IMG/VR virus record: IMGVR_UViG_3300047494_000061
Location: 1 to 64,000 of that record
Reading direction: 5' to 3' (one strand)
Length of the DNA: 64,000 nt
From: a virus
The notes below the pieces were generated by a model. It was not told where the DNA came from, did no database searches, and saw only the letters and a list, made by a program, of their open reading frames with translations. Position 1 is the stretch's first letter; each line of letters begins with the position of its first letter. Of this stretch, positions 1 to 64,000 are shown piece after piece. Made by a program: the position numbers and the translations under genes.

Positions 1-100
1 CGTGCGGCAACTCTTCGCAGATAACGCGCTGACGACGTTGCCGGTGATGATCTTGGCCTTCTGCCGGCCTGTCGCGTGATCTGCGAAGAGTTGCCGCACG
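1..100. repeat. 28-base inverted repeat at the window edge
   Basis: Bases 1-28 and 73-100 are reverse complements with one mismatch (position 23), separated by 44 bases. The first arm begins at base 1. In the minus-strand reading frame that crosses this region, the protein looks normal up to a motif ITGNVVSA and then runs into about 7-9 residues that are only the antisense of the preceding sequence. A fold-back artefact at a contig end is the simplest reading; a real hairpin cannot be excluded. Confidence 0.85.
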
Positions 101-3100
101 TCGGCGTTCCTTCCCAGATTGTGCAGCACGATCCTGCGAAGTTCGGTTCCCGGAACCTTCAGCTTGCGGAGCGGCCCGTTGACCGCGAGAGTGAACTTCA
201 ACGAGGATGGCGCGTAGGGATTGCCGCTCTGCCGCTTCGCTCCCTCAATGCGAGTCACCACGGCATTGAACTCGTCGCCGTTGATGTTCACATAGAGTCC
301 TGTGCCGACTCGGTACTCGTTGAGCATCGCGCGTCCCATCTGACGCAGCATCCCGGCCCGTTCAATCGCGCCGTCCGTCTTTAGCCCTTCGAGGTAGGGC
401 TTGTAGAGCTCCTCGAAGTGGTTGGCGATCTCTCTGGCGACAATGGTGTCCCGCTCGTGAATGGGGCGCTGCATCACCGCAGGACCGAAAGTTTCCGCTA
501 TCTCGGCATTCACTTCTTCTGGGGTGAGAGGAGTTCCCTGCCTTTTGATGGAATATTCGCCATAGTGCGCGTCGGCTCCAAACGGAGAGGAGGGGTCTGG
601 GCCTTGGTAGATGCGCTCCGAATGAAGCTGCTTGGCGTCAAAGTCGTAAGTCTTTGGCTCAAGGTCGTTCTGTCCCGTCTCGTTCAGGAAGTTGATCTTG
701 TCGGTGTAGGCGTCAGAGATTGCTTCCATGAACGCTTTCTGCTGCTTCACAGGAAGAAGAGCGGAACGGCCGGTAGCTTTGACGGCAAGATTCTCCGTGC
801 CAGATAGCTTGCCGTCGTCTCCTACTTCCACGTCCAAGTGCAGAGCCTTCATCATCTCCGGGTTGTCCACGAGGTACTGGCCGATCACTTGGTCGCCGTA
901 TTTGTTCATTAGGTCTACAGCCTGAACGGAAGTGTGCGCTTGGGTGTTGCTTGATACGTTCGCATTCAGCGACTTCATCTTCTTCGCCAGATTGATCGCC
1001 GGACGCTGCTCCGCAGGAAGCGCCACAGCCAGCATCGCGTAGAGCGGCAACTGCACCTGTCCAGTCCTATTCGTCCTGCCGAGCATCTGCATGACGATGT
1101 TCACGTCGCCCGCAGGCTGGCCGACAATCATCAGCCGTGGGCGCTGATCCTTGAACTTCTCCGAGGCGTGGAGCGAGATGCCCGTCGATCCTGCCTGGTT
1201 CAGAATTAGGCCGTGAATCTGGCCGTTGTTGAACTTGGTCGCCGTCGCCACGCGGTCTTTGCGCTCGTCTTCCGGCACAAGACTCAGTTTCGGGACGTTG
1301 CCGCTGTAGTCGATGGCTTGAGTCCTGCCGGTGATTTCCGCGATCTTGTACCCAGCCTGCTCCACCCGGTTGCGGATGTGGTCGATGGGCGAGACGGGAA
1401 GATCGACGTCCAGTTCGTCGATAAGTTTCTGCGCCGCGTCGTACTGCGCTCGGACGGGAGGACTCAGCTTTTCCAGCGGAACGCTGATCCGCGTCTTGTT
1501 GCCCATCTCGTCCGTTTCGTTGTAGTACCGAGTTCTTTCCAGCGCTTTATGCAGAATCTTGGAGTAGTTGAGTCCGGTCAGCAGGTCGCCATCCTTCGCT
1601 CCTACGTCATCCACGTACCGGCCTAGGAACGATCCCATCGTGTTCTCTAGCGCGAAGATAGGCTTCTGTCCGTCCTCAATAGCCTGAATCATCATGTCGG
1701 CTGCGTGGTCGGCTTTGAGGGCCAAGAGGAGTTGCTTCACGAGGTTGTGAACGATGGACGAGAACTCCATGTGATTGACCACCACGCCCTTGGAGCCTGC
1801 CGACTTGCCAGCTTTCTTCGCCTCTTTGACGATCCTGTCGAAGTCGATATTATGGAACGTCGAGTCCGCCGCCACGATTCCGCGCAGGACTTCCGTCACC
1901 TTGTCGCAGATCGCCTCGTGCTCCTTCTGCATCTCGTGCGCGACGACGTTCTTGAACTCAATCCCGTCGAAGGATCTTTCCGGCCTAGAGAATTGCGCTC
2001 CTTGCGCAAGCTGGCTGGTGATGATGGCCTGAAGCGGCGCGCCTCCAGCCGTGATCGCGTCGGCCATCTTGTCCTTGTCGGGGAATGCCAGACCCAAGTC
2101 GGTCTTGCTGGCGTAGAGCGCGAGATTGTCAGGACGCTTCGCCCATGTTGCCGAAAGGAAGGTGACGCCCTGGGAGGCCGACAGGATGCTCTGGAGGTAC
2201 TGTCCTGTGTTCGAGTCCGCTCCGGAGGCGTTGTGGGACTCGTCCATGATGAAAACAGCCTTGGGAGCCAAAGCCTGAAGCGCTATCTGCTGGCGGTTCG
2301 GCGTGTTGATCTGGGAGTAAGTCAGGAAGACGGCATTGCGTCCTGCGGGAAGCGCGGCCGTTTGGGAGATGCGCTCGAAGACAGGACGCATCGACCCATT
2401 GTTTCCAAAGATTTTCTTGCCGGTCACAGGATCGGTGATCGTCGAGTCCGCGTTGAAGAGCAGCGGAGCGATGGTGTCGCCTGATCCAATGTCGTGCAGG
2501 TCGGCGTGCATGGCGCTGAATAGCTGATCCCCGGCGGTGATGAACACTGGAATCTTGCCGTGCATCTCGGCCCAGCGGATGACGGCGGCGGCCATCCTCC
2601 CTTTGCCGATTCCGGTTTGCGCCGCAAGAATAGTGGCTTTGCCCTGCTTGATGTTGTAGATGGCGGCTGCGATTCCATCGACTTGCGTTCCCATGAACGC
2701 TTCGTGCATTTGATCGATGTGGGAGTATCCCAGTTCGTCGGTGACCCACTGGTCGATGTCGCCAACGTCGTCGGCGATCTTCTGCATCGCTTCGTGCATG
2801 GGGGCGATCAGGGCTTTGGGAGCCATAACCGCAACATCTTTCTTGGAAGAGAACGGAGTATACGTCCCCTGGAACTGGTTGCTCTCGTCGGCTAGAGCAT
2901 TTGCAGGATTTCCATCAGACTTGGCAAGTTCTCGTCTGACAGTTTTTGCGGGGGGTTCTCCTTCTGCCAGTTGATTCGACCGAGCAACATCCCCATCTGG
3001 TCGCACTGTGATATCTGGACTGCCCAGTCCTGGGTCGGGGACTCGGCTTGTATGGCGCACAGGTCGGGGTTGATCCGGGGATCGCACAACTGCTCCATCG

Positions 3101-6100
3101 CCTGCCGAGCCTGAGTCGGGCTTGACGAGATCAGTTCCTCCATCGCCTCTTCCAGCAGGCTGCGGTACTGCTCCTTGGTCGGCACGTAGTTCGCCTGAAC
3201 CGCCAGCGACATCGTCGGCTCGTCGTTGTCCTTCAAGATTGGCGCCCAGATACTCACTTGCTTTGTCATAGACCTCGCTCCACGTCTTCAGACGCTTGAT
3301 GTCCTCGGCGACAGGACTCACCTTGCTTAGATCGACTCGCCGACCGTCTACCGCAATGACCCGAACCGGCCATGAAGCGCCCTGGCGGGAGTAAAGATCG
3401 CCTTCCAGTTCAAAGTCGGAGACGACGTTGTAGTGCGAATAGAGCCAGTTGAAGAAGGGTCGTGTCGCGTTGGTGGTCGCGCCTGGCTCTTCTCGCCCTA
3501 CCGCTCCGATGATTATGGTCCCTTTCCCGTCGTCTTTCAACACCGATAGTGCTTTCGCGGCGATCAGGTGATCCAATTTGACGATGGAGTAGCCGTCGAT
3601 CTTGACCGGACCCTGAAGAGGGCCGAACGGAGGATTGGCGACGACGGCATCGAACTTCTCGTTCGGAACCCATATGGAGGCGTCCTGCGTCGATACCTTG
3701 AAACCTTCCGCCTTGAGGGTTGCGGCGCGACTAGGATCAAGTTCGTTTGCTTGGGTCTTTTCGGGGTTGGCTGAGATTAGCAGAGCCCCGTTGCCAGCCG
3801 TGGGCTCGTAGACAGTAGAGCGTTTGAAGTCGATTCCTGCCAGCCGGTCGGCGACGAAAGCCAGCGGTAACGGAGTCGAATAGGCTTGGTTTTGAACGCT
3901 GGTCGATGTGCGGATGGCAAGATTCGGCTGTCCTTCGTAGAGCCTCACCATGCGATCAAACGTCTCGCGAGAGCCTCCTTCGTTCTTCAGGACGATGGCA
4001 GAGGCGACGCGGTTGAGCATCGCCTCGTAGGCTTCCTGCGCCTGCTTCATCCGCAGCTGGTCAGGGTCTTTACCGTCGAACTCGGCGACGATCTTCTTCA
4101 GGCCGTTGTAATCCTTCGGCCCGCGGCCATTCTCAAAGGCCAGTTGCAGGGCGTCGACGAGGGTCGCTTCGCCTGAGATTTCAGAAGTTGATAGCCCGGG
4201 AGACTGCGATTCTATTGGCCTTTCTTCATTCGCAGGAACCACACTCGTCAACTTGACATCGCCGATTGGCTTTTGCACGGAAGACGATCCATCCTTGATT
4301 CGGACGTTCTTCCCGTCCGTCCAGGCTACTTCTCCGCTGCGCTCCTTGCCCTTGTTGGTCGTGTAGGTTACTTTGTCGCCCTTGGCGATGGGCTTCGTCT
4401 CAGCCGGGGCCGCAGCCGTTTCACTCGGAGCGGCAATCGTCTCAGAGTCCTGCGGTTTCGTCTCAGGATTCTTCAGCCCCTTCATCTCGCCGTCGAACTG
4501 CTCTTTGGTCAGTTCTGTGCCGAACGCAGTATTGAAGCTGAACCACGGATCAGAATCGGGCTCGTTGTTTCGCGCCGCTTCGACAGTCATCGCGTATTGC
4601 TGGATGGCTGACCGAAAATCTTCGGGACTATACGTATCCAGCGCCGTCCTGAGCGCCGAGACGACCGGTCCGACTTCTCCAGACTCTTCGCCCCTGAAGT
4701 GCTCGTTGAAACTCTGCGCGGCCGCCTGCAATGGCTTAGACAGGTTCCACTCGTCATCCTTCGAGTTGATGATCTGGATCGTGCCGAGCGAGGCAGAGAA
4801 CTTGTCCTTCACAAAGGAAGGCGTCTCCTTGACGAGTTCAGGCCCGAGAACGGTTTCGAGCACCGAATCAGTGATCTGTTTCCGGGTCTTTGTGGTAAGA
4901 AGGGCTGTCGCGGGATTCATATCACTATCGGTGATAATACCGTCATTCCTGAGTGCGGTGGCAATTATCTTTCCTTCGTCCGGGTCGGACAGGACTTGCT
5001 CGATGGTGCTCTCGTTGTCGTCCGCGATCTGAGCAAGGCCGGTGGAGACTTCGGGCGGGAGCGGCTCGGACGGCTCCTCTTCTTCGGAATAGACGTCGTG
5101 CCAGTCCTTAGCCGAATGAAGATCAACACCTGCCTTTCGCATATCGGAACGCTTGGCCCCAGATTCTAGCAAGCGATCGTATTCGGCGGCGATCTCTTTA
5201 CCCAAAGCATTGCGTTCATCTATGGGATCGCCTAATCGTCGTGCGTCGGCGTCTTTTGCTGTTAGTTCGGCAAGCCTAGAGAAATCCAGCGGCTTCGACT
5301 CCTCGGGGATTTCCGTCGTCTTGCCTGTGCGCGGCTCATGGACGATCAGCTTGCCGGGTTCCTTGGGTTTGGAATTCAGAGGCTTACGCGGTCCGGTAAC
5401 GGACGAGTCTAATTCTGCCGTGCTGGCTCCGGCGATTCCATTCGGCAAATCCTCGCCAGATATTTCGCGCCACTTATCTTTTGGGATGTCGGCATACTGC
5501 AGTTCTGCTCCCTGTCGGTAATCGCGGGCATACGCCTTGTCAGTCGAAAACCATGCTGGTCCTTCGTATCGACCATGCTCTGCGCTTCCGTGGTAGAGGC
5601 GAATCATGCCTTTCGCAAGCGGCGGCTCACTGCTTTCCGGCGCTTCCTCAACATCCTCTGGCTTAAGTTCGGTCGCGTGTCCGCCAGCCCTCCATTCGGA
5701 TTCAAGAGCGTCCAGCGCCCCTTGAGGGTCTGTTTTGTCCCGCGCCGCCTTCCGAATCTCCGCAGGGCTCACATCCTGTGCGTGGTAATACGTCCCGTTG
5801 AACTCTTTGACCGGCGCTCCCTTGACCGGCGTTCTCGTCAGATTTTCAATTCCTGACGGTTTGAACGCTGATCCTGTGGGAACATGGACGTATGGATGCT
5901 CCCCAGCCGCTACTCGATCCGTCCATCGTTGCAACTCCTCGGCCGATTGCCCAGGTGCTGGCGGAGAACCTTGGGCTTTTACCGCCGCCTCATTCGCCGC
6001 GTTCTCCCGCCGCGCGAGTTCTTCCTGCACCAGAGCCTTGCGTTGTCCTGTGGTCAAAGCCAAACCCGCCAACCGCTTTTCCATCTGATCTGCAGGAATC

Positions 6101-7986
6101 AGAGCCGGAAGTGATTGAAGAGCCTGACGAGCCGCGATCACAGGCTTCGTGTTTGGTAGAACTGCCGGAAGCTCTTGGCTGGAAGATTGAGCGGAAGTCG
6201 CACTTCCGGCTTTCGGGGCTTCCACTGCCGCAGCTTGATCCTCTTTAGCCTGTCCGATGTCATCCTTGCGCTGCTCAATCGCTTCCTTCTGAGCGTCCTG
6301 TTGCGCTTGGGCCGCTTCCGCTCTCCGGTCAACCTCGTCGTTGATGATGTTCGTCGCGATCGTTCTCGCCGATTGCTCTTGCGACTGAGGACTTTGGCCT
6401 GTGACCGTGATGACTTTGTTGTCCGGTCCTACGATGGTTCCTTTCGACACAATCCACTTCGCAAGGTTTTGCACCGACGACAGGATTCCCTGCGGTTTTA
6501 GCGGAGGAGGAAGCGCATCGATGCCAGCGCCGGCCAAATCGACCGTCTTCTGAGTCAACGATCCCTGATCCATTCCCTCGGGCAACGGAATCTGCTTCGA
6601 TCCTGGCGCACCCGGAGGAGGAGGGGGCGGAGGAGGAGGAGCGGCCCCAGCAATTCTTTCAGCAGTCAGCTTGTCCGACGCTGCGCGCGCTGCAGTAGCC
6701 GTGACAGCATCTACCAATTCCGCGGACTGGATCTCAGTAGGACTCGGAGGAGGAGTGTTCCCTGGGAGTCCTGTCGGCCCCTGGTCGGAGACGTTAATTC
6801 CTGCGCTTCGCGGCTTGGCGTAGGACGCTTCAAACGGCCCTACCCTGCCAGCAACACCGACGGCTTCGGGACTGGTGGCACCTGTGACCTTAACACGTCC
6901 GCCAAAGCCTGAGACGGTTGCGCGATTGACATCCCCTTGGCGCTCGGTCATCGCTTCGAGTCCTGCGGCTTTAACTGCCACATCAGGCAGGAAGAAGCCG
7001 AGCGTATGGAAGAACTCTTGCTCGTCGGGGGTCGCGCCCATCTTTGCCGCTACTTCTTTGGCTCCTTCGCCCGCAAGTATCCCGGCTCCATAGAATGCTG
7101 CGGCCCTGAATGGGGCTTGCGCGATGCCAGCGAACATCAGGGGCTTGGTGACATCCATCGCGCCAGACATCGCCTGAGTCGCGCCCTTGGCTGCTTTGTT
7201 GAAGTCTGGGGCGGCAGGCTTATTGGTGGGTAAAGCCATGCCGCCAGTGCCGGGGGAAGCCCCGAGAACGCCGCTTTCCGCAACATCGGCGAGTCCTGCG
7301 CCGACATCCTTTACATCTTGGACGGGATGCTCGGGAAGAATCTGTCGAGCGGTCGAGGGAGTCATCGTCCCGCCGCTTGCCACGGCCTGAGCGTCCCGGT
7401 CGGGATTTTCGGTGGTATCGATAACGCCCGAAGCTGGGCCTACTTGTTGGGGAAATCCGCCTTCGACCGGCTGAACTCGCGCATCGTTTGGATTGACGTT
7501 TGGCGCACCGGCGACGAGAGGCGCTTCGGCTGGACCTTCCTCCATCGGGCGCGGGCCGGTGGCCGACGCGAGCCTCGTGCGCACGGTATCCCCGCTTAGC
7601 GGCTTCAGGCGATAGGTCTGCGGCGGGGTATAAGGCTGATTCCGATTGAGCGCAATGGATGCATCGCTCTGTGTCGGTGGGCCGAGGTTTGGAAGTTGCG
7701 GGCCGCCATGCTCCGCATTGAGAGGTTTGTCCCAAAAAGCATTCCAATCCATTGCCCGCTTCCATTCTTTCGGGATTCCCCTTCTGTCCGCGGGAGCGTT
7801 AATGCTCTCTGCGGTTGGAAGTGATCCGTTTGGAAGGTCGCCCTCTTGCGGTTTCGGGGTGTAGGGTTTAAGCGGCACGGCGTATGGGTTTACGGGTCCA
7901 GCAGGCTTCTCTGGTGCTACTTGATCGAAAATATCTCCGTTACTTGCGGCCTGATCGGGCGCGACTTCATCAAAAATGTCTGGCAA
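1..7986 (-). CDS. Giant polyvalent protein: ART-like, DNA methylase-like and strawberry-notch-type helicase (C-terminus outside window)
   Basis: One open frame of 2662 codons runs off the left edge. A TTG start at 7986 is preceded by GAGGG at good spacing; no earlier start is available. The N-terminus has two copies of DIFDxVAP (residues 2-25), then a disordered region, a hydrophobic stretch near 280, and a poly-proline run near 450. A segment around 794 (RLYHGS followed by AWFSTDKAYA) resembles ADP-ribosyltransferase domains of phage polyvalent proteins. Residues about 1390-1455 carry methylase motifs (YEPTAGNGALL, NPPFG). A helicase follows with Walker A ILAAQTGIGKGRM near 1786, DESH near 1914 and QMLGRTNRTGQ near 2300, as in strawberry-notch-like SF2 proteins. 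It lies next to the ejection genes, so it is probably injected with the DNA to protect or remodel it (inference from polyvalent-protein literature). Confidence 0.85.
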   Translation of the reverse strand, partial: MPDIFDEVAPDQAASNGDIFDQVAPEKPAGPVNPYAVPLKPYTPKPQEGDLPNGSLPTAESINAPADRRGIPKEWKRAMDWNAFWDKPLNAEHGGPQLPNLGPPTQSDASIALNRNQPYTPPQTYRLKPLSGDTVRTRLASATGPRPMEEGPAEAPLVAGAPNVNPNDARVQPVEGGFPQQVGPASGVIDTTENPDRDAQAVASGGTMTPSTARQILPEHPVQDVKDVGAGLADVAESGVLGASPGTGGMALPTNKPAAPDFNKAAKGATQAMSGAMDVTKPLMFAGIAQAPFRAAAFYGAGILAGEGAKEVAAKMGATPDEQEFFHTLGFFLPDVAVKAAGLEAMTERQGDVNRATVSGFGGRVKVTGATSPEAVGVAGRVGPFEASYAKPRSAGINVSDQGPTGLPGNTPPPSPTEIQSAELVDAVTATAARAASDKLTAERIAGAAPPPPPPPPPGAPGSKQIPLPEGMDQGSLTQKTVDLAGAGIDALPPPLKPQGILSSVQNLAKWIVSKGTIVGPDNKVITVTGQSPQSQEQSARTIATNIINDEVDRRAEAAQAQQDAQKEAIEQRKDDIGQAKEDQAAAVEAPKAGSATSAQSSSQELPAVLPNTKPVIAARQALQSLPALIPADQMEKRLAGLALTTGQRKALVQEELARRENAANEAAVKAQGSPPAPGQSAEELQRWTDRVAAGEHPYVHVPTGSAFKPSGIENLTRTPVKGAPVKEFNGTYYHAQDVSPAEIRKAARDKTDPQGALDALESEWRAGGHATELKPEDVEEAPESSEPPLAKGMIRLYHGSAEHGRYEGPAWFSTDKAYARDYRQGAELQYADIPKDKWREISGEDLPNGIAGASTAELDSSVTGPRKPLNSKPKEPGKLIVHEPRTGKTTEIPEESKPLDFSRLAELTAKDADARRLGDPIDERNALGKEIAAEYDRLLESGAKRSDMRKAGVDLHSAKDWHDVYSEEEEPSEPLPPEVSTGLAQIADDNESTIEQVLSDPDEGKIIATALRNDGIITDSDMNPATALLTTKTRKQITDSVLETVLGPELVKETPSFVKDKFSASLGTIQIINSKDDEWNLSKPLQAAAQSFNEHFRGEESGEVGPVVSALRTALDTYSPEDFRSAIQQYAMTVEAARNNEPDSDPWFSFNTAFGTELTKEQFDGEMKGLKNPETKPQDSETIAAPSETAAAPAETKPIAKGDKVTYTTNKGKERSGEVAWTDGKNVRIKDGSSSVQKPIGDVKLTSVVPANEERPIESQSPGLSTSEISGEATLVDALQLAFENGRGPKDYNGLKKIVAEFDGKDPDQLRMKQAQEAYEAMLNRVASAIVLKNEGGSRETFDRMVRLYEGQPNLAIRTSTSVQNQAYSTPLPLAFVADRLAGIDFKRSTVYEPTAGNGALLISANPEKTQANELDPSRAATLKAEGFKVSTQDASIWVPNEKFDAVVANPPFGPLQGPVKIDGYSIVKLDHLIAAKALSVLKDDGKGTIIIGAVGREEPGATTNATRPFFNWLYSHYNVVSDFELEGDLYSRQGASWPVRVIAVDGRRVDLSKVSPVAEDIKRLKTWSEVYDKASEYLGANLEGQRRADDVAGGSGELRADQGAVPQPAGRGDGGTDLVKPDSGSAGDGAVVRSPDQPRPVRHTSRVPDPGLGSPDITVRPDGDVARSNQLAEGEPPAKTVRRELAKSDGNPANALADESNQFQGTYTPFSSKKDVAVMAPKALIAPMHEAMQKIADDVGDIDQWVTDELGYSHIDQMHEAFMGTQVDGIAAAIYNIKQGKATILAAQTGIGKGRMAAAVIRWAEMHGKIPVFITAGDQLFSAMHADLHDIGSGDTIAPLLFNADSTITDPVTGKKIFGNNGSMRPVFERISQTAALPAGRNAVFLTYSQINTPNRQQIALQALAPKAVFIMDESHNASGADSNTGQYLQSILSASQGVTFLSATWAKRPDNLALYASKTDLGLAFPDKDKMADAITAGGAPLQAIITSQLAQGAQFSRPERSFDGIEFKNVVAHEMQKEHEAICDKVTEVLRGIVAADSTFHNIDFDRIVKEAKKAGKSAGSKGVVVNHMEFSSIVHNLVKQLLLALKADHAADMMIQAIEDGQKPIFALENTMGSFLGRYVDDVGAKDGDLLTGLNYSKILHKALERTRYYNETDEMGNKTRISVPLEKLSPPVRAQYDAAQKLIDELDVDLPVSPIDHIRNRVEQAGYKIAEITGRTQAIDYSGNVPKLSLVPEDERKDRVATATKFNNGQIHGLILNQAGSTGISLHASEKFKDQRPRLMIVGQPAGDVNIVMQMLGRTNRTGQVQLPLYAMLAVALPAEQRPAINLAKKMKSLNANVSSNTQAHTSVQAVDLMNKYGDQVIGQYLVDNPEMMKALHLDVEVGDDGKLSGTENLAVKATGRSALLPVKQQKAFMEAISDAYTDKINFLNETGQNDLEPKTYDFDAKQLHSERIYQGPDPSSPFGADAHYGEYSIKRQGTPLTPEEVNAEIAETFGPAVMQRPIHERDTIVAREIANHFEELYKPYLEGLKTDGAIERAGMLRQMGRAMLNEYRVGTGLYVNINGDEFNAVVTRIEGAKRQSGNPYAPSSLKFTLAVNGPLRKLKVPGTELRRIVLHNLGRNADVRQLFADHATGRQKAKIITGNVVSALSAKSCRT
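2892..3269 (-). CDS. Possible overprinted gene inside the methylase-helicase linker, 125 aa
   Basis: This frame is nested in residues about 1573-1698 of the giant protein, in a different frame. It starts at ATG 3269 with GGAGCGAGG 3-11 bases upstream and ends at TAG 2892. By hand count about 80% of its codons end in G or C, like neighbouring genes, against about 36% for the giant frame over the same bases. Its product has ordinary composition (helical, acidic, with LLEEAMEELI and ending MEILQML), while the giant frame here reads as a G/P/R/D-rich linker. The giant frame is nevertheless needed on both sides, since methylase motifs precede and the helicase follows. No homologue is recognised. 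The alternative is that this stretch is meaningless and the codon bias is accidental. Confidence 0.55.
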   Translation of the reverse strand: MTKQVSIWAPILKDNDEPTMSLAVQANYVPTKEQYRSLLEEAMEELISSSPTQARQAMEQLCDPRINPDLCAIQAESPTQDWAVQISQCDQMGMLLGRINWQKENPPQKLSDENLPSLMEILQML

Positions 7987-7998
7987 CGATCTACCCTC

Positions 7999-9612
7999 TT
8001 AGAATTTCCAGCCGGACTGTTGGGCCAGTTGACGTGCCTTGTTCTTGTCCCCGCCCGCAGCGGCAAGGAATTGCCTTGCAAGCGCAGGATCGGTAAGCGG
8101 CTTTCCGCCGCCTTGGGGAAGTCCTGCTGCGGCCGGCTGCTGAGCAGGAGCAGCCGCTTGAGGTCTCGGCGGTAGGGCCGCTGGCGCAGGACTCGGTTGT
8201 TGAACTTGGGGTTGGCCGCCTACCAAGTTGCCATTCTCGTCAATTTGACGCCCAAAGCGCGCGAGAGCCTTGTTTGGAGTCGTGCGGCCGATTTCCTCGA
8301 TCTTGTCGTGGAATTCCTGCGGACTCAACGAGTCGGGCATATTCACCGTTCCCTTGAGGGAAGGGTCAAGCGCGTAGGAGCCGTCTGGTTGCCGCACATA
8401 GGAATCGACAAGGTTCTGCTTTTTCTGCATCGCATCGCTGACAATAGCCGACGCAGCGATATCGGCGTTGGGCTTGTCTGCAGGATTCATGGGACCGCGA
8501 GGCGTGACCGCGCTGCCATCCGGGTTTTCGCGAATTGAGATTGTGGTGTGTTCGGTAGGACCTATTTGGCGTCCCGCCAAGATGGATGCCCGCTCGTTTG
8601 CACCCAAGGGTTTTCCTTGAGTTGGCAGTGCCGCCGTTTTTCCGTCCGGAGTTTGAACGACCACTACTCCGCGCCTGTAGTCGTAATTGCGAATGTTGCC
8701 GGTGACTGGCTTTCCGTTCGCGTCCTGCAATTGAATGCTATCCCCCGGTCTGCCTTCCGGCATTTCGATGGAACGTATCGTTTCCGACGCCTGGGCCGCC
8801 TTATACTTTGGGTCGTCTTTTATGGAAGCCGGAGGAGGCAAGCCGCGAGCCACTACCTTGCCGGTAGGGTCTACCTGTTGCCATTCGCCCATAGGATTAT
8901 TTTTATCGACCGGCACCGTTTTTAGTGATCGCTGATAGGCGTACTCTTTGCGCTGCTCAGCTTGCGCGTTCCAGTCGCGCACCCGCGCTTGGTTCGCGAA
9001 GTCACGATCAGCCCAGTTTGCTTTGGTAGCTTCGTTCTGGTTCTCCCGCTGGATGCCTTGGTTGGCGATGTTGCCCGCATCAATCTTCGCTTGAGTTCCC
9101 TGCTCGGTTCGAGCTTCATTGGCTGTGGCGCGATCCAGAGGAGCCGATCGAATTCCCTGGCCAATCCTTGCCCCAGCTTCCGCCCCACTCTTCCAACCGG
9201 TAGCCGCCGCCGCGAGCCCCGCGCCGATGTTTCTCCAGACGCTAGGCTTGTATGCACCCGACGCGACCTTTGCCGCAAAGTCGCCTTTTTCCTTTGCCAG
9301 TTCGTTCGCGGCGTCGGCGGGTTCTGTGCTGTAGGGCTTGAACTGCGGCGGCGCAGGAGCCGTCAAGGGCTGTTCATCTTGCCCGTCCGAATCTTGGATC
9401 ATCACATTGTCGGAAGAAGTGTCCTGCTGCGGTTGCAGTTCGTTGGTTCTGTACTCCGGCCCCATATCTTGCGCTGTCGTGTCATCGCTTGGCTCGACAT
9501 AGGGAACGACTACGGCAGGAACATTGGGAGGCGCGGCTTCGTCCGAGCCTGAGAGCGCGTTGGCGACAGACTGCCGGTTATCGTCTTCTTCCTCGTCGTC
9601 AAACGGTCCCAC
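7999..9612 (-). CDS. Putative internal virion/ejection protein, 537 aa
   Basis: The protein starts with an acidic stretch (FDDEEEDD), followed by a disordered Pro/Gln/Asp-rich region. Around residues 115-155 there is a Gly/Ala-rich amphipathic segment (GAGLAAAATGWKSGAEAGARIG) typical in style of proteins ejected by podoviruses. A long Gln/Asn/Ala/Arg-rich helical region follows, then beta-rich segments and a C-terminal PAPAALPPRPQ linker. It sits between a small ejection-like gene and the giant polyvalent gene, with spacings of under 15 bases, so the three are probably cotranscribed and co-packaged. No enzymatic motif is seen. Function is inferred from composition and position only. Confidence 0.55.
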   Translation of the reverse strand: MGPFDDEEEDDNRQSVANALSGSDEAAPPNVPAVVVPYVEPSDDTTAQDMGPEYRTNELQPQQDTSSDNVMIQDSDGQDEQPLTAPAPPQFKPYSTEPADAANELAKEKGDFAAKVASGAYKPSVWRNIGAGLAAAATGWKSGAEAGARIGQGIRSAPLDRATANEARTEQGTQAKIDAGNIANQGIQRENQNEATKANWADRDFANQARVRDWNAQAEQRKEYAYQRSLKTVPVDKNNPMGEWQQVDPTGKVVARGLPPPASIKDDPKYKAAQASETIRSIEMPEGRPGDSIQLQDANGKPVTGNIRNYDYRRGVVVVQTPDGKTAALPTQGKPLGANERASILAGRQIGPTEHTTISIRENPDGSAVTPRGPMNPADKPNADIAASAIVSDAMQKKQNLVDSYVRQPDGSYALDPSLKGTVNMPDSLSPQEFHDKIEEIGRTTPNKALARFGRQIDENGNLVGGQPQVQQPSPAPAALPPRPQAAAPAQQPAAAGLPQGGGKPLTDPALARQFLAAAGGDKNKARQLAQQSGWKF

Positions 9613-9620
9613 GTTCGCTC

Positions 9621-10187
9621 CTACTTCCCTGCGTAAGCTCCACCCACCGAGCCCCCAGCGCCGACCGCATCTCCGACAAGGGCCAATTCCGCTTTCTGCT
9701 CGGCGTCGTCCGCTTGCGTCATGGAAGACAGGTCGCTCGATTGCGCTCCCAAAGATGTTCCATAGATTCCCGCTTCGGAGTTCGCGCCTGCCTGCTCGTC
9801 CTGAAGCAGCTTGTCCTGTTGATTGAGCCAGGTGTTTTCGTTCTGCGTGTCGCGCGTGGCGTTGTAATTCGTGAGGTCGCGCTGGCCTTGGCGGGCGATG
9901 GAAGCCTCTTCGTTCGGGAGGGCTGCGGAGTTTGTTCCGGTTCGCGCGACTCCGCTTTCCAGCGCCTGTTTCGCGGCATCGTTTTCCGAATTCATCGCGC
10001 CGGACGTGGCTAGGTTCTGCTGGGTAAGGTAGGCTTTGGATTCAAAAGGATTTCCTGCGGCAAGAGCCGAGTTGACATTCGACATATACCCGGCTTCGTC
10101 GCCTTGGTACGCTCCAAGCGCGGCGGCGGCGTTGTCGTAGTTCTGCGTTGCTGCGGAGTGATCTATTCCAGGAGCGGGATTCGAGAT
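9621..10187 (-). CDS. Putative ejection protein with an apparent ATC start codon, 188 aa
   Basis: Coding quality extends well upstream of the first in-frame ATG at 10085, back to about 10187. No ATG, GTG or TTG occurs in that upstream stretch. An ATC at 10187-10185 lies six bases after a perfect GGAGG, which makes it the best initiation site. The protein is Asn/Gln/Ala/Ser-rich and helical and ends in a Gly/Ala-rich tail (AVGAGGSVGGAYAG), as in small ejection proteins of P22-like phages. It follows a copy of the 15-base late motif by 19 bases. A sequencing error in the start codon is the main alternative; starting at 10085 would discard 34 plausible residues. Confidence 0.6.
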   Translation of the reverse strand: MSNPAPGIDHSAATQNYDNAAAALGAYQGDEAGYMSNVNSALAAGNPFESKAYLTQQNLATSGAMNSENDAAKQALESGVARTGTNSAALPNEEASIARQGQRDLTNYNATRDTQNENTWLNQQDKLLQDEQAGANSEAGIYGTSLGAQSSDLSSMTQADDAEQKAELALVGDAVGAGGSVGGAYAGK

Positions 10188-10206
10188 GTCACACCTCCGC
10201 GACGTA

Positions 10207-10221
10207 ACGCAGAGTAGCAGA
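10207..10221 (-). promoter_or_regulatory. Late motif copy 1 (TCTGCTACTCTGCGT)
   Basis: Exact 15-base match, read on the minus strand, to four other copies. It lies in the gap after the GNAT-like gene and 19 bases before the apparent start of the ejection gene. Confidence 0.75.
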
Positions 10222-10229
10222 CACGAAGA

Positions 10230-10676
10230 CTACAACCAACGCCTCCAGCGCACCAGCCCGTCGTCCAAGGGCCAAAACTTTAACTTCCGAAAGACTTTCC
10301 ACATCCTGTCTTTCAGGGCGATAGGACACGTGGCGATCACGCAATCGAATCTGAGGTCTTTCAGCCATGCGCCAAGATCGCTTTCAAGCGCCGCCGACTC
10401 CTCAAAACCAGCCTCGGAGCAGCCCATCTTGATGACTTCCACTTGCGCCTCGACGAATAGGAGATCCACTACTTCTCCGCTGGAATCTTCGGCCACGAGC
10501 GCCAGCATGACAGGAAACTCGAAAAGGTTGGCTTTTCTCTGCCGCTGCTTCATGTACCGTTCGCTGACGAGGCGGATTCTCTCGATTGCTTCCCTGTCCG
10601 AAGGCTTGGCGATGCGCCAAGTAAGCTCTCCCGTTTTCTTCGAGTAGTCCCGCCAATAAGAAAGCCAGTCGGTCAT
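10230..10676 (-). CDS. Putative GNAT-like protein, 148 aa
   Basis: The pattern (TWRIAKPSDREAIERIR near the N-terminus, a beta strand VMLALVAED, VVDLLFVEAQVEV, and a C-terminal half with CPIALKDRMWKVFRKLKFW) is like small N-acetyltransferase folds sometimes seen among podovirus virion genes, for example T7 gp13. The acetyl-CoA loop is not clearly recognisable, so it may be structural. The start overlaps the preceding stop as ATGA, indicating translational coupling to the fibre-like gene upstream. Assignment rests on fold-style resemblance and position. Confidence 0.45.
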   Translation of the reverse strand: MTDWLSYWRDYSKKTGELTWRIAKPSDREAIERIRLVSERYMKQRQRKANLFEFPVMLALVAEDSSGEVVDLLFVEAQVEVIKMGCSEAGFEESAALESDLGAWLKDLRFDCVIATCPIALKDRMWKVFRKLKFWPLDDGLVRWRRWL

Positions 10677-11188
10677 GCCAGCACCACCACTCTCATTGAA
10701 TTTGCGGCCGGCGCGACTCCGAAGACGATGGTCACGGTATTCGCGCTGGTCATCTGAATTGTAACCGCCTGCACCGCGTATGGGCTGGTCAGGGAGTAGA
10801 CCTGCACGATTACGTCTTTCGTTCCAAGATTATGCGTGATGACATAGCTGGTCGCCGAACCATCCCCAAAAGTCTGCGAATATTTGGAGACGCCCGACCC
10901 GTGCGCCGCGATCATCTGATTCGGCCATGAGCCGCTGATAGAGACGTTCGACCCTTGAACCAGGCCGGGAGTAGCCGTGCCAGTCCCGCCGTGCTCCACC
11001 GCGACAGGAGTCACAAGTTTCAGATTCACGTTGGCTAAAGGAGCGGTAGGAGAGGAGTCCATTGATAGAGTGGCGTCTGTGGTGATGGACGCAATATTGC
11101 CGCCGGACCCCGCGAACGCGGCCGATCCTGCGCTGATCGCATAGTCGGCCACATTGGCGTGAGTCTTCGAGGACGCCGGACTGCTCAT
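10673..11188 (-). CDS. Putative tail fibre or appendage protein, 171 aa
   Basis: Start chosen at ATG 11188, which overlaps the upstream stop (ATGA). Segments such as VEHGGTGTATPGLVQGSNVS and YVITHNLGTKDVIVQVY are typical of C-terminal regions of phage fibres and receptor-binding modules. The N-terminal third is Ser/Ala-rich. It follows directly on another appendage-like protein, so both may form one structure at the tail tip. Confidence 0.6.
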   Translation of the reverse strand: MSSPASSKTHANVADYAISAGSAAFAGSGGNIASITTDATLSMDSSPTAPLANVNLKLVTPVAVEHGGTGTATPGLVQGSNVSISGSWPNQMIAAHGSGVSKYSQTFGDGSATSYVITHNLGTKDVIVQVYSLTSPYAVQAVTIQMTSANTVTIVFGVAPAANSMRVVVLA

Positions 11189-12714
11189 ATCCACGCCGCC
11201 AAAAGCCAGTTCACATTGCCGGTCCAGGTAAGCACGGAAGGGTTCGCGTAAAGCAAGGTGGGAACCAGACCTATCATGCCGCACTGCAGGATTCCGCTCA
11301 TGACGTGCGGTTCGGGAAGATCGTATTGCGCCGGAGTGCAGATCGAAAGCATATCGGTAGAGTTGAATCCTGCGGGAAGCGCTACCGGGGTTCCTGAAGC
11401 CACTTGACCCGCTCCAATAACAACCGCGTGTCCCCCTTGAAGCTGAATTCTCAAAAAAGGAAAGCCGCCCACCATCGTGACATCCGCGCCCTCTTCCCAC
11501 GCGATCGCCATCCAATTGGCGGTGGTTCCCCAGATGTTCGAGGCTGAGTCCTGATCCGAATACTCGGCCTGCATGGTCGTGCCGCTCAGTTGATTTTCCC
11601 AGTATCCGTGCGGGCCGTTGCCTGTGTCGACTGCGGCGGTGAGAGAGCAGATAGACATCATCCTGCTGGCGTTGAACCACGATACAGGAGGAGTATAGAT
11701 ATTCGCGCCGTCGACGTTGACCCCTTGCCCGAAGGCCACTCTCGCTCCCCCTGGCAGACGCATGACCGCCCATGTTCCGGTGGAGCTGGTGTGGAGGGTG
11801 ACGTTGGGATTTGTCGGATCGAAGGCGATTGCGAAAACGGAAGCGCTTCCAGATAGGGGAGCGGCGCCGGAGCGCTGACCATAGGTCATGCGGATTTCCA
11901 CTGGGTAATCCGGTATTCCCGCGACGGGAGACGACGGGGTTTGCAGGTCGACATCGCAGGCTGTGACCCCAAAAGTTTCCCCCAAAGTGTTGACCTGATA
12001 TCCGTTCGGTCCTGCGATCGCGACCATACCCGAGGAATATACCTGCGTGGCCAGTTCGAAGATTTCCTGGTCGACGACAAGCGCCGCTCCGATGCCCATC
12101 ACCAAAGACCCCGGAAGCGTGAATAGGGCCCACAGGGAATTGCCAGCGTTCTCCAGCGTGACCTGGTTGATGAGTCCGCCCAAAGCGGTGCCGCTATTTG
12201 CGTTTTTCCACTTGTTGAAATTGATTCCGTCGAAGCTGGAGCGGAATTGGAAGTACCATGTGCCGGAACCGAGTCCGGTGATTGTCCAATAGACCTGCGC
12301 CGAGCCCGTGTTTCCGCCAAAGACCTGGGTGTTGGAATTGACGTTGAACGCAGGACTCGTCGACGCTCGAATCTGGTGATAGATAGTCTGGACGGGCTGA
12401 AGAGGAGTTAGAGGACTGAAGTTTCCTTTCGCTTCCTGCGCCTGAAGCGTGCTGATCGGCGAAGACGCCCCTGGATTGACGAGCTGGACGATATAGTTCC
12501 CCGAGAGAAGACTGACCGATCCGGTCGCTTGGGCGGGAACGGGAGCCGCAGGATTCGGCTGCCCTGGCGTTGGTGAGGCAATAGGAGTCGTGCCGGTAGC
12601 CGCCTGCTGTTGCGTCGTGGTTTGCGCCATCGCCTGCAGGACTTCAAGCAGGCTGGCCGAGTCTCCCCGAGAGGCTGCGAGTATCTTTTGCTGCGAGATG
12701 GAGGGTCCTGCCAT
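11185..12714 (-). CDS. Putative tail appendage protein, 509 aa
   Basis: Residues 1-60 are polar and Pro/Ala/Gln-rich. The remainder is beta-rich with repeated Trp/Gly-containing strands (WYFQFRSSFDGINFNKW, WAVMRLPGGARVAFG, WMAIAWEEGADVTMVGG, WLLAAWI at the very end). The three similar GxxxWxAIAW/WLLAAW segments suggest internally repeated beta domains. It lies between the tail-hub gene and a fibre-like gene, in the same transcript. It is probably a tail needle, fibre or spike component; no catalytic motif is seen. Confidence 0.5.
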   Translation of the reverse strand: MAGPSISQQKILAASRGDSASLLEVLQAMAQTTTQQQAATGTTPIASPTPGQPNPAAPVPAQATGSVSLLSGNYIVQLVNPGASSPISTLQAQEAKGNFSPLTPLQPVQTIYHQIRASTSPAFNVNSNTQVFGGNTGSAQVYWTITGLGSGTWYFQFRSSFDGINFNKWKNANSGTALGGLINQVTLENAGNSLWALFTLPGSLVMGIGAALVVDQEIFELATQVYSSGMVAIAGPNGYQVNTLGETFGVTACDVDLQTPSSPVAGIPDYPVEIRMTYGQRSGAAPLSGSASVFAIAFDPTNPNVTLHTSSTGTWAVMRLPGGARVAFGQGVNVDGANIYTPPVSWFNASRMMSICSLTAAVDTGNGPHGYWENQLSGTTMQAEYSDQDSASNIWGTTANWMAIAWEEGADVTMVGGFPFLRIQLQGGHAVVIGAGQVASGTPVALPAGFNSTDMLSICTPAQYDLPEPHVMSGILQCGMIGLVPTLLYANPSVLTWTGNVNWLLAAWI

Positions 12715-12945
12715 TTAGCGTCTCGACGGGTAGATGAACGCGGTGTTGTCCCTAACGATCAGCGTTGCGCTCGAGTATTCGATCCAAGCCTTCGGCTGCA
12801 ACTTGCCGTAGCGCTCGAATACCGTGATTCCTTCCGCCCCGCAAATGTCCACTTTGCGAACCTTTTGCTCGGTGCTCGGATCGCCCCGGTCCACCGGCCA
12901 GACTAGCGGCCATTCTTCCTTCGCGTTGAAATAGACTCTTACCAT
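12715..12945 (-). CDS. Small hypothetical virion-region protein, 76 aa
   Basis: A compact beta-type protein (VRVYFNAKEEWPLVWPVDRG, SATLIVRDNTAFIYP) placed without gaps between the tail-hub gene and the large appendage gene. Good codon usage and tight packing support expression. Function is unknown; a small structural or assembly protein is plausible. Confidence 0.6.
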   Translation of the reverse strand: MVRVYFNAKEEWPLVWPVDRGDPSTEQKVRKVDICGAEGITVFERYGKLQPKAWIEYSSATLIVRDNTAFIYPSRR

Positions 12946-15717
12946 TTACACCCCTCCGCCCGGCGTAGGCGCTCCCGGCCATTGCGGATAGACCATCAAA
13001 TCCGACTTGAAGACCTGCCACCAAGCGCCGGGAATGCCGCCGTTATCGATTCCTACCGCCCAACGCATTGAGTATATTCCTGCGTAGGGCATAGGAATGT
13101 CCTGCCTCGTCCTCTGTCCCGGCGTAAGGAAGAACGGGTTGAGCGGTCCCGTGAGAACGTAGGGATAGTCGTTGTCGTCGTAAGCGGTCACATTGCACAA
13201 GCCCTGCCCTGTGCACCACATGCGCGCGCCAGCCAGCTTGTTGTAGACCGTGGACGGGCTCTCTCCAAGGACGCCAACCCAGTTCGAGAAATACCCGACT
13301 TGGTTCCCGTCGTAGTCCTCGTCCCAATACTGGTTGTCGGTCATCGTCTTGATCGAGCCGTCTGCGGCAAAGAAGACCATCTCCGTCTCGACATCCAATC
13401 CCGCGACTTGAACCGCGTTCTTGCTTTTCTGCGGGATGTACACGGCGTCGTTGAACGTCAGAGGGTCTTGCGACCACTTGCGTCCTTCGACGTTGGGAAC
13501 CAGAATTCCCCTGCGCTGCACGAATACGACAGGATCGCCGGTGCCGAAATAGTAGTTGATGACGAACCTGGCGTTGATCGTCGTCGAGCCGTTGACCGGC
13601 GCGAGAATGTGAACCAGCCGGCGCTTATGGTCGATCCTCAGCTTGATGATCTGGCCGTAGTCCCAATTGATCGTCTCCCATGCCGCCTCCTGCTCGCGGC
13701 TTATCAGGGTGGGAGACTGGCCGGTGAACATATAGACCCCGCTGCGATGCACCCACATCGCAAACTCGGAATCGTCCTGCCCCGCAATATCGATCGCGCT
13801 CGCTCCGACAGGACCGTTGCCTCCCCAGACCTTTCTCGGAGTCCATGTGCTCGGATCGCCGCCGCTATTTTCCACGGCGTATCCAGAATTCTCCTTGAAG
13901 GAGTACCCAATTCCTCGAATCTCGCGGTAGCACACCGTCCTGTCGCCGTCGTTTTCCGAAACCTGAAAGTTACCTCCGGGGATGCGCACCATTTCGGGAG
14001 CCTGAATGTCCGAGAAGAGATGGCCGCTCTGATATCCCACCGCGCCTGTATAAACAACGCGCTGGAGAGTCTTGGCGAAATAGACGTCGACGCACGGCGG
14101 GATCTGCACAATATCGAAGTAGTCCGTCACATCGGTCGCGCCGGGAAGATATGTGTCCGTGAAATTGAACAGGGCGGTGGTCGTCACATTGTCTTCAACG
14201 ATGGTCGCGGTGATGGCGACGTTCGGCTGATTGAACCCAGGGGATTCGACATCGGCCTGCGATATGTAAGTGAAGGGTCCGGCCGCGCTCGCCCCGGACA
14301 CCGTTGAGGCGACAACCCTTGCCTGGCAGTTGTAGGGTCCTGTGGGAAGCCTCAAGCACTGGATGGGCCACCCGGACTGGGTGACGTTCACAGGAATCGC
14401 CGCGGAGTCGGAAAAGCCCGTCTGGTACACCGTCTGCGTCTGAAAGAAGACCGTCAAATAGCGAATCCCCGTATCGACGTTTCCAACGGTCGCAGTGGTC
14501 GCCGCGGTGGACGTTTGCGGCAACTGGCTTCCTGTCGGGAATGCGGAGATGGTCTGCGATGCTCCCGAGGCGAGCGGCACGGTGTTGACTTTGGCGTAGT
14601 AGGTCGCATCGACGATCTGGCTGGCATCCGCGCTTGAGTCGGAATCGATGAAGGCGTACAAGTTGACGCCAGTCGCGCCGTAAGCGGCTCCCAGAGTGCC
14701 GCCGGGCAGAAGGTAGGTAGGGATGGCCGCCATCTTCACCGTGAGGTCCACGGCGCTTGCGCTCGTGTTTTTCCACACAAGCACCTTTGTCGTGTCGAGC
14801 ACGCCTTGGGTGTTAGTCAGTTCGTTGGTGCCCTCGCCCACAGGATTGACCAGAGTGCAGCACAAGTAAACCGTGGCTCCCGGCAGGATAGGCGATCCCG
14901 CGTCAACCGTGGTCGTTGGATTCGTCGGAGCGAGCGCGTCTGGAAGGCCAGAGATGAAGATCGGGGTGCATTCTCTCCAGAGAACCGTGTTGTCGATAAC
15001 GTTGGCGTTATAGACTGTCGGCCATGCGGGTTGCGCTCCAGCGGCTCCGCTGACTCCCGACTGAATGCATTGATATAGGTATCCTGTCTGCTTGACCACC
15101 CACGAGCCTTGGCCGTCCGTCTGCCCAAACGTCTGGAAGGTGGAAGGAGAAACCACTTGTCCTGCGCGGTACTGTGTTCCAGGCGTCCACGCCGCGCCGA
15201 AAGGGATGTCGGAAGCGGGATACAGGACGCCGTTCGAAGAGTTGTAAACCAGCGGTCCCTGGCTCGTTGGAAGCAGGAGGTCGGCGAGGGTGATGAACAG
15301 GTTGTTGAACGCTTGGGCCATGACCGGATTCAGCCCCACGAAGGGTTGAAATCCGGTGTTTCCAAAGAACGCCGCGTTCGTCAGGTTGATCAGGCTCGCT
15401 TGAATGAATGGCGGGCACGAGTAGATATTTCCATCGACCGACCCGTAAGCGAAAAGCAGGATGGTCTCGACAGCCTGCAGATTGAGGGTTCCGGGTTGCG
15501 CGGCCAGATAGCGAAGCAGGCCGCCGCCTGTCAGAGAGTTGTTCAGCGAGACTTGAATCCGGGTGGAGTGGCCGAATCTTGTCGCCGTCGACTGGGCGGT
15601 ATACCGCTGATTCTGCGCAATGCGGGCAAGTCCGAGCGGGAGAAGAACCGAGTCGTCCCATTGGCAGGACGACCCGTATCTTGGGATGGAGATCGGCTTA
15701 GCGCCTTCGAAATTCAT
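12946..15717 (-). CDS. Tail hub/DNA-stabilisation-like protein, 923 aa
   Basis: A large beta-rich protein. The central and C-terminal parts contain propeller-like segments with bulky aromatics (YCREIRGIGYSFKENSGY, DSEFAMWVHRSGVYMFTG, MVFFAADGSIKTMTDNQYW) of the kind found in P22 gp10-type tail-hub proteins. The region near residues 250-560 has Ig/FnIII-like strands. Position two genes after the gp4-like adaptor and before the appendage genes matches the head-completion block of P22-like podoviruses. The start follows its upstream neighbour by 24 bases. Assignment is by architecture and order. Confidence 0.55.
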   Translation of the reverse strand: MNFEGAKPISIPRYGSSCQWDDSVLLPLGLARIAQNQRYTAQSTATRFGHSTRIQVSLNNSLTGGGLLRYLAAQPGTLNLQAVETILLFAYGSVDGNIYSCPPFIQASLINLTNAAFFGNTGFQPFVGLNPVMAQAFNNLFITLADLLLPTSQGPLVYNSSNGVLYPASDIPFGAAWTPGTQYRAGQVVSPSTFQTFGQTDGQGSWVVKQTGYLYQCIQSGVSGAAGAQPAWPTVYNANVIDNTVLWRECTPIFISGLPDALAPTNPTTTVDAGSPILPGATVYLCCTLVNPVGEGTNELTNTQGVLDTTKVLVWKNTSASAVDLTVKMAAIPTYLLPGGTLGAAYGATGVNLYAFIDSDSSADASQIVDATYYAKVNTVPLASGASQTISAFPTGSQLPQTSTAATTATVGNVDTGIRYLTVFFQTQTVYQTGFSDSAAIPVNVTQSGWPIQCLRLPTGPYNCQARVVASTVSGASAAGPFTYISQADVESPGFNQPNVAITATIVEDNVTTTALFNFTDTYLPGATDVTDYFDIVQIPPCVDVYFAKTLQRVVYTGAVGYQSGHLFSDIQAPEMVRIPGGNFQVSENDGDRTVCYREIRGIGYSFKENSGYAVENSGGDPSTWTPRKVWGGNGPVGASAIDIAGQDDSEFAMWVHRSGVYMFTGQSPTLISREQEAAWETINWDYGQIIKLRIDHKRRLVHILAPVNGSTTINARFVINYYFGTGDPVVFVQRRGILVPNVEGRKWSQDPLTFNDAVYIPQKSKNAVQVAGLDVETEMVFFAADGSIKTMTDNQYWDEDYDGNQVGYFSNWVGVLGESPSTVYNKLAGARMWCTGQGLCNVTAYDDNDYPYVLTGPLNPFFLTPGQRTRQDIPMPYAGIYSMRWAVGIDNGGIPGAWWQVFKSDLMVYPQWPGAPTPGGGV

Positions 15718-15741
15718 CGCCGTCGATCCCCCGCAGGACTG

Positions 15742-16134
15742 TTAGCAGCTTCCCTTGGGACCGCGAAAGCGCAGAACGAAAGCGTTTGGAGTCAGAAGAC
15801 CGGCAGGATACGCGCCATTGGCCAGTTCGAGTCCTGTCGTCAACACCGTGACTCTCAGCCCCCAGAGGTTCGGATTGGCGCTTCCCGCAGCCGGAGGGAC
15901 AAGCGTCCCGAGATAGCCCTGCGGCGATTGAAGCACTTCGCCGTTGCTGATCTTTGCAGGGAATCCAATGGCGTCGGAGAGGTTTTTGCCGACCGGAATT
16001 GCGATGTTGTAGAGGTTGACCACATCCCCGGTAGTCCCGTTGTTCACGTAGTTTCCGGAGCACTGGGCGGAGACTTCTACGGTCTTGTCGCGGATATCGT
16101 GAATCGCTGCTGTTGCGGTGAGAGCTACGGACAT
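15742..16134 (-). CDS. Putative virion structural protein, 130 aa
   Basis: A Ser/Gly/Asn-rich beta protein with a C-terminal RFRGPKGSC. It begins 20 bases after a copy of the 15-base late motif and has a GGGAGA ribosome site. Its position between the gp4-like adaptor and the hub gene suggests a minor capsid or decoration protein, but nothing in the sequence proves this. Confidence 0.55.
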   Translation of the reverse strand: MSVALTATAAIHDIRDKTVEVSAQCSGNYVNNGTTGDVVNLYNIAIPVGKNLSDAIGFPAKISNGEVLQSPQGYLGTLVPPAAGSANPNLWGLRVTVLTTGLELANGAYPAGLLTPNAFVLRFRGPKGSC

Positions 16135-16154
16135 TGATCTTCTCCCAATTCGTT

Positions 16155-16169
16155 ACGCAGAGTAGCAGA
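16155..16169 (-). promoter_or_regulatory. Late motif copy 2 (TCTGCTACTCTGCGT)
   Basis: Exact 15-base copy, extended on the 3' side by AACG as in copies 4 and 5. It lies in the 43-base gap between the adaptor gene and the 130-aa gene. Confidence 0.75.
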
Positions 16170-16177
16170 TTCGATTC

Positions 16178-16888
16178 CTAGAAGTACGGGGTGCCACCGG
16201 CCGTAAGCGTCACGCCAGTTCCACGCTTTGTTCCACGTGGAAACTTGTTCTCGGCCTGGGACTGCATCACGATCAGGTTGGTGAAGTTTTGCTTGTTGCG
16301 CGCAAGGTTCTTTTCGAGCCTCGGCCCCAACTTCCCCATGCCGCCGTTCAGGTCGGCCACAAAGCAAGCCACCTGAAGCGCCAACAGGCTGCCAATTCCC
16401 CGCATGACCTGGCCAGCGCTGTCGTAGACCGTCTGCGTCAAAGCGAAGAAGTAGACCCTCAGAGTCACTGCCGCGCCCCAGCTCGGCGTGGTCTGGATCG
16501 CTCCTCCCGCCCACCGGTATTGCTGGCAGCCGATATTGCCCTGCTGCACGTCGTCGAGTTCGTTGACGTTTTGGGATTGGACGTAGGCCGTGTCCGGCTG
16601 GCCCTGAATCTTCCAATCAATTCTCTTCGGGCGCATGAGGTACTGAAGAGGCTGCCCCGGCGCGAAATAGGGAGTCAAGTCGTTCGGCGCGGCGGTCGAG
16701 ACAGGAATATTAAAAATCGCGATAGCCTCTTCCTGCTGCACTCCTAGTCTTTCGAGCATGATCTGGAGTTCTTCGTTCTCTTGATCCACGTAGGGGCGGA
16801 GATAGTCGGCGGAGAAGCGTATGCCGGAGGGATCGTCCAGCAGCGCCTGCGCCCGCGTAATCACCGCGCCTACGGTCATTATCGACAC
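16178..16888 (-). CDS. Head-tail adaptor-like protein (P22 gp4 style), 236 aa
   Basis: The N-terminus (TVGAVITRAQALLDDPSGIRFSADYL, then an ELQIMLERLGV helix) has the style of gp4-like DNA-packaging/adaptor proteins. A strand-rich middle is followed by a long C-terminal helix with Asn/Gln/Lys. A second in-frame ATG at 16879 is possible. Gene order (portal, scaffold, capsid, ..., adaptor, hub) supports the role at the portal-tail junction. Confidence 0.6.
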   Translation of the reverse strand: MSIMTVGAVITRAQALLDDPSGIRFSADYLRPYVDQENEELQIMLERLGVQQEEAIAIFNIPVSTAAPNDLTPYFAPGQPLQYLMRPKRIDWKIQGQPDTAYVQSQNVNELDDVQQGNIGCQQYRWAGGAIQTTPSWGAAVTLRVYFFALTQTVYDSAGQVMRGIGSLLALQVACFVADLNGGMGKLGPRLEKNLARNKQNFTNLIVMQSQAENKFPRGTKRGTGVTLTAGGTPYF

Positions 16889-16904
16889 GAATCAACTCCT
16901 CTTC

Positions 16905-18026
16905 TTACAGATTTTTCTTGCCGCCGACCGCATCGGCGATCGCCCGCGCCTGGTCCGCATTCCTGCGCTCAAGCTGCTCGTCGTCGTTCTCCATCATGCG
17001 AAGCACGGCGATGCTCTTGGGCTTCATTCCGCCCAGCTTGAGGCGTTCTTTCTTCTCTTCGATGGTCTCGGCGACGTAATCGGAGATGCCCATGTCCTTG
17101 ACGACATCCCGCGTCAAACGTTCGAGCGAAGGATCGCTCTCCGAGATCGCGCCAATCTCGTAAGCCTTGCGCGGATTGATGATATAGCCGCAGTTCGGAG
17201 TCGTGCATGTGCTCGCGCCGAACGTCGAGCGGGCCTGGCAGCTTGGACAAACCGGCACGGTCTGCTTCAAGTCCACAGTCTTCTGCACCCATTTGGGCAG
17301 TTCCTTGATGACTCCAAGCCAATGCAGCCGGCGCGCGGATGCCTTTTGGGTGTTCGTGGTCGGCTTGTCCATGCGGTCGAGATCGTCTCCGGCCTCGACA
17401 TGGCGCATCATCCACTCGACGGCGGCGACTCGGGTAGCCTCGAAAACCTCGCCGTAAGTCCTGCCGTGGTGTTGCTCCTCGGTGCTTTTCCGCGCTCGCC
17501 ACTTAGGGTCCTCGATATCGGCAGGAACGCCGAGAAACGACATTACGCCTTTGTCGTTGGAGTCGCTGAGAGATTTGGCGAGAACGATCGGATGCTGGTC
17601 GATGGGGATGAGAGGGCTGTCGATGCCGACGCGGGTGGGTTCAAAGAAGCATTCGTCGAAGTAGCAGGTTGTGTAGTTCTCGCCGTCTTTTGGAGGGGCC
17701 AGCATGAAGCCTGGGTAGCGAAGCGGATCGAGAGTCGCGTCGGAGACGAGCGGGATAGGAAGAAAGTTGACGACTGTCGCCGTGGTCACGCCGTAGGCTC
17801 GAATGCGGCCCTTGGTTGATGCCAAGTTGCGCTCGTACTGCTTATCGACCCGGCGCCCTAGAGCCTCGTGGTTGATCGCGCCAATCTCTCGAGAATTGTC
17901 TCCAAAGGTCACGCGCTCGACGGCGGTTGTCGTAATGCCTTTATCCCGCACATAGGTCGTGCGTTCTGCCGCGACCGCAGGCGGCGTGCTTTCGAGCGTC
18001 AATCCATACTCCGCTACTTCTGCCAT
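16905..18026 (-). CDS. Zinc-ribbon virion-region protein, 373 aa
   Basis: Residues about 265-285 carry CPSC followed by CTTPNC, a likely four-cysteine zinc ribbon. A helical, charged C-terminus (EEKKERLKLGG, RRNADQARAIADAV) follows. The N-terminal half contains LAPPKDGENYTTCYFDECFFEP. It lies between the adaptor gene and the 241-aa gene in the morphogenesis block. Function is not recognised; a zinc-stabilised structural or assembly factor is a guess. Confidence 0.6.
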   Translation of the reverse strand: MAEVAEYGLTLESTPPAVAAERTTYVRDKGITTTAVERVTFGDNSREIGAINHEALGRRVDKQYERNLASTKGRIRAYGVTTATVVNFLPIPLVSDATLDPLRYPGFMLAPPKDGENYTTCYFDECFFEPTRVGIDSPLIPIDQHPIVLAKSLSDSNDKGVMSFLGVPADIEDPKWRARKSTEEQHHGRTYGEVFEATRVAAVEWMMRHVEAGDDLDRMDKPTTNTQKASARRLHWLGVIKELPKWVQKTVDLKQTVPVCPSCQARSTFGASTCTTPNCGYIINPRKAYEIGAISESDPSLERLTRDVVKDMGISDYVAETIEEKKERLKLGGMKPKSIAVLRMMENDDEQLERRNADQARAIADAVGGKKNL

Positions 18027-18063
18027 CTCTTTCCTCCAACGTCACAGGACTTTGTAGTTCTTC

Positions 18064-18789
18064 TTAGTTGCCATAATTGCTGAAAATACCTGCCTTCTCT
18101 GCTGCAATCTGGCGCGCTCGGCCGCCATCGAGGAAGGTAGAAAACAGAGGAGACATTGCAACCATATTGGCAGCCGACGCTTCCCGGTTCCACTTTTCAG
18201 AGGCTTGCGCGTCTTCCTGTTCAGCTTCATACGTTCTCATTCTGACATACGCCCCCGCTTCCATCGCCAGAGTCTCGTCCCGCATGAGTTCCCACTGCTC
18301 CACGAGACGATCCAAGAAGGGTCCTGTCGGAGCCTCTGGATAGGGACCTCCGATCAGAATGTACTCGCCCTTGAATGGATACGGCCCTAGCTTTGGAATG
18401 GAAGTTCCTGGCACGACTCTCTGCTCCCATTCAACCGGCGAACCGAAATAGGCGGGTGCCATCCAACGTTCGAAGATCCAGCCGGGAGCGTGGAACAGAA
18501 TGGGGTATTTCGGAACTTGGCGCATTTCGACAACTTGGCGCTCGGCGCGGCAATTAGGAGTCACGCCTTTGCCTGTCTGGTCGGCCACCAGCGAACCTCT
18601 GAGCGCTGTGGGAAGGTTCTTGTCCCAATCGCTCCATTCGCCTCCCGAGAGGGCTGTGACGTACTGGGAATGAACGATGCGATAGAACTGGAATCCCATG
18701 AATCCGCAGCCGTGGCGTTGGCTGAGGTATTGATTTGTGTCCTGCGGTTCTGGCCCGCTGTAGCCGTCGTTCTCTCGGTGATCTCGCAT
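18064..18789 (-). CDS. Hypothetical protein of the capsid block, 241 aa
   Basis: A Trp/Tyr-rich N-terminal half (FMGFQFYRIVHSQY, HAPGWIFERWMAPAYFG) and a helical C-terminal half (ETLAMEAGAYVRMRTYEAEQED). It is the first gene after the terminator at 18.8 kb, with no late motif visible upstream, so it may be reached by read-through. No family is recognised. Confidence 0.55.
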   Translation of the reverse strand: MRDHRENDGYSGPEPQDTNQYLSQRHGCGFMGFQFYRIVHSQYVTALSGGEWSDWDKNLPTALRGSLVADQTGKGVTPNCRAERQVVEMRQVPKYPILFHAPGWIFERWMAPAYFGSPVEWEQRVVPGTSIPKLGPYPFKGEYILIGGPYPEAPTGPFLDRLVEQWELMRDETLAMEAGAYVRMRTYEAEQEDAQASEKWNREASAANMVAMSPLFSTFLDGGRARQIAAEKAGIFSNYGN

Positions 18790-18804
18790 GTGCTCCTAAT
18801 GCAG

Positions 18805-18835
18805 AAAAACGCCGGACCCAGGTTCGAGTCCGGCG
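18805..18835 (-). terminator. Rho-independent terminator
   Basis: On the minus strand an 8-base stem (CGCCGGAC/GTCCGGCG) with a 10-base loop is followed by TTTTT. It lies just after the stop of the secreted protein gene that follows the capsid gene. Confidence 0.85.
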
Positions 18836-18851
18836 CATTTCCCTATTTGCC

Positions 18852-19634
18852 CTAGTTGAGAATGTTGTAGTTGTAGACCGCCGTATTGCCGGTGCCGCAA
18901 GTGGCGCTGAAACTCGTGCCAGGGGTGCTTGCGGTGATGTACGGATTCCCGACGGCCGCCGTGCCCGACTTCCAACTGATGACTACATCGGAAGTTGCCA
19001 AGTAGAGCGCGTTTGCGACCACGATGGTGCCACCAGAGGTGCAAGTGAATGTGCCTTTTCGTGAACCGCTGTTCAGCACTACGCCGCCGCTAGTGGCCGC
19101 CGTGGGCAAAGTACCAGCATTCCCCGATGCGATCGGCAGGGTCTGGGTAAGCACGTTCGACCCGGAAGGAGTCGGAAACCAGTTCGCTTCCCCGTTGCTC
19201 GTCGCTCCAACCCACACCTGATAGTAGGAAGCGTAAGGCACGGGAGTGCAGGTCCATGTGATGCTTCCTGCAGCCGTGGTCGTCACCAGAGCCGACTCGG
19301 TACTCGGCAGGGCAATGCCGCCGTACCAGTCGACCGCGACGCATTTGGCGTAGTTCGCGCCAGCCGCGACGGTGCCGGTCGTGTAAGATGGAGCGCCGGT
19401 GACGGCGGCGGCAGGACCAGGAGTCATGCCTACTTGAAGGCTGTCCAAAAATCCTAGGCCGCCGATGAAGACGTTCTTCGCGAAGTAGGAATTGTTTGAC
19501 CCGTCCTGCCCGCCTACTTGGTAGATCGACGGGGAGTTCTGGAATCCGGGATTGATCTGCTGTGGAGTTTGAGCGACCGCACCAACCGTTGCCAGTGCGA
19601 GCACCGATGCGAAGAGTGATTTCATTACTTTCAT
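18852..19634 (-). CDS. Secreted Ig-like protein downstream of the capsid gene, 260 aa
   Basis: The start at ATG 19634 has GGAAACGGAA just upstream and begins a clear signal peptide (KSLFASVLALATVGAVAQ, cleavage near residue 23). The mature part is Gly/Ser/Thr-rich and beta-type, with ITWTCTPVPYASYYQVWVG resembling an FnIII/Ig strand set. A signal peptide on a product encoded right after the major capsid gene is unusual, because capsid-associated proteins normally stay in the cytoplasm. It may be a periplasmic or surface protein acting on the infected cell. Flanked by a hairpin upstream and a terminator downstream. Confidence 0.65.
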   Translation of the reverse strand: MKVMKSLFASVLALATVGAVAQTPQQINPGFQNSPSIYQVGGQDGSNNSYFAKNVFIGGLGFLDSLQVGMTPGPAAAVTGAPSYTTGTVAAGANYAKCVAVDWYGGIALPSTESALVTTTAAGSITWTCTPVPYASYYQVWVGATSNGEANWFPTPSGSNVLTQTLPIASGNAGTLPTAATSGGVVLNSGSRKGTFTCTSGGTIVVANALYLATSDVVISWKSGTAAVGNPYITASTPGTSFSATCGTGNTAVYNYNILN

Positions 19635-19671
19635 TTCCGTTTCCTCTCTTGGCTTCACGTCTCTTAGCGTT

Positions 19672-19701
19672 CTTAAGGGCGACTCGAAAGCCGCCCCTAA
19701 G
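19672..19701 (-). other. Intergenic hairpin after the capsid gene
   Basis: A 10-base stem (CTTAGGGGCG/CGCCCTTAAG, one G-T pair) with a 10-base loop and no U-run. It probably protects the abundant capsid mRNA 3' end or attenuates read-through into the secreted-protein gene. Confidence 0.6.
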
Positions 19702-19710
19702 TGGTTGGTT

Positions 19711-20985
19711 TTAGTAGCCGGTCGGCTCAGGCAGGCCCGAGATGTACGACTGGGATTTGAGATTGACCACGTAATACTGAACAGTGTCGATCATAAAGCT
19801 CGACATTACGCTGGTCGGCTGTCCGTTGGTGCCGATCTGCCGGAAGATGGTCCTGCCCTGGTCGTTCAACCAGAACGGCGCATCGCCCCAGCGAATCTTT
19901 TCCCAAGTCTCCAGATTCAGGAAGTCCACGCGAGAGATATTGCCGTGGATGTTCTTGACGAAGATATTGCCAGCCACCTTCATATCGCCAGTGGTCAACA
20001 GGTCGAAGCCGGTGCCCACGGTGCCATCGTTCTTCCAGAAGTTCGTCAGCGACAGGCCCGACTGTTCGTATTGAGCTTGCTGGCCGGGGGCCATGTGCAT
20101 CTTGAACTTGCCAGCCTTGACCGCATCCTCGCCGATGGAGTGGATGATCTGATCCAGCCCCAGACGGAAGAGCGGAGGAGTCAGCGACGATCCCGCCGCC
20201 GCCACGCCGTTCGACAGGATGAAGTTGTTGGCCGCCTGAGTCCTGTCAATGCCGATGGTCATGCCGACCGGGGAATTGTTGTTCCAGTAGGGCAGGCCAT
20301 AGACGAACTGGGGAGCGCCGGAGACGAGGTTGTTGAACCGCAGAACGGTTCCGCCGGCATAAGCGTTGTCAACAGTGAGGATCTGGGTCGCGCCGATTGT
20401 CTTCTGCACCGCAGTGACGTTCGAAGTTCCCACATACGCCAAGCCGTTGTAGACGTCGATGTTGTTGCCCTTGTCGAACAGGCGCGCGCCGAAATCAGCC
20501 GAAGACAGGGTATAGGTTCCCCCAGCGCCCGCAGTCGTTGCGGTGATGGTTCCCCAGTATCCTGTGCCGTCGCCGCAGCAAAGGCTTTCATCGCGGGTCA
20601 GTTTTAGTTGCTCGGTCGCGCCGCGCATGGTCTTGTCGACCACGTTGGCGACGGCCAGCATCGAACTGGTAGTGGTGATATCCGCCAACTCGGTCCAGCC
20701 GACAGGAACGGCCCAGGAGACGGGCTGCATGACGCCGTACTGCCAATCGGGAGAACCCGGAGCCGGGTAGTTTGCCGCCGCGTCCAGCGCGATCGCCGAC
20801 CGGATGCCGGGGATTGCGTCTTGGAACGTGACGCGGTACGAATGCTCGGAAACTTTGGTAGCCTTGCCGCTGGAGGAAATGAGCGCGTCCAGCTTGGAGT
20901 CCTTTTCAACCAGCAGTTGCGGCTGGTTCCAGACGCCTTCGAGCATGACCGCCGCCGCACCAACACTTGCCTGGAGAGCTGCCAT
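19711..20985 (-). CDS. Major capsid protein, 424 aa
   Basis: Start chosen at ATG 20985, which follows AAAGGA; an upstream in-frame start at 21054 would overlap the scaffold stop. The protein has features of a phage coat protein: an N-terminal helix region (LLVEKDSKLDALISSSG), long alternating strands, and a C-terminal section FWKNDGTVGTGFDLLTTGDM followed by a DAPFWLNDQGRTIFRQIG segment. Gene order portal-scaffold-capsid supports it. It is not obviously processed. Confidence comes mainly from size, composition and synteny. Confidence 0.75.
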   Translation of the reverse strand: MAALQASVGAAAVMLEGVWNQPQLLVEKDSKLDALISSSGKATKVSEHSYRVTFQDAIPGIRSAIALDAAANYPAPGSPDWQYGVMQPVSWAVPVGWTELADITTTSSMLAVANVVDKTMRGATEQLKLTRDESLCCGDGTGYWGTITATTAGAGGTYTLSSADFGARLFDKGNNIDVYNGLAYVGTSNVTAVQKTIGATQILTVDNAYAGGTVLRFNNLVSGAPQFVYGLPYWNNNSPVGMTIGIDRTQAANNFILSNGVAAAGSSLTPPLFRLGLDQIIHSIGEDAVKAGKFKMHMAPGQQAQYEQSGLSLTNFWKNDGTVGTGFDLLTTGDMKVAGNIFVKNIHGNISRVDFLNLETWEKIRWGDAPFWLNDQGRTIFRQIGTNGQPTSVMSSFMIDTVQYYVVNLKSQSYISGLPEPTGY

Positions 20986-21043
20986 CGGGATAGTCCTTTC
21001 TCTGTGTATTGCTGCTCGGTTGCTGGAACGCGATGCGATGTCT

Positions 21044-22531
21044 TTAAGCGGCAAGACCCTTGAGTTTGGGATTCTGAAGCATCATGTGTACCGTGATGTC
21101 CGAACCCTTCGGCTCTCTCCCCGGATTCGCCGCTCTCCAAGAAGCTTCGGCCGCGGCATATTCCTGTTGCGGACTTAGACTTCCGGTAGTGCGTGCTCCC
21201 GGCTGGAGGGATGCACCGCCATTGACTTCGCTGCGAGCGTTTTCCGCTCGTGCGGCCTGTGCTGCTTGACGTGACTCGACCTTGCCCTTGACCGCAACGC
21301 CAGCTTCCCGAAGGATGGGCCGGGCGATTCGCGGAAGATTATCGCGGGTGAATTGCTTGGCCAGCGCTTCTTCTTCTGCGAGACGCGCGGGACTCGCGGG
21401 CTTCATGCGAATCTGCGCTCTGCGGCTTTGATACGCGGCGTTGTTTTTGATCGCGGCCTTGAAATCGGTCTCGATCTGTTTTTCCACCGCGCTGCGGGTA
21501 AATTTATCCAGCCCGGTCGCCAGTCCCAGCAGGCTTCCGACCTCGGTCTCGTACAGCGATTGGAGCTTGCCGTTGAGAGTGGAGGTGTATTCCTTTTGGG
21601 CTGCCTGGGTGGAGGTTTCGCGTTCGGCCTTTAATCTGGCTTCCTGCGCGTCGAGTTCGGCTTTGCGAGCCGCAAGAGCGGGATCGCTGTCGGTGGTCTT
21701 ATCCGCTGTGGAGGGCAGCAGTCCTACACTCTCCATGACCAGATCCAGCGCCGCTTTTACGTTCTCATCGCCTTTTGCTGCTAGTTCTTCCACTTTGCGA
21801 ACCACGTTCAGCGCAAGCCAGCGCTTTCCGACGGTCTGCAAAAACTTGCTTGCGGTCCCATCGGTGAGGATGGTTCCCTTTTCGTCCCGGCGAATCTCGC
21901 CGTTCTCGTCCCGCAAAGCCGATCCTTCGATCAGCTTGTTGATGAAGGACGTAGTTCCCTTTTCAACGTCCTGCGAGACCTGGCTAAAGGCTTCCGAGAA
22001 TCCCGCGTACGTTTGCGCCGTCTCGACCGCAATTTCCGCTTCGGCGGGAGACGCGAAGTATTTTTCATAGGCGGCGCCGCGTTCGGCAAGACGCGCATTC
22101 GCCAGAATCTCGTTGCGGGTGTCTTGATCCAAAGCGGCCTTGAGAGCCGGGTTTGCTTCGATTTTGGCGGCAAGGTCTTTCGCTCCAACGAAACCGTCTT
22201 CGTCGAGCGAGTAGCCGGGTTCGTCTTCCTGCGCGGCGGGAGTCGCTTCCGTAGTGGCAGCAGGCTCCGCTTTGGCAGGCTCGGCAACCGTAGGCTCGGC
22301 CGCAGGAGTCGATGGAGTCGCGGGAGCGGCGCTTAGATCGTCGTTGAAGCCTTTGGACTTGGCGGCTTCGACCATCGCATTGACAGACTGGTCGTGCGAG
22401 AGAGCGCCGGTATTCGGGGTCGCGACAGGACTCGGCGTGGCTGCCGGAGAAGGGGTTGCGGCTGGCGCTGCCGCAGGTGCGGCGGCGGCGGGGGCGGAAG
22501 ACGGAATTGTTGCGCTGGTTGCCATCGACAC
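21044..22531 (-). CDS. Scaffolding-like protein, 495 aa (493 from the ATG)
   Basis: The N-terminal 130 residues are Ala/Pro/Thr/Glu-rich and disordered. A long coiled-coil region follows (KAELDAQEARLKAERETSTQAAQ), and the basic C-terminus has KPASPARLAEEEALAKQF. This composition between portal and capsid genes is typical of scaffolds. The start is uncertain: GTG 22531 overlaps the late motif and ATG 22525 is four bases after it. Neither has a ribosome site, so translation may be leaderless or begin at a downstream codon. Confidence 0.6.
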   Translation of the reverse strand: MSMATSATIPSSAPAAAAPAAAPAATPSPAATPSPVATPNTGALSHDQSVNAMVEAAKSKGFNDDLSAAPATPSTPAAEPTVAEPAKAEPAATTEATPAAQEDEPGYSLDEDGFVGAKDLAAKIEANPALKAALDQDTRNEILANARLAERGAAYEKYFASPAEAEIAVETAQTYAGFSEAFSQVSQDVEKGTTSFINKLIEGSALRDENGEIRRDEKGTILTDGTASKFLQTVGKRWLALNVVRKVEELAAKGDENVKAALDLVMESVGLLPSTADKTTDSDPALAARKAELDAQEARLKAERETSTQAAQKEYTSTLNGKLQSLYETEVGSLLGLATGLDKFTRSAVEKQIETDFKAAIKNNAAYQSRRAQIRMKPASPARLAEEEALAKQFTRDNLPRIARPILREAGVAVKGKVESRQAAQAARAENARSEVNGGASLQPGARTTGSLSPQQEYAAAEASWRAANPGREPKGSDITVHMMLQNPKLKGLAA

Positions 22532-22544
22532 GCAGAGTAGCAGA
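22530..22544 (-). promoter_or_regulatory. Late motif copy 3 (TCTGCTACTCTGCGT)
   Basis: Exact copy in the 21-base gap between portal and scaffold. It abuts the scaffold start codon, so a promoter reading here implies an almost leaderless mRNA. The flank diverges (GTCG instead of AACG). Confidence 0.75.
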
Positions 22545-22552
22545 TCGCACTT

Positions 22553-24964
22553 TTAGGGCGAGGGAGGTTGCCCACCTTTAGTGTTTGCCGCCGCCTGCGC
22601 CGCCTGCATCTGTTCGGCGGCCTGCTCTTTGGCCATCTGAGCGGAAATAGCGAGAAAGGCGAGAACGTTTCCGTATCCTGTCGGATTCGATTCCGCTTGC
22701 TCCCAGTTTCGCTGCAGCCATTTCTTCGCGAGAATCGTGCAGACCTGGGGGTCGTCGATGCGGAAGTCGGGCATGATCGACGGGATCACGATCAGCTTCG
22801 GGGAGTTCGGGTCTTGCGGATTCAGTGCCGGGTTCGGCTTCGATATCGGTCCGTTCGGGTCTTGCGACAGCCGATGCAGGATCGTTTTAATTTTCGCTCT
22901 CTCAGGCTCGGTCGAGAGCTCCATCCCTTTCGGCAGGACATAATGGGCCACCTCGTTGGCGATATCGGGATCGCTGAGCATTTGGGTTATGAAGGGAAGC
23001 TTCTGGTTTTCTGCCAGCAATTGCTGAACTCGCGCCTGTTCTTCCGTGTAGGTTGCCGGGAATCCTTCGGTATCTTCCGGGTAAGTGAAGAAGTTCCCGC
23101 CAAGTTCCGACTTCAACATCCGAACCGTATTCCAGCCGTCGCCGGAGTCGTTCTCTTCGACGATCTTGATCTCCTCGTCCATGTTGTCCACCGAGCACAT
23201 GACCGAGAGTTTGGCTCTTTGCGCTTTCTCGGAGCGCATCTGGTTCAAGTATTGCTTCAGCCTTCCCAGCGCCGTGTTGAGCGCCTGTTCCTGCCCTTCG
23301 GCCGTCTGGACGTTCTTGTCCGACCCGCCAAATACTTGCGGCATAACTCCCACGAGGAACTGGGCTCGGGTGGTGAGCGTGTCGGGATACTTGTAAATCT
23401 CCGAATCGATCTGGAAGGTCATTTGATGGAACAACTGATCCAGCGGGACTCGCTGCCCGGTCTCTTCGTCAGTCCTGCTGACTCCGGTCAAGTTCCCTGG
23501 AGTCAGAACCTTGTTCTGCATCGCGTTGCCGTCGATGTAGTCGGCGTCGTAAAGCATCGTCCCGTAGGCGACGCGATCCATGTAGGCGTCGATCTTGTTG
23601 ACCGCCCCGGTGACTCGCTCTTGCACGTCCAGGCAAGGCTTTCCAACCGCAGGAGGATAAGCGCCGGCGCCCTTGAACGTCCCGCACCATGTCCAATGCT
23701 TGCGGCAATCCTCGTTCTTCGCGTCAAGGAAGGTTTCGTCGTTCGTTAGAACCAGCTTGCATCCTTCGGGATAGCGGCTGGCGAGCTCTTGGGCGAGTTC
23801 CTGATCTTCTAGTTCGTTGAAGGTCTCGGCTTTAATCCAGCAACGGGAATAGCTGACATTTCCTTCAAGAATGATGGGGCGATTGTTCGATCCTGGAGTA
23901 GTTTGTCCCGCGCGACCCGTGGCCGCCATGTCTCCGCCCGAAGCCGTGTCCGTTCCGCGCCCTGGCGTGATTTCGGAATATCTTTCAGGGTAAGCCGACC
24001 TGATCTTTGAAGCGGCTATTTCGATCGTGTAGTCGAGGATTTCGGTCTCTGCGATCGGATCGCGAATGCAGTCTGGGTTGATATCGACCATCAAGCCGTT
24101 CACGACATCGTAGGCCGTCATGCCGTTGGCGACTTCTACTTGTCCTGTCACCTGCGGCAAGTCGAGAGTTTGGCCTTCATACCAGTCCTTTTGGGCAAGA
24201 GGTTGGCCGCACTTGGCGCAATTCGGATCGTCTCCGAACGGGCTGGAGTTTTGATCGCCAGGGTTGGCGGTTCCGCAGTTCGAGCAAAGATAAGAGTCCG
24301 GCGAGACCTTCGCGGAGACTATGCCGATCTGATCCTGCTTCGAGGTTCCAGCGCGATCCTTGTCGATCACATACCGGACATAGGTGAAGTAGCATCCAGT
24401 CAACCAAAGATAGAGAAGTTCCAGCTGCTGAAGAGACAGGACATCGTTCATCCGGTCGTTGTAGCCGGAGATCGTCGTGCCTTTTTTTGCGATCTGGATG
24501 TCGTCTTCGTCCTGCGCGTCCACCGGCTGCCAAATGATGCCGCCCATATCGACCATCAGCGCCGCGATAAAGATCATGGCGAACGCTTGGTAGATGTTGT
24601 CGTTGTGGGCGTATAGCTGGGGATCGTCGCCCTGGCCCAAGAATCCCTGCATGAGCTGGTTGATCGTGTCGAGCGCCGCGGACTGGTCGTTCAGCAGGGC
24701 ATAGGTGTTTCCACGCAGAGCTTCGATGGAGCGCATCGCCTCCGACACGAATCTCATGCGCTTGGGCTGGTAGCGCGTCTTGAATGTCCTGCGGAGTTCG
24801 ATCAGCGCGGCCTTGCACCGTTCGTCGAGTTGATCTGCGGCTAGTTTCTGCTCTGCAGTCTGGGGAGAATCGGTGGTCGCGTCGTCGCCGGAGGATTGCG
24901 GCGCTGTCGAGTTTGCATCTTGAGCGCTTAGCGCTGCCATAAGGGCCGGGGCCATCGTTGCCAT
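22553..24964 (-). CDS. Portal protein with an inserted zinc ribbon, 803 aa
   Basis: Size, helical wing segments (LIELRRTFKTRYQPKRMRF), a long C-terminal helix after VVPSIMPDFRI-type sequence, and a Gln/Ala-rich tail (MAKEQAAEQMQAAQAAAN) match podovirus portals. Residues about 228-256 carry CSNC ... CAKC, a four-cysteine ribbon not usual in portals. The segment DSEIYKYPDTLTTRAQFLVGVMPQVFGG resembles the membrane-side loop region of phage portals. It precedes scaffold and capsid. DNA passes through the dodecamer during packaging and ejection (family knowledge). Confidence 0.75.
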   Translation of the reverse strand: MATMAPALMAALSAQDANSTAPQSSGDDATTDSPQTAEQKLAADQLDERCKAALIELRRTFKTRYQPKRMRFVSEAMRSIEALRGNTYALLNDQSAALDTINQLMQGFLGQGDDPQLYAHNDNIYQAFAMIFIAALMVDMGGIIWQPVDAQDEDDIQIAKKGTTISGYNDRMNDVLSLQQLELLYLWLTGCYFTYVRYVIDKDRAGTSKQDQIGIVSAKVSPDSYLCSNCGTANPGDQNSSPFGDDPNCAKCGQPLAQKDWYEGQTLDLPQVTGQVEVANGMTAYDVVNGLMVDINPDCIRDPIAETEILDYTIEIAASKIRSAYPERYSEITPGRGTDTASGGDMAATGRAGQTTPGSNNRPIILEGNVSYSRCWIKAETFNELEDQELAQELASRYPEGCKLVLTNDETFLDAKNEDCRKHWTWCGTFKGAGAYPPAVGKPCLDVQERVTGAVNKIDAYMDRVAYGTMLYDADYIDGNAMQNKVLTPGNLTGVSRTDEETGQRVPLDQLFHQMTFQIDSEIYKYPDTLTTRAQFLVGVMPQVFGGSDKNVQTAEGQEQALNTALGRLKQYLNQMRSEKAQRAKLSVMCSVDNMDEEIKIVEENDSGDGWNTVRMLKSELGGNFFTYPEDTEGFPATYTEEQARVQQLLAENQKLPFITQMLSDPDIANEVAHYVLPKGMELSTEPERAKIKTILHRLSQDPNGPISKPNPALNPQDPNSPKLIVIPSIMPDFRIDDPQVCTILAKKWLQRNWEQAESNPTGYGNVLAFLAISAQMAKEQAAEQMQAAQAAANTKGGQPPSP

Positions 24965-24967
24965 GAT

Positions 24968-25462
24968 CTATTTCCCCTCCGCAGCGTCGATCATGCGTTG
25001 AACGTGCGCCGGAACGTAGTCCGGCCGCGATGCTCCCGATTCCGGAATCGTGCCGACCGAGGCTTCTTCGAGAGTCCTGCGGGACTTTTGATATTTGTCG
25101 CGAACGATGTTTGCTTTGATACGCGCCACGGTTTGAGCGAGAACATAGGGATTCGCCGGTCCTCCAAGCTCTTTTGCCGCCGCTTTGGCTAGATCCTCGG
25201 GATTGTTTTCGTCGAGGCTCGCCCAGTCGACTTGATCGTCTTCTTTCTTCGGAAGATCTATCGGCTTGCGTCGGCGGGAAGCGACTATCGCAGGAGACAT
25301 GACGGCAAAATCATCAGGTAGCTGAACAGTCACCTTGACAGGCACCGGTTGAGCGATTCGCGCCTCCAAGGCGGCGATCGTCTCCTGCTGCCAACGAATC
25401 TGCGCGTTCTTGGCGCTGACGACATCTTCGTGATGCTCGCGCCCAATCCAAGGCCAACGCAC
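24968..25462 (-). CDS. Hypothetical protein upstream of portal, 164 aa
   Basis: GTG start at 25462. The N-terminal helix (AKNAQIRWQQETIAALEARIAQP) is coiled-coil-like. The rest is charged and probably partly disordered, with RRRKPIDLPKKEDDQVDW. It lies three bases before the portal gene. A small packaging or assembly factor is possible, but no family is recognised. Confidence 0.6.
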   Translation of the reverse strand: MRWPWIGREHHEDVVSAKNAQIRWQQETIAALEARIAQPVPVKVTVQLPDDFAVMSPAIVASRRRKPIDLPKKEDDQVDWASLDENNPEDLAKAAAKELGGPANPYVLAQTVARIKANIVRDKYQKSRRTLEEASVGTIPESGASRPDYVPAHVQRMIDAAEGK

Positions 25463-25463
25463 G

Positions 25464-25799
25464 TTAGTTCGTCTCCGATACCCTAACGGCTGTGGCCGCT
25501 CCCATAGACTTCACCTGGCAATAGACCGTGGCAGGGCAATTGGCCGCCGACAGTCCGTTCCATCCCGCAGGAGACCCCACAAGCGGTCCTACGCCGTTCG
25601 GCACGATATTGCCGATGATGATGGGCTGCTGCGTGGGAGGGTATTCGTCGGTGTTGCCGTTGGGCCACAGTACGATGAGTCCCGCGGCTGCGCCAGTGCC
25701 GTCTTCCTGAATGGCGACGCCGCGCGCGAACGTCTTGGCGGTGAGAGCGACGAATGCCGCGCCTGTGACTGCGATTGGCGCTTGAACCTGAATGCCCAT
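25464..25799 (-). CDS. Small beta-type virion protein, 111 aa
   Basis: Start chosen at ATG 25799 because GGAGGG lies seven bases upstream; a longer frame to 26021 overlaps the preceding gene. The product is Gly/Ala/Pro/Val-rich (GLIVLWPNGNTDEYPPTQQP) and looks like a small decoration or fibre-base protein. Function unknown. Confidence 0.6.
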   Translation of the reverse strand: MGIQVQAPIAVTGAAFVALTAKTFARGVAIQEDGTGAAAGLIVLWPNGNTDEYPPTQQPIIIGNIVPNGVGPLVGSPAGWNGLSAANCPATVYCQVKSMGAATAVRVSETN

Positions 25800-25803
25800 C
25801 GTT

Positions 25804-26262
25804 TTACCCTCCGTACATCGATCCCGGACTTGCCGGAGCCGCAGGCTGCTGCTGCTCGTCGTCCTCCCCGAAAGGATTGGACTTTGGAGCCATAGGCTGC
25901 TGCGCGGGCGCGGCAGGACTCTGCATCGCCTGTTGCGCCATTTGTTTGGCTTCCGGCCCGTACTGCCCCGAGTGCGCCGCCTGGACAAGCTTATGAAGAT
26001 GTTCGGGATGCATCTTGGCAATCATGGCTTTATGGTCGCCAGCGGGAGGGTCGCCACGCTCTCCCAATTTTTTGTGGGCCATCGCTTCGATCTTGGGACG
26101 CTCGGACGGCGGAGCATTGTGGTCGAGTCGCAAAGCCGCCTCGGCGTGAGCCTTATCGGGCATAGGGTAGGAGCCGGAGCCGGGAGCCTTGGAAGGGACT
26201 CCAAAGTCTTTCTTTGGCACTTCTCTGCGGTCTGCGGCGCTCAACACGGCCATATCGGGCAT
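25804..26262 (-). CDS. Hypothetical protein with a YPMPDKAHAEAAL motif, 152 aa
   Basis: The N-terminus (LSAADRREVPKKDFGVPSK, then SYPMPDKAHAEAALRL) has a pattern that recurs in phage structural-region proteins (DUF6582-like, recalled without search). The C-terminal half is Gln/Pro/Ala-rich and acidic. It is the first gene after the lysis-cassette terminator and a late motif 14 bases upstream, so it probably opens the head-gene transcript. Confidence 0.65.
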   Translation of the reverse strand: MPDMAVLSAADRREVPKKDFGVPSKAPGSGSYPMPDKAHAEAALRLDHNAPPSERPKIEAMAHKKLGERGDPPAGDHKAMIAKMHPEHLHKLVQAAHSGQYGPEAKQMAQQAMQSPAAPAQQPMAPKSNPFGEDDEQQQPAAPASPGSMYGG

Positions 26263-26276
26263 CCCCCTGAATCGTT

Positions 26277-26291
26277 ACGCAGAGTAGCAGA
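26277..26291 (-). promoter_or_regulatory. Late motif copy 4 (TCTGCTACTCTGCGT)
   Basis: Exact copy directly downstream of a rho-independent terminator and 14 bases before the first head gene. This terminator-motif-gene order is the strongest hint that the motif initiates transcription. Confidence 0.8.
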
Positions 26292-26294
26292 TCG

Positions 26295-26330
26295 AAAAAG
26301 CAAAGGGCGCGAACCTTTCGGCCCACGCCC
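26295..26330 (-). terminator. Rho-independent terminator after the lysis cassette
   Basis: On the minus strand, an 11-pair stem with wobbles (GGGCGTGGGCC/GGTTCGCGCCC) closed by a GAAA tetraloop is followed by TTTGCTTTTT. About 70 bases separate it from the lysozyme-like gene. Confidence 0.85.
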
Positions 26331-26401
26331 CTCTCTTGCCTGCTCTGGCTGCCAGCTTGCGCTAGCGATTCTCCGCGACCTCCTCTCTTCTCCGAATTGG
26401 A

Positions 26402-26929
26402 CTACGAACCGATAACCGATCCCGAAAATGGAATTCGAGGATTCCGATAGTTCTCGACGAGTTGATTGGCGTATCTTCGGACTCCTGCGGGCCACGTGTT
26501 GTCGTGCGGGATGTGGCCGCAATTCCAGATCGCGCCGCAGGACTCGATATCTTTCGGGTCGAACTTCTGAAACTGCCGCTTCATGAACGTCACCGAGCAC
26601 ATGAACGCAATGTCCAATTGACCCATCTCGTCTGGAGTCGTACCCGAAGGGCAATTGCAAAGCATGATCTGGAAGGGGCCGTAGGAACATGCGCCGGCCG
26701 ATCCGAACTTTTCAAGAAGAGGGGCTTGCGTGGGAGATTGGGCGTACATTCCGCCAACATCGAATGCGGGCTCGTGCCGGGGAGTGCAGTTTTCGCCGAA
26801 GGATGATTCGTTGCCGGTGAACGCCCATAGAAGCGTGGCGGCATCCACAAGCGCGGGAAGGGCTACCTGGAGAGAGGGAGCCCACTGCGCACACAATCCT
26901 GCTACTTGCTCTGGCGGGTAGCTCGTCAT
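26402..26929 (-). CDS. Lysozyme/transglycosylase-like endolysin, 175 aa
   Basis: A lysozyme-fold pattern is visible: a catalytic-type Glu in WAFTGNESSFG (residues about 34-44), then SAGACSYGPFQIM, as in lytic transglycosylases, and a helical C-terminus ending in YANQLVENY. Several cysteines (CNC, CGAIWNCG) suggest disulphides or a metal site. It has no obvious signal peptide, so release would need the holin-like protein encoded nearby. The position at the end of a lysis cassette followed by a terminator fits. Confidence 0.7.
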   Translation of the reverse strand: MTSYPPEQVAGLCAQWAPSLQVALPALVDAATLLWAFTGNESSFGENCTPRHEPAFDVGGMYAQSPTQAPLLEKFGSAGACSYGPFQIMLCNCPSGTTPDEMGQLDIAFMCSVTFMKRQFQKFDPKDIESCGAIWNCGHIPHDNTWPAGVRRYANQLVENYRNPRIPFSGSVIGS

Positions 26930-26935
26930 TGCCCT

Positions 26936-27847
26936 TTACGCCGCTGGCACCTTGAACACGTTGAGGATAGCGACGACGGCGGTATTGATGACTCCCAAGT
27001 CGGTCTGAGTCAAAGACGAAGCCCCAAGCTGCTGCGCTACCGCCTGGGCGTCGCCATTCAAGGCGGCGATCACGATGGCGGCCTTTTGCGCTCCGGTCAA
27101 TCCTGGGGTTGATGCTGCGGTGCCGACGGCGGTCGCTGCGGTGGTTTCGACGGTGACCGCGGTGTTGGTCCATTTTTCGATCAGCGCAGTGATCGCGGGG
27201 CCGAAGGCGACGGCCTCGGCGGCTTGGACTGCGGGGCTGGCTTCGATGGCTCCGGCGACGCCGATGATCTTGGCAAGCACTTTCCCGATGTTTTTGAGAA
27301 ACGATTCAAATACGTTGGTGCTCATGGCGATATGCTCCGGGACTGCGGGTTGGGCCGCTGCGGGAGCGGGTTGGATTACCGGCGCCGCTTTCGCGACGTT
27401 CGATTCGGTCGTGTAGGCGATCGGCTTTTCGCTCAGAGGCTCGACGGATAGAGCAGAAACCGGGCTAGGATCGATCACTACGGGTTCGACGACGCGTTGG
27501 ACGGGAATCGGCGTAGAAGCCGCTTTCTTGGCGTCTGCAAGCTTTTGAGCTGTGTTTGCCGCATTGGCCGCATCCGCCAGAGCGGACGCCTGCTCTTTGC
27601 TGTACCACTTTCCGCCGGCAGGCCACTGAAATGGATGAGCCGCGTCTTCATGGTCCTGTCCCGCAGGATTCGAAGGGATGGCTGCCGGAGCAGCCATAGA
27701 AGCGGAATGAAGTGCGGAGATCGGTGCGGGAGGTGCTGCGGCTGGTGCTGCGGGAAGATGTTCCGGCTGAACCGGAGGATGCACGGCGGGAACCGCCGCG
27801 TGGGCCGCTGCGAATTTCATTCGCTGATCCTGAAAGAAGTTGCTCAT
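26936..27847 (-). CDS. Ala/Pro-rich protein of the lysis region, 303 aa
   Basis: Residues 1-65 are Pro/Ala-rich. A short motif PFQWPAGGKWYSKEQASALADAANAANTA follows near residues 72-100, then linkers. The C-terminal 130 residues are helical (ESFLKNIGKVLAKIIGVAGAIEA, GAQKAAIVIAALNGDAQAVAQ). The start overlaps the stop of the holin-like gene. The amphipathic helices could be membrane-active, but no family is recognised. Confidence 0.55.
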   Translation of the reverse strand: MSNFFQDQRMKFAAAHAAVPAVHPPVQPEHLPAAPAAAPPAPISALHSASMAAPAAIPSNPAGQDHEDAAHPFQWPAGGKWYSKEQASALADAANAANTAQKLADAKKAASTPIPVQRVVEPVVIDPSPVSALSVEPLSEKPIAYTTESNVAKAAPVIQPAPAAAQPAVPEHIAMSTNVFESFLKNIGKVLAKIIGVAGAIEASPAVQAAEAVAFGPAITALIEKWTNTAVTVETTAATAVGTAASTPGLTGAQKAAIVIAALNGDAQAVAQQLGASSLTQTDLGVINTAVVAILNVFKVPAA

Positions 27848-28194
27848 TTAGGTCCTGCGTCCATCTGCTTCGTGCCGATGTACCACTTGCCGATGGTCGA
27901 CAGGAAGGTCACAAGCAGCGCTATCACGGCGGAAACGTTTTGAAGCTTGGGGTGTCCCGCGCCGAAATCGAAGCCTTTGATGGCCAGCGCAAGACCCAAA
28001 CCGTTGACTCCGAAAAAGTTCAGAATCCCCTGCGCGGTTGTTTTCCAGTTGGGGCCGAGCAGGTTGTACATCAGCACTTCGATCAAGGGCGCAGGCTGTT
28101 CGACGGGAGTGACGACGGCATCGACGGCGGGAGTCGGCTCTGGATGTTTGAGCGGGTCGGGCGGGAGGGGAGGGGCTGCTTCGGTATCCGGCAT
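27844..28194 (-). CDS. Holin-like membrane protein, 116 aa
   Basis: Start chosen at ATG 28194, eight bases after AGGAG. A Pro-rich N-terminal segment is followed by two hydrophobic stretches (ILNFFGVNGLGLALAIKG and VSAVIALLVTFLSTIGKWYIG) and a basic tail. Two membrane spans beside a lysozyme gene make a holin likely. The late genes on either side are cotranscribed. Confidence 0.6.
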   Translation of the reverse strand: MPDTEAAPPLPPDPLKHPEPTPAVDAVVTPVEQPAPLIEVLMYNLLGPNWKTTAQGILNFFGVNGLGLALAIKGFDFGAGHPKLQNVSAVIALLVTFLSTIGKWYIGTKQMDAGPK

Positions 28195-28204
28195 AACGAT
28201 TCTC

Positions 28205-28663
28205 CTAGTTCGCTGGTATCGTGCTGTCGCCTGCTGTAGTACTTGATTGTACAACCGACGAGTTTACGGCCTTGATATAAGACTTGCAGCCCTGCACCAA
28301 ATAGGGAATCAGCGCGGCAAGAATTGTGGCCAGAATCGCGAGAAACGCCAGCCTCATCACGTTCCGCTCTTTCCCCGCGCTGTTCTTGCTTTGGATGTCG
28401 GTCACCTTGTCGCACACTTCGATCAGTGTTTTTCGCATCTCCGGAAGCAGCATCGCGTAAGGCGCAAACGTAATTCTGAGGTCTCTCACTTCATCGGAAG
28501 TCACTTTCATCTCCTGACGGTTTCGGATATCCCGCGCAATCACATCTTGTTTAGATGCCTCCAGTTCGACCTCAATCCTCTCGACGCGAGCGTCTAGGTC
28601 GTCGAGTTTGTTTCCGAGGGACTCCCCGTGGATGTCCTCTTCCCTGCGGCGCGGTGGCGTCAT
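28205..28663 (-). CDS. Coiled-coil membrane protein of the lysis cassette, 152 aa
   Basis: An N-terminal charged coiled coil (KLDDLDARVERIEVELEASKQD) is followed by more helix and one membrane span near residues 105-125 (AFLAILATILAALIPYLVQG), with about 30 residues beyond it. This layout fits an inner-membrane spanin, an antiholin or a phage xkdA/hemolysin-like holin partner. It precedes the holin-like gene. Confidence 0.55.
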   Translation of the reverse strand: MTPPRRREEDIHGESLGNKLDDLDARVERIEVELEASKQDVIARDIRNRQEMKVTSDEVRDLRITFAPYAMLLPEMRKTLIEVCDKVTDIQSKNSAGKERNVMRLAFLAILATILAALIPYLVQGCKSYIKAVNSSVVQSSTTAGDSTIPAN

Positions 28664-28672
28664 CTGGCTCCT

Positions 28673-30037
28673 CTATTGGCCGAACATGCCAAGGCTGACC
28701 GCCAGACCCGTTGGAACCGTCCCCGCCGCGTACTGGTACGCCCCGATGTACCAGTAGCCATTGGCCCCCCGCGTGTTTCCGTCCATGTCCATGTTGTAAG
28801 GCGACGAGAGCGAAGTCCCGTTCTGGAACGTCGTCGCGCCTGCCGAGGTCAGCCGGAAATTGGCCGCCAGTTGGTTGCTGGATCCGGTGTTGATGAACTG
28901 CGTCCCGGACGTGTAGCAGATCGTGTGCGCGCCGGAGTCTTTGTCTCCGCAGATATCGTAGGCGTTGTAGTCGGGGCTGGGAGGAGTGGCCACAAGATAC
29001 ATCTGCTGCATCACGTTGTTCTTGAACGCGCCGGAGGATGTGTTGACGTTGGTGAAATCCAGCCAGCCGGGAGAGAAGTCGCCCGTCCCGTCGTTCTCGT
29101 AAACGTTGTTGTAGACGAAAACGTTGGTGGCTTTGGTGCCGACCGACTTGAAGGTCATCAGTTGGCCGCCCGAATGGAAATAGACGTTTCCGTAGACGTA
29201 GACCCCAACCTGTCCGCCGCCGTCGAAGAACATTCCGTCGTTGGGCGAGCTCCAGATCGTGTTGTAGCGCCATGTCAGGTTGTTGACCGCCGTCGATCCG
29301 CCGTTGTCGTAGAGGATGTCCTCGTGCTGGATGTTGTCGTTGTGGGTGCAGCAGATGAAGGAATTCTGGATGACCGCATTCACCCAGTTCGCCGCGCGGA
29401 GAGCTTCGCCCCACTGGTGAACGTAGACGTTGGTGTAGGTGAATCCCGTCCCGCCGTAGGGAAGGTTGATCCCGCTGGCCCCGTTGCCCGTGCAGGACTG
29501 CGAAGGAACGCAGGCAGGGCCGTAGACCTCGACATTCTGGATGGTGTAGTTATTATTGCCCGCGCCGTCGTCGATGCCATCGCAGCTTGTCTCGGTCGAG
29601 CAGTGGAGCAGGATTCCGTAGGCGGTCGGAGTCTGCGGATTGCCGAACCTTCCGTCGATGGTCACGTAGGCGATGCCATTCAACCTGAATCCCGCGAAGC
29701 CCGACCAGTTCAGCAGAATCACTTGCGAGTCGAAAGCCGAGTTCCATCCCGCAGCCGCCACCGGCACGGAGTCGCTGGAGGTCACGCGCTTGATGAAAAG
29801 CGGGTTGCCGGACGTGCAGGTCTTCACGACGGTCAGCGTGGTCGAGTAGGTTCCGCCGGCCAGCCAAAGAGTGTCTCCGCAGGACATTGCGGAGAAGTTG
29901 ACCTGATTCATCTCGTTCCAGGCATTTGTCCAACTGCTGCCGTTGTTTGACCCGGAAGCGCCCTTCGCGACGTAGAAGTTGCTGGCCCATGCGCACGGCG
30001 CGATCGCCGCCAAGAGAGCTAAGATGATCGCCTTCAT
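28673..30037 (-). CDS. Secreted right-handed beta-helix protein, 454 aa
   Basis: A strong signal peptide (KAIILALLAAIAPCAWAS) is followed by NFYVAKGASGSNNGSSW, the usual beginning of pectate-lyase-like parallel beta-helix proteins. Repeated turns contain V/I-x-N patterns (YTIQNVEVYGP, FTYTNVYVHQWG, FVYNNVYENDG). Catalytic residues are not identifiable by eye. Such folds act as polysaccharide depolymerases in phage spikes, but the signal peptide implies export from the host. It starts within the stop of the preceding small secreted gene. Confidence 0.75.
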   Translation of the reverse strand: MKAIILALLAAIAPCAWASNFYVAKGASGSNNGSSWTNAWNEMNQVNFSAMSCGDTLWLAGGTYSTTLTVVKTCTSGNPLFIKRVTSSDSVPVAAAGWNSAFDSQVILLNWSGFAGFRLNGIAYVTIDGRFGNPQTPTAYGILLHCSTETSCDGIDDGAGNNNYTIQNVEVYGPACVPSQSCTGNGASGINLPYGGTGFTYTNVYVHQWGEALRAANWVNAVIQNSFICCTHNDNIQHEDILYDNGGSTAVNNLTWRYNTIWSSPNDGMFFDGGGQVGVYVYGNVYFHSGGQLMTFKSVGTKATNVFVYNNVYENDGTGDFSPGWLDFTNVNTSSGAFKNNVMQQMYLVATPPSPDYNAYDICGDKDSGAHTICYTSGTQFINTGSSNQLAANFRLTSAGATTFQNGTSLSSPYNMDMDGNTRGANGYWYIGAYQYAAGTVPTGLAVSLGMFGQ

Positions 30038-30390
30038 TGGGCCACTCCCGTCAGTCCGGTTGGAGGCGGAGGCGCGACCGTCACGCTCACGCAGTTGGAT
30101 TGATGCGACACGATCCCGTTGACCACCGCCGTCACCACATAGGCGTAAGTCCCGCCGACTGGGGGAGTGTCGGTGTAGGTGGTCTCCGTCACGTTGTCGG
30201 CGAGGCGGTCGAAGTGAGGTTTATTCGCGCAGGTTCCATTGGCGCGATGGATGTCGAATGTCGCTTCGCCGGAGTAGTCCCACGTCAGGATGGCTTGCCG
30301 GGTAGTCTGGCACTTCGCCGCGAGTCCCGCCAGCAAGAGCGCTCCGAGCATCGAGAGAATGCTGCTTTTGAGTATCGTTTGGCAAGACAT
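30034..30390 (-). CDS. Secreted FnIII-like protein, 118 aa
   Basis: An N-terminal hydrophobic signal (SILSMLGALLLAGLAAKC) precedes one fibronectin-III-like domain (LTWDYSGEATFDIHRANG, TETTYTDTPPVGGTYAYVVTAVV) and a Pro-rich end. The cysteine after LAAK could be part of a weak lipobox. It is coupled to the beta-helix gene and follows the giant secreted protein, so the cassette is probably made together. Confidence 0.65.
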   Translation of the reverse strand: MSCQTILKSSILSMLGALLLAGLAAKCQTTRQAILTWDYSGEATFDIHRANGTCANKPHFDRLADNVTETTYTDTPPVGGTYAYVVTAVVNGIVSHQSNCVSVTVAPPPPTGLTGVAQ

Positions 30391-30398
30391 ATACGCAC

Positions 30399-33300
30399 CT
30401 AGTTGATGATTTCAAATGTGTAGCACTCTGGATTAGTGGTTAAAGTGGGAAGGGTGAGAGTGAAACTCGTTCCGCCCGTGATCGCCGACACGATTGGCGT
30501 TTGCGTGGCCACGGTGTTGCAAGTCTGGCTCAAAAGAGTTCCTTCGTAAGGCGCGAGCGTCACGAGGATCGTGGAATTTGCCGTGACGGCCGAGTCGTTG
30601 ATCGTGCATGTTCCCGCCGACGCCGACACCGAGCAGCTAAAAGCCCCAGCGGTTGCAGCGGAGCAGGACACCACCGAGGGATTGGCCGCGGTGCCGTTCG
30701 AACTGCATCGGGTCGATGTCTGGTAATGGACGGCGGTAAAATTGTTGTTGCCGTCCACCGTGATGCCTGTCGTGCCGTTGACCTTGAAGTATCCATAAGA
30801 ACTGGTTGGAGTTCCGCTGTTGTAGTTATAGCCAAAGACCGCCGAATTATCGGTCGAGTTCGCTACCCCTAGATTGAATTGGTAGTTAGATCCGGACGGC
30901 AGGGACGAATTAAGGAAATTAGCAAAGCTTTGCGTTCCCGCCGTCGTGTTGGAATCGTTGACCGTGATGCACTTCGATCCGCTGTTATTGCAGTTGACCG
31001 AGAACGCTTCGGGCGTTCCTCCCGTGCCTACCGTAAGGTTGCCGCCCTGCACGTTCACCGCCGCCGTGAAGGTCGCGCCGTTCAGCGACGCGAGAGCAGT
31101 CAGCAGTTTGCCCGAGTCCTGAATCTGGCCGCCAGTTCCGGTGAACGTCACCACATCGCCCGAGACGGACGTCACAGGTCCAGTGGTAAGCCCCGCCCCG
31201 GATCCGGCGACGGTTGCCGCCTGAACGACTCCTCCGGCTCCAGTGGCCAGCGCCGCGATGTTTGATCCGGTTCCTACGAGGCTGAGCGCGAAATTCGTGT
31301 AGACGTTCCCGCTCGGATCGACTTGCAGCGCGTTCGCGTGGCCAGCGATGCCAAACTCCGCATAATTAGTTCCGCCCTGAGTGAAGGAGATTTCGGCGGC
31401 ATTGCCCGAAGAATTGGCCATCCCCACATACATCGCTTCCGTGCCTCCGGAGAGGTTCGGAGCGTAGAACTTCGCCACAGTCCCGCCAGTGGCGTTGTTG
31501 TCGGTGAAGACCGCAGGGGTCTGTCCGCCCTGGGTGTACGTGAAGGTCGCCGTCGATCCCGGCACGGTCAAGAGCACCGCTCCGGTGCATCCGTTGCCGC
31601 CGTTGACGACCGAGACCGCGGTGACGATTCCGCCCGCCGCCGTGACCTGCGCGATGGGGAACGTCGAGCACGATCCTCCCGTCAGGGTGATATTGCTGGT
31701 GCCGTTCGTCGCTCCGGTTCCCCCCGAAAGGATCGCGATGGCCGTCAGTTCGTTGTTCGCGTTGGTGTTGCCGTTGACGGTCAGGGTGTTCGACTGTGTG
31801 CCGCCGCCGACCAGTCCTTCGGAGATCGCGCTGATCGCCGCCGAGACGTTCAATGTCGGATTCAGATAAGAGCCGGTGCGGGTCATGTAGAGATCAACCG
31901 GGTTCGTCCCGTTGCCGAAAAACAGCCCCGGATTCGTGCCGTCCACTTTGGTTCCCAGCGCCACCCGGTAGTACGAATCGCCCGCGAAGCAGGTTGATCC
32001 CGTGACCGATGTGCAGTTCTGGCCCGCGAACAACAGTCCCGCGTTGCCGGAGGTTCCGTTCACGAACGCTTGATAAGCGGGCGCTCCGTTTGAGGAGCTT
32101 GAGCTCGACGCGGAGATGACCGGCACCGTGCCGGATTCGGCGATGTTGAGCGGCCCCGAAATGCCTCCGCTAAACACCGGCGCGGCGGTGAATGTAGCTA
32201 CCCCGGTGAACAGGGATGTGGTTCCGACCGAGAGGCTTCCGGTGGTCGAGACGTTCCCATTCGCATTCTGTACTTGGAAGAATTCGGTGGAGCTTCCCGT
32301 AGTCGATGTGCCGATGCCGAAAGCGGTGTTGTCCCAAAGCCCTTTGTAGGTGTTCTGGAAACGCCACGCGAATCCTTGGGACGGCTTCGCCTCGAAAGTG
32401 AGGGTATTCGGCGTGATGGAAGTGTCGTTGAACAGCGCCAGCCTGCCGTCGATATTCACGCCGCCCGAGTTGTATTCCGTGCCCGCGATGTCGCCAGCCC
32501 AGTTGTTCCAATAGGTCGAAACATACGGCAAAGAGCCGTTGGCGATGATCGTCCGCACGTTCGAGTCCGGCTGGTTCCACGAGCTTCCCCAGAAGTCCAC
32601 CTGACCCACGCCGAAATTGCCATTCGAGTTGAATGTCCCGCCGACCGAGCCAAGCCAGAATCCGCCAACCTCCAGCGTCGGGCCTTGGTTGGTTCCCGTG
32701 CTGGTCAGGTTGCTGTAAGCCCCGGCGGGAACGACCCCGTTCACAACCAGAGTGGTCGCGCTGGTGACGTTCTTGACGTAGAAGACCTGAGAGAGTCCCG
32801 CGAAGTTGAGCGGCATTCCATCGAAAGGGGTGTCGTTGGCCGGAAATCCGCTGCTGTTCGGAGGATCGTACGGGAAAGCGACGAAGTTGCTGGTCGGGGT
32901 CAAGGTCAGAGTCGAGTTCGGGCTGCCGCCGTCGCTCGTCACGTAAATCTTCTGCGCAAGGATGCCGCCGCCCAGGTTCTGTTTTCCGCCCATGAACGAA
33001 ACGCTGTTGGCCGAGAGTCCCGCGACGTTCGAATAGCCAAAGTTTTGGTTGATCATCTCCACGCCGGAGAATCGAACGATGTCTCCGGTCTGCGAAAGAA
33101 GCACGTTGTCGGCGGGCGCTCCCATCGTGTTCTCGGTGCAGGACGTGGTTGGCGGGTAGTTCGAAACGCAGGCGTAGGTTCCCGGCTCGATCTGGAAATC
33201 ATCGAAAAACATCATCGCGGGGCCGGAATGGTTGTTGAACTGCTCTCCTGCCACTTGGGTTCCCATCGCGATTGACGAGTTATAAAAGTCGATGGCCCCG

Positions 33301-36155
33301 CCGCCGATGAAGTACCACTGGTCGACGTCCCCGGTCGAAGTCGAACCTGTGAACGAGTTGTAGAACAGCATCTCGGAAGTGTTGGTCGCGAGATCGCCGC
33401 CGTTGCGCCAGAACGAATTCAGCACGACGCTTTCGCGCGCCGATCCGCTGGTGTACGGGCAGTAGGTAGTGCCCGCAAACTCAGGGCCGCGCAGATAGTC
33501 GATGACCACGTCGTCCATGAAGAAGTGGTCGAAGCTGCATATCTGGATGCCCTGCCCGAAGTACGAGCGAAAGTTTGGATCGTAGAAATGGAGATGCTGG
33601 ATCGAGCCGCCGTAGTTGTGGTTCTGCTCGTTGCGGAGAGAGGTCGTCGATCCGGCGTAAAAGATTGCGTTCTGCATCCCTTGCGCGGTAAAGGGCGCAG
33701 ACCACGTTCCTGTAAAGCGCGGAGAGACCTGGCCGGTTGCGAGAACGGTGCAGGCTCCCAAAGTGGTCGTAAAGGTCGCGGCGGTGGAACTTCCGCCAAG
33801 CTGCCCCGCGCCGATGGAGAATGTGGGAGCGGAAGTGTATCCCGCACCGGGGGTGTACGCGATTGTGTAGGCCGTCGAAGATGTCGCGGTGATGGTCAGC
33901 GTGGCGGCGGTTGTGCCGAATCCAGAAGAATCGGTGAAGGTGTAGGTTCCCGCCGTCATCCCGGTGGGCGCGGTGCCAACCGTGACCGATGCCAGTCCGT
34001 TGCCGGAATTCATGGTCAGAGTGTTGTTCGCCAAGCTGACTCCGGACGGGCTATAGGTGCAGACTCCCGAAAGATTCAATCCATAGATTGAGGCCACGGT
34101 GCCCGACTTCAGCCCGGTAAGCCAGTCCACGTTGTTTCCTAGTCCGTGGATGATGAGGTCGGTGGTGTTTTGCGAGTACCCGCCCGACATATAAGCGACA
34201 GGCTGGAGCGAGACCACGACGTTTCCGCAGTTGTTCGAGTTGGCCCCGGAGTTCAAAGGCGTGGACGATCCGCATCCGGTTGGCACGGTTCCCGGAACCG
34301 ACGCGATGAAGGTATTCTCCTGAAGCAGACCTCTTACTCCAATCCACTGCACGTTGGTCGCGGTTCCCGTGGTGCTGGGAGTCGAGCCGGTCACGTTGAA
34401 GGGCTGTGTGATGTAGCCGTTGACCCCGGTCAGCGCGACGGTCGTGCTTCCCGTATTGGTGATGGTCACGGTCGCGGTGCCGGACGCGGAGGTGTTGTTC
34501 ACCGCCAGCGTGTTTTGGAGTTTGCAATAGGTGTCGCTGCCGACAAGGTTGACCGGGCCGCGCACGATGGCCTGCGTTCCCCACTGGCAGTTCTGGGGCT
34601 TGGTCATGACCAGATCGACCGGAGTTAGAAGCGCTGCGCATTGGTTCGTCCCGCCGCCCGCAGGATTCGACGCGGCGCAGAAGTTGTTCAATGCCGCACC
34701 ATAGTCCGTGCCGCCATTCAGATAGTCTTCCCAAACGTAGACTTGCCGGGAAGTCGCGCCGAGCCAATTCGTCGCGGCCGTCAGCGCGGTTGACGAGTTC
34801 CATGTGTTTCCCGAGTTGTATGTCAGGTTGGGAGCGATGGTTTCGTCGCCTCCGCCGTTGCCGATCACAAGATTGTTTGCGGTGAGGGCGCTGGTCAGAT
34901 GCGTCACCACTGCCGCGTTGGCGGTCGGAAACCGGATCGTCCACCAGTTTCCCGGCGCGGAAGAAGAGTCCGAATACACAAAGCTAGCCCAGCCTGGAGG
35001 GATGGTGGAAGAGCCGCCCGTTCCCGATCCGTCGATTTTGTCCGCCGCGTTCGCCTGAAGAGTGTCCGTTCCGCCGTTGAGGTTTTGGGTCACAAAGGCG
35101 AAGTTCGATCCAAAGCTTCCGCTGATCTGCGGCAGAGTGAGAAGCGCGTTCGACGCGGATGTTTCGAGGATGTAGCTCAGCCGGTCGGAATACACCAGCG
35201 AATAGTTCGATCCTTGCGCGTTGACGGGAACGCCGCTAAGGGCGCAGGTCGGGTCCACCGCTGCCGATCCGGTGACGTTGAATCCGCAATTGTAGAATCC
35301 GTTGACCGAAGGCGACGTGACCAGGTTCATCGTCGAGGAGCCTTCCGTCACCAGCAAAGAGTGGGCCGTGGGGGAAGCGATGCCCGTGCCGCCGCTTGAA
35401 GGCGTGACCAGACCGCCTCCTCCTCCGCTGATGGTGTTGCATCCGAATCCCGTCCCGGTCGTCCATGTGAGGGCGTTCGCCGCGCCGGAGCAGGATGGAA
35501 CGGTCAGCCATGAAGGAGTGGTCGTGGCCGCGCCGAAGATCGTGTTGGCGGTTTGCGACTTGAGTGTCGCCGTCACCGTGCCGGAAGTCGTGACTGGAGC
35601 GCTCGGCGTGGAAGACAACACCACTCCGTCTCCGGTGAAAGTTACGCTGCTGACCGAACCCGACCCTCCTCCGCCGCCAGACCCTACGCCGCACCCAAGG
35701 TTCCACAGGATTAGGTAGGTGGACGACGGATAGGGGCTTGGAAGCGCCGTCGCCGGGGTTGCCACTCTTCCCACGCATTGAGTCGTGGCGATGACGGGAT
35801 TGATCCCGAAGTCGTGACCGATCCCAAACGTTCCCACTTCCACAAAATCTCCAGCCGTGGGGGTGTTGTTGAGCTGGAGCGGAATGATGCCTTGGTTCGC
35901 GACGACAACGCTTCCGGTCGTGCCGATGGTCGATCCGGTCAGCGGGATGGATACGCCGATGATGCCAAACGCTTCGGTTCCCGCCGCTCGAACCGCGTTT
36001 CCCGCCGTGGTCAGCGTGGTCAGGGTGTACGCGGTGGTTCCCGTCGTGCCGTCGTTGGGGATGGGCGCCTGGTTCGCGACCGAGATGTTGCTGACGGTGG
36101 TGGACTGGCCGAAAGCCGCAGTCGCCGCAAGCAGGAGTATTCCGAAGATTTTCAT
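30399..36155 (-). CDS. Giant secreted fibre/adhesin-like protein, 1918 aa
   Basis: Start chosen at ATG 36155, which overlaps the upstream TAA. The N-terminus is a signal peptide (KIFGILLLAATAAFGQ). The rest is Gly/Ser/Thr/Asn-rich and beta-type, with repeated modules such as SGGTGATNGTSNITLTGGS, a pectate-lyase-like middle (residues about 480-1000) and several Ig-like insertions (TLTITATSSTAYTIAYTPGAGY). Repetition and size fit a long fibre, but virion fibres are not normally exported. The GTCCTGY motif common elsewhere in the genome is sparse here, suggesting a separate origin. Confidence 0.7.
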   Translation of the reverse strand: MKIFGILLLAATAAFGQSTTVSNISVANQAPIPNDGTTGTTAYTLTTLTTAGNAVRAAGTEAFGIIGVSIPLTGSTIGTTGSVVVANQGIIPLQLNNTPTAGDFVEVGTFGIGHDFGINPVIATTQCVGRVATPATALPSPYPSSTYLILWNLGCGVGSGGGGGSGSVSSVTFTGDGVVLSSTPSAPVTTSGTVTATLKSQTANTIFGAATTTPSWLTVPSCSGAANALTWTTGTGFGCNTISGGGGGLVTPSSGGTGIASPTAHSLLVTEGSSTMNLVTSPSVNGFYNCGFNVTGSAAVDPTCALSGVPVNAQGSNYSLVYSDRLSYILETSASNALLTLPQISGSFGSNFAFVTQNLNGGTDTLQANAADKIDGSGTGGSSTIPPGWASFVYSDSSSAPGNWWTIRFPTANAAVVTHLTSALTANNLVIGNGGGDETIAPNLTYNSGNTWNSSTALTAATNWLGATSRQVYVWEDYLNGGTDYGAALNNFCAASNPAGGGTNQCAALLTPVDLVMTKPQNCQWGTQAIVRGPVNLVGSDTYCKLQNTLAVNNTSASGTATVTITNTGSTTVALTGVNGYITQPFNVTGSTPSTTGTATNVQWIGVRGLLQENTFIASVPGTVPTGCGSSTPLNSGANSNNCGNVVVSLQPVAYMSGGYSQNTTDLIIHGLGNNVDWLTGLKSGTVASIYGLNLSGVCTYSPSGVSLANNTLTMNSGNGLASVTVGTAPTGMTAGTYTFTDSSGFGTTAATLTITATSSTAYTIAYTPGAGYTSAPTFSIGAGQLGGSSTAATFTTTLGACTVLATGQVSPRFTGTWSAPFTAQGMQNAIFYAGSTTSLRNEQNHNYGGSIQHLHFYDPNFRSYFGQGIQICSFDHFFMDDVVIDYLRGPEFAGTTYCPYTSGSARESVVLNSFWRNGGDLATNTSEMLFYNSFTGSTSTGDVDQWYFIGGGAIDFYNSSIAMGTQVAGEQFNNHSGPAMMFFDDFQIEPGTYACVSNYPPTTSCTENTMGAPADNVLLSQTGDIVRFSGVEMINQNFGYSNVAGLSANSVSFMGGKQNLGGGILAQKIYVTSDGGSPNSTLTLTPTSNFVAFPYDPPNSSGFPANDTPFDGMPLNFAGLSQVFYVKNVTSATTLVVNGVVPAGAYSNLTSTGTNQGPTLEVGGFWLGSVGGTFNSNGNFGVGQVDFWGSSWNQPDSNVRTIIANGSLPYVSTYWNNWAGDIAGTEYNSGGVNIDGRLALFNDTSITPNTLTFEAKPSQGFAWRFQNTYKGLWDNTAFGIGTSTTGSSTEFFQVQNANGNVSTTGSLSVGTTSLFTGVATFTAAPVFSGGISGPLNIAESGTVPVISASSSSSSNGAPAYQAFVNGTSGNAGLLFAGQNCTSVTGSTCFAGDSYYRVALGTKVDGTNPGLFFGNGTNPVDLYMTRTGSYLNPTLNVSAAISAISEGLVGGGTQSNTLTVNGNTNANNELTAIAILSGGTGATNGTSNITLTGGSCSTFPIAQVTAAGGIVTAVSVVNGGNGCTGAVLLTVPGSTATFTYTQGGQTPAVFTDNNATGGTVAKFYAPNLSGGTEAMYVGMANSSGNAAEISFTQGGTNYAEFGIAGHANALQVDPSGNVYTNFALSLVGTGSNIAALATGAGGVVQAATVAGSGAGLTTGPVTSVSGDVVTFTGTGGQIQDSGKLLTALASLNGATFTAAVNVQGGNLTVGTGGTPEAFSVNCNNSGSKCITVNDSNTTAGTQSFANFLNSSLPSGSNYQFNLGVANSTDNSAVFGYNYNSGTPTSSYGYFKVNGTTGITVDGNNNFTAVHYQTSTRCSSNGTAANPSVVSCSAATAGAFSCSVSASAGTCTINDSAVTANSTILVTLAPYEGTLLSQTCNTVATQTPIVSAITGGTSFTLTLPTLTTNPECYTFEIIN

Positions 36156-38233
36156 TACTTGATGTCCACCCATAGGTTCGAGACGCAAGTGAAGAACGTC
36201 GATCCTGTCCCGCCCGACGTGTTGCTATAGGTCGAGCCGTTGACTGAGCAGGCTAGTCCTCCGACGTTCGTGTTGCCGCTGCAAAAGGTAGGCCCGTTCG
36301 CGCCGCCGATCTGAGTGCATTCGGTCGCGGTCACTCGCCCGGTCGGGCCAATGATCGCGCCGAGAGTTCCCAAAGCGGCTCCGTTGGTCGCGGCAGGATA
36401 AAAATACATTCCCCCCGCCCCGCTCCCTTTTGCGTTGGCGAAGTCGATTTCTCCAACAGAGTGGGTGGCGTTCCAAAACATACAAAAACCATTCGTGAGC
36501 GGGCAGGCCCCGATGGAAAAGTTCTGCCCAAACAACACGCCTTGGCTATTCGCGTCCACTTGCACCAGGTTCGCGGAGGTGGCACCGATCAACGGAATCA
36601 AAGCTGTATTGGGGTTGGCAGAGGATGCCAGTTCCCCTCCGTTCGCAAGGAGCACGGAGCCAGTTGGCAGTCCAGTGCCGAACGGCGGAATGGTGGCATT
36701 GTTGCCGACAATCACATTCCCTTGGTCGACGCTAAAATTCTGATTTCCGTCCGCGGAATCAAGCAAATGCAGCGTTTGATCGGCTGGACCTTCGTCGATA
36801 GACGCGGTGTGTACCACGTTGGATCCGTCGCGCCAGTTCAACGCGATGTACTGCGAACCGGAGTTTGCCGTGGTATCGAACGACCCGATCTGGATCGCGT
36901 AGCCGTTGACCTCGCCGTCGTCGAACAGGATGCCGTAAGACCACTTGCCCGTGCCGACGTTCTTCCCGAGATGGATCTGTCCAAAAGACGACCCGTGCAA
37001 GCTGATATTGCCATTGATAAACAGACATGCCGCGTTGGTCGTTGGCTGGGAGGAGTTGCAGTCCAGTTCGTTGAACAGGGTTACGTTGCTGTAGGTATGA
37101 CCCGGATTGATGACGTTCGCACTATACACATCGCCGTCACCTAGGTTGGTATTGATGCCCCAAATGTTCGCGTTGTTCGTCGCCGCGTTGCCTTGTCCGT
37201 AAAACCCTACACAGTAGGTTTGATAGCCTTGGCAGCGAGTAAACGCTCCGATAGCTGTACCCTGCGTCAGCGTCGATCCGGTTGGGATGGTCTGCCCTAC
37301 ACCGAAGGCGATGTCGTAGGTGATTCCGGCCCCGGACAGAACGTCCGACGCCAAGTATCCATTTTCAGTGAATACATTTCCCAGATACGGCGTGGTCGGG
37401 TTGAAAGCATGGGATAAATTGCTGGCGATCGGCCCAGTCATATTCCCGCCGGCCAGAGGGAGATACAACCCAAGGCCGCCGTTGCCGCTGCTTACCGAGT
37501 TCACCACGCAGGTTCCAGACTGCGGCTGGGCGAATCCGAAACTGTAGCTATATTGGCTTGAGGCGACTGTGATGACCGAGCCCACGTATGAGATTTCGTT
37601 CCCATATTGGTCGTAGCAGGCTGAGACGAAGTTCGGCAGGGTGAAGCCGTAAGTTCCGTAGTTCATCGTCACCAGAGTCTGATTGACAAACGTGATGCCT
37701 GGATTGACGCTTCCCGGACCGCCGCCCATCGAAGGGATGCACGGACCTCCATCGATCGACAAGCATCCGGTAATATTCAGGTTCCTGTATTGAGCGTCCT
37801 GCGGATTCGGAGGAGGCTGGGAGCAGGTGATCGGCTGCTGGGTGTTGATATTCCAAAGCGTTTGCGTCGACGCCACCTGGTAGCACTGCTGAGTCCCGCT
37901 TGGCGCGCCCGCCACGATATAGGTGACGGCGTACATGCTCTGACCGGTCGTGCCGTTGCAGGTGATGACGTCGTTGGGGATGATATTGGAATTGATCTGG
38001 CCTTGCGCGTTCGACTGCAGCAGGACTGCGGTCTGGACAATGACGTTGTATCCCGCCACGGAGGACGGAGATGGGCAATTCTGAAGCTGGATCTTCATCC
38101 CGGCATAGGGCGTCGGGGTTCCAAGTATTTGATTCAGATTGCCGGTGATGGGTATTGTTGGAGGCGCTTGGGCGAGGGCCGCGGCGCTAATCGCCAGCGA
38201 CAAAAATGTGAAAATGCGACCAAATCGCACCAT
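36155..38233 (-). CDS. Secreted fibre-like protein, 692 aa
   Basis: A signal peptide (FTFLSLAISAAALAQ) is followed by an N-terminal domain (PITGNLNQILGTPTPYAGMKIQL) with cysteines, and long Gly/Asn/Ser-rich beta segments. It heads the four-gene secreted cassette and is preceded by a late motif 26 bases upstream. Possible roles are surface adhesin, receptor masking against superinfection, or a spike with an unusual N-terminus. The segment boundary TAATG couples it to the next gene. Confidence 0.7.
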   Translation of the reverse strand: MVRFGRIFTFLSLAISAAALAQAPPTIPITGNLNQILGTPTPYAGMKIQLQNCPSPSSVAGYNVIVQTAVLLQSNAQGQINSNIIPNDVITCNGTTGQSMYAVTYIVAGAPSGTQQCYQVASTQTLWNINTQQPITCSQPPPNPQDAQYRNLNITGCLSIDGGPCIPSMGGGPGSVNPGITFVNQTLVTMNYGTYGFTLPNFVSACYDQYGNEISYVGSVITVASSQYSYSFGFAQPQSGTCVVNSVSSGNGGLGLYLPLAGGNMTGPIASNLSHAFNPTTPYLGNVFTENGYLASDVLSGAGITYDIAFGVGQTIPTGSTLTQGTAIGAFTRCQGYQTYCVGFYGQGNAATNNANIWGINTNLGDGDVYSANVINPGHTYSNVTLFNELDCNSSQPTTNAACLFINGNISLHGSSFGQIHLGKNVGTGKWSYGILFDDGEVNGYAIQIGSFDTTANSGSQYIALNWRDGSNVVHTASIDEGPADQTLHLLDSADGNQNFSVDQGNVIVGNNATIPPFGTGLPTGSVLLANGGELASSANPNTALIPLIGATSANLVQVDANSQGVLFGQNFSIGACPLTNGFCMFWNATHSVGEIDFANAKGSGAGGMYFYPAATNGAALGTLGAIIGPTGRVTATECTQIGGANGPTFCSGNTNVGGLACSVNGSTYSNTSGGTGSTFFTCVSNLWVDIK

Positions 38234-38259
38234 GCCGATCTATGCCCCCTGCGAACGTT

Positions 38260-38274
38260 ACGCAGAGTAGCAGA
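38260..38274 (-). promoter_or_regulatory. Late motif copy 5 (TCTGCTACTCTGCGT)
   Basis: Exact copy in the gap between a small membrane-protein gene and the first secreted fibre-like gene, flanked by AACG on the 3' side like copies 2 and 4. Confidence 0.75.
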
Positions 38275-38294
38275 TCAAAACAGGGCTTCAGGGT

Positions 38295-38459
38295 TTAGAA
38301 GCGGTGAATCCCGCCGAAGAAATAGAACAGGATCAGAAGCAGCACGACGATCCCTAAAATGCTGGTCCCGCCCTGGGCTCCCCAGCGATTGTAGCCGTAC
38401 CATCCGCCGCCGCCGCCGAACACCAGAAAAATCACTACGAGAATGACGATCAGTTCCAT
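38295..38459 (-). CDS. Small Gly-rich membrane protein, 54 aa
   Basis: Start at ATG 38459. Two hydrophobic segments (LIVILVVIFLVFGGGGGW and ILGIVVLLLILFYFFGG) with a Gly/Trp/Tyr turn resemble DUF3309-type small membrane proteins found in bacteria and phages. Function unknown. It is the last gene before the late secreted cassette. Confidence 0.65.
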   Translation of the reverse strand: MELIVILVVIFLVFGGGGGWYGYNRWGAQGGTSILGIVVLLLILFYFFGGIHRF

Positions 38460-38489
38460 GCTGGTTTGCCTCTGCACTGACTATACGCG

Positions 38490-38786
38490 CTACGGAAGGA
38501 ACCTGACTCTTCCGACGCGCTCGTTGCCCTGCTTCCGCTCTTTGGACGGGGCTTTGTCGCTGAACGTCCTGTCCATGCCGTGAACCTTCGGCCATGTCGG
38601 CCTGGTGACGAATGGAACCGGCAGGACCGTCGTGCCTTTGACCTGCCCTTCGAACACGCTTACGCACTCGGGGCAGTGAACCGGCCGATTTTGATCGACA
38701 GGATGAACGGTTCTTGCGGAGAAATGTCCATGCACGGGGCAGGTCCACTTGGAAAGGTAGTAGGACTGCATGTGCGACGTGCTCAC
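38490..38786 (-). CDS. Zinc-ribbon protein, 98 aa
   Basis: Start chosen at GTG 38786, which overlaps the preceding stop (GTGA) and has GGAG eight bases upstream. A ribbon CPVHGHF ... CPEC covers residues about 17-42. The C-terminus is basic. Small zinc-binding phage proteins of this kind often bind nucleic acid or host proteins, but no specific role can be assigned. Confidence 0.6.
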   Translation of the reverse strand: MSTSHMQSYYLSKWTCPVHGHFSARTVHPVDQNRPVHCPECVSVFEGQVKGTTVLPVPFVTRPTWPKVHGMDRTFSDKAPSKERKQGNERVGRVRFLP

Positions 38787-39157
38787 TTGCGGCACTCCGA
38801 GCAATTCATTAACCCGTGCTTGCAACGCTTGCGGGGCGGAAGGTCTTTCAAATTGCGGCGATCAGGAGGGTCTGTCAATTGAATCGCAGCCGTTGCCACA
38901 GCCTTCACGACCTCGACCGGCAATGATCCTACCGGATGCACTGTCACCGTGACTTGCGAAAGCTTCTCGTCCCACCTCGGCGACTTGCATCGGCCGCAGC
39001 GCAGCGCAGGCTCGCCATTCGCCACCCGAGCCGCCGCCCACCCGCGAATGTCCCGCAATGCCTCCATGTCCACCGAGCCGCCGCCGACGCCGCTCGGGAG
39101 CCACATCTTGCCGCACTTGTCGCATACTGGGAGCCGGATTGGTTCGCTCAAGGCCAT
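38783..39157 (-). CDS. Zinc-ribbon protein, 124 aa
   Basis: Start chosen at ATG 39157, just after the promoter at 39169-39197. CDKC near residue 12 and CGRC near residue 54 make one possible zinc site, and CKHGLMNCSEC at the C-terminus a second. The middle contains VTVTVHPVGSLPVEVVKAVA. Probably a nucleic-acid-binding or adaptor protein. Confidence 0.6.
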   Translation of the reverse strand: MALSEPIRLPVCDKCGKMWLPSGVGGGSVDMEALRDIRGWAAARVANGEPALRCGRCKSPRWDEKLSQVTVTVHPVGSLPVEVVKAVATAAIQLTDPPDRRNLKDLPPRKRCKHGLMNCSECRK

Positions 39158-39168
39158 AGTTGATTCAG

Positions 39169-39197
39169 AACATACCACCGATAGTGCCAGCTTTCAA
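39169..39197 (-). promoter_or_regulatory. Promoter with CACTATCGGTG motif (P3)
   Basis: On the minus strand TTGAAA and TATGTT are 17 bases apart, with TGG before the -10 box. The spacer holds CACTATCGGTG, shared with three other promoters here. It drives the zinc-ribbon gene starting at 39157. Confidence 0.7.
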
Positions 39198-39440
39198 TCA
39201 GGGTTTGTGGCCTACGTGCCAGGCGTCTTCGCAGATCCGGCATTTGTAGGCGTTAAGCCTGCCCACTCCCATCTGAACGACCTGAACCGCCTCCGATTTC
39301 GGGGTTTTCAGGTTCCAGATCTTCTGCCGGGCCGCCTTGAGCGCTATCGACCTCGAAGGGAAAACCACTTTCGTGCAAACGGCCCTTCTTCCAATCGCTC
39401 CCGCGCTCATTCCCAAGGCTTTCAAGTAAGCTGCAGGCAT
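39198..39440 (-). CDS. Basic protein with C-terminal zinc-finger-like motif, 80 aa
   Basis: A Lys/Arg-rich helical body ends in CRICEDAWHVGHKP, a CxxC-x4-HxxxH arrangement. It overlaps the neighbouring stop region by a few bases, as expected in a coupled operon. A small DNA-binding protein is plausible. Confidence 0.6.
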   Translation of the reverse strand: MPAAYLKALGMSAGAIGRRAVCTKVVFPSRSIALKAARQKIWNLKTPKSEAVQVVQMGVGRLNAYKCRICEDAWHVGHKP

Positions 39441-39441
39441 C

Positions 39442-39648
39442 TTATTTTCCTGTCAGGCGCCGCCGAACATTTCGCTCCAGCCACATCACGTGCGATCCGC
39501 GGAAAACGTACGCCGGAACATTGTTGAGCTTTCGCTTTTCGTCGGCGACGTCGTACTCCCACAGCTCGGCGTTGATCGCCTGATGCACTTCGGGGCTCTG
39601 CGAATTCAGCCGGCGCAGGACCTGGTCGACCAACTCGGCGCGCGTCAT
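39442..39648 (-). CDS. Hypothetical protein, 68 aa
   Basis: A charged helical protein (RAELVDQVLRRLNSQSPEVHQAIN, then WLERNVRRRLTGK). Tight spacing to both neighbours and good codon usage support it. No family recognised. Confidence 0.6.
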   Translation of the reverse strand: MTRAELVDQVLRRLNSQSPEVHQAINAELWEYDVADEKRKLNNVPAYVFRGSHVMWLERNVRRRLTGK

Positions 39649-39650
39649 GG

Positions 39651-40061
39651 CTACTTCTTGGCCTTCTGCTGAACCGGAGGAAGGGCGGGCTGTCCTTTGG
39701 CCGCTTCGGGATCGTGGTCGAGGAATCCTTGGTTGGGGTCGAACCAGACTTTTCCGTCCATGTTGTGCGCGTGGATGATCTGCTTGGCCGACTCTTTGAC
39801 CTCGTTCATCTTGATGTCCCGCTGCGCCTGGGCATCGGTCAGGTCTTTGTATTCGGGAAGCTTCTTAGCGGCCTCGTCGAGCTTGGCTCCCGCGTCCTGA
39901 ATCCGTTTGTAGACTTGCCGCAGGTCGTACTGGTCGGAAGTGATTTTCAACACTTCGTCTTTGGTCAGTTCGAGGTTGAACTGGGTGAGCGGAGACGCCG
40001 GGTTGGGCGTCTGGGCGAGTGCCGACGATCCGGCGAGAACGAATGCGAGTAAAACCTTCAT
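39651..40061 (-). CDS. Exported protein, 136 aa
   Basis: A signal peptide (KVLLAFVLAGSSALAQ) precedes a helical, charged mature domain (DLRQVYKRIQDAGAKLDEAAKKLPEYKD) and a Lys-rich end. The style resembles periplasmic coiled-coil proteins. It is encoded away from the fibre cassette and could be a periplasmic factor for exclusion or lysis control. Function unknown. Confidence 0.6.
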   Translation of the reverse strand: MKVLLAFVLAGSSALAQTPNPASPLTQFNLELTKDEVLKITSDQYDLRQVYKRIQDAGAKLDEAAKKLPEYKDLTDAQAQRDIKMNEVKESAKQIIHAHNMDGKVWFDPNQGFLDHDPEAAKGQPALPPVQQKAKK

Positions 40062-40069
40062 GCTTGCTC

Positions 40070-40363
40070 CTAGATGACGTTCAAGTTGATAAGTTCAAGC
40101 AGTTCCTCGAATTCGGGATGCTTGGCGAGGATTTCTGCGGCGCGGTCGAGTCGCTTGGCACGATCAAGGGTGTGCTGGCGCTCCCTCTGGAAACGCTCTA
40201 CCGGGGTTGTGGGGCGAGGAGTGTATTGACCAAGACCCGCTTGAAGGGCATCGCCGCCTAGCGAGTTGTCGGCGTATGTTTTCGCGCAAACATCTGCGAC
40301 GTTCATTTGATGTGCTGCTTGCGCGGCCTTGAGTTCCTGTTGTTCTTTTTCCCAAACCTTCAT
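40070..40363 (-). CDS. Hypothetical helical protein, 97 aa
   Basis: A Glu/Gln/Ala/Lys-rich helical protein (KEQQELKAAQAAHQM, RFQRERQHTLDRAKRLDRAAEIL) ending in EELLELINLNVI. It lies six bases before the exported-protein gene. No family recognised. Confidence 0.55.
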   Translation of the reverse strand: MKVWEKEQQELKAAQAAHQMNVADVCAKTYADNSLGGDALQAGLGQYTPRPTTPVERFQRERQHTLDRAKRLDRAAEILAKHPEFEELLELINLNVI

Positions 40364-40416
40364 GCTTGCTCCTTATGCGAAATAATACTGCACCGGTGCG
40401 CGGACGCACCTGCCTC

Positions 40417-40749
40417 TTACGCCAATTTTTCGGCCAAAATCTTGATTCCCAAACTTATCCCGTACAAACTCAAACCCACGAAAGACTTCGCCAACGAAAA
40501 CCACGGATGTTTTGCGAACCGGATATGCTCGCCCATGCAGGCCATAATTCCCGTCACAGGCCGGATCGCCGTCTCCCGGCCCATGGTCAACCACAAAACC
40601 AACTCGCCCAGCCGCAGCCACAGTTGGCATGGCAAGCTGGAAGACCTCAGCGCCGCGATCATGCCGTCGCCCGACGACACGATCCACTCGCGGGAGCCCA
40701 GCCGAAAGACGATCGAGAGGTAGCATGCGGATCGGATTAGCGCGGTCAC
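40417..40749 (-). CDS. Hypothetical, possibly membrane-associated protein, 110 aa
   Basis: GTG start at 40749 overlaps the stop of the small membrane protein gene (GTGA). Two moderately hydrophobic stretches (LGELVLWLTMG and SFVGLSLYGISLGIKILA) suggest membrane association. The cysteine content is high in the N-terminal half. Function unknown. Confidence 0.5.
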   Translation of the reverse strand: MTALIRSACYLSIVFRLGSREWIVSSGDGMIAALRSSSLPCQLWLRLGELVLWLTMGRETAIRPVTGIMACMGEHIRFAKHPWFSLAKSFVGLSLYGISLGIKILAEKLA

Positions 40750-40874
40750 GGCTTCAGCCTCTTGATTTTCTCTATGTCCACTCTGCAAATCCAGTATCCG
40801 AGAGACATGAAAACGAACGCAAATCCTAGAACTCCGAAAACGATAATTACCAGCAGTTTTTGATCACCGGTCAC
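40746..40874 (-). CDS. Very small single-span membrane protein, 42 aa
   Basis: GTG start at 40874 with AAGGG seven bases upstream. Residues 7-28 form one strong membrane helix (LLVIIVFGVLGFAFVFMSLGYW), followed by a basic tail (RVDIEKIKRLKP). It is coupled to the next gene by a GTGA overlap. Small proteins of this kind can act as holins or exclusion factors. Confidence 0.55.
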   Translation of the reverse strand: MTGDQKLLVIIVFGVLGFAFVFMSLGYWICRVDIEKIKRLKP

Positions 40875-40886
40875 GGTTTGCCCTTT

Positions 40887-41093
40887 TCAGTCAGCAAAAA
40901 CATCATGAAAAACATTAAGATGAACGCAAATATTCCAATCGCAACCGGCAAAGACGCAAGCGCTCATCGCCTTGCAAGCCGCCTGGGCAATGAAGCCCTC
41001 AGTCGCCAGAGGCAGCACGCCGACCTTTTCCTTAATCGCCCGTTCAACCGCAGTCAGCATCCCGCTCGGAGCCAAATAGTGTTTTTCGTTCAT
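40887..41093 (-). CDS. Hypothetical protein, 68 aa
   Basis: Start at ATG 41093 with GAGAGG upstream, 20 bases after promoter P4. The protein has a helical N-terminal half (SGMLTAVERAIKEKVG) and a cysteine-rich second half (CKAMSACVFAGCDWNICVH). First gene of a short minus-strand operon. Unknown function. Confidence 0.55.
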   Translation of the reverse strand: MNEKHYLAPSGMLTAVERAIKEKVGVLPLATEGFIAQAACKAMSACVFAGCDWNICVHLNVFHDVFAD

Positions 41094-41113
41094 GCCCAAA
41101 CCTCTCGAAAACA

Positions 41114-41131
41114 ACCATAGCACCGATAGTG
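41114..41131 (-). promoter_or_regulatory. Promoter with CACTATCGGTG motif (P4)
   Basis: CACTATCGGTG is followed by C and TATGGT, giving an extended -10 (TGCTATGGT) but a poor -35. It matches P3 over most of 18 bases and stands 20 bases before the 68-aa gene. Confidence 0.65.
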
Positions 41132-41349
41132 CATAGCGGACACGCAAAAGTTATATTTTTAAAAAAATTGCGGGCGAACAGGTTTACATGCACGTCATGG
41201 GCCGCCGGCAAAGTCGCCGTCTTGGGAGATCGCCTTTTTGGGCGCTGCTTTTTGGGAGGGTCGAGGGGGAGGATGGCCGGAGGGGGATGGTCCTGGACCG
41301 GCTCGCGAATCCTTTTACGTCCGGCCGCGAGCTCGGATCGGGATGGTCA
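41132..41349. other. Gap of about 220 bases with no supported gene
   Basis: It contains an A/T-rich patch near 41150-41172 that could act as an upstream element for P4. Open frames on both strands here are Arg/Pro-rich and lack ribosome sites, so none is annotated. Confidence 0.5.
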
Positions 41350-41646
41350 CTATAGTTTGGCGGCAGGCTCAATAGACGACGAGGCATTGGCAGCACCATC
41401 GCTTGTCGCCGTACGGGACGGTTTGGTGATCGGCATGAGGGTCATCTTGGGTCGCGACAGGCTCGGATGCTTCGTTATATCCTCCGCGTCCTCGGTTCTG
41501 GTGCTCCAATTCGTTCCGCAAGGGTTGCACCGGATGTAGGTTGAGCGAAGCACTCTCGGTCGGCCGCAAAACGGGCAGGGCGGCTGGGTTCCTGGTTCGT
41601 CGAGGCGCTGTTGCCGGGTCAGAGACATGTACGTTAAGGTGTCCAT
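41350..41646 (-). CDS. Zinc-ribbon protein overlapping the RHH gene, 98 aa
   Basis: Start ATG 41646 with GGAG eight bases upstream. A ribbon CPFCGRPRVLRSTYIRCNPC spans residues about 24-43, followed by a Thr/Ser/Ala-rich tail. Third codon positions are mostly G or C in this frame, supporting it as coding. It shares about 280 bases with the 3' part of the RHH gene in another frame. Confidence 0.65.
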   Translation of the reverse strand: MDTLTYMSLTRQQRLDEPGTQPPCPFCGRPRVLRSTYIRCNPCGTNWSTRTEDAEDITKHPSLSRPKMTLMPITKPSRTATSDGAANASSSIEPAAKL

Positions 41647-41773
41647 CGGTCTTCTCCAATCGTTCTAGGGCTGCTGTTGCGATCCAACTAGTTCGAGTGA
41701 CTCCATAAGCTTCAGCCTGGGCATCAATCCGAGCCAGTAGATCAGGATGTATCCGCATCTGAATCGTCGGCAT
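41369..41773 (-). CDS. Ribbon-helix-helix regulator, up to 134 aa
   Basis: Residues 1-43 read as an RHH DNA-binding domain (TIQMRIHPDLLARIDAQAEA, then TRTSWIATAALERLE). The remaining 90 residues lie over the zinc-ribbon gene and look like a shadow frame (Arg/Pro/Asn/His-rich), so the functional part may be just the N-terminus. Three operator-like repeats overlap and precede its start, pointing to autoregulation. RHH proteins bind direct repeats as dimers or tetramers (family knowledge). The zinc-ribbon gene is translationally nested in it. Confidence 0.65.
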   Translation of the reverse strand: MPTIQMRIHPDLLARIDAQAEAYGVTRTSWIATAALERLEKTDGHLNVHVSDPATAPRRTRNPAALPVLRPTESASLNLHPVQPLRNELEHQNRGRGGYNEASEPVATQDDPHADHQTVPYGDKRWCCQCLVVY

Positions 41774-41827
41774 GTAGCTACACTACCATATTCAGGTGTA
41801 GCGACAGAATCCTTGGCTGTAGCGACA
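41773..41827. promoter_or_regulatory. Operator-like repeats TGTAGCKACA
   Basis: Three 10-base copies: a perfect palindrome TGTAGCTACA at 41773-41782 overlapping the RHH start codon, and TGTAGCGACA at 41797-41806 and 41818-41827. Spacings are 24 and 21 bases, about two helix turns. A likely binding array for the RHH protein. Confidence 0.7.
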
Positions 41828-41957
41828 AATCCACCCCAAAACACCCCAATTTGACATCGTAGGAGCCGTTTTAAGCCCTCCGCGCACCCTCGATGGGCCT
41901 ACAGTACCTCCAAATCGCCAAATCGCAATTGAACACCACTCCGCATCTTATTCACCC

Positions 41958-42692
41958 TCAATCACTTGCATCCGCAGCCTGAGAACTTACCGACTTCTTC
42001 CTCTTCACCTTTATCGCATCCTTCCCCACCAAACCACGCTCAACCCCCGCTCTTAACCGCTCATACCGCACACTCCTTCTATCACCGGCCAATACGTTCG
42101 CCCGCTCCAGCAACTCCACAATTCGACCCGAATTCGGCAAGCCAGAAACAGTCAAAATAGGCGCGGAGCTTCCCCTCTCTTCGCGGTGAGATGTTTGCGT
42201 CGAAGTGATTGAATCGCTGACAGTTGTCGATTTCATATAGGCTTGCATGAGTGGGATATTGCGTCGAAGGTTGAATCGAATGGGCGCGCGAAAGTTCTTA
42301 GGTCCTGCGATGGAATATGGTTTGAGGGTTCCGTAGCGCGTATGCCTGGGTTCAATGAATTCGCGGCTGGCGCCGTGCGCCCGCGCTCGCGCCGCTTCGC
42401 TGGGGAACCATCGTGATATCTCGGAGAGTGTGATGACTAGAGTCCTGCGGTTGAACTGTAAATCGGTGCAGATTCGCTCGGAATCGAGTCGAACCGGCAG
42501 GCTGGATATGCGGTCGAATCCGCGCTTAATTGGGTCCTGTGGGGCGGGATAATGCGACTCAAGGTAGATCATGAGAATCGCAGCGGTGAGTCCGCCGACG
42601 TGATTCTTTAGGTTTGGGTAGTACGGAATCGGCTGAGTCAGAGTCGATTTAGGCCGTACCGGCTTCTCGATAAGTTCTCCAGATGCGCTCAT
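41958..42692 (-). CDS. Possible winged-helix regulator or replication-related protein, 244 aa
   Basis: Residues about 20-100 (LKNHVGGLTAAILMIYLESHY, LDSERICTDLQFNRRTLVITLSEISRWF) look like a winged-helix domain of the kind in phage replication and regulatory proteins. The C-terminus is basic (KDAIKVKRKKSVSS). It is the first minus-strand gene at the divergent promoter region, facing the early operon, which is a common place for a transcription switch. No enzyme motif seen. Confidence 0.5.
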   Translation of the reverse strand: MSASGELIEKPVRPKSTLTQPIPYYPNLKNHVGGLTAAILMIYLESHYPAPQDPIKRGFDRISSLPVRLDSERICTDLQFNRRTLVITLSEISRWFPSEAARARAHGASREFIEPRHTRYGTLKPYSIAGPKNFRAPIRFNLRRNIPLMQAYMKSTTVSDSITSTQTSHREERGSSAPILTVSGLPNSGRIVELLERANVLAGDRRSVRYERLRAGVERGLVGKDAIKVKRKKSVSSQAADASD

Positions 42693-42737
42693 AAATTGTT
42701 CATCCTATATATAGTTGCAACAAACTTGAAAATATCG

Positions 42738-42767
42738 TTGACAGCTATCACTTTCGGTGCGTAGAGT
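42738..42767 (+). promoter_or_regulatory. Early rightward promoter with CACTTTCGGTG motif (P1)
   Basis: TTGACA and TAGAGT are 18 bases apart. The spacer contains CACTTTCGGTGC, nearly the same as in three other promoters. The A/T-rich stretch TATATATA just upstream at 42706-42713 may serve the divergent minus-strand gene. Confidence 0.75.
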
Positions 42768-42823
42768 TGTTTCAACATCGCAAGTGGACGCGATGCACAA
42801 TCAAACCGATGAGGGTGAGAGAA

Positions 42824-43216
42824 ATGACCACCAAGAGCAACTCCGCAAACAATGCAGCGTTCAAATTCTTCTACGCCAACGCTGGATACTCCTACGATCC
42901 TAAAACACAGGCTCCGGCGCAAGGCAAAGCCAAATGCGCACGCTCGCTCGCAGCGGCAGAGCGCAAGGCATCTGCACTCGGATGGACGTTCGATTGGGTG
43001 TTCGACGATCAGCCGTGCATGGGCTGTGAGTGTGGCTCCGAGTCCTGCGACTGCTTTACAGGCGAGCCGCATGAGACGTTCGGATGTGTCCTGCGCGACG
43101 AGAATGGTGAATCGCTCGAATCGCTCTGGGGGATCTGCAAACCGACTCGTGAGTATCGTCGCGTGGTGGAGGCTGAACTAGCCTCTGAAGCGTTGGCGTA
43201 TCGCAAAGCAGCCTAG
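42824..43216 (+). CDS. First early protein, 130 aa, unknown function
   Basis: Start chosen at ATG 42824, after GAGGGTGAGAG. The sequence FFYANAGYSYDPKTQAPAQGKAKCARSLAAAERKA and the ending REYRRVVEAELASEALA recall a small protein family seen in other phages' early regions (memory, no search). A cysteine cluster CMGCECGSESCDC near residues 65-78 may bind a metal. As the first product from P1 it may act on the host early. Confidence 0.7.
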   Translation: MTTKSNSANNAAFKFFYANAGYSYDPKTQAPAQGKAKCARSLAAAERKASALGWTFDWVFDDQPCMGCECGSESCDCFTGEPHETFGCVLRDENGESLESLWGICKPTREYRRVVEAELASEALAYRKAA

Positions 43217-43226
43217 TTAGCCCTTC

Positions 43227-43254
43227 ACAGGACTCGGAGGAATCTGGGTCCTGT
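43227..43254 (+). other. Hairpin formed by two inverted GTCCTGT motifs
   Basis: ACAGGAC at 43227-43233 pairs with GTCCTGT at 43248-43254 around a 14-base loop, between the first and second early genes. No U-run follows. Confidence 0.5.
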
Positions 43255-43307
43255 CAACCTCAACCACGCATCCGCTGAGCGCAAGGCCAGTACAAGGAGC
43301 AACACCA

Positions 43308-43547
43308 ATGAAGCATCCGATCCAATCCCTCACAGACAAAATCCTCGACCAGACTATCGATGTGCGCGATCTGGCGAAATCCACATGCGTCTACGACTAC
43401 ACCAACCAAGCATGGCTCGTCGATGGTCGCTATGAGAAATGCGGACACAGAAAGCCTTCCGATGGTCCTGCGTGCGAATGCTATGGACGCATCCACGAAG
43501 GCAAGACGCCGGAGGAAGTCGCAGCTGGCCGGCAACCCAATGTCTGA
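43308..43547 (+). CDS. Small hypothetical early protein, 79 aa
   Basis: AAGGAG lies eight bases upstream of the start. Residues have CGHRKPSDGPACECYG, a possible metal-binding cluster. The stop overlaps the start of the next small gene. No family recognised. Confidence 0.6.
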   Translation: MKHPIQSLTDKILDQTIDVRDLAKSTCVYDYTNQAWLVDGRYEKCGHRKPSDGPACECYGRIHEGKTPEEVAAGRQPNV

Positions 43548-43650
43548 CTCCGACCGTCTCGCGCTGGTTCGCGAGTACCTGATCGGTCGCGAGTTTACCG
43601 CTGACTCCTACTCGGACCTTTGCGAGATCGTTGGAGGCATCGATGCGTAA
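43540..43650 (+). CDS. Very small early protein, 36 aa
   Basis: It starts inside the end of the preceding gene (ATGTCTGA) and ends inside the start of the next (ATGCGTAA). It is acidic and helical (RLALVREYLIGREFTADSYSDL). The double coupling supports translation. Confidence 0.5.
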   Translation: MSDSDRLALVREYLIGREFTADSYSDLCEIVGGIDA

Positions 43651-43978
43651 CGAGTCCGAAGCCTACAACCCGAACTACCACGAAGAGGGCTGGCTTAGCG
43701 ATGGATCGTGGGGCTATTTCAGCGATGACAGAAAGAAGGAGACGACAGTGAACCCATTGGAACAAGCACTAGAGAGACTGAACGCACCGTACAAGGCAGC
43801 GCAAGAGATCATGGCGCAAACGGGTCCTGCGCGACCAGACTTTGAATACGCTTGCGGCAATATCGAGTGTGGCGCAATGTTTGACTACACCCGCGTCTCA
43901 CTTGGCCGTCGCGTAGATCCAAACTTTTGCCCTGATTGTGGTCATGCGTTTCACCAAGAGCCGCAGGACTCGAACTAG
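43643..43978 (+). CDS. Zinc-ribbon early protein, 111 aa
   Basis: Start ATG 43643 with GGAGG five bases upstream. The C-terminal third has CGNIECGAMF ... FCPDCGHAFH, a rubredoxin-like ribbon. The N-terminus is acidic and aromatic. Probably a nucleic-acid-associated protein; role unknown. Confidence 0.6.
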   Translation: MRNESEAYNPNYHEEGWLSDGSWGYFSDDRKKETTVNPLEQALERLNAPYKAAQEIMAQTGPARPDFEYACGNIECGAMFDYTRVSLGRRVDPNFCPDCGHAFHQEPQDSN

Positions 43979-43979
43979 C

Positions 43980-44147
43980 ATGATTACCCTCAACGGCATC
44001 GCGGTTACTCGCTGGCTTTACCGGGAGGGCAGGATGTTCATAGTCCTGTTGGCCGATGGCACGCGAGTAGCCGCAAACCTCAACCAGTTCGGCGCTGAAG
44101 GTGGCGCTGATCAAGTAGTGAGAGAGAGCAGGAGGGCAGGATTATGA
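43980..44147 (+). CDS. Small early protein, 55 aa
   Basis: Start ATG 43980 directly after the preceding stop. A beta-type protein (GIAVTRWLYREGRMFIVLLADGTRVA). The stop overlaps the start of the annealing-protein-like gene. Function unknown. Confidence 0.55.
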   Translation: MITLNGIAVTRWLYREGRMFIVLLADGTRVAANLNQFGAEGGADQVVRESRRAGL

Positions 44148-45316
44148 ACAGCGAACTTGAACCCGGCGCGGCAATAGTGCCAGCGTCCAACTACGTCGAG
44201 CAGAACGCCTCGATGGTCCAGCAGTACGCCACAGCGCGTATCCAGAGCGCCTACACAATGGCTTTGCGCCAACCACGCGATATCGAAGCCGTCCGCCAGG
44301 AAGTGCTCAGAGAGTGCTCCCGGCCATCCTTCTGCACGCCAGACGAGAGCAAGAATGGGTCGAGTCTTGCCATCTACCGAGTCCCGCGGGGCGGCGGCAA
44401 CATTCAGGGACCGACAATCCGCTTTGCCGAGATGCTACTCCGCTCGTGGAAGTATCTCAGCGTCGAAGTAAACCCGATGGGGGAGGATGACACGCAGAGG
44501 CTCTTGCAAGTGATCTGCACGGATTACCAGTCCTGCAACTTCACGTCGGAGATGGTCAGCGTCCCCAAACGCGTCGAGCGCAAGAAGACCAAGAGCGGCG
44601 ACATCGTTGTCGGCCAGCGCGTCAACAGCTACGGCGAGGCAGTCTACCTCGTCATGGCGACCGACGACGAGCTCGCCATGAAGACCAACGCGCTGGTATC
44701 CAAGGCGCGCAGGAATCTGATCCTGCAGGCTGTACCAGGCTGGTTGATCGAGGAAGGCATCGACAAGGTGCGCGAGACGGCGCGAACGAAGGATGCCCAG
44801 GACCCCGACAGCGCGAAACGGAAGCTCTACGACGCCTTCGCGACCCTTGGCGTCACGGCTGCACAGCTAACCGAGTACCTTGGACACTCGAATCAGTTGA
44901 GTCCTGCCGAACTCGAAGACCTTCGCGGCTACTTCAGTGGCATCCGCGAGGGATACACCACATGGGCTGCGATCATCGCCAGCAAGGAAGAGAGCGGCGA
45001 CGGGAATGCCGAGAAGATCGAGGAGTTGTTCGGAAAGCTCGACAAGACTCCCGCCCAGATACGCCAGATCAAAGCCAAACACGCAGGAAATGCAAAGGCG
45101 TTGATCGACTGGCTGGAGAAAGAGGTTGCGAAGAAGGCCAACGACGGAAGCCAAGAGCAGAAAAAGGCTGAAGTCAAAAAGGAGGAGCCGAAACCAGAGA
45201 CGACAACCATCAACCCCGATGCCGATCCAGAACCGGAGTCAGTTCCGGCCCAACGAAAGGAGGAACCAAAGAAACCGGCGCAACCAGCACTCGGCGATGA
45301 CGATGACAAGTGGTAG
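44144..45316 (+). CDS. Putative single-strand annealing-type recombination protein, 390 aa
   Basis: Residues about 25-110 (ATARIQSAYTMALRQPRDIE, CSRPSFC, YRVPRGGGNIQGPTIRFAE) match a widespread phage protein pattern that I associate with annealing or recombination proteins. Residues about 220-270 contain a helical region, and the C-terminal 80 residues are Lys/Glu/Pro-rich. The last residues, GDDDDKW, look like the acidic-aromatic tip of SSB proteins, which recruits partners. It is followed by a Cas4-like nuclease and a Rad50-like ATPase, as in phage recombination modules. Function inferred from pattern and context. Confidence 0.55.
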   Translation: MNSELEPGAAIVPASNYVEQNASMVQQYATARIQSAYTMALRQPRDIEAVRQEVLRECSRPSFCTPDESKNGSSLAIYRVPRGGGNIQGPTIRFAEMLLRSWKYLSVEVNPMGEDDTQRLLQVICTDYQSCNFTSEMVSVPKRVERKKTKSGDIVVGQRVNSYGEAVYLVMATDDELAMKTNALVSKARRNLILQAVPGWLIEEGIDKVRETARTKDAQDPDSAKRKLYDAFATLGVTAAQLTEYLGHSNQLSPAELEDLRGYFSGIREGYTTWAAIIASKEESGDGNAEKIEELFGKLDKTPAQIRQIKAKHAGNAKALIDWLEKEVAKKANDGSQEQKKAEVKKEEPKPETTTINPDADPEPESVPAQRKEEPKKPAQPALGDDDDKW

Positions 45317-45324
45317 GTTGCTGA

Positions 45325-45346
45325 CCAGCCCTTTCGAGAGGGCTGG
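45325..45346 (+). other. Intercistronic hairpin
   Basis: Perfect 8-base stem CCAGCCCT/AGGGCTGG with loop TTCGAG between the annealing-type gene and the next gene. No U-run follows, so it is more likely an mRNA processing or stability element than a terminator. Confidence 0.65.
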
Positions 45347-45370
45347 CAAGGAACCTAGGAGGGTATCCAC

Positions 45371-45658
45371 ATGAGAATCGAATTAGACTTCAACAATCGC
45401 GAACATCTGGTGGAAGCGATAGAGATGGCCGAGTCCTGCGGCCTGTCTCTATGCCCCAGGTGCGTCAAGGCGTTCACCAGCGGCGGCCTTTGCGGGTCCT
45501 GCGAGGATATCGCAAGGGTCACAGCCAAGCGCATCAACGTCGGCCTCGCCGAGCACTACGCCTATCGGCGCAAATGGCTCATCGCGGCAGGAGTCGCGCA
45601 AACCGCTTTCTGGATCGGCGTCATCGTCCTGCTGATCCGCCACTGGGGGAGCCGATGA
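45371..45658 (+). CDS. Zinc-ribbon membrane protein, 95 aa
   Basis: GGAGGG precedes the start. CPRC and CGSC near residues 28-44 form a ribbon, and residues about 70-90 form one membrane span (WLIAAGVAQTAFWIGVIVLL). The combination could tether a nucleic-acid or protein ligand to the membrane. No family recognised. Confidence 0.65.
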   Translation: MRIELDFNNREHLVEAIEMAESCGLSLCPRCVKAFTSGGLCGSCEDIARVTAKRINVGLAEHYAYRRKWLIAAGVAQTAFWIGVIVLLIRHWGSR

Positions 45659-45777
45659 TAAACCCATTCAAACTCTTGTGGCAGTGGATTGTCGACCAAG
45701 CCAACCAAGCCATCAACTACAACCCCATCGAAGAGCGGCGTGTCTTCTGGCAGGAATACGACGAGGAGGCCGAATGA
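45655..45777 (+). CDS. Very small protein, 40 aa
   Basis: It overlaps both neighbours through ATGA-type junctions. The sequence starts INPFKLLWQWIVDQANQ and ends acidic (FWQEYDEEAE). An amphipathic N-terminal helix is likely. Confidence 0.5.
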   Translation: MINPFKLLWQWIVDQANQAINYNPIEERRVFWQEYDEEAE

Positions 45778-47045
45778 TCCCCGCGACCAGGCAAAGCATT
45801 TACGAGCAGATGGCGTGCGAGACGGGCTATAAACTCGTCCACATCGACGGGCTGCGCACTCCCGACACGGCCGAATCGGCGCGAGGCACAGATGTTCACG
45901 CAGTTCTGGCGCCCTACGCCCTCCATTGCGCGAGACGCAAAGTATCGGCAGACTTTGCATATCTCGACTCGCTTTTAGACTCGGCCACGGAAGAGGTAGC
46001 GACGATACTTGAGTCCTGCCGCAACAACCTAAGCGTGGACTGGCAGAACCTGTTCGCGGTCGAAATCCATTGGGGTCTGGATCGTCAATTCAGGCCCACT
46101 TGGAGCTACGACCACGAGGGGCGCAGGATTGAAATTGATCCTGCGTGGGGTATCGAGGGGAGCGGCGAAGAACCCGCCTACTGCGGCATCTCCGACGTCA
46201 TCCTGTTGATGCCAGGGGGCCAGATCGCCACGACCGAGGATTACAAGACGCATCCTCGACCCTTTCCAGCCGATACGTTTCAAGGCAAGCTGTACGCTCT
46301 TGCGCTGATGATGCACATGCCGAAGCTCAAGGAAGTGACCTTTCGACTCCGGTTCGTGCGATACGCCAACCTGAACACAGAGATGATCTACTCGCGCAAG
46401 GATGTGCCGAACATGATGGAGGACTGCCGGCGCGTCCGCAATCGCCAGAAAGACATCCATTCGAAGGTTGAGGATGGGCAAACCCTTCGCGTGCATGGAG
46501 GATCCCACTGCACCTATTGCCCAGGGTCGCAGCAACGCGACCTTTGCCCAATATCCCGAATGAATCCAATGCTCAACATGAGTCCTGCGGATCGCCTGAG
46601 TTGGGATTTGTGGATGCAGGTAGCCAGCCGCGCGAACCAGAAGACGATGAAGGATTACGTGGAGGGGAGCGGCCAAGAGATTCACTCGCAGGACTCGAAT
46701 GGGAAGTTCTACACTTTCGGTCCTGTCCCGAAGGAGAAGATCACCTATCCGCTGTTCGCCGAGGACGGCAACGGCGGATTCACTCTGCCGATTGTGGATG
46801 CTCTCTTGGACTGGCAGAACGCCAACCCGGAAGACCTCCAGCCAAAGCCTTGGTTTCTCAATCTCAGGATCGGCTCGACGCAGTTGAAGAGCTACCTCAA
46901 AGCAAAGAAGCGGGAGATCATCGACAACGCGATCAAGGACCTATCGATCAAGGAGAAGAAGGTCGAGTTGCGAATCACCAGGGACGCATCGATCGACGAC
47001 GGCGCCAGCCGCGAATATCACGAGTACGAGGAAGGGGACTACTGA
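45774..47045 (+). CDS. Cas4/RecB-like PD-(D/E)XK nuclease with Fe-S-type cysteines, 423 aa
   Basis: Start ATG 45774 overlaps the previous stop. GTDVH (motif with the N-terminal His), ISDV, TEDYK and FQGKLYALA match the PD-(D/E)XK nuclease order H, D, (D/E)xK, QxxxY. C15 together with C246, C249 and C258 fits the four-cysteine iron-sulphur pattern of Cas4/AddB nucleases. It would resect DNA ends for the neighbouring annealing-type protein. The C-terminal 150 residues are a further domain of unknown role. Confidence 0.75.
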   Translation: MIPATRQSIYEQMACETGYKLVHIDGLRTPDTAESARGTDVHAVLAPYALHCARRKVSADFAYLDSLLDSATEEVATILESCRNNLSVDWQNLFAVEIHWGLDRQFRPTWSYDHEGRRIEIDPAWGIEGSGEEPAYCGISDVILLMPGGQIATTEDYKTHPRPFPADTFQGKLYALALMMHMPKLKEVTFRLRFVRYANLNTEMIYSRKDVPNMMEDCRRVRNRQKDIHSKVEDGQTLRVHGGSHCTYCPGSQQRDLCPISRMNPMLNMSPADRLSWDLWMQVASRANQKTMKDYVEGSGQEIHSQDSNGKFYTFGPVPKEKITYPLFAEDGNGGFTLPIVDALLDWQNANPEDLQPKPWFLNLRIGSTQLKSYLKAKKREIIDNAIKDLSIKEKKVELRITRDASIDDGASREYHEYEEGDY

Positions 47046-47046
47046 A

Positions 47047-47271
47047 ATGCGCATCTTGGAATGGATTCGCCTCGCACGCGCGAGGGCTGAATTGAGGCGG
47101 CAGGGTATGTGTCCTGTCCATCTTGTTTCGTTGTCCGGCGAAGGGCCAAAGGTTGACGACCCGGCCTATATGGGACTCGTCTCTGATGGTGGAACCACCA
47201 AGTGCTGGTACTGCATCGATGAAGCTCGCGAAAAGGCCATCCAAATTATCAAAAAAGGCGGAAAGCCATGA
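47047..47271 (+). CDS. Small zinc-binding-type protein, 74 aa
   Basis: CPVH near residue 22 and CWYC near residue 53 could bind zinc. The ends are basic. Its stop overlaps the next start (ATGA). Unknown function. Confidence 0.6.
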   Translation: MRILEWIRLARARAELRRQGMCPVHLVSLSGEGPKVDDPAYMGLVSDGGTTKCWYCIDEAREKAIQIIKKGGKP

Positions 47272-47573
47272 GCCGAGTCTTTCTCATCCGCAAGCCCGAC
47301 GGTACGCCTCATCCTGTGATCGGCGTGGATGTCGATCTTCCTTTCCTGTCCGATTACAGATTCTTTGCATGGGAAGACGAGTTTGGATGTTGGCGCGTCA
47401 CCGAAGCAAGAACCGGCGGCCTTGTGCTAAAAGGCGATCCAGGCCAACCGCTTGAGTATGTAAGTCTTGCCGCGAACACCAAACTAGAGATGATGGGTCG
47501 CGCCAAGTGCGTCGGCCCGATCAACAAGATTCTCGCCGAATACGAACCGCTCAACAATGAAAGGACACAATGA
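47268..47573 (+). CDS. Hypothetical early protein, 101 aa
   Basis: A mixed alpha/beta protein (VFLIRKPDGTPHPVIGVD, YRFFAWEDEFGCWRVTEA). Linked by ATGA overlaps on both sides to its neighbours in the recombination operon. Confidence 0.6.
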   Translation: MSRVFLIRKPDGTPHPVIGVDVDLPFLSDYRFFAWEDEFGCWRVTEARTGGLVLKGDPGQPLEYVSLAANTKLEMMGRAKCVGPINKILAEYEPLNNERTQ

Positions 47574-47773
47574 AGCCCGTACTTGAGTCGGCAACTCTGA
47601 AATTCAGCGGCATTGATAGTCCTGAAGACCTGCGCGCCATGATCCAAGGGCTCAATGCTTCCGTCTTTCCAATCTCCGAGTTCTACTGCCATTTGAACTA
47701 TGGCGCACCCTTGCCGCTTAGCGAACACGAAACCATTTCCGTTATCGAATTCAGAAGGAGACAACGCCCATGA
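47570..47773 (+). CDS. Hypothetical early protein, 67 aa
   Basis: Small protein (DLRAMIQGLNASVFPISEFY) whose start and stop overlap its neighbours. It immediately precedes the Rad50-like gene and might be an accessory of it. Confidence 0.55.
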   Translation: MKPVLESATLKFSGIDSPEDLRAMIQGLNASVFPISEFYCHLNYGAPLPLSEHETISVIEFRRRQRP

Positions 47774-49635
47774 AGATCACTTCAATCAGCGTCAAGGATT
47801 TTCGCAGCTACGAGCAGGCCGAGATTGCCTTTTCTCAGCCTTTGACCATCATCCGAGCTCCGAACGGCAGCGGCAAGACGTCTCTCCAGCAAGCCGTTGA
47901 GCTCTCCCTAACCTCACGCACCGATGGAACCGACCCACGAGGCGCCGGAGCCAACGCCAAGATCAGGAATGGCGCGAAGAAAGCCTTCATCGAAGTCCTG
48001 CTGGAGACGGCCAAGGGCAGCATAGAACTCAAGACGACCTATGGGCCAGGCAAGACGGGAAGGCAGCAAAGTATCTCCGATCCCAACTTCGACCAGTACC
48101 TTGAGAAGAACAAGGAGCGGCTGTCTTGCGTTCTGAACACGCGGTACTTCACATCCTTGAAGCCGAAAGAGCAGTCCGATGTTCTCGCAGGACTCGTATT
48201 GCCGACCAGCTATGAATTTGACTCCAAGATGCAATGGATGGCCGAGAACCGTTTGGGAGCCTTTGATTGGTCGAAGCGGCGTCCTGTCGCTGTGATCGAT
48301 CAGGTCTACGAGACCGCCTACAACGCCAGGAAAACGGCCAAGGCGACTTTGGCGGCCATTTATATCCCTCAGCAGCCCGCCAAGCCTGAATACTCGTCAG
48401 AGCGCGTACAGAAGGAGCTGGCCGACCTTCGCAAGAAAGCTGCAGCAGAAACGAAGACGTTGAAGGGTGGCGGCAACGCTGCGGTGGGAAGGCTGGAAAG
48501 CGAACTTGAGAGGGCGAACCAAAGCCTTTCAGCGCTGAAGGCAAAGCGCGAAGAGGCATCGCAGCGGTACGCCGAGATTCAATTGCTTGATCCTGCCACG
48601 CTCAAAAAGGCGCAGAAAGCGGCTGCTGGCCGGCGTCTGTTCAATGAGTTGCAGGCCAAGATGGTCGAACTCAATAACGAGATCCACGCGCAACGCAACG
48701 CGCAGGACATCTATCGCGATCTTCTCGCTGAACCTTTTTGCCCAACATGCTCTCAAGCGATTACGCGGGAGTTTGTCGCCGGCAAGATCGCCGAGCACGT
48801 CGCGCTGGAGAACGAGGCTATCGAGGCTCAACGCAACCTCCTGAAAGAGCAACAAGCGTTGGGGGATATCGCGCGCGCCGAGAAGGACCTTGTCGAGCAG
48901 GCGAGTTTGTCGGCCGATAAAGACCGCTACCGCCTCGAATGCGCCCAGATTGAAACTCGAATCAGCGAGGCGAATAGCGCGGTTCGCAAACTCGAAGAGG
49001 ATTTGAGGCTTGCTATTTCCTCCGCTACCGAACCACCCGACACTTCCGCCCTTGACGCGCTGAACGAGCAGATTGCCCAATGGGAGGCCCGTCTGGGTCC
49101 TGCGACGACCTACGAGTCCACCTTGGCGGCAATCGAGCGCGAGACGAAGCGCTACGAGGAGCAGAAGCAGGTTGTCGCCGACCTCGAAACCCTCTGCACC
49201 TACTTCGGCAAGGATGGGATCAAGGCCAAACTCATCTCGGAGCACATCGAAGCCTTCGCCGCGACCGTCAATAGCGTCCTGTCAACATGGGGATTCGCTG
49301 CGACGTTCTCGTTCGATCCATACGAATTCCTAGTGACGGGAGAGCACGGCCAGCTTCCGCTTGAGGAGTTGTCGGGCGGCGAGACGTTCATGTTCTGCGC
49401 GGCCCTCCAGTGCGCGATCGCGATCCACGGCAAGATCAAGACCGTGGTGATCGACGAAGCGGATACGCTGGTAGATGCGGCGAGGAACCGGTTGTTCAAG
49501 TGCGTCAAGGGATTGCTCGACGCAGGACACTTGGACCAGGCGATCATCCTTGAGGCCAGCGGGCTGACAGAAGCGCCCCAGAAGCCGGGAGTGGCCTACT
49601 ACCGCGTGGTTGACGGAAAGGTGGTTGCGCTATGA
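47770..49635 (+). CDS. Rad50/SbcC-like ATPase with zinc hook, 621 aa
   Basis: N-terminal Walker A APNGSGKTS at residues 30-38, a long coiled coil interrupted by CPTC near residues 322-326 (zinc hook), then ABC signature ELSGGE near 533 and Walker B TVVIDEAD near 558. This is the full arrangement of a Rad50/SbcC/gp46 protein, here with short coiled-coil arms. Such proteins tether DNA ends with a nuclease partner. No separate Mre11/SbcD phosphoesterase is encoded nearby, so it may pair with the Cas4-like nuclease or a host SbcD. Confidence 0.85.
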   Translation: MKITSISVKDFRSYEQAEIAFSQPLTIIRAPNGSGKTSLQQAVELSLTSRTDGTDPRGAGANAKIRNGAKKAFIEVLLETAKGSIELKTTYGPGKTGRQQSISDPNFDQYLEKNKERLSCVLNTRYFTSLKPKEQSDVLAGLVLPTSYEFDSKMQWMAENRLGAFDWSKRRPVAVIDQVYETAYNARKTAKATLAAIYIPQQPAKPEYSSERVQKELADLRKKAAAETKTLKGGGNAAVGRLESELERANQSLSALKAKREEASQRYAEIQLLDPATLKKAQKAAAGRRLFNELQAKMVELNNEIHAQRNAQDIYRDLLAEPFCPTCSQAITREFVAGKIAEHVALENEAIEAQRNLLKEQQALGDIARAEKDLVEQASLSADKDRYRLECAQIETRISEANSAVRKLEEDLRLAISSATEPPDTSALDALNEQIAQWEARLGPATTYESTLAAIERETKRYEEQKQVVADLETLCTYFGKDGIKAKLISEHIEAFAATVNSVLSTWGFAATFSFDPYEFLVTGEHGQLPLEELSGGETFMFCAALQCAIAIHGKIKTVVIDEADTLVDAARNRLFKCVKGLLDAGHLDQAIILEASGLTEAPQKPGVAYYRVVDGKVVAL

Positions 49636-49898
49636 GCAAACCGCAAAATTATCTGCGATTTGAATTGTGTGCCTCAGTACCCGACCGCAAGACGAAAAAG
49701 TGGCATGTGTTTCCGCAGGTCACTACCATCGAGAAGCCGGACGCCAAGTTAGGCGACGTTTACTGGTTCAACCACTGGCGAAGGTACGTGTACTGGCCAG
49801 CAGGCCCACAAATCCTTGATTCATTGTGTCTCGCAGAGTTGGCGAAATTTTGCGAATACGAGACGCAAAGGCATAAGGGAAAGGTGGTTTCGCTATGA
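49632..49898 (+). CDS. Hypothetical early protein, 88 aa
   Basis: Trp/Tyr-rich (DVYWFNHWRRYVYWPAGP). Starts within the stop of the Rad50-like gene. No family recognised. Confidence 0.6.
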   Translation: MSKPQNYLRFELCASVPDRKTKKWHVFPQVTTIEKPDAKLGDVYWFNHWRRYVYWPAGPQILDSLCLAELAKFCEYETQRHKGKVVSL

Positions 49899-50119
49899 AG
49901 AAAAGATTGGATTACTTTCAGATCCACTCGGTGCGCAGCTATAGGCAGCGCGACATCGCAATGCAAGTTGCCCTTCAACCCATCCCGATGGTTCAGCTAG
50001 ACGGCACTGTCCCAGAGGGATGCTACTGCGCGACCTACGCTGGAATAGTCCTGCCGAAGCGCAAGCGTGGTCAAAAGTTCGTCGTGGACTATACCGAATT
50101 CAAGCGAGTGACGCTATGA
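49895..50119 (+). CDS. Hypothetical early protein, 74 aa
   Basis: Beta-type small basic protein (GCYCATYAGIVLPKRKRGQK). Coupled by ATGA overlaps on both sides. Confidence 0.55.
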   Translation: MKKRLDYFQIHSVRSYRQRDIAMQVALQPIPMVQLDGTVPEGCYCATYAGIVLPKRKRGQKFVVDYTEFKRVTL

Positions 50120-50226
50120 AGAAGTGGACCAAGCGCAAACCAAGCCAATACGAACTGAGGATCGAGCGCATGTTGGCCTTGGCCGCGCTCGTGACCCAGA
50201 GAAAGAGGCCCCATGCTTTCAGTTGA
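50116..50226 (+). CDS. Very small basic protein, 36 aa
   Basis: Lys/Arg-rich (KKWTKRKPSQYELRIERML). Starts inside the previous stop and ends inside the HNH gene. Translation is likely but function unknown. Confidence 0.45.
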   Translation: MKKWTKRKPSQYELRIERMLALAALVTQRKRPHAFS

Positions 50227-50746
50227 CGACTTCAGAAAGCGGTCAAGCAAACTCTTCGAGTCCTGCCGCACCCGCTGGAGGACTAAGCTGGAGAAGGATT
50301 TGAAAAAGCAGAAGCTATCCCTCGCGCTCTCTGCCGACCAAATCCTTCCCTTCACCCGCGTACAGTTCCATAAGTGGCTATGGGATCAGATGGGACTCCA
50401 AGCTATTCCCTGCCCCTTCTGCCGGGCGCCCATCGACATACTTTCAATGGAGCTCGACCACAGGACGCCACTTAGACGCGGCGGCGGCCCTGAGTTACAG
50501 AACCTTGAGCCAATCTGCCGAAGATGCAATAGCATCAAGGGCGAACTTACCCGCGAGGAGTATGTCGTTCTGATTGCGTTTCTCGAAGGGCCAGGAGCGC
50601 ATTTCCGGCAGCGATTGGAGGGCAGTTTAATCTCTGGCGGACTCGGCAAGATGCTCAGACATTTCCCTAGAAAGAAAGGAGACAAGTTCGGCCCGACCAA
50701 GAAGCCGGAGGATCAGACCTACCTCTGCGACCTAGATACGTTCTAA
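50213..50746 (+). CDS. HNH endonuclease, 177 aa
   Basis: Residues about 66-110 hold CPFC, then MELDHRTPLRRGG and NLEPICRRCNSIKG, the usual HNH nuclease core with a structural zinc ribbon. The N-terminal helix-rich part may bind DNA. It could act in DNA processing or be a homing-type nuclease; the location within the coupled early operon favours a resident function. Confidence 0.8.
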   Translation: MLSVDDFRKRSSKLFESCRTRWRTKLEKDLKKQKLSLALSADQILPFTRVQFHKWLWDQMGLQAIPCPFCRAPIDILSMELDHRTPLRRGGGPELQNLEPICRRCNSIKGELTREEYVVLIAFLEGPGAHFRQRLEGSLISGGLGKMLRHFPRKKGDKFGPTKKPEDQTYLCDLDTF

Positions 50747-50767
50747 CTCACAAACGAAAGGAGCACA

Positions 50768-51364
50768 ATGAAAACGAAGCCTACCAAGCTAACTCACTTC
50801 TTCGAGGGAAACCGACGCATGGCTTTCCTTACCTCGTGGACCCATCTGAAGACCAAAGCAGGCGAGTCCCGCATCAAGCTCGAAGTCAAACTCCCACTAC
50901 TCAACGAGCCCGTGATCGGCATCAACGGCCCTATCTCCGACGCCTTTGAAGTTATGGCGAAAGACGATAGCAAGATCGACAGGACTAGCCTGAACCTGCT
51001 GTTCGAGGGCATGACCCTAGAGGTCTTCTCGACGGATGGCGTCAAGCGTCCTGCGGTATCCTCGACCGGCGTCCAGATGGTCAAGCTGGCCATTGTTTCT
51101 GCGGGAGAGGGCGAGAAGCGGGAAATCAACTTGCTACTCGTGGCGTATGTGCCGGCCAGCATCCAACTGAGGGACTGGGCATGGACTCATCTGCACAGCC
51201 AATTCCATTTGGAAGCTATATACTCTCAGTCGGAGTTATCGTTCTCGGATTTAGAAGAAGACGACGAGGAAGAGGACGAGTTCGAGAAAGAGCGTCGGAT
51301 CGCGACCTCGAAAGCCAAGGACGCCGAGTTTGGAGTTGCAGCCAAACCGAAGCGCGTGAACTAA
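50768..51364 (+). CDS. Early protein with acidic tail region, 198 aa
   Basis: An alpha/beta body (SRIKLEVKLPLLNEPVIGINGP) ends in a strongly acidic run SDLEEDDEEEDEFEKE near residues 160-175, followed by a basic end. Acidic tracts can mimic DNA or mediate partner binding. Not recognised as a known family. Confidence 0.6.
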   Translation: MKTKPTKLTHFFEGNRRMAFLTSWTHLKTKAGESRIKLEVKLPLLNEPVIGINGPISDAFEVMAKDDSKIDRTSLNLLFEGMTLEVFSTDGVKRPAVSSTGVQMVKLAIVSAGEGEKREINLLLVAYVPASIQLRDWAWTHLHSQFHLEAIYSQSELSFSDLEEDDEEEDEFEKERRIATSKAKDAEFGVAAKPKRVN

Positions 51365-51420
51365 CGAAGGTTCTCTCAAGTATAAAGCAGTTATAAGCAA
51401 CCAGAAGGAGCGTGAAATAA

Positions 51421-51912
51421 ATGATCCAAATATCGCAAGACATTGATGCAGTGACGCTGATGCCGGCCTATATCTCCCACAAGAAAGTGTGGGCGATCAA
51501 GATCAAATCCGTCACACCCGTCACACTTCACTACTACGACAACACGACAGATTCTGCTGTCGAAGTGACCTTTGAAGACAGCCTATACGCGCCCAGGATC
51601 TTCAGCATTAGCGGCAAGCCGACTCCCGAGGCCGGCTGGTACCTTGTTCAGTACCAAGACGGCTACATTTCGTTCTCTCCAGAAAAGGCGTTTGAGGAAG
51701 GTCACACGAAGGCCAACTCAACATTCGCCGAGCGCGTCATTGCGGAAAAGGTGGAATTGGGGACTAAAGCCACCAAGCTCGCAATGTTCATCGGTACTGG
51801 CGCTTTCAACGATCTTCCCGAAGAGGAGAAAGATCGCCTGAAGCGCCAGCTCAAAATCATGGACGAATACTGCCAAGTGCTCGACGAGCGCATCGCAGCG
51901 TTTCCGAGGTAG
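51421..51912 (+). CDS. Hypothetical early protein, 163 aa
   Basis: Strand-rich N-terminus and GWYLVQYQDGYISFSPEKAFEEGH, a pattern common in phage early proteins (recalled). The C-terminal half is a helical AFNDLPEEEKDRLKRQLKIMDEY segment similar to those of other phage 'GWYL' proteins. Function unknown. Confidence 0.6.
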   Translation: MIQISQDIDAVTLMPAYISHKKVWAIKIKSVTPVTLHYYDNTTDSAVEVTFEDSLYAPRIFSISGKPTPEAGWYLVQYQDGYISFSPEKAFEEGHTKANSTFAERVIAEKVELGTKATKLAMFIGTGAFNDLPEEEKDRLKRQLKIMDEYCQVLDERIAAFPR

Positions 51913-51958
51913 TTTCACCCGAAAAGCAGCTTTTAGACCAACGCACTGAAGGAGCACT

Positions 51959-52717
51959 ATGACACCCCAGCCCAACCCAGTTGACCTCGATCAGGTTCCC
52001 GTCGACAACAGCGGCCAGCCTGATCCTTACCATAACGGCGACTATGCCCAAACCGAGCAGCCCAACAAGGCTCAGCTGTCTCGCTACAACTCCTTCCTTC
52101 CCGTCATCGGAGGACTCGTTCAAGTTTCCTTCTTCGACGGCGCCCACGTCATTCGCAACGCTTTCGCGCACGTACTCTCTGTGAGTCCTGCGGCGGAAGA
52201 CGAACTCCCAACCGTCACCGTCGTCTACCCCAAGCAGCCCGTCGTAGACACCCGCAACCTCGCAGGACCCGACTGGGCCAAAGCCTTTGAACGCCAAGCC
52301 GGAGTTCCCCACATCACCCACGAGGCAATTCAGAACCGAACCTCCTCGATCGCCTACATGGCGCTCTACGACTCTTCCCAAGGCAACGAGCTGCTGGAAA
52401 ATTTGTTCGAAGCTCCTGAAGGCGATCCTGCGCTCCTGCAGGCCGATGGGCAGAAGCGTCAACTGAACCCTGAAGCGCTGAAAGATTCGATCCAGATGGC
52501 CACCGCCGCTCAGTCTGGATCTATGCCGACTCCCACGGTCAAGAGTCCGCTCGTGAACGACCATCTCGTCTACGAGACAAAACAGTACGCGGATGGAAGC
52601 TCGGCTACCGGCATCGCGCCTCTTCCCGACGAGTCGCCGGACGGAGCGCCACGAGTTCAGGCAGGTCCTGCGGTAGTGCCGACGGAGGCCGATCAGCGCT
52701 CCGACGAACCAAAGTAG
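51959..52717 (+). CDS. Hypothetical early protein, 252 aa
   Basis: Long N-terminal polar region, a middle with ASIAYMALYDSSQG-like strands and a Ser/Pro/Asp-rich tail. It is the last gene before the 52.75-kb terminator. No motif recognised. Confidence 0.55.
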   Translation: MTPQPNPVDLDQVPVDNSGQPDPYHNGDYAQTEQPNKAQLSRYNSFLPVIGGLVQVSFFDGAHVIRNAFAHVLSVSPAAEDELPTVTVVYPKQPVVDTRNLAGPDWAKAFERQAGVPHITHEAIQNRTSSIAYMALYDSSQGNELLENLFEAPEGDPALLQADGQKRQLNPEALKDSIQMATAAQSGSMPTPTVKSPLVNDHLVYETKQYADGSSATGIAPLPDESPDGAPRVQAGPAVVPTEADQRSDEPK

Positions 52718-52747
52718 ACAACTTGACACGAGTATTTGAACATCGAG

Positions 52748-52780
52748 AGGCAACCAATCCACAGGTTGCCTTTTGTTTTG
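52748..52780 (+). terminator. Rho-independent terminator ending the first early operon
   Basis: 8-base stem AGGCAACC/GGTTGCCT with an 8-base loop followed by TTTGTTTTG. It separates the recombination operon from the replication operon. Confidence 0.85.
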
Positions 52781-52783
52781 CAC

Positions 52784-52939
52784 TTGACGGATTTTCACAG
52801 GTGGGTCTACGGTGGACAGAGCCGAAGTTTGGTACTATGGGTCTATCGCGCCGAGCGATATTCAGCCACGACTGATCCTCGTGGTTAGGTTTGGGAGAGT
52901 CCCTAGCTCTCCCATTCCGCCTTCTAGGGAAAGGGACGT
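52784..52939 (+). promoter_or_regulatory. Leader of the replication operon, possible promoter
   Basis: TTGACG at 52784-52789 directly follows the terminator, and TGGTACTAT (extended -10 form) occurs near 52830, but these two are too far apart to be one promoter. The CACTWTC motif of other promoters is absent. A promoter is expected here because of the terminator, though its exact position is unclear. Confidence 0.35.
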
Positions 52940-53902
52940 GTGGGGTCAAAGGCCGACATCTGGATGCCGCTGTACATTGGCGATTATCTCGCCGACACTG
53001 CGCATCTCTCCACGGAAGAAAGCGGCGCATACCTCTATCTCCTCATGCACGAGTGGAAGACGGGACCGCTTCCGGCCGACGACGATTCGCTTCGAAGGAT
53101 CACCAGGCTTGACCGGGATGCTTGGAGCAATGCTCAAGCAGTGCTCAAGCAGTTTTTCACGCGACAGGACGATGGAACTTGGATTCAGAAGCGTTTGGAG
53201 GCGGAAAGAGCTAAATCTGATGAAAAGAAAAGGGTTAGCTCAGAAAAGGCCAGAAAAGCCGCAAATGCGAAGTGGAATAAGGATGCTCCAAGCATAGAAA
53301 ATTACTGCTTGGAGGATGCGCCAAGCAATGCACAAGCAATGCTTGAGACATGCCCGTCACCATCACCTTCACAATCACCTTTACCTAAACAACAAAAGCA
53401 AAAGCAAAAGCCTCCGAAGGACAAGCCTTCGGGGACGATCAAGAGCGACCTAATCGCCTCACGACACGCGGAATTTAAGCAGGCGATTGCCGACTTCTGG
53501 GAATGGCGCAACCCCGACGTAGAAATGCAGTGGGACGGGATGGAAGGGAAAGCGTTGGCACTCTATCTGTCTTCGGCGCCGAAGACCACAGTCCAACAAT
53601 TCAAGCGATTTCTGAAGAATCGCGGAGATAGCGACAACGTGTCGCAAACCGAACGCCCAGGAGCATGGGTGCGATCAATAGGAAAGTTCGCTGGCGGTCC
53701 GCTCGATCAGTACGGAAAACCAAAACAACCCGGAGGAAGCAATGGCAGATCAAATTCAACTTCTAAGCAAGCGGCAACCGCCTCAAACGCTACAAGTCTC
53801 GTCTCCCGAATTCTTGGCGTGGATAGTAATCGAATTGGCCAAGATAGCGATCATGATGGGGGAGGAGGTAACGGAGGAGAGGCTTACATTGACGGCTACT
53901 AG
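52940..53902 (+). CDS. DUF1376-type replication protein, 320 aa (C-terminus overprinted)
   Basis: GTG start at 52940 after AGGGA. Residues 5-65 (DIWMPLYIGDYLADTAHLST, GAYLYLLMHEW) are the DUF1376/YdaU domain of phage primosome-type proteins. A long polar linker follows, rich in Gln/Lys/Pro. The last 50 residues (Asn/Ser/Gly-rich) overlap the next gene in a different frame. Its partner is probably the DnaB-like helicase downstream. The function is inferred from the domain and order. Confidence 0.75.
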   Translation: MGSKADIWMPLYIGDYLADTAHLSTEESGAYLYLLMHEWKTGPLPADDDSLRRITRLDRDAWSNAQAVLKQFFTRQDDGTWIQKRLEAERAKSDEKKRVSSEKARKAANAKWNKDAPSIENYCLEDAPSNAQAMLETCPSPSPSQSPLPKQQKQKQKPPKDKPSGTIKSDLIASRHAEFKQAIADFWEWRNPDVEMQWDGMEGKALALYLSSAPKTTVQQFKRFLKNRGDSDNVSQTERPGAWVRSIGKFAGGPLDQYGKPKQPGGSNGRSNSTSKQAATASNATSLVSRILGVDSNRIGQDSDHDGGGGNGGEAYIDGY

Positions 53903-54041
53903 ACTCGTCAAAGAAAAGCCCGTTCCACTCGCCAAAGCTCTGGACACCTACTGCGACGAAGGCAAATTTTTTCCGAAACCTGCGGACATCATCGACATCA
54001 TGAAGCGGCAGGATTCCACCTACGGGATGACATTCGCATAA
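53742..54041 (+). CDS. Small protein overlapping the DUF1376 gene, 99 aa
   Basis: Perfect GGAGG six bases before ATG 53742. A helical protein (EFLAWIVIELAKIAIMMGEEVT, RLTLTATRLVKEKPV) of the kind of phage replication accessory proteins or helicase loaders. It overlaps the DUF1376 gene by 161 bases and ends two bases before the helicase gene. Helicase loader is a guess from position. Confidence 0.7.
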   Translation: MADQIQLLSKRQPPQTLQVSSPEFLAWIVIELAKIAIMMGEEVTEERLTLTATRLVKEKPVPLAKALDTYCDEGKFFPKPADIIDIMKRQDSTYGMTFA

Positions 54042-55418
54042 ATGGCCGACTTGGAACAATTCGAGCGCGGCCTTCCAGCCAACCTGGACGCCGAACGAGC
54101 GATCCTCGGCGGAGTCCTGCTGGAGAACGATCTCTGGCGGGACGTCATCGCCAAGTTGCGGTCTTCGGACTTCGCGCTGGATTCGCACCTGCGCATCGCC
54201 AAGGCGATCAAGCGGCTAATGGACGCGGGGAACGCCGTCGATCTAGTGACGCTCGTCGAGGAACTGGAGCGCCGGCACGAACTTCAGGCGATCGGAGGAG
54301 TCTCTTATCTCGTCGGACTAACCGAAGGATTGCCGCGCAGGATCAACTTGGACGACTACATCCGCATCGTGAAGGACAAGAGCGTCCTGCGGCAAGTTAT
54401 CGGGGTGTGCTCGGATGCTATTACGCGAGCCGCTGACCAGTCGGACGAGGCTATGGATGTCGCCGGAACCGTGGTCAAGGCGATCAGCCAAATATGCGAC
54501 GACAACGCCCCACAGGAGCGCGGCGCCGACATTGCCGATTCGATCTTGGAAAGCATGGACCAGTTCAATCGGCAGAGAAGCCAGAAGGCATCGCCGGGGC
54601 TCAGCTTTGGCATCGGCAAACTGGACGAGTTGACAGGCGGGATGATGCCGGGATTTCAAACTGCCGCAGGAGCAGTCTCAGGAGCAGGCAAGACCACCTT
54701 CCTCGCTCAAGCTGCTCTCGCAACGCTTCAGGCGGGTCATGCGGTGGAACTCTTCCTGTTCGAGCCCACAAAGCAGCAGATTACCTTCAGGCTGCTGTCG
54801 CTGATGGTCGGATGTCGGTATTCCTACGTCGTGAAGCCTTGGACATGCCCCGTGGACGTGGCTGAGAGCCTCGCCAACGCGGCGGGAGAGATGGCCGAGT
54901 GGGGTAGTAGGCTTCGGATGCACGACAGGGCCAGCATGACCCTTGACGACGTTCTAGTGATCGGCCGTCGCGGGATTGAGAAGAACAACTGCCGGCTGAT
55001 TGGAACGGACTACGTGCAGCGGATGAAGATCCGCCAAGCGGAGAAAGACGAGCCTGTGCGGCTGAGGGTCGGGCGCGCGTCGACGGCAATGGCAGACCTC
55101 GTGAAAGGGACGCAATGCCATTCTCTGCTGCTGAGCCAGATCAACACGGGGCGCAGGAGCGGCACGCAGGCAACTCCAACCATGTTCGACTTTCGGGAGT
55201 CGTCGCAGATTGAGAACGACGCCTGCACGATTGTCCTGCTGCACCGCGACTACGACGAGAAGGAAGGCCATTTCGGGAACACCGGGGCCATTTTTGTTCC
55301 AAAGCAGCGATTCGGAAGTCCTTGCAATATCAAAGCCTGGTTCGATCCCTACACGGCATCGTGGCTGGATCACGATCCTGCTGAGCCGCACAAGTCTTTC
55401 TACGAGGGGCGAGAATGA
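54042..55418 (+). CDS. dnaB: DnaB-like replicative helicase, 458 aa
   Basis: N-terminal domain (PANLDAERAILGGVLLENDLW) and RecA-type C-terminal domain with Walker A AVSGAGKTT near 210-218 and a Walker B-like LIGTDYVQRM (usual form is hydrophobic-DYLQ). The arginine-finger region reads FDFRESSQIENDACTIVLLHRD. The domain order is standard for DnaB. Odd points are the TD in Walker B and a long middle. It would unwind DNA at the phage fork with the accessory proteins just upstream. Confidence 0.9.
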   Translation: MADLEQFERGLPANLDAERAILGGVLLENDLWRDVIAKLRSSDFALDSHLRIAKAIKRLMDAGNAVDLVTLVEELERRHELQAIGGVSYLVGLTEGLPRRINLDDYIRIVKDKSVLRQVIGVCSDAITRAADQSDEAMDVAGTVVKAISQICDDNAPQERGADIADSILESMDQFNRQRSQKASPGLSFGIGKLDELTGGMMPGFQTAAGAVSGAGKTTFLAQAALATLQAGHAVELFLFEPTKQQITFRLLSLMVGCRYSYVVKPWTCPVDVAESLANAAGEMAEWGSRLRMHDRASMTLDDVLVIGRRGIEKNNCRLIGTDYVQRMKIRQAEKDEPVRLRVGRASTAMADLVKGTQCHSLLLSQINTGRRSGTQATPTMFDFRESSQIENDACTIVLLHRDYDEKEGHFGNTGAIFVPKQRFGSPCNIKAWFDPYTASWLDHDPAEPHKSFYEGRE

Positions 55419-56758
55419 ACTACTACAACGAAATCGACCCTGCCAAAGCCGCATGGCTTCGCGAACTTATCAAAGCGAACCTAGTAGCGCCCGGAGACGT
55501 GGATGAAAGGAGCATCAAGGATGTCGAGCCAGCAGACCTTTTGGGATATGCCCAGTGCCATTTCTTCGCCGGAATTGGCGTCTGGAGCTACGCGCTCCGA
55601 CTCGCCGGATGGCCCGACGACCGACCTGTCTGGACAGGTTCCTGCCCCTGCCCCAGTTTCAGCGCGGCGGGCAAAGGGCGAGGGTTTGATGATGCTCGTC
55701 ACCTCTGGCCGGAGTGGTATCGCCTCATCCGCAAGTGTCGCCCTGGAACAGTCTTTGGCGAGCAGGTTGCAGCGGCAATTGGACACGGCTGGCTCGACCT
55801 TGTTTGCGGAGACATGGAAGCGGAAGGCTACGCCATTGCGGCGGCGGTACTGGGAGCACACAGCGTCGGTGCGCCGCATATCCGGCAGCGGCTTTACTTC
55901 TGTGCCGACACCTTCGGCTCAAGAGTTCGGGACGCTCGACCCGAAAGCCATGCTGGAGCGGCGGGAACGGTGCAAGGAAACAGCCCAGAACGGGAACGGC
56001 TTCGGGTTGACTCTGAGCAATGCGGCGATATTAGCCACCGTCCCGACCCCGATGGCAGGCTCCCCGGCAACGGATACGTACAACGCGGCGGGCAACTCGG
56101 ATTACTCGCGGAGGATTGTGAATCTGGCGAGCGTTCGCAGCCCGACAATGCGCGACCATCATCCGTCGAAATTCGACCCCGACCGGGCGGACTGCCAGAT
56201 TCAGTTATCGCACCAAGCGCAGTTGAGCGCGGTTCCGACGCCCTGCACTCCGAATGGCGGCCGCTCAATCAGCACGGAAGCGATGGATGCGACTGGACGC
56301 ACGACGGACGGGCGCAAACACACAGCGAGCCTAGAACATACGGTGAAGTTCTCAGCGGTGGCAACACCCCGCAGCGAGGACTCCCAATGCGCGGGGTCGC
56401 ACCGGGGAACGCCGGACACGCTGCACTCTCAAGCGAACCTAGCCGCGGTGACAACCCCATCGGCCCGCGACTGGAAGGACACTTCGGGGATGTCCGAGAG
56501 TGGCGTGGACCCGGATGGCTCGACCCGCTCACGGCTCGATCAATTGCCGAGGCAGGCGCAACTCGCGGCTTCTGGGGCGACTGCGACTGGTGGTACGGCA
56601 GAGACGGCAAGTACCGGCCAATTGGATCCGGCTTATTCCCGCTGTCTTCAGGGTCTCCCGCCCGAGTTCTGCGACTGCGCGGTTATGGCGATGCAATCGT
56701 TGCGCAAGCGGCGCAAGCCTTTATCGAAGCGTACATCGAAGCGCGGCAAAGCGAGTGA
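55415..56758 (+). CDS. DNA cytosine-5 methyltransferase, 447 aa
   Basis: Start overlaps the helicase stop. Motif I HFFAGIGVWSYALRLAGW near residue 49, motif IV SCPCPSFS with catalytic Cys near residue 79, FGEQV, VGAPHIRQRLYF (motif VIII) near 150-160, and the C-terminal motifs IX-X (PARVLRLRGYGDAIVAQAAQAFIEA). The middle, about residues 165-370, is Arg/Gly/Asp-rich and lies where the target-recognition domain should be. A second frame is open through almost all of the gene (next entry). Confidence 0.85.
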   Translation: MNYYNEIDPAKAAWLRELIKANLVAPGDVDERSIKDVEPADLLGYAQCHFFAGIGVWSYALRLAGWPDDRPVWTGSCPCPSFSAAGKGRGFDDARHLWPEWYRLIRKCRPGTVFGEQVAAAIGHGWLDLVCGDMEAEGYAIAAAVLGAHSVGAPHIRQRLYFCADTFGSRVRDARPESHAGAAGTVQGNSPERERLRVDSEQCGDISHRPDPDGRLPGNGYVQRGGQLGLLAEDCESGERSQPDNARPSSVEIRPRPGGLPDSVIAPSAVERGSDALHSEWRPLNQHGSDGCDWTHDGRAQTHSEPRTYGEVLSGGNTPQRGLPMRGVAPGNAGHAALSSEPSRGDNPIGPRLEGHFGDVREWRGPGWLDPLTARSIAEAGATRGFWGDCDWWYGRDGKYRPIGSGLFPLSSGSPARVLRLRGYGDAIVAQAAQAFIEAYIEARQSE

Positions 56759-56765
56759 AGAATAA
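55521..56765 (+). CDS. Overlapping +1-frame protein within the C5 methyltransferase gene, 414 aa
   Basis: ATG 55521 is eight bases after GGAG. The product has a recurring unit (L/F)xxVPTPx: SVPTPSAQ, TVPTPMAG, AVPTPCTP, AVATPRSE, AVTTPSAR, and ends LDPAYSRCLQGLPPEFCD then a Lys/Arg tail. Segments such as GSTLFAETWKRKATP also look conserved. I recall similar proteins (STLxxLTWKxxxTPSG, WPTPTAxD) next to or overlapping phage cytosine methylases. In 56201-56398 about 71% of its codons end in G/C against about 62% in the methylase frame, a small difference, so both frames may be used. Confidence 0.6.
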   Translation: MSSQQTFWDMPSAISSPELASGATRSDSPDGPTTDLSGQVPAPAPVSARRAKGEGLMMLVTSGRSGIASSASVALEQSLASRLQRQLDTAGSTLFAETWKRKATPLRRRYWEHTASVRRISGSGFTSVPTPSAQEFGTLDPKAMLERRERCKETAQNGNGFGLTLSNAAILATVPTPMAGSPATDTYNAAGNSDYSRRIVNLASVRSPTMRDHHPSKFDPDRADCQIQLSHQAQLSAVPTPCTPNGGRSISTEAMDATGRTTDGRKHTASLEHTVKFSAVATPRSEDSQCAGSHRGTPDTLHSQANLAAVTTPSARDWKDTSGMSESGVDPDGSTRSRLDQLPRQAQLAASGATATGGTAETASTGQLDPAYSRCLQGLPPEFCDCAVMAMQSLRKRRKPLSKRTSKRGKASEE

Positions 56766-56782
56766 ATAATTCTCACACGGCG

Positions 56783-56800
56783 CACTTTCAGTGCTAGAGT
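56783..56800 (+). promoter_or_regulatory. Promoter with CACTTTCAGTG motif (P2)
   Basis: CACTTTCAGTGC is followed at once by TAGAGT, the same -10 box as P1, with TG one base before it. No good -35 box is visible. It precedes the modification/chaperonin gene group. Confidence 0.65.
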
Positions 56801-56810
56801 GGAGTGGTAA

Positions 56811-56984
56811 ATGAATGATATCTCCGATAAGCGCAAGGTCGAGATTCTGATGGCGGCCTTTACCGGCTTCATCATGGTGACTACGGGATGCACGTTGGAG
56901 CAGGCGGCCGAAAGCGCGGCGAGAATGTGCGCGATCACGAAAAATTACTATTACCCGCAAGAAACGGTTTCAACTGTCCAATGA
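56811..56984 (+). CDS. Small protein, 57 aa
   Basis: ATG 56811 is preceded by GGAGTGG. Helical hydrophobic part (EILMAAFTGFIMVTTGCTLEQA) and a Tyr-rich middle. The TGA stop overlaps the start of the HNH gene. Too short for family assignment. Confidence 0.55.
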   Translation: MNDISDKRKVEILMAAFTGFIMVTTGCTLEQAAESAARMCAITKNYYYPQETVSTVQ

Positions 56985-57268
56985 TCCGCATCGGCAAGAC
57001 CGGCACAATCCGCAGGACCGGAAAGGACTGGGACGATCTTGTGCGAGAGAGGTTCGAGATGGACCGGAACACTTGCGACGATTGCAAGACCAGTTTTTAC
57101 GCGCCGTGGCCGGAGATTCGCAATTTTCTCGATCCTGCGCATGTGATTTCTCGCGGGGCCGGAGGACCGGACACGTTGGAGAATTTGAGAACCCGATGCA
57201 GATTTTGCCACACGCGGTCGCACAACTGCGGAGGAAAGCCTGTGCCAGCGAAGGAGCATGTAGCGTGA
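56981..57268 (+). CDS. HNH-like protein, 95 aa
   Basis: CDDC near residue 32, AHVISRGAGGPDTLEN and CRFCHTRSHN in order form an HNH nuclease core with a zinc ribbon. Coupled upstream (ATGA) and downstream (GTGA). Small free-standing HNH proteins often assist packaging, but its position beside methylases suggests DNA processing instead. Confidence 0.75.
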   Translation: MIRIGKTGTIRRTGKDWDDLVRERFEMDRNTCDDCKTSFYAPWPEIRNFLDPAHVISRGAGGPDTLENLRTRCRFCHTRSHNCGGKPVPAKEHVA

Positions 57269-58473
57269 GCTATTCGATCCTTGAAGGCGACGTTATCGAC
57301 CGTCTGCGGGAGTTGCCAGACGATTCGGTGCAGTGCGTTGTGACCTCGCCTCCCTACTGGGGATTGCGGGACTACGGCGTCGAGGGACAGATCGGGCTGG
57401 AAAAGACGCCGCAAGAGTTCGTCGCCAAGATGGTTGCGGTGTTCCGCGAGGTTCGCCGGGTGCTGCGCAAGGATGGAACGTGCTGGGTCAACATGGGCGA
57501 CTCTTACGCGACAGGAACGACGTCGAAGCGCAATCCTACCGCGACCGGCAAGCATGGCTATTGGGAGAATCCTGCGGTCAACATGCGAATCAACGGCGCA
57601 GAGTACGGCCTAAAGCCCAAAGACCTCTGCGGGATGCCCTGGCGTCTCGCCTTCGCCCTTCAGAACGACGGCTGGTGGTTGCGGCAGGACATCATCTGGT
57701 CGAAACCCAACCCGATGCCCGAAAGCGTCACTGACCGATGCACAAAGGCGCATGAGTATATGTTCCTGCTGACTAAGAGCGCGAAGTGTTACTTTGATGC
57801 GGACGCGATCAAAGAGCCTGTCTCGGGTGGCGCCCACATGAGAGCACCAGGCAATAAGACACACAAGGGCGTAGAGGCCTACGAGGGTGGCGCACGAGAG
57901 CATCGTACCAAGGCAGGGCTGCTTGCGTACAGTGATCGCGTCGGACGTGAAGGAAAGAATTCACGGATGCACCAGGACAGAGACCCGAATCATTCTGCGG
58001 AGCGAAAGCAGCGCGCCTACAAGATGCCTGACGGTTGGGATACCGGCGCGGGATCACATGGAACTATTCATCGCGCGGGCCGAGAGAAGGGACGTCATGC
58101 AGGAGTAGGCCCGAAGGCATCGGCACCAGATAGCGGCACCAAGTACAACGAAAGCTTCAGCGCTGCCGTTGTTGATCTAGTTGACTTCCGCAACAAGAGG
58201 GATGTGTGGGAGATAGCCACACAGCCCTACCCTGAGGCCCACTTCGCCACCTTTCCCGAGGCGCTGGTCCAGCCATGCATCCTGGCAGGTAGCAAGCCAG
58301 GGGACACCGTATTAGACCCGTTCTCCGGCTCAGGAACCACCGGCGTCGTCGCGCTGCGTTATCACCGCAAATACATCGGCATTGAGCTTAACCCTGAATA
58401 CGCGGCCATGAGCCGCCGCCGCATCGAGCAGGATCAGCCGCTATTCAACACATCCGAAAGGACCACAGCATGA
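57265..58473 (+). CDS. DNA methyltransferase of the N4-C/N6-A type, 402 aa
   Basis: GTG 57265 overlaps the HNH stop. Motif IV SPPYWGLRDYG at residues 28-38 and motif I DPFSGSGTTGVVA near residue 351 put it in the order used by beta-class enzymes. Residues about 195-310 form a charged, Gly/His/Lys-rich insert that could be the target-recognition region. Together with the C5 enzyme it probably protects phage DNA from host nucleases. The methylated base cannot be told by eye. Confidence 0.85.
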   Translation: MSYSILEGDVIDRLRELPDDSVQCVVTSPPYWGLRDYGVEGQIGLEKTPQEFVAKMVAVFREVRRVLRKDGTCWVNMGDSYATGTTSKRNPTATGKHGYWENPAVNMRINGAEYGLKPKDLCGMPWRLAFALQNDGWWLRQDIIWSKPNPMPESVTDRCTKAHEYMFLLTKSAKCYFDADAIKEPVSGGAHMRAPGNKTHKGVEAYEGGAREHRTKAGLLAYSDRVGREGKNSRMHQDRDPNHSAERKQRAYKMPDGWDTGAGSHGTIHRAGREKGRHAGVGPKASAPDSGTKYNESFSAAVVDLVDFRNKRDVWEIATQPYPEAHFATFPEALVQPCILAGSKPGDTVLDPFSGSGTTGVVALRYHRKYIGIELNPEYAAMSRRRIEQDQPLFNTSERTTA

Positions 58474-58817
58474 ACTCACCAGCATTTCGACCTAACCGTT
58501 TTCGTTACCTCGTCCTTCCCGATACCGTGGAGGCCCAATCAGAGCAGATTGGGGACTACAGGATTGAACGAGAAAAAGACATCCACCAACAGCCATCCGA
58601 GGGTCTTGTCGTAGCCGTCGGACGCGACTGCGCCGAGTACCTGGTCGGGGCCAAAGTCCTGTTTGGAAAGTACAGCGGCTACGAGCAGGTCTTCGACGGG
58701 ACATCGTACAAGATTCTCCAGGAGTCGGAGATTCTGGGCGAGCGGATCGTGACGCCGTTCGATGCTCCGCCAACGATCAACGGGCAAAAGCCAACCTGCC
58801 AAGACTTTCCATTCTAG
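58470..58817 (+). CDS. groES: GroES-like co-chaperonin, 115 aa
   Basis: Start overlaps the methylase stop (ATGA). The pattern of Cpn10 is clear: FRYLVLPDTVEAQSEQ, EGLVVAVGRD, LVGAKVLFGKYSGYEQ, YKILQESEILGE. The mobile loop region (residues about 28-44) is shorter or altered compared with bacterial GroES, and there is an 18-residue C-terminal extension. GroES caps the GroEL cavity. The gene lies 29 bases before the GroEL gene, giving a complete phage-encoded pair. Confidence 0.85.
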   Translation: MNSPAFRPNRFRYLVLPDTVEAQSEQIGDYRIEREKDIHQQPSEGLVVAVGRDCAEYLVGAKVLFGKYSGYEQVFDGTSYKILQESEILGERIVTPFDAPPTINGQKPTCQDFPF

Positions 58818-58846
58818 GTAGAAGAAGAAGAGGAGCTTGAAGACTA

Positions 58847-60586
58847 ATGGCAGTTCAGATCAAGTATGGCAAAGAAGCACGAGAAGCGCTCCTCGAAGGA
58901 GCAAGAAAGCTCAACCAGGCAGTCTCGGTCACAATGGGTCCCGCCGGACGCACCGTTATTTTCCGTCACGGCAACATGCTCGTGCCAACCAAGGACGGCG
59001 TTACAGTGGCGAGAGAGATCAACCTTCCCGATCCCTTCGAGTCCATCGGCGCAGACCTCATCAAAGCGGCGGCGGGACAATGCGTCGACCAGGCTGGCGA
59101 CGGGACCACTGCCGCAACCCTCCTCGCCTACTCCATTTTCGAGGCAGGATGCCAAGCCATTGACTCCGGCGCCGAGCCCACGCAGCTTGTCCGAGGCATT
59201 GAGCGCGCCTGCAGGGCGATTGTCGGCGAATACGATCCCGAACAGAAGAAATTCAGCGGCGGGATTCTGGAGAAGTTTTCGGTTCCCACCACTCCCGAAC
59301 TGGCGTTTCAGGCCGCAAGGATATCGGCGAACGGCGACGAGAAGATCGCGAGAGTCGTGTCGGACGCGGTGCTGCAGTGCGGCGTGGAAGGAGCTCTAAC
59401 TATCGGCGACTCTTACTCCACGGAACACGTTCTTGAGCGTTTGGATGGGATGCAGGTCAGGTCTGGAATGGTTCACCCGTATTTCGTGACCGACCCGCAG
59501 CGCAACAGAGCCGTCTACGACGACGTGACGGTGCTGCTGGTCAACCGGCGCATTTCGACGGCGAACGAGGCCACGAACATTATGAAAGCCGCCATAGGGG
59601 CTGCGCAGGCCGATACCAGGGCCGTTTCGATTCTGATCCTGTGCGACGATATCGACCCCGAGGCGCTGATCCATATCGTCAACAACAAGGTGCGTCCCGA
59701 TTCTTCTGCGATTCCTATCGTGGTCGTGCGGACTCCCTTGTGGGCCGACGCAAGACGCGACTTGCTGGAAGACTTGTCGGTCATCACCGGCGGAAAGGTC
59801 ATCGACAGTCCCAGGGGGAAGGCTTACGAGGACCTGCGCCGCGCAGACTTCGGATACGCCAAGCGGGTGGTTGTGGACCACAGCAGGACTCTGATCACTA
59901 CCGATCCTTCCGACTTTGAGCGATCGGCAAAATTGGAGCCGCATATCGCGAGGATCAAGGCCGTGATTGCGGACGAGGCTTCGGACGCTCGTCAGGTGGA
60001 CGCGGCCAAGACTAGGCTGGCGGCTTTGACGGGAGGAGTCGCTGTCATCAAGGTCGGAGGAACTTCGGCCAACGACATTACCGAGATCAAGTTTCGGGTG
60101 GAGGACGCGATCCACGCAACTCGTGCGGCGGTCAGCGATGGAGTTGTGCCAGGAGGAGGGAGCGCGCTGCTGTTCGCGAGCCTTACGTATTCTATAGCGA
60201 AACCTGAACCGGGAGATTTCCCAAGAAAATACGTTTCCCTAGACGATGACTCAATGCCGGAACTTAGCGACGTCGACCGCGGGGTTTCGCTGCTACTTTC
60301 GATTCTCGTGGAACCACTTAAGCAGATCGCGGCTAACGCAGGATATAAAGGCGATGAAGTAGCCAATAAGGTCGCAGAAGACGTACTGGATCACGGCTAC
60401 ACCAACGGCTTTGACGCATCCTCTGGAACGTTCCCAAAGGACATGATCGCCGCGGGAATCGTAGATCCTTTACGGGTCGTGCGGGCCGCATTGAACGCGG
60501 CGACCAGCGCTGCCGCTACGACGTTGTTGAAGTGCGAGGCTGTGATCGCGCACGATCCGGTGAGCGACACCATCACAAGGCGGTAA
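58847..60586 (+). CDS. groEL: GroEL-like chaperonin, 579 aa
   Basis: Chaperonin motifs: VTMGPAGRTVIF near 29-40, DGVTVA, the ATP-site GDGTTAATLLA near 84-94, VEDAIHATRAAVSDGVVPGGGSALL and GIVDPLRVVRAALNAATS. The equivalent of the catalytic Asp in the VEDA motif is kept. It lacks the Gly/Met-rich C-terminal tail of bacterial GroEL and ends in VSDTITRR; it is about 30 residues longer than E. coli GroEL. It would fold phage proteins, perhaps the large virion or secreted ones. Directly after the groES-like gene. Confidence 0.92.
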   Translation: MAVQIKYGKEAREALLEGARKLNQAVSVTMGPAGRTVIFRHGNMLVPTKDGVTVAREINLPDPFESIGADLIKAAAGQCVDQAGDGTTAATLLAYSIFEAGCQAIDSGAEPTQLVRGIERACRAIVGEYDPEQKKFSGGILEKFSVPTTPELAFQAARISANGDEKIARVVSDAVLQCGVEGALTIGDSYSTEHVLERLDGMQVRSGMVHPYFVTDPQRNRAVYDDVTVLLVNRRISTANEATNIMKAAIGAAQADTRAVSILILCDDIDPEALIHIVNNKVRPDSSAIPIVVVRTPLWADARRDLLEDLSVITGGKVIDSPRGKAYEDLRRADFGYAKRVVVDHSRTLITTDPSDFERSAKLEPHIARIKAVIADEASDARQVDAAKTRLAALTGGVAVIKVGGTSANDITEIKFRVEDAIHATRAAVSDGVVPGGGSALLFASLTYSIAKPEPGDFPRKYVSLDDDSMPELSDVDRGVSLLLSILVEPLKQIAANAGYKGDEVANKVAEDVLDHGYTNGFDASSGTFPKDMIAAGIVDPLRVVRAALNAATSAAATTLLKCEAVIAHDPVSDTITRR

Positions 60587-60674
60587 GCAGTAAGGCGCAG
60601 TGTCAAGCGGGCGCTGGGCAAGTTTGTGGGGGAGCTGTGACCCTCTGGGCGCTGTACCACGAAAGCAGGAGAGT

Positions 60675-61304
60675 ATGACTGACAATAAAGATAGACCTAT
60701 TCTATTCAGCGCGCCAATGGTTCAGGCGCTTCTGGCGGGCGCGAAGACGCAGACGCGCAGGATCATCAAGCCGCAGCCTATTGATATCAAGATTGGCCAG
60801 AGCATCGTGCCATCGGCGTGTGGGAAATGCCTCTACGGTCAGCCGGGAGATAGGCTTTGGGTGCGGGAGGCCTTCGCGTTCTACGGGATGGAAGCGTCCA
60901 CGCTGCCTCCGGTGTTCTACCGTGCCGATGACGATACCAAGCCGGGGTGGGCAACACCACCAGATATACGCTGGCGTCCTTCGATCCACATGCCACGCTG
61001 GGCCAGCCGGATCACGTTAGAGATAACCGAGGTCCGCGTCCAGCGTTTGCAGGAGATCAGCGAAGAGGATGCCAAGGCTGAAGGGGTAGGTCAAGCATTC
61101 TTAACTAAAGGCCTTTACTGGCAGGGCGGAACGGCGTTGATTGACCAACGGAACCCAACTTTCAATCCAAGCGTGGCAATAGCTGGATCGAGAGCAGCTT
61201 TCGCGATGCTCTGGGAGTCCATCCACGGCCCCGGAGCATGGAAGGCGAATCCCTGGGTGTGGGCGCTGAGCTTTCGCGTACTGGATGCGGCGGAGCGGCT
61301 GTGA
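60675..61304 (+). CDS. ASCH/PUA-like phage protein, 209 aa
   Basis: Start ATG 60675 after GGAGAGT. RPILFSAPMVQALLAGAKTQTRRI, CLYGQPGDRLWVREAF, RPSIHMPRWASRITLEI and PWVWALSF are hallmark segments of a common phage protein whose fold resembles ASCH/PUA domains. These bind RNA or modified bases, but the phage members have no proven role. It follows the chaperonin pair by 88 bases. Confidence 0.75.
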   Translation: MTDNKDRPILFSAPMVQALLAGAKTQTRRIIKPQPIDIKIGQSIVPSACGKCLYGQPGDRLWVREAFAFYGMEASTLPPVFYRADDDTKPGWATPPDIRWRPSIHMPRWASRITLEITEVRVQRLQEISEEDAKAEGVGQAFLTKGLYWQGGTALIDQRNPTFNPSVAIAGSRAAFAMLWESIHGPGAWKANPWVWALSFRVLDAAERL

Positions 61305-61362
61305 GCCACGCACTATGGAAGGCGTCACCGGGTTATCGAATACCGAGCCGTGGAGGGATGAG

Positions 61363-61569
61363 ATGGACACACTTGGAGATGCACTGCCGCGTGAGATCGC
61401 GCGAGTCAGAGACGAGGTACTTCCGCTGTACACGGCACTCGGTGTACAGGGCGCGTTCGGCGCGGCTATGATCCGGCTAGACCTGGACGATGCTTCCAAG
61501 GCGATGATCGAGGGTGACTTGCCCGCGATGCTGAGGGCTTATCACAAACTCAAGGAAACCGAGGGCTGA
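61363..61569 (+). CDS. Small hypothetical protein, 68 aa
   Basis: Start ATG 61363 with GGAGGG upstream. Acidic helical protein (REIARVRDEVLPLYTAL, LPAMLRAYHKLKETEG). No family recognised. Confidence 0.6.
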   Translation: MDTLGDALPREIARVRDEVLPLYTALGVQGAFGAAMIRLDLDDASKAMIEGDLPAMLRAYHKLKETEG

Positions 61570-61588
61570 GGTTGGGTAAGGGAGAGGT

Positions 61589-62389
61589 ATGAAGCACATC
61601 GTTTGTTTCAGCGGCGGCAAAGACTCGACAGCGCTCATACTTTGGGCGATAGAGAACCTGCCGGACTTTATGACGGTGTTTTGCGATACCGGATGGGAGC
61701 ACCCGATCACTTACGCATACGTGGAGGAAATTAACCAGACGTTGCTCTATGGATCGCTGATTACACTTGTCAGCGCTAAATACGACAGCTTCGTAGACCT
61801 CTGCGTGCTCAAAGGACGTGCGCCTTCGGCGAAGGCGCGATTCTGCACCGAAGCCCTTAAGGTTCGACCAATGATCGACTGGCTCAAAACGTTGGACGAT
61901 GAGGTTACGGTCTACCAAGGCATCCGCGCCGACGAGAGCGTCAGTCGCGCCAAGATGGAAGCGCGTCAGTGGAGCGACGATTACGATGCATGGATTGAGA
62001 GACCGCTGCTAACCTGGACTGCCGAACGGTGTTTCGCGACGATGGCCGCGCACGGAGTGAAGCCTAATCCGCTGTACTTAATGGGCGCAGGACGCGTGGG
62101 CTGTTTTCCATGCGTGATGGTCAACATGCGGGAGTTAAAGGCTTATCTCTCTGGGGAAGTAGGACCGGAACTAAAGCGGAGACTTTTCGATCTAGAGGCC
62201 CGCGTCGGATGTTCGTTCTTTGAACCCTCGTACATCCCAGAAAGATTTTGCACCGGCTTCGACGAGAAGAGCGGTAAGCCGTTTCCGTGGGCTGCTGACG
62301 TATTCCGCTATATCGAGAGCGTGGACGAAAATCAACTGCCGATGTTCCCGGCACGATCCTGCATGAGCGTTTATAACCTTTGCGAGTAG
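61589..62389 (+). CDS. PAPS-reductase/PP-loop family protein, 266 aa
   Basis: PP-loop SGGKDSTA at residues 8-15, then CTEALKVRP near 91-99 and GAGRVGCFPC near 170. These match the phage members of the phosphoadenosine-phosphosulphate reductase family. They use an activated adenylate and may carry sulphur to a base or thiolate site; some are linked to DNA modification. No DndD/E or SspB-like partner is visible here, so a phosphorothioate role is not supported. Next to an ASCH-like gene and two methylases, a modification role is a guess. Confidence 0.8.
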   Translation: MKHIVCFSGGKDSTALILWAIENLPDFMTVFCDTGWEHPITYAYVEEINQTLLYGSLITLVSAKYDSFVDLCVLKGRAPSAKARFCTEALKVRPMIDWLKTLDDEVTVYQGIRADESVSRAKMEARQWSDDYDAWIERPLLTWTAERCFATMAAHGVKPNPLYLMGAGRVGCFPCVMVNMRELKAYLSGEVGPELKRRLFDLEARVGCSFFEPSYIPERFCTGFDEKSGKPFPWAADVFRYIESVDENQLPMFPARSCMSVYNLCE

Positions 62390-62401
62390 GTTGGAGGGCA
62401 A

Positions 62402-62689
62402 GTGACGAAAGCCGAGCGCAAGGCGTTGCGATTGAGCTACTGGAGGGCGTTCTGGCTCGGTTTGCTGATGCGCCCGGTTCCATCCGTTAGCGAGTTGTCG
62501 GAGAAGTTTTGGGACGATGTACGCAGGTTTGAGCGATTGGAGGGCAAAGTGAAGCATATAAAATGCGAACAATGTGGCGCTTATCCAATGATTTGTCTTA
62601 ACGGACAGATATGGCTTTGCTGGGAATGCTATTGCGAAGAAATGAAAATTTTGAGGTTTGAGCGCTTGGAGGAAAGGAAGCCGGAATGA
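62402..62689 (+). CDS. Zinc-ribbon protein, 95 aa
   Basis: GTG start at 62402 with GGAGGG upstream; an internal GTG at 62549 with GGAGGG could give a 47-residue form. CEQC and CWEC in the second half form a ribbon. The first half is basic and hydrophobic. Function unknown. Confidence 0.55.
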   Translation: MTKAERKALRLSYWRAFWLGLLMRPVPSVSELSEKFWDDVRRFERLEGKVKHIKCEQCGAYPMICLNGQIWLCWECYCEEMKILRFERLEERKPE

Positions 62690-63192
62690 GCACACAGTTC
62701 TCTTTGATTTTGATGTTGTTGTGGCTGGTGGGGTGCGGTAAGCCTGCGACGAACCAGCCAGCTACCGCGACGACCGAACCCAAAGCTCAATATACTGACC
62801 TGGGCCTGCAAATACGAAGGTCAGATGGAACCATCGCTTCAATGACTTGCGATGCCGAACCATCTGTCCAGAACCCTAAGAAATACACTAAATGCAAAGG
62901 TAACATGACCATCGATGAGGTCGTTACGGTTGTGATGGCTCAAGAGAATGAGAATCAAAAGACCTACACGAGACTTCGCAAAGAGAACGATGAACTACGC
63001 GAGGCGCTAAGACAACTGCTTATCGAAACTCAAATGCGCGAAACAAGTTATGAAAAGAGGCCACGCCCAAACGTGTGGACTCCGCATCCCATCCGCGCTA
63101 GCGTCCCGCCAAACTTTTCCTTCGCAGATCCACAATCGGCGCCGATTTCCCATTCTTGCGGGGCTTTCCATCCAACCCGATTTTCCCGGTAA
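62686..63192 (+). CDS. Putative lipoprotein, 168 aa, tail overlaps terL
   Basis: Signal-like N-terminus with lipobox LVGC (cysteine at residue 17), then a coiled-coil region (MAQENENQKTYTRLRKENDELREALRQLL). The last 30 residues overlap terL antisense by 95 bases and look unstructured. A surface lipoprotein could mediate superinfection exclusion, or an outer-membrane spanin role is possible. Starts inside the previous stop. Confidence 0.55.
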   Translation: MSTQFSLILMLLWLVGCGKPATNQPATATTEPKAQYTDLGLQIRRSDGTIASMTCDAEPSVQNPKKYTKCKGNMTIDEVVTVVMAQENENQKTYTRLRKENDELREALRQLLIETQMRETSYEKRPRPNVWTPHPIRASVPPNFSFADPQSAPISHSCGAFHPTRFSR

Positions 63193-64000
63193 GCATGGCC
63201 TCGCTCATCAGAAACCTGGCGCGAATCGATTGAGTCAGCGGGTCCGTCACCTTCGACAATTCCTGATTCAAATGCTCCTCGAAGGGAATCGAAGAGGGGT
63301 TGCGAATGGTTCCTGAAAGCATCTTCATGCAATCTAAAAGGTGGTTGTCTTTGTCCTGCAAAGATTCGGACTGGCTTCTGGTCTGAAGCTGCCTCGCCGT
63401 CATCTGAACTCGCTTGGCGCGCCGCATCTCCCACACCAGATTTGGACAATCGTACGGATGAAGCCCTGGCTGCGGTCGATCGCTTGGATTCCTGCACACG
63501 ATCTTCAATCTGGGCGGCCGGCCGTTCGCGATTCCTCTCCAGTAATCCGAATGCATCCATTCCACGAAAGAGACATCCGAGCGGTTGCCGTCGTAGGCGC
63601 GCATCTTGTAGAAGCCGTTCTTGGCGTAGGTCTGGTAGACGTTGGTTGGCTTACCTTTATCCTGCACCTGGCTCTCATAGAAGATCGAAGGGTCAGCGAC
63701 AATCCAGCGCGCGCGATCTAGGTCGGGCATGGGGTCGACCGGAGCATCCAGTTCGTCGACAAGTTCCTCGCTTCCCGCTTTCAGCCGACCGCCGCGCATA
63801 ATCATCGCGCAGTTCTGTTCTACCGTGTTTGACCATCCATCACGCCTGTAGGAGTAGTATTCTCCGGCCAGAATGACCTCTGGGGGATTCTTTTTGCCGG
63901 TGGCGGGGTCAATGGTCGCTCGCGGGATGTAGGCCTTAAGAATGGCAGTGGCGTTAGTTACACCATGATCCATAGCTCCCACTACGTCCCACCGAGGATC
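63098..64000 (-). CDS. terL: Terminase large subunit, C-terminal nuclease part (partial)
   Basis: The frame is open at the right edge of the window, so the ATPase domain is outside. Visible are WDVVGAMDHGVTNAT (RNase H-like nuclease start with the first Asp), WIVADPS (a second catalytic-type Asp), and DKDNHLLDCMKM near the C-terminus (final acidic residues). This is the nuclease order of phage terminases. It lies on the minus strand, transcribed toward the early genes, so the packaging gene is separated from portal and capsid genes. Confidence 0.85.
   Translation of the reverse strand, partial: DPRWDVVGAMDHGVTNATAILKAYIPRATIDPATGKKNPPEVILAGEYYSYRRDGWSNTVEQNCAMIMRGGRLKAGSEELVDELDAPVDPMPDLDRARWIVADPSIFYESQVQDKGKPTNVYQTYAKNGFYKMRAYDGNRSDVSFVEWMHSDYWRGIANGRPPRLKIVCRNPSDRPQPGLHPYDCPNLVWEMRRAKRVQMTARQLQTRSQSESLQDKDNHLLDCMKMLSGTIRNPSSIPFEEHLNQELSKVTDPLTQSIRARFLMSEAMLTGKIGLDGKPRKNGKSAPIVDLRRKSLAGR

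Follow-up and report, generated by a model that had tools for sequence, protein, structure and literature searches.

What is encoded by the second long reading frame that covers almost the whole of a phage cytosine methyltransferase gene? The gene lies in a 64,000-nucleotide stretch of viral DNA (the window), which is part of a 69.8 kb viral record. Its C5-cytosine methyltransferase frame, here called alpha, comprises 447 residues and starts with an ATG that overlaps the stop codon of a DnaB-type helicase ORF (54042-55418). Alpha shares 1238 of its 1344 bases with an ORF in the +1 frame, here called beta. This frame stays open from 55503 to 56765 and yields 414 codons when read from the ATG at 55521. 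We re-read the ORF and found its coordinates (55521-56765) and length as reported in a first-pass annotation of the sequence, together with the ribosome site at its start: the Shine-Dalgarno sequence AAAGGAG ends 8 nt 5' of the ATG. Among 37 representative loci, 28 have such a sequence and start near the same point, the usual position relative to motif I being -38. The features of the locus are as follows.

55415-56758, plus strand: alpha, C5-cytosine methyltransferase frame with motifs I-VIII and X (PF00145, 8e-15; phrog_363, 1.6e-72)
55521-56765, plus strand: beta, putative +1-frame subunit of 414 aa (an in-frame upstream ATG at 55503 is also possible), indicated by its Shine-Dalgarno sequence and coding selection
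55506-55512, plus strand: Shine-Dalgarno sequence AAAGGAG of beta, within the alpha codons D-E-R-S-I (28 of 37 loci; dip at the third position of alpha)
55559-55612, plus strand: alpha motif I (HFFAGIGVWSYALRLAGW; sequence, alignment A2)
55637-55678, plus strand: alpha motif IV with the catalytic PC (GSCPCPSFSAAGKG; PF00145 and M.HhaI alignments)
55757-55768, plus strand: alpha motif VI, variant GEQV (alignment A2)
55734-55877, plus strand: predicted helix-hairpin segment of beta under dual-frame constraint (pLDDT of the P0002 model; all three codon positions slow)
55868-55900, plus strand: alpha motif VIII (GAPHIRQRLYF), where the constrained frame switches (codon-position change, sequence)
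55899-56567, plus strand: beta unit array, read by alpha as a linker (unit shuffling in relatives; alpha position 1 free)
near 55899, 56037, 56133, 56229, 56355 and 56445, plus strand: starts of the PTP-type units of beta
near 56445, plus strand: last PTP-type unit of beta, with SARDWKDTSGM...RLDQLPRQAQLA (sequence)
56616-56669, plus strand: motif IX-like segment of beta (GQLDPAYSRCLQGLPPEF; profile comparison with single-chain methylases, motif scan)
56570-56668, plus strand: conserved alpha segment FWGDCDWWYGRDGKYRPIGSGLFPLSSGSPARV, read over the motif IX of beta and at most a degenerate motif IX (alignment A2; both frames slow)
56678-56734, plus strand: alpha motif X (RGYGDAIVAQAAQAFIEAY; alignment A2, motif scan)

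An open +1 frame of this length is improbable by chance. It stayed open in 0.4% of 20,000 synonymous-codon shuffles of alpha (mean 4.1 stops), and the remaining forward frame over alpha contains 12 stops. This alone is insufficient, however, and it is the comparative evidence that settles whether beta is a gene. In the phase of the overlap the third codon position of alpha is the second of beta, and the third position of beta is the first of the next alpha codon. We compared 37 disjoint pairs of loci. Between motifs IV and VIII the differences at alpha positions 1, 2 and 3 amounted to 0.089, 0.051 and 0.165, the pattern of an alpha gene. Between motifs VIII and IX they were 0.284, 0.100 and 0.083 (counts of 1079, 378 and 312), i.e. 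the first position of alpha is free. The binomial p of ~5e-99 for position 1 versus 3 is nominal, since sites within a pair are non-independent and disjoint pairs lessen shared descent without abolishing it. The freely changing position switches at motif VIII of alpha, from alpha's third to alpha's first, which is the third of beta. An earlier count over all pairs agrees with this result. Single-chain controls gave 0.095, 0.078 and 0.130 for the same region, with no switch of position. A distant minimal split family showed the switch (27, 2 and 0 differences, from two pairs only). The window's own pair (L001/L089; 12, 15 and 16 differences) is too diverged to reveal the pattern by itself, and the case for dual coding in the window therefore rests on the family.

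Beta is a real gene under coding selection. The first-pass annotation had supposed that, if both proteins are made, the recognition region of the methylase is encoded under the constraint of the second one. From motif VIII to IX, however, the methylase is not the constrained product: alpha serves there as an almost free linker, and conservation is seen in beta. A synonymous-shuffle test on 25 diverse loci gave large z-scores, which we set aside because they are inflated by shared descent. Synonymous rates in split versus single-chain catalytic parts revealed a mild overall suppression, which was localised by a gap-free profile (see below). The arginine codon at the Shine-Dalgarno sequence of beta is AGG or CGG in 23 of 32 loci, a suggestive choice that is confounded by ancestry.

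The catalytic motifs of alpha are those of a C5-methyltransferase: motifs I, IV (PC), VI and VIII are present, PF00145 matches above its cut-off and the sequence aligns with M.HhaI. Motif X (RGYGDAIVAQAAQ) is located on the same chain in frame 0. All canonical motifs had been credited to the methylase at first reading, which holds for I, IV, VIII and X; motif VI reads GEQV in place of ENV, and a canonical motif IX is absent from alpha, which has only a degenerate R-P...P...G-P string. A canonical motif IX and a constrained variable region, which C5-methyltransferases (PF00145) have on the same chain, are not found in alpha. Its conserved segment RPIGSGLFPLSSGSPARV, read over the same DNA as the end of beta, may stand in as a degenerate motif IX.

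The C-terminal end of beta (QLDPAYSRCLQGLPPEF) matches motif IX of C5-methyltransferases, and relatives read LNPAHSRWLMGLPxxW. This segment was the sole match of beta to profiles of single-chain enzymes, with E values of 1e-4 (array form) and 1.5e-6 (minimal form), and the match is short. A motif scan located motif IX in the +1 frame and motif X in frame 0 at 84 loci and both in one frame at 4 single-chain loci; at 9 loci no pair was recognised. In the single-chain enzyme L121, PF00145 spans residues 1-274 of 289 (profile positions 1-313), and a segment just ahead of motif X is collinear with motif IX of M.HhaI, its own score being not significant. On the DNA of the locus the parts follow one another as they do in single-chain enzymes (I-VIII, variable region, IX, X), except that two of them, the variable region and IX, lie in the other frame.

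The variable part of beta in the window consists of six PTP-type units, some of them degenerate (VPTP, VPTP, RSPT, VPTP, VATP and VTTP). Recurrent VPTP-type units had been noticed before, although five were counted. The units share a core, TPxARDYK or TPxARDWK, which occurs in single-chain enzymes as well. Their number and order vary among relatives, as in the exchangeable units of multispecific methyltransferases; the unit WPTPQVSNITNATT, for example, is the second in locus L023 and the fourth in L031. Place, modularity and shared core of the units suggest a function in target recognition. An AlphaFold2 prediction of beta with 36 sequences gave a poor fold (mean pLDDT 53), and a Foldseek search with this model returned no structural match. 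In this model (P0002) a helix and a hairpin reach a pLDDT of ~77-91 over residues 71-120. For a single-chain enzyme AlphaFold2 predicted motifs IX and X with confidence, and an M.HhaI-type fold was found; the unit array was disordered and is folded in neither of the two AlphaFold2 models. Comparison of beta with Pfam, NCBIfam and the PDB by sequence or profile yielded nothing meaningful. In PHROGs beta falls under 'DNA methyltransferase' labels, which were not counted as evidence of function since they may stem from the overlapped gene.

Homologue searches bore out the first-pass remark that the +1 protein resembles proteins found with phage methylases, and revealed wide conservation. Relatives of beta are present at 64 viral loci and at 27 loci in bacterial genomes of several phyla; depending on the query, 100 or 220 phage records were matched. 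Phages of the E. coli BASEL collection (Bas72, 74, 75, 76, 77 and 79) are among the matches. More than 100 phage and bacterial loci have the overlapping arrangement, among them those of phages N15, epsilon15 and K1ind1, and databases usually list one gene. At almost all loci examined beta lies over the methylase in the same phase. Gordonia phage Gudmit gp58 and Mycobacterium phage Phasih gp065 are single chains with motifs I-VIII, PTP-type units (such as LPPTPSAADGNGG and LLSTPQARDYKG), motif IX (RLSAAFAEWMMMLPAGW or RLHPAFPEWMMGWPAGW) and motif X in one frame. Minimal pairs occur in Mycobacterium phage Hades (alpha of 237 aa) and Microbacterium phage R1 (alpha of 246 aa): these alpha chains have almost nothing between motifs VIII and X and no variable region, and the +1 ORF comprises one unit and motif IX.

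The DNA thus codes in both frames, beta ends in a motif IX-like segment, and counterparts exist in which the same parts form one chain. Based on these results we propose, with a probability of roughly 0.78, that the locus encodes one C5-cytosine methyltransferase as two polypeptides, alpha as the catalytic chain and beta as the carrier of motif IX and the variable region. The second protein was first considered as a methylase partner, an inhibitor or a mimic; our results speak for a partner, namely the missing half with variable region and motif IX. Alpha would contribute the AdoMet-binding catalytic domain with the PC catalytic loop, motifs I-VIII and X, and a free linker between them. Beta would be made from the same message by internal initiation, using its own Shine-Dalgarno sequence and ATG inside alpha. 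It would supply the helix-hairpin segment, and it would complete the small domain with motif IX and with swappable PTP-type units that take the place of the variable (target-recognition) region. Both chains would join into one active enzyme, in the simplest case with one alpha per beta. We infer that beta is translated and binds alpha, that alpha is inactive alone and that the units set the specificity.

Alternatively, alpha alone could be the methylase and beta a separate inhibitor, regulator or anti-restriction factor. In favor of this, beta is conserved in its own right, and alpha does have a conserved C-terminal segment ahead of motif X. Alpha, however, has neither a constrained variable region nor a canonical motif IX, beta ends in a motif IX-like segment and carries its units where single-chain enzymes have them, and no stand-alone beta without an overlapping alpha was found among the loci examined. 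We regard a separate function of beta as improbable.

Constraint along the gene was profiled in 29 gap-free enterobacterial relatives. In the upstream part alpha alone is constrained, and change at its third position drops at the Shine-Dalgarno sequence and start of beta. In the later catalytic domain all three codon positions are slow, and both frames therefore seem to count there. From motif VIII onward beta alone is constrained; change is again slow at every position around motif IX, and toward motif X and past it constraint is on alpha alone. Dual-frame constraint is confined to the DNA under the predicted helix-hairpin of beta and around motif IX. Of these two stretches, the one in the catalytic part coincides in part with the confidently modeled segment of beta (helix and hairpin, approximately residues 70-120), and the first ~40 residues of beta look little constrained. 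This profile also bears on a possible ribosomal frameshift near motif VIII, which would fuse the N-terminal part of alpha to the units and motif IX of beta in a single chain. The order I-VIII, units, IX, X on the DNA would fit such a product, but beta owns a Shine-Dalgarno sequence and a start, constraint acts on it already ahead of motif VIII, and to include motif X the ribosome would have to shift once more, back into the alpha frame; we consider a frameshift very unlikely.

That the +1 frame is a mere shadow of alpha conservation in a G+C-rich gene, with no product, is scarcely credible: in GC-rich catalytic parts the +1 frame is open, and N-terminal matches in +1 are obtained even from single-chain loci that lack a beta gene, but between motifs VIII and IX alpha changes while beta is kept, a shadow cannot outdo its source, and the single-chain controls lack the pattern. 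As the whole explanation it is ruled out by the codon-position counts, these controls and the gap-free profile, and for the region from VIII to IX it is in effect refuted. Given the matches at single-chain loci, the similarity among beta sequences at the N-terminus and over the catalytic part is partly such a shadow, and the first ~40 residues may be explicable in this way.

Exceptional loci are few. The first-pass annotation had named a lack of homologues, or relatives with stops in the +1 frame and an intact methylase, as evidence that would speak against the second protein; homologues are many, and beta is interrupted by a stop while alpha stays open at only two loci, L029 (viral contig) and L164 (enterobacterial genome), in the latter ahead of the units and motif IX. 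In locus L159 the stop lies in alpha instead. In L006, L007, L008, L011, L012, L013 and L065 both frames are exchanged by shifts, and L026 has a shift near the end. Either sequencing errors or decay could account for these cases.

Several relatives have additional features. In a Desulfovibrio sp. MAG (L080:3157-4959) the catalytic region contains an insertion of ~160 codons that is open in both frames and in the beta frame reads HNH-like and Cys-rich. It perhaps resembles the 'ShiLan' insertion of phage methylases, an HNH sequence lying out of frame (PMC11855218); the out-of-frame HNH gene within actinophage methylases described in that 2025 paper is a different thing from the split into alpha and beta. 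The alpha chains of L067, L082 and L083 have extra inserts after motif IV, Cys-rich and zinc-finger-like in L067 and L083, and beta is open throughout. On the viral contig of L044 a second, different overlapping methylase pair (L044:1-520) is located just upstream of the first, with an alpha-like frame at 1-507 and a beta-like frame at 2-520 ending in NYAEWLMMWPSGW. At L150:468-1728 a split methylase overlaps only partly, and its +1 ORF contains units, IX and X, as in M.AquI.

In the window the split methylase is followed by an HNH endonuclease ORF (56888-57268) and an N4/N6 DNA methylase ORF (57073-58473), and no adjoining gene was identified as its endonuclease partner. Plasmid searches for a member of a restriction-modification system returned only labels of the 'DNA cytosine methyltransferase' type or uncharacterised proteins. 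Given these neighbors and the lack of an identified endonuclease partner, the likeliest use is probably methylation of the phage's own DNA, which would protect it against host restriction. Farther downstream the window encodes a phage GroEL-type chaperonin (58847-60586; PF00118, 2.7e-53; phrog_5725, 5e-113) and a PAPS-reductase-domain protein (61589-62389; PF01507, 4e-26), a fold that also serves enzymes of DNA phosphorothioation and tRNA thiolation. Five large proteins of ~490-1930 aa on the minus strand (12946-15717, 21044-24964 and 30399-38233), perhaps structural, had no match to a PHROGs family at E 0.001.

If the two-polypeptide reading is true, the 'DNA cytosine methyltransferase' annotated as a single gene in many phages, N15 and epsilon15 among them, is half an enzyme. 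Codon-optimised synthesis of the annotated frame would then destroy beta; cloned native DNA could still work, since it carries both frames. The family provides long same-strand overlaps in large number, a natural collection on which frame constraint can be mapped with single-chain relatives as a control. With it, why some C5 enzymes are split can be put directly to the test. Targeted methylation, for which split C5 enzymes have already been explored (PMC3404938, PMC3439449), could draw on these naturally divided methylases and their modular subunit.

The closest precedent is M.EcoHK31I, the small subunit of which is likewise encoded in an alternative frame within the gene of the large subunit. 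We compared it by its published description. M.EcoHK31I (YGGCCR) and M.AquI (CYCGRG) have been described as naturally split C5 enzymes, and fragments of single-chain C5 enzymes complement one another (PMC3404938). In M.EcoHK31I the large polypeptide carries motifs I-VIII and X and the small one only motif IX (PMC3404938, citing Lee, Kam and Shaw 1995; also PMC3439449), the same distribution that the sequences suggest for alpha and beta. Its predicted target-recognition domain, however, has been placed in the large subunit (PMC3404938), whereas in the present family beta contains the variable region and the alpha linker is free. Moreover, M.EcoHK31I is part of a restriction-modification system, while no endonuclease was identified beside the alpha/beta gene. 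The small subunit of M.AquI comprises motifs IX and X together with some of the variable region (PMC3404938). It resembles beta in carrying the variable region and, in part, in motif IX; motif X, in contrast, is located in alpha here, and locus L150 is closer to M.AquI than the window locus is. Gudmit gp58 and Phasih gp065 have the same order on the DNA (catalytic part, units, IX, X) but in one frame and one chain.

Multispecific C5-methyltransferases of Bacillus phages carry several recognition domains, proven units on a single chain. As beta seems to, they have exchangeable units in the variable region, although in beta the recognition role is predicted. The GenBank record of K1ind1 annotates both overlapping frames, ORF29 as 'putative C-specific methylase' and ORF28 as 'putative Mte8-like protein', and gives no function; the one paper retrieved on it (PMC5582158) offers no more than the name of the Mte8-like gene. 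A literature search, which covered few subscription journals, retrieved no paper that presents the phage family as two-subunit enzymes. With about even odds, these loci form a widespread phage class in which an out-of-frame subunit bears a swappable array of recognition units and motif IX, specificity would be reshuffled by exchanging modules open in two frames, and the catalytic subunit would read them as a tolerant linker. Compared with the known split enzymes, the new features are the breadth of the family (including N15, epsilon15 and K1ind1), the shuffled unit array of beta and the two stretches constrained in both frames.
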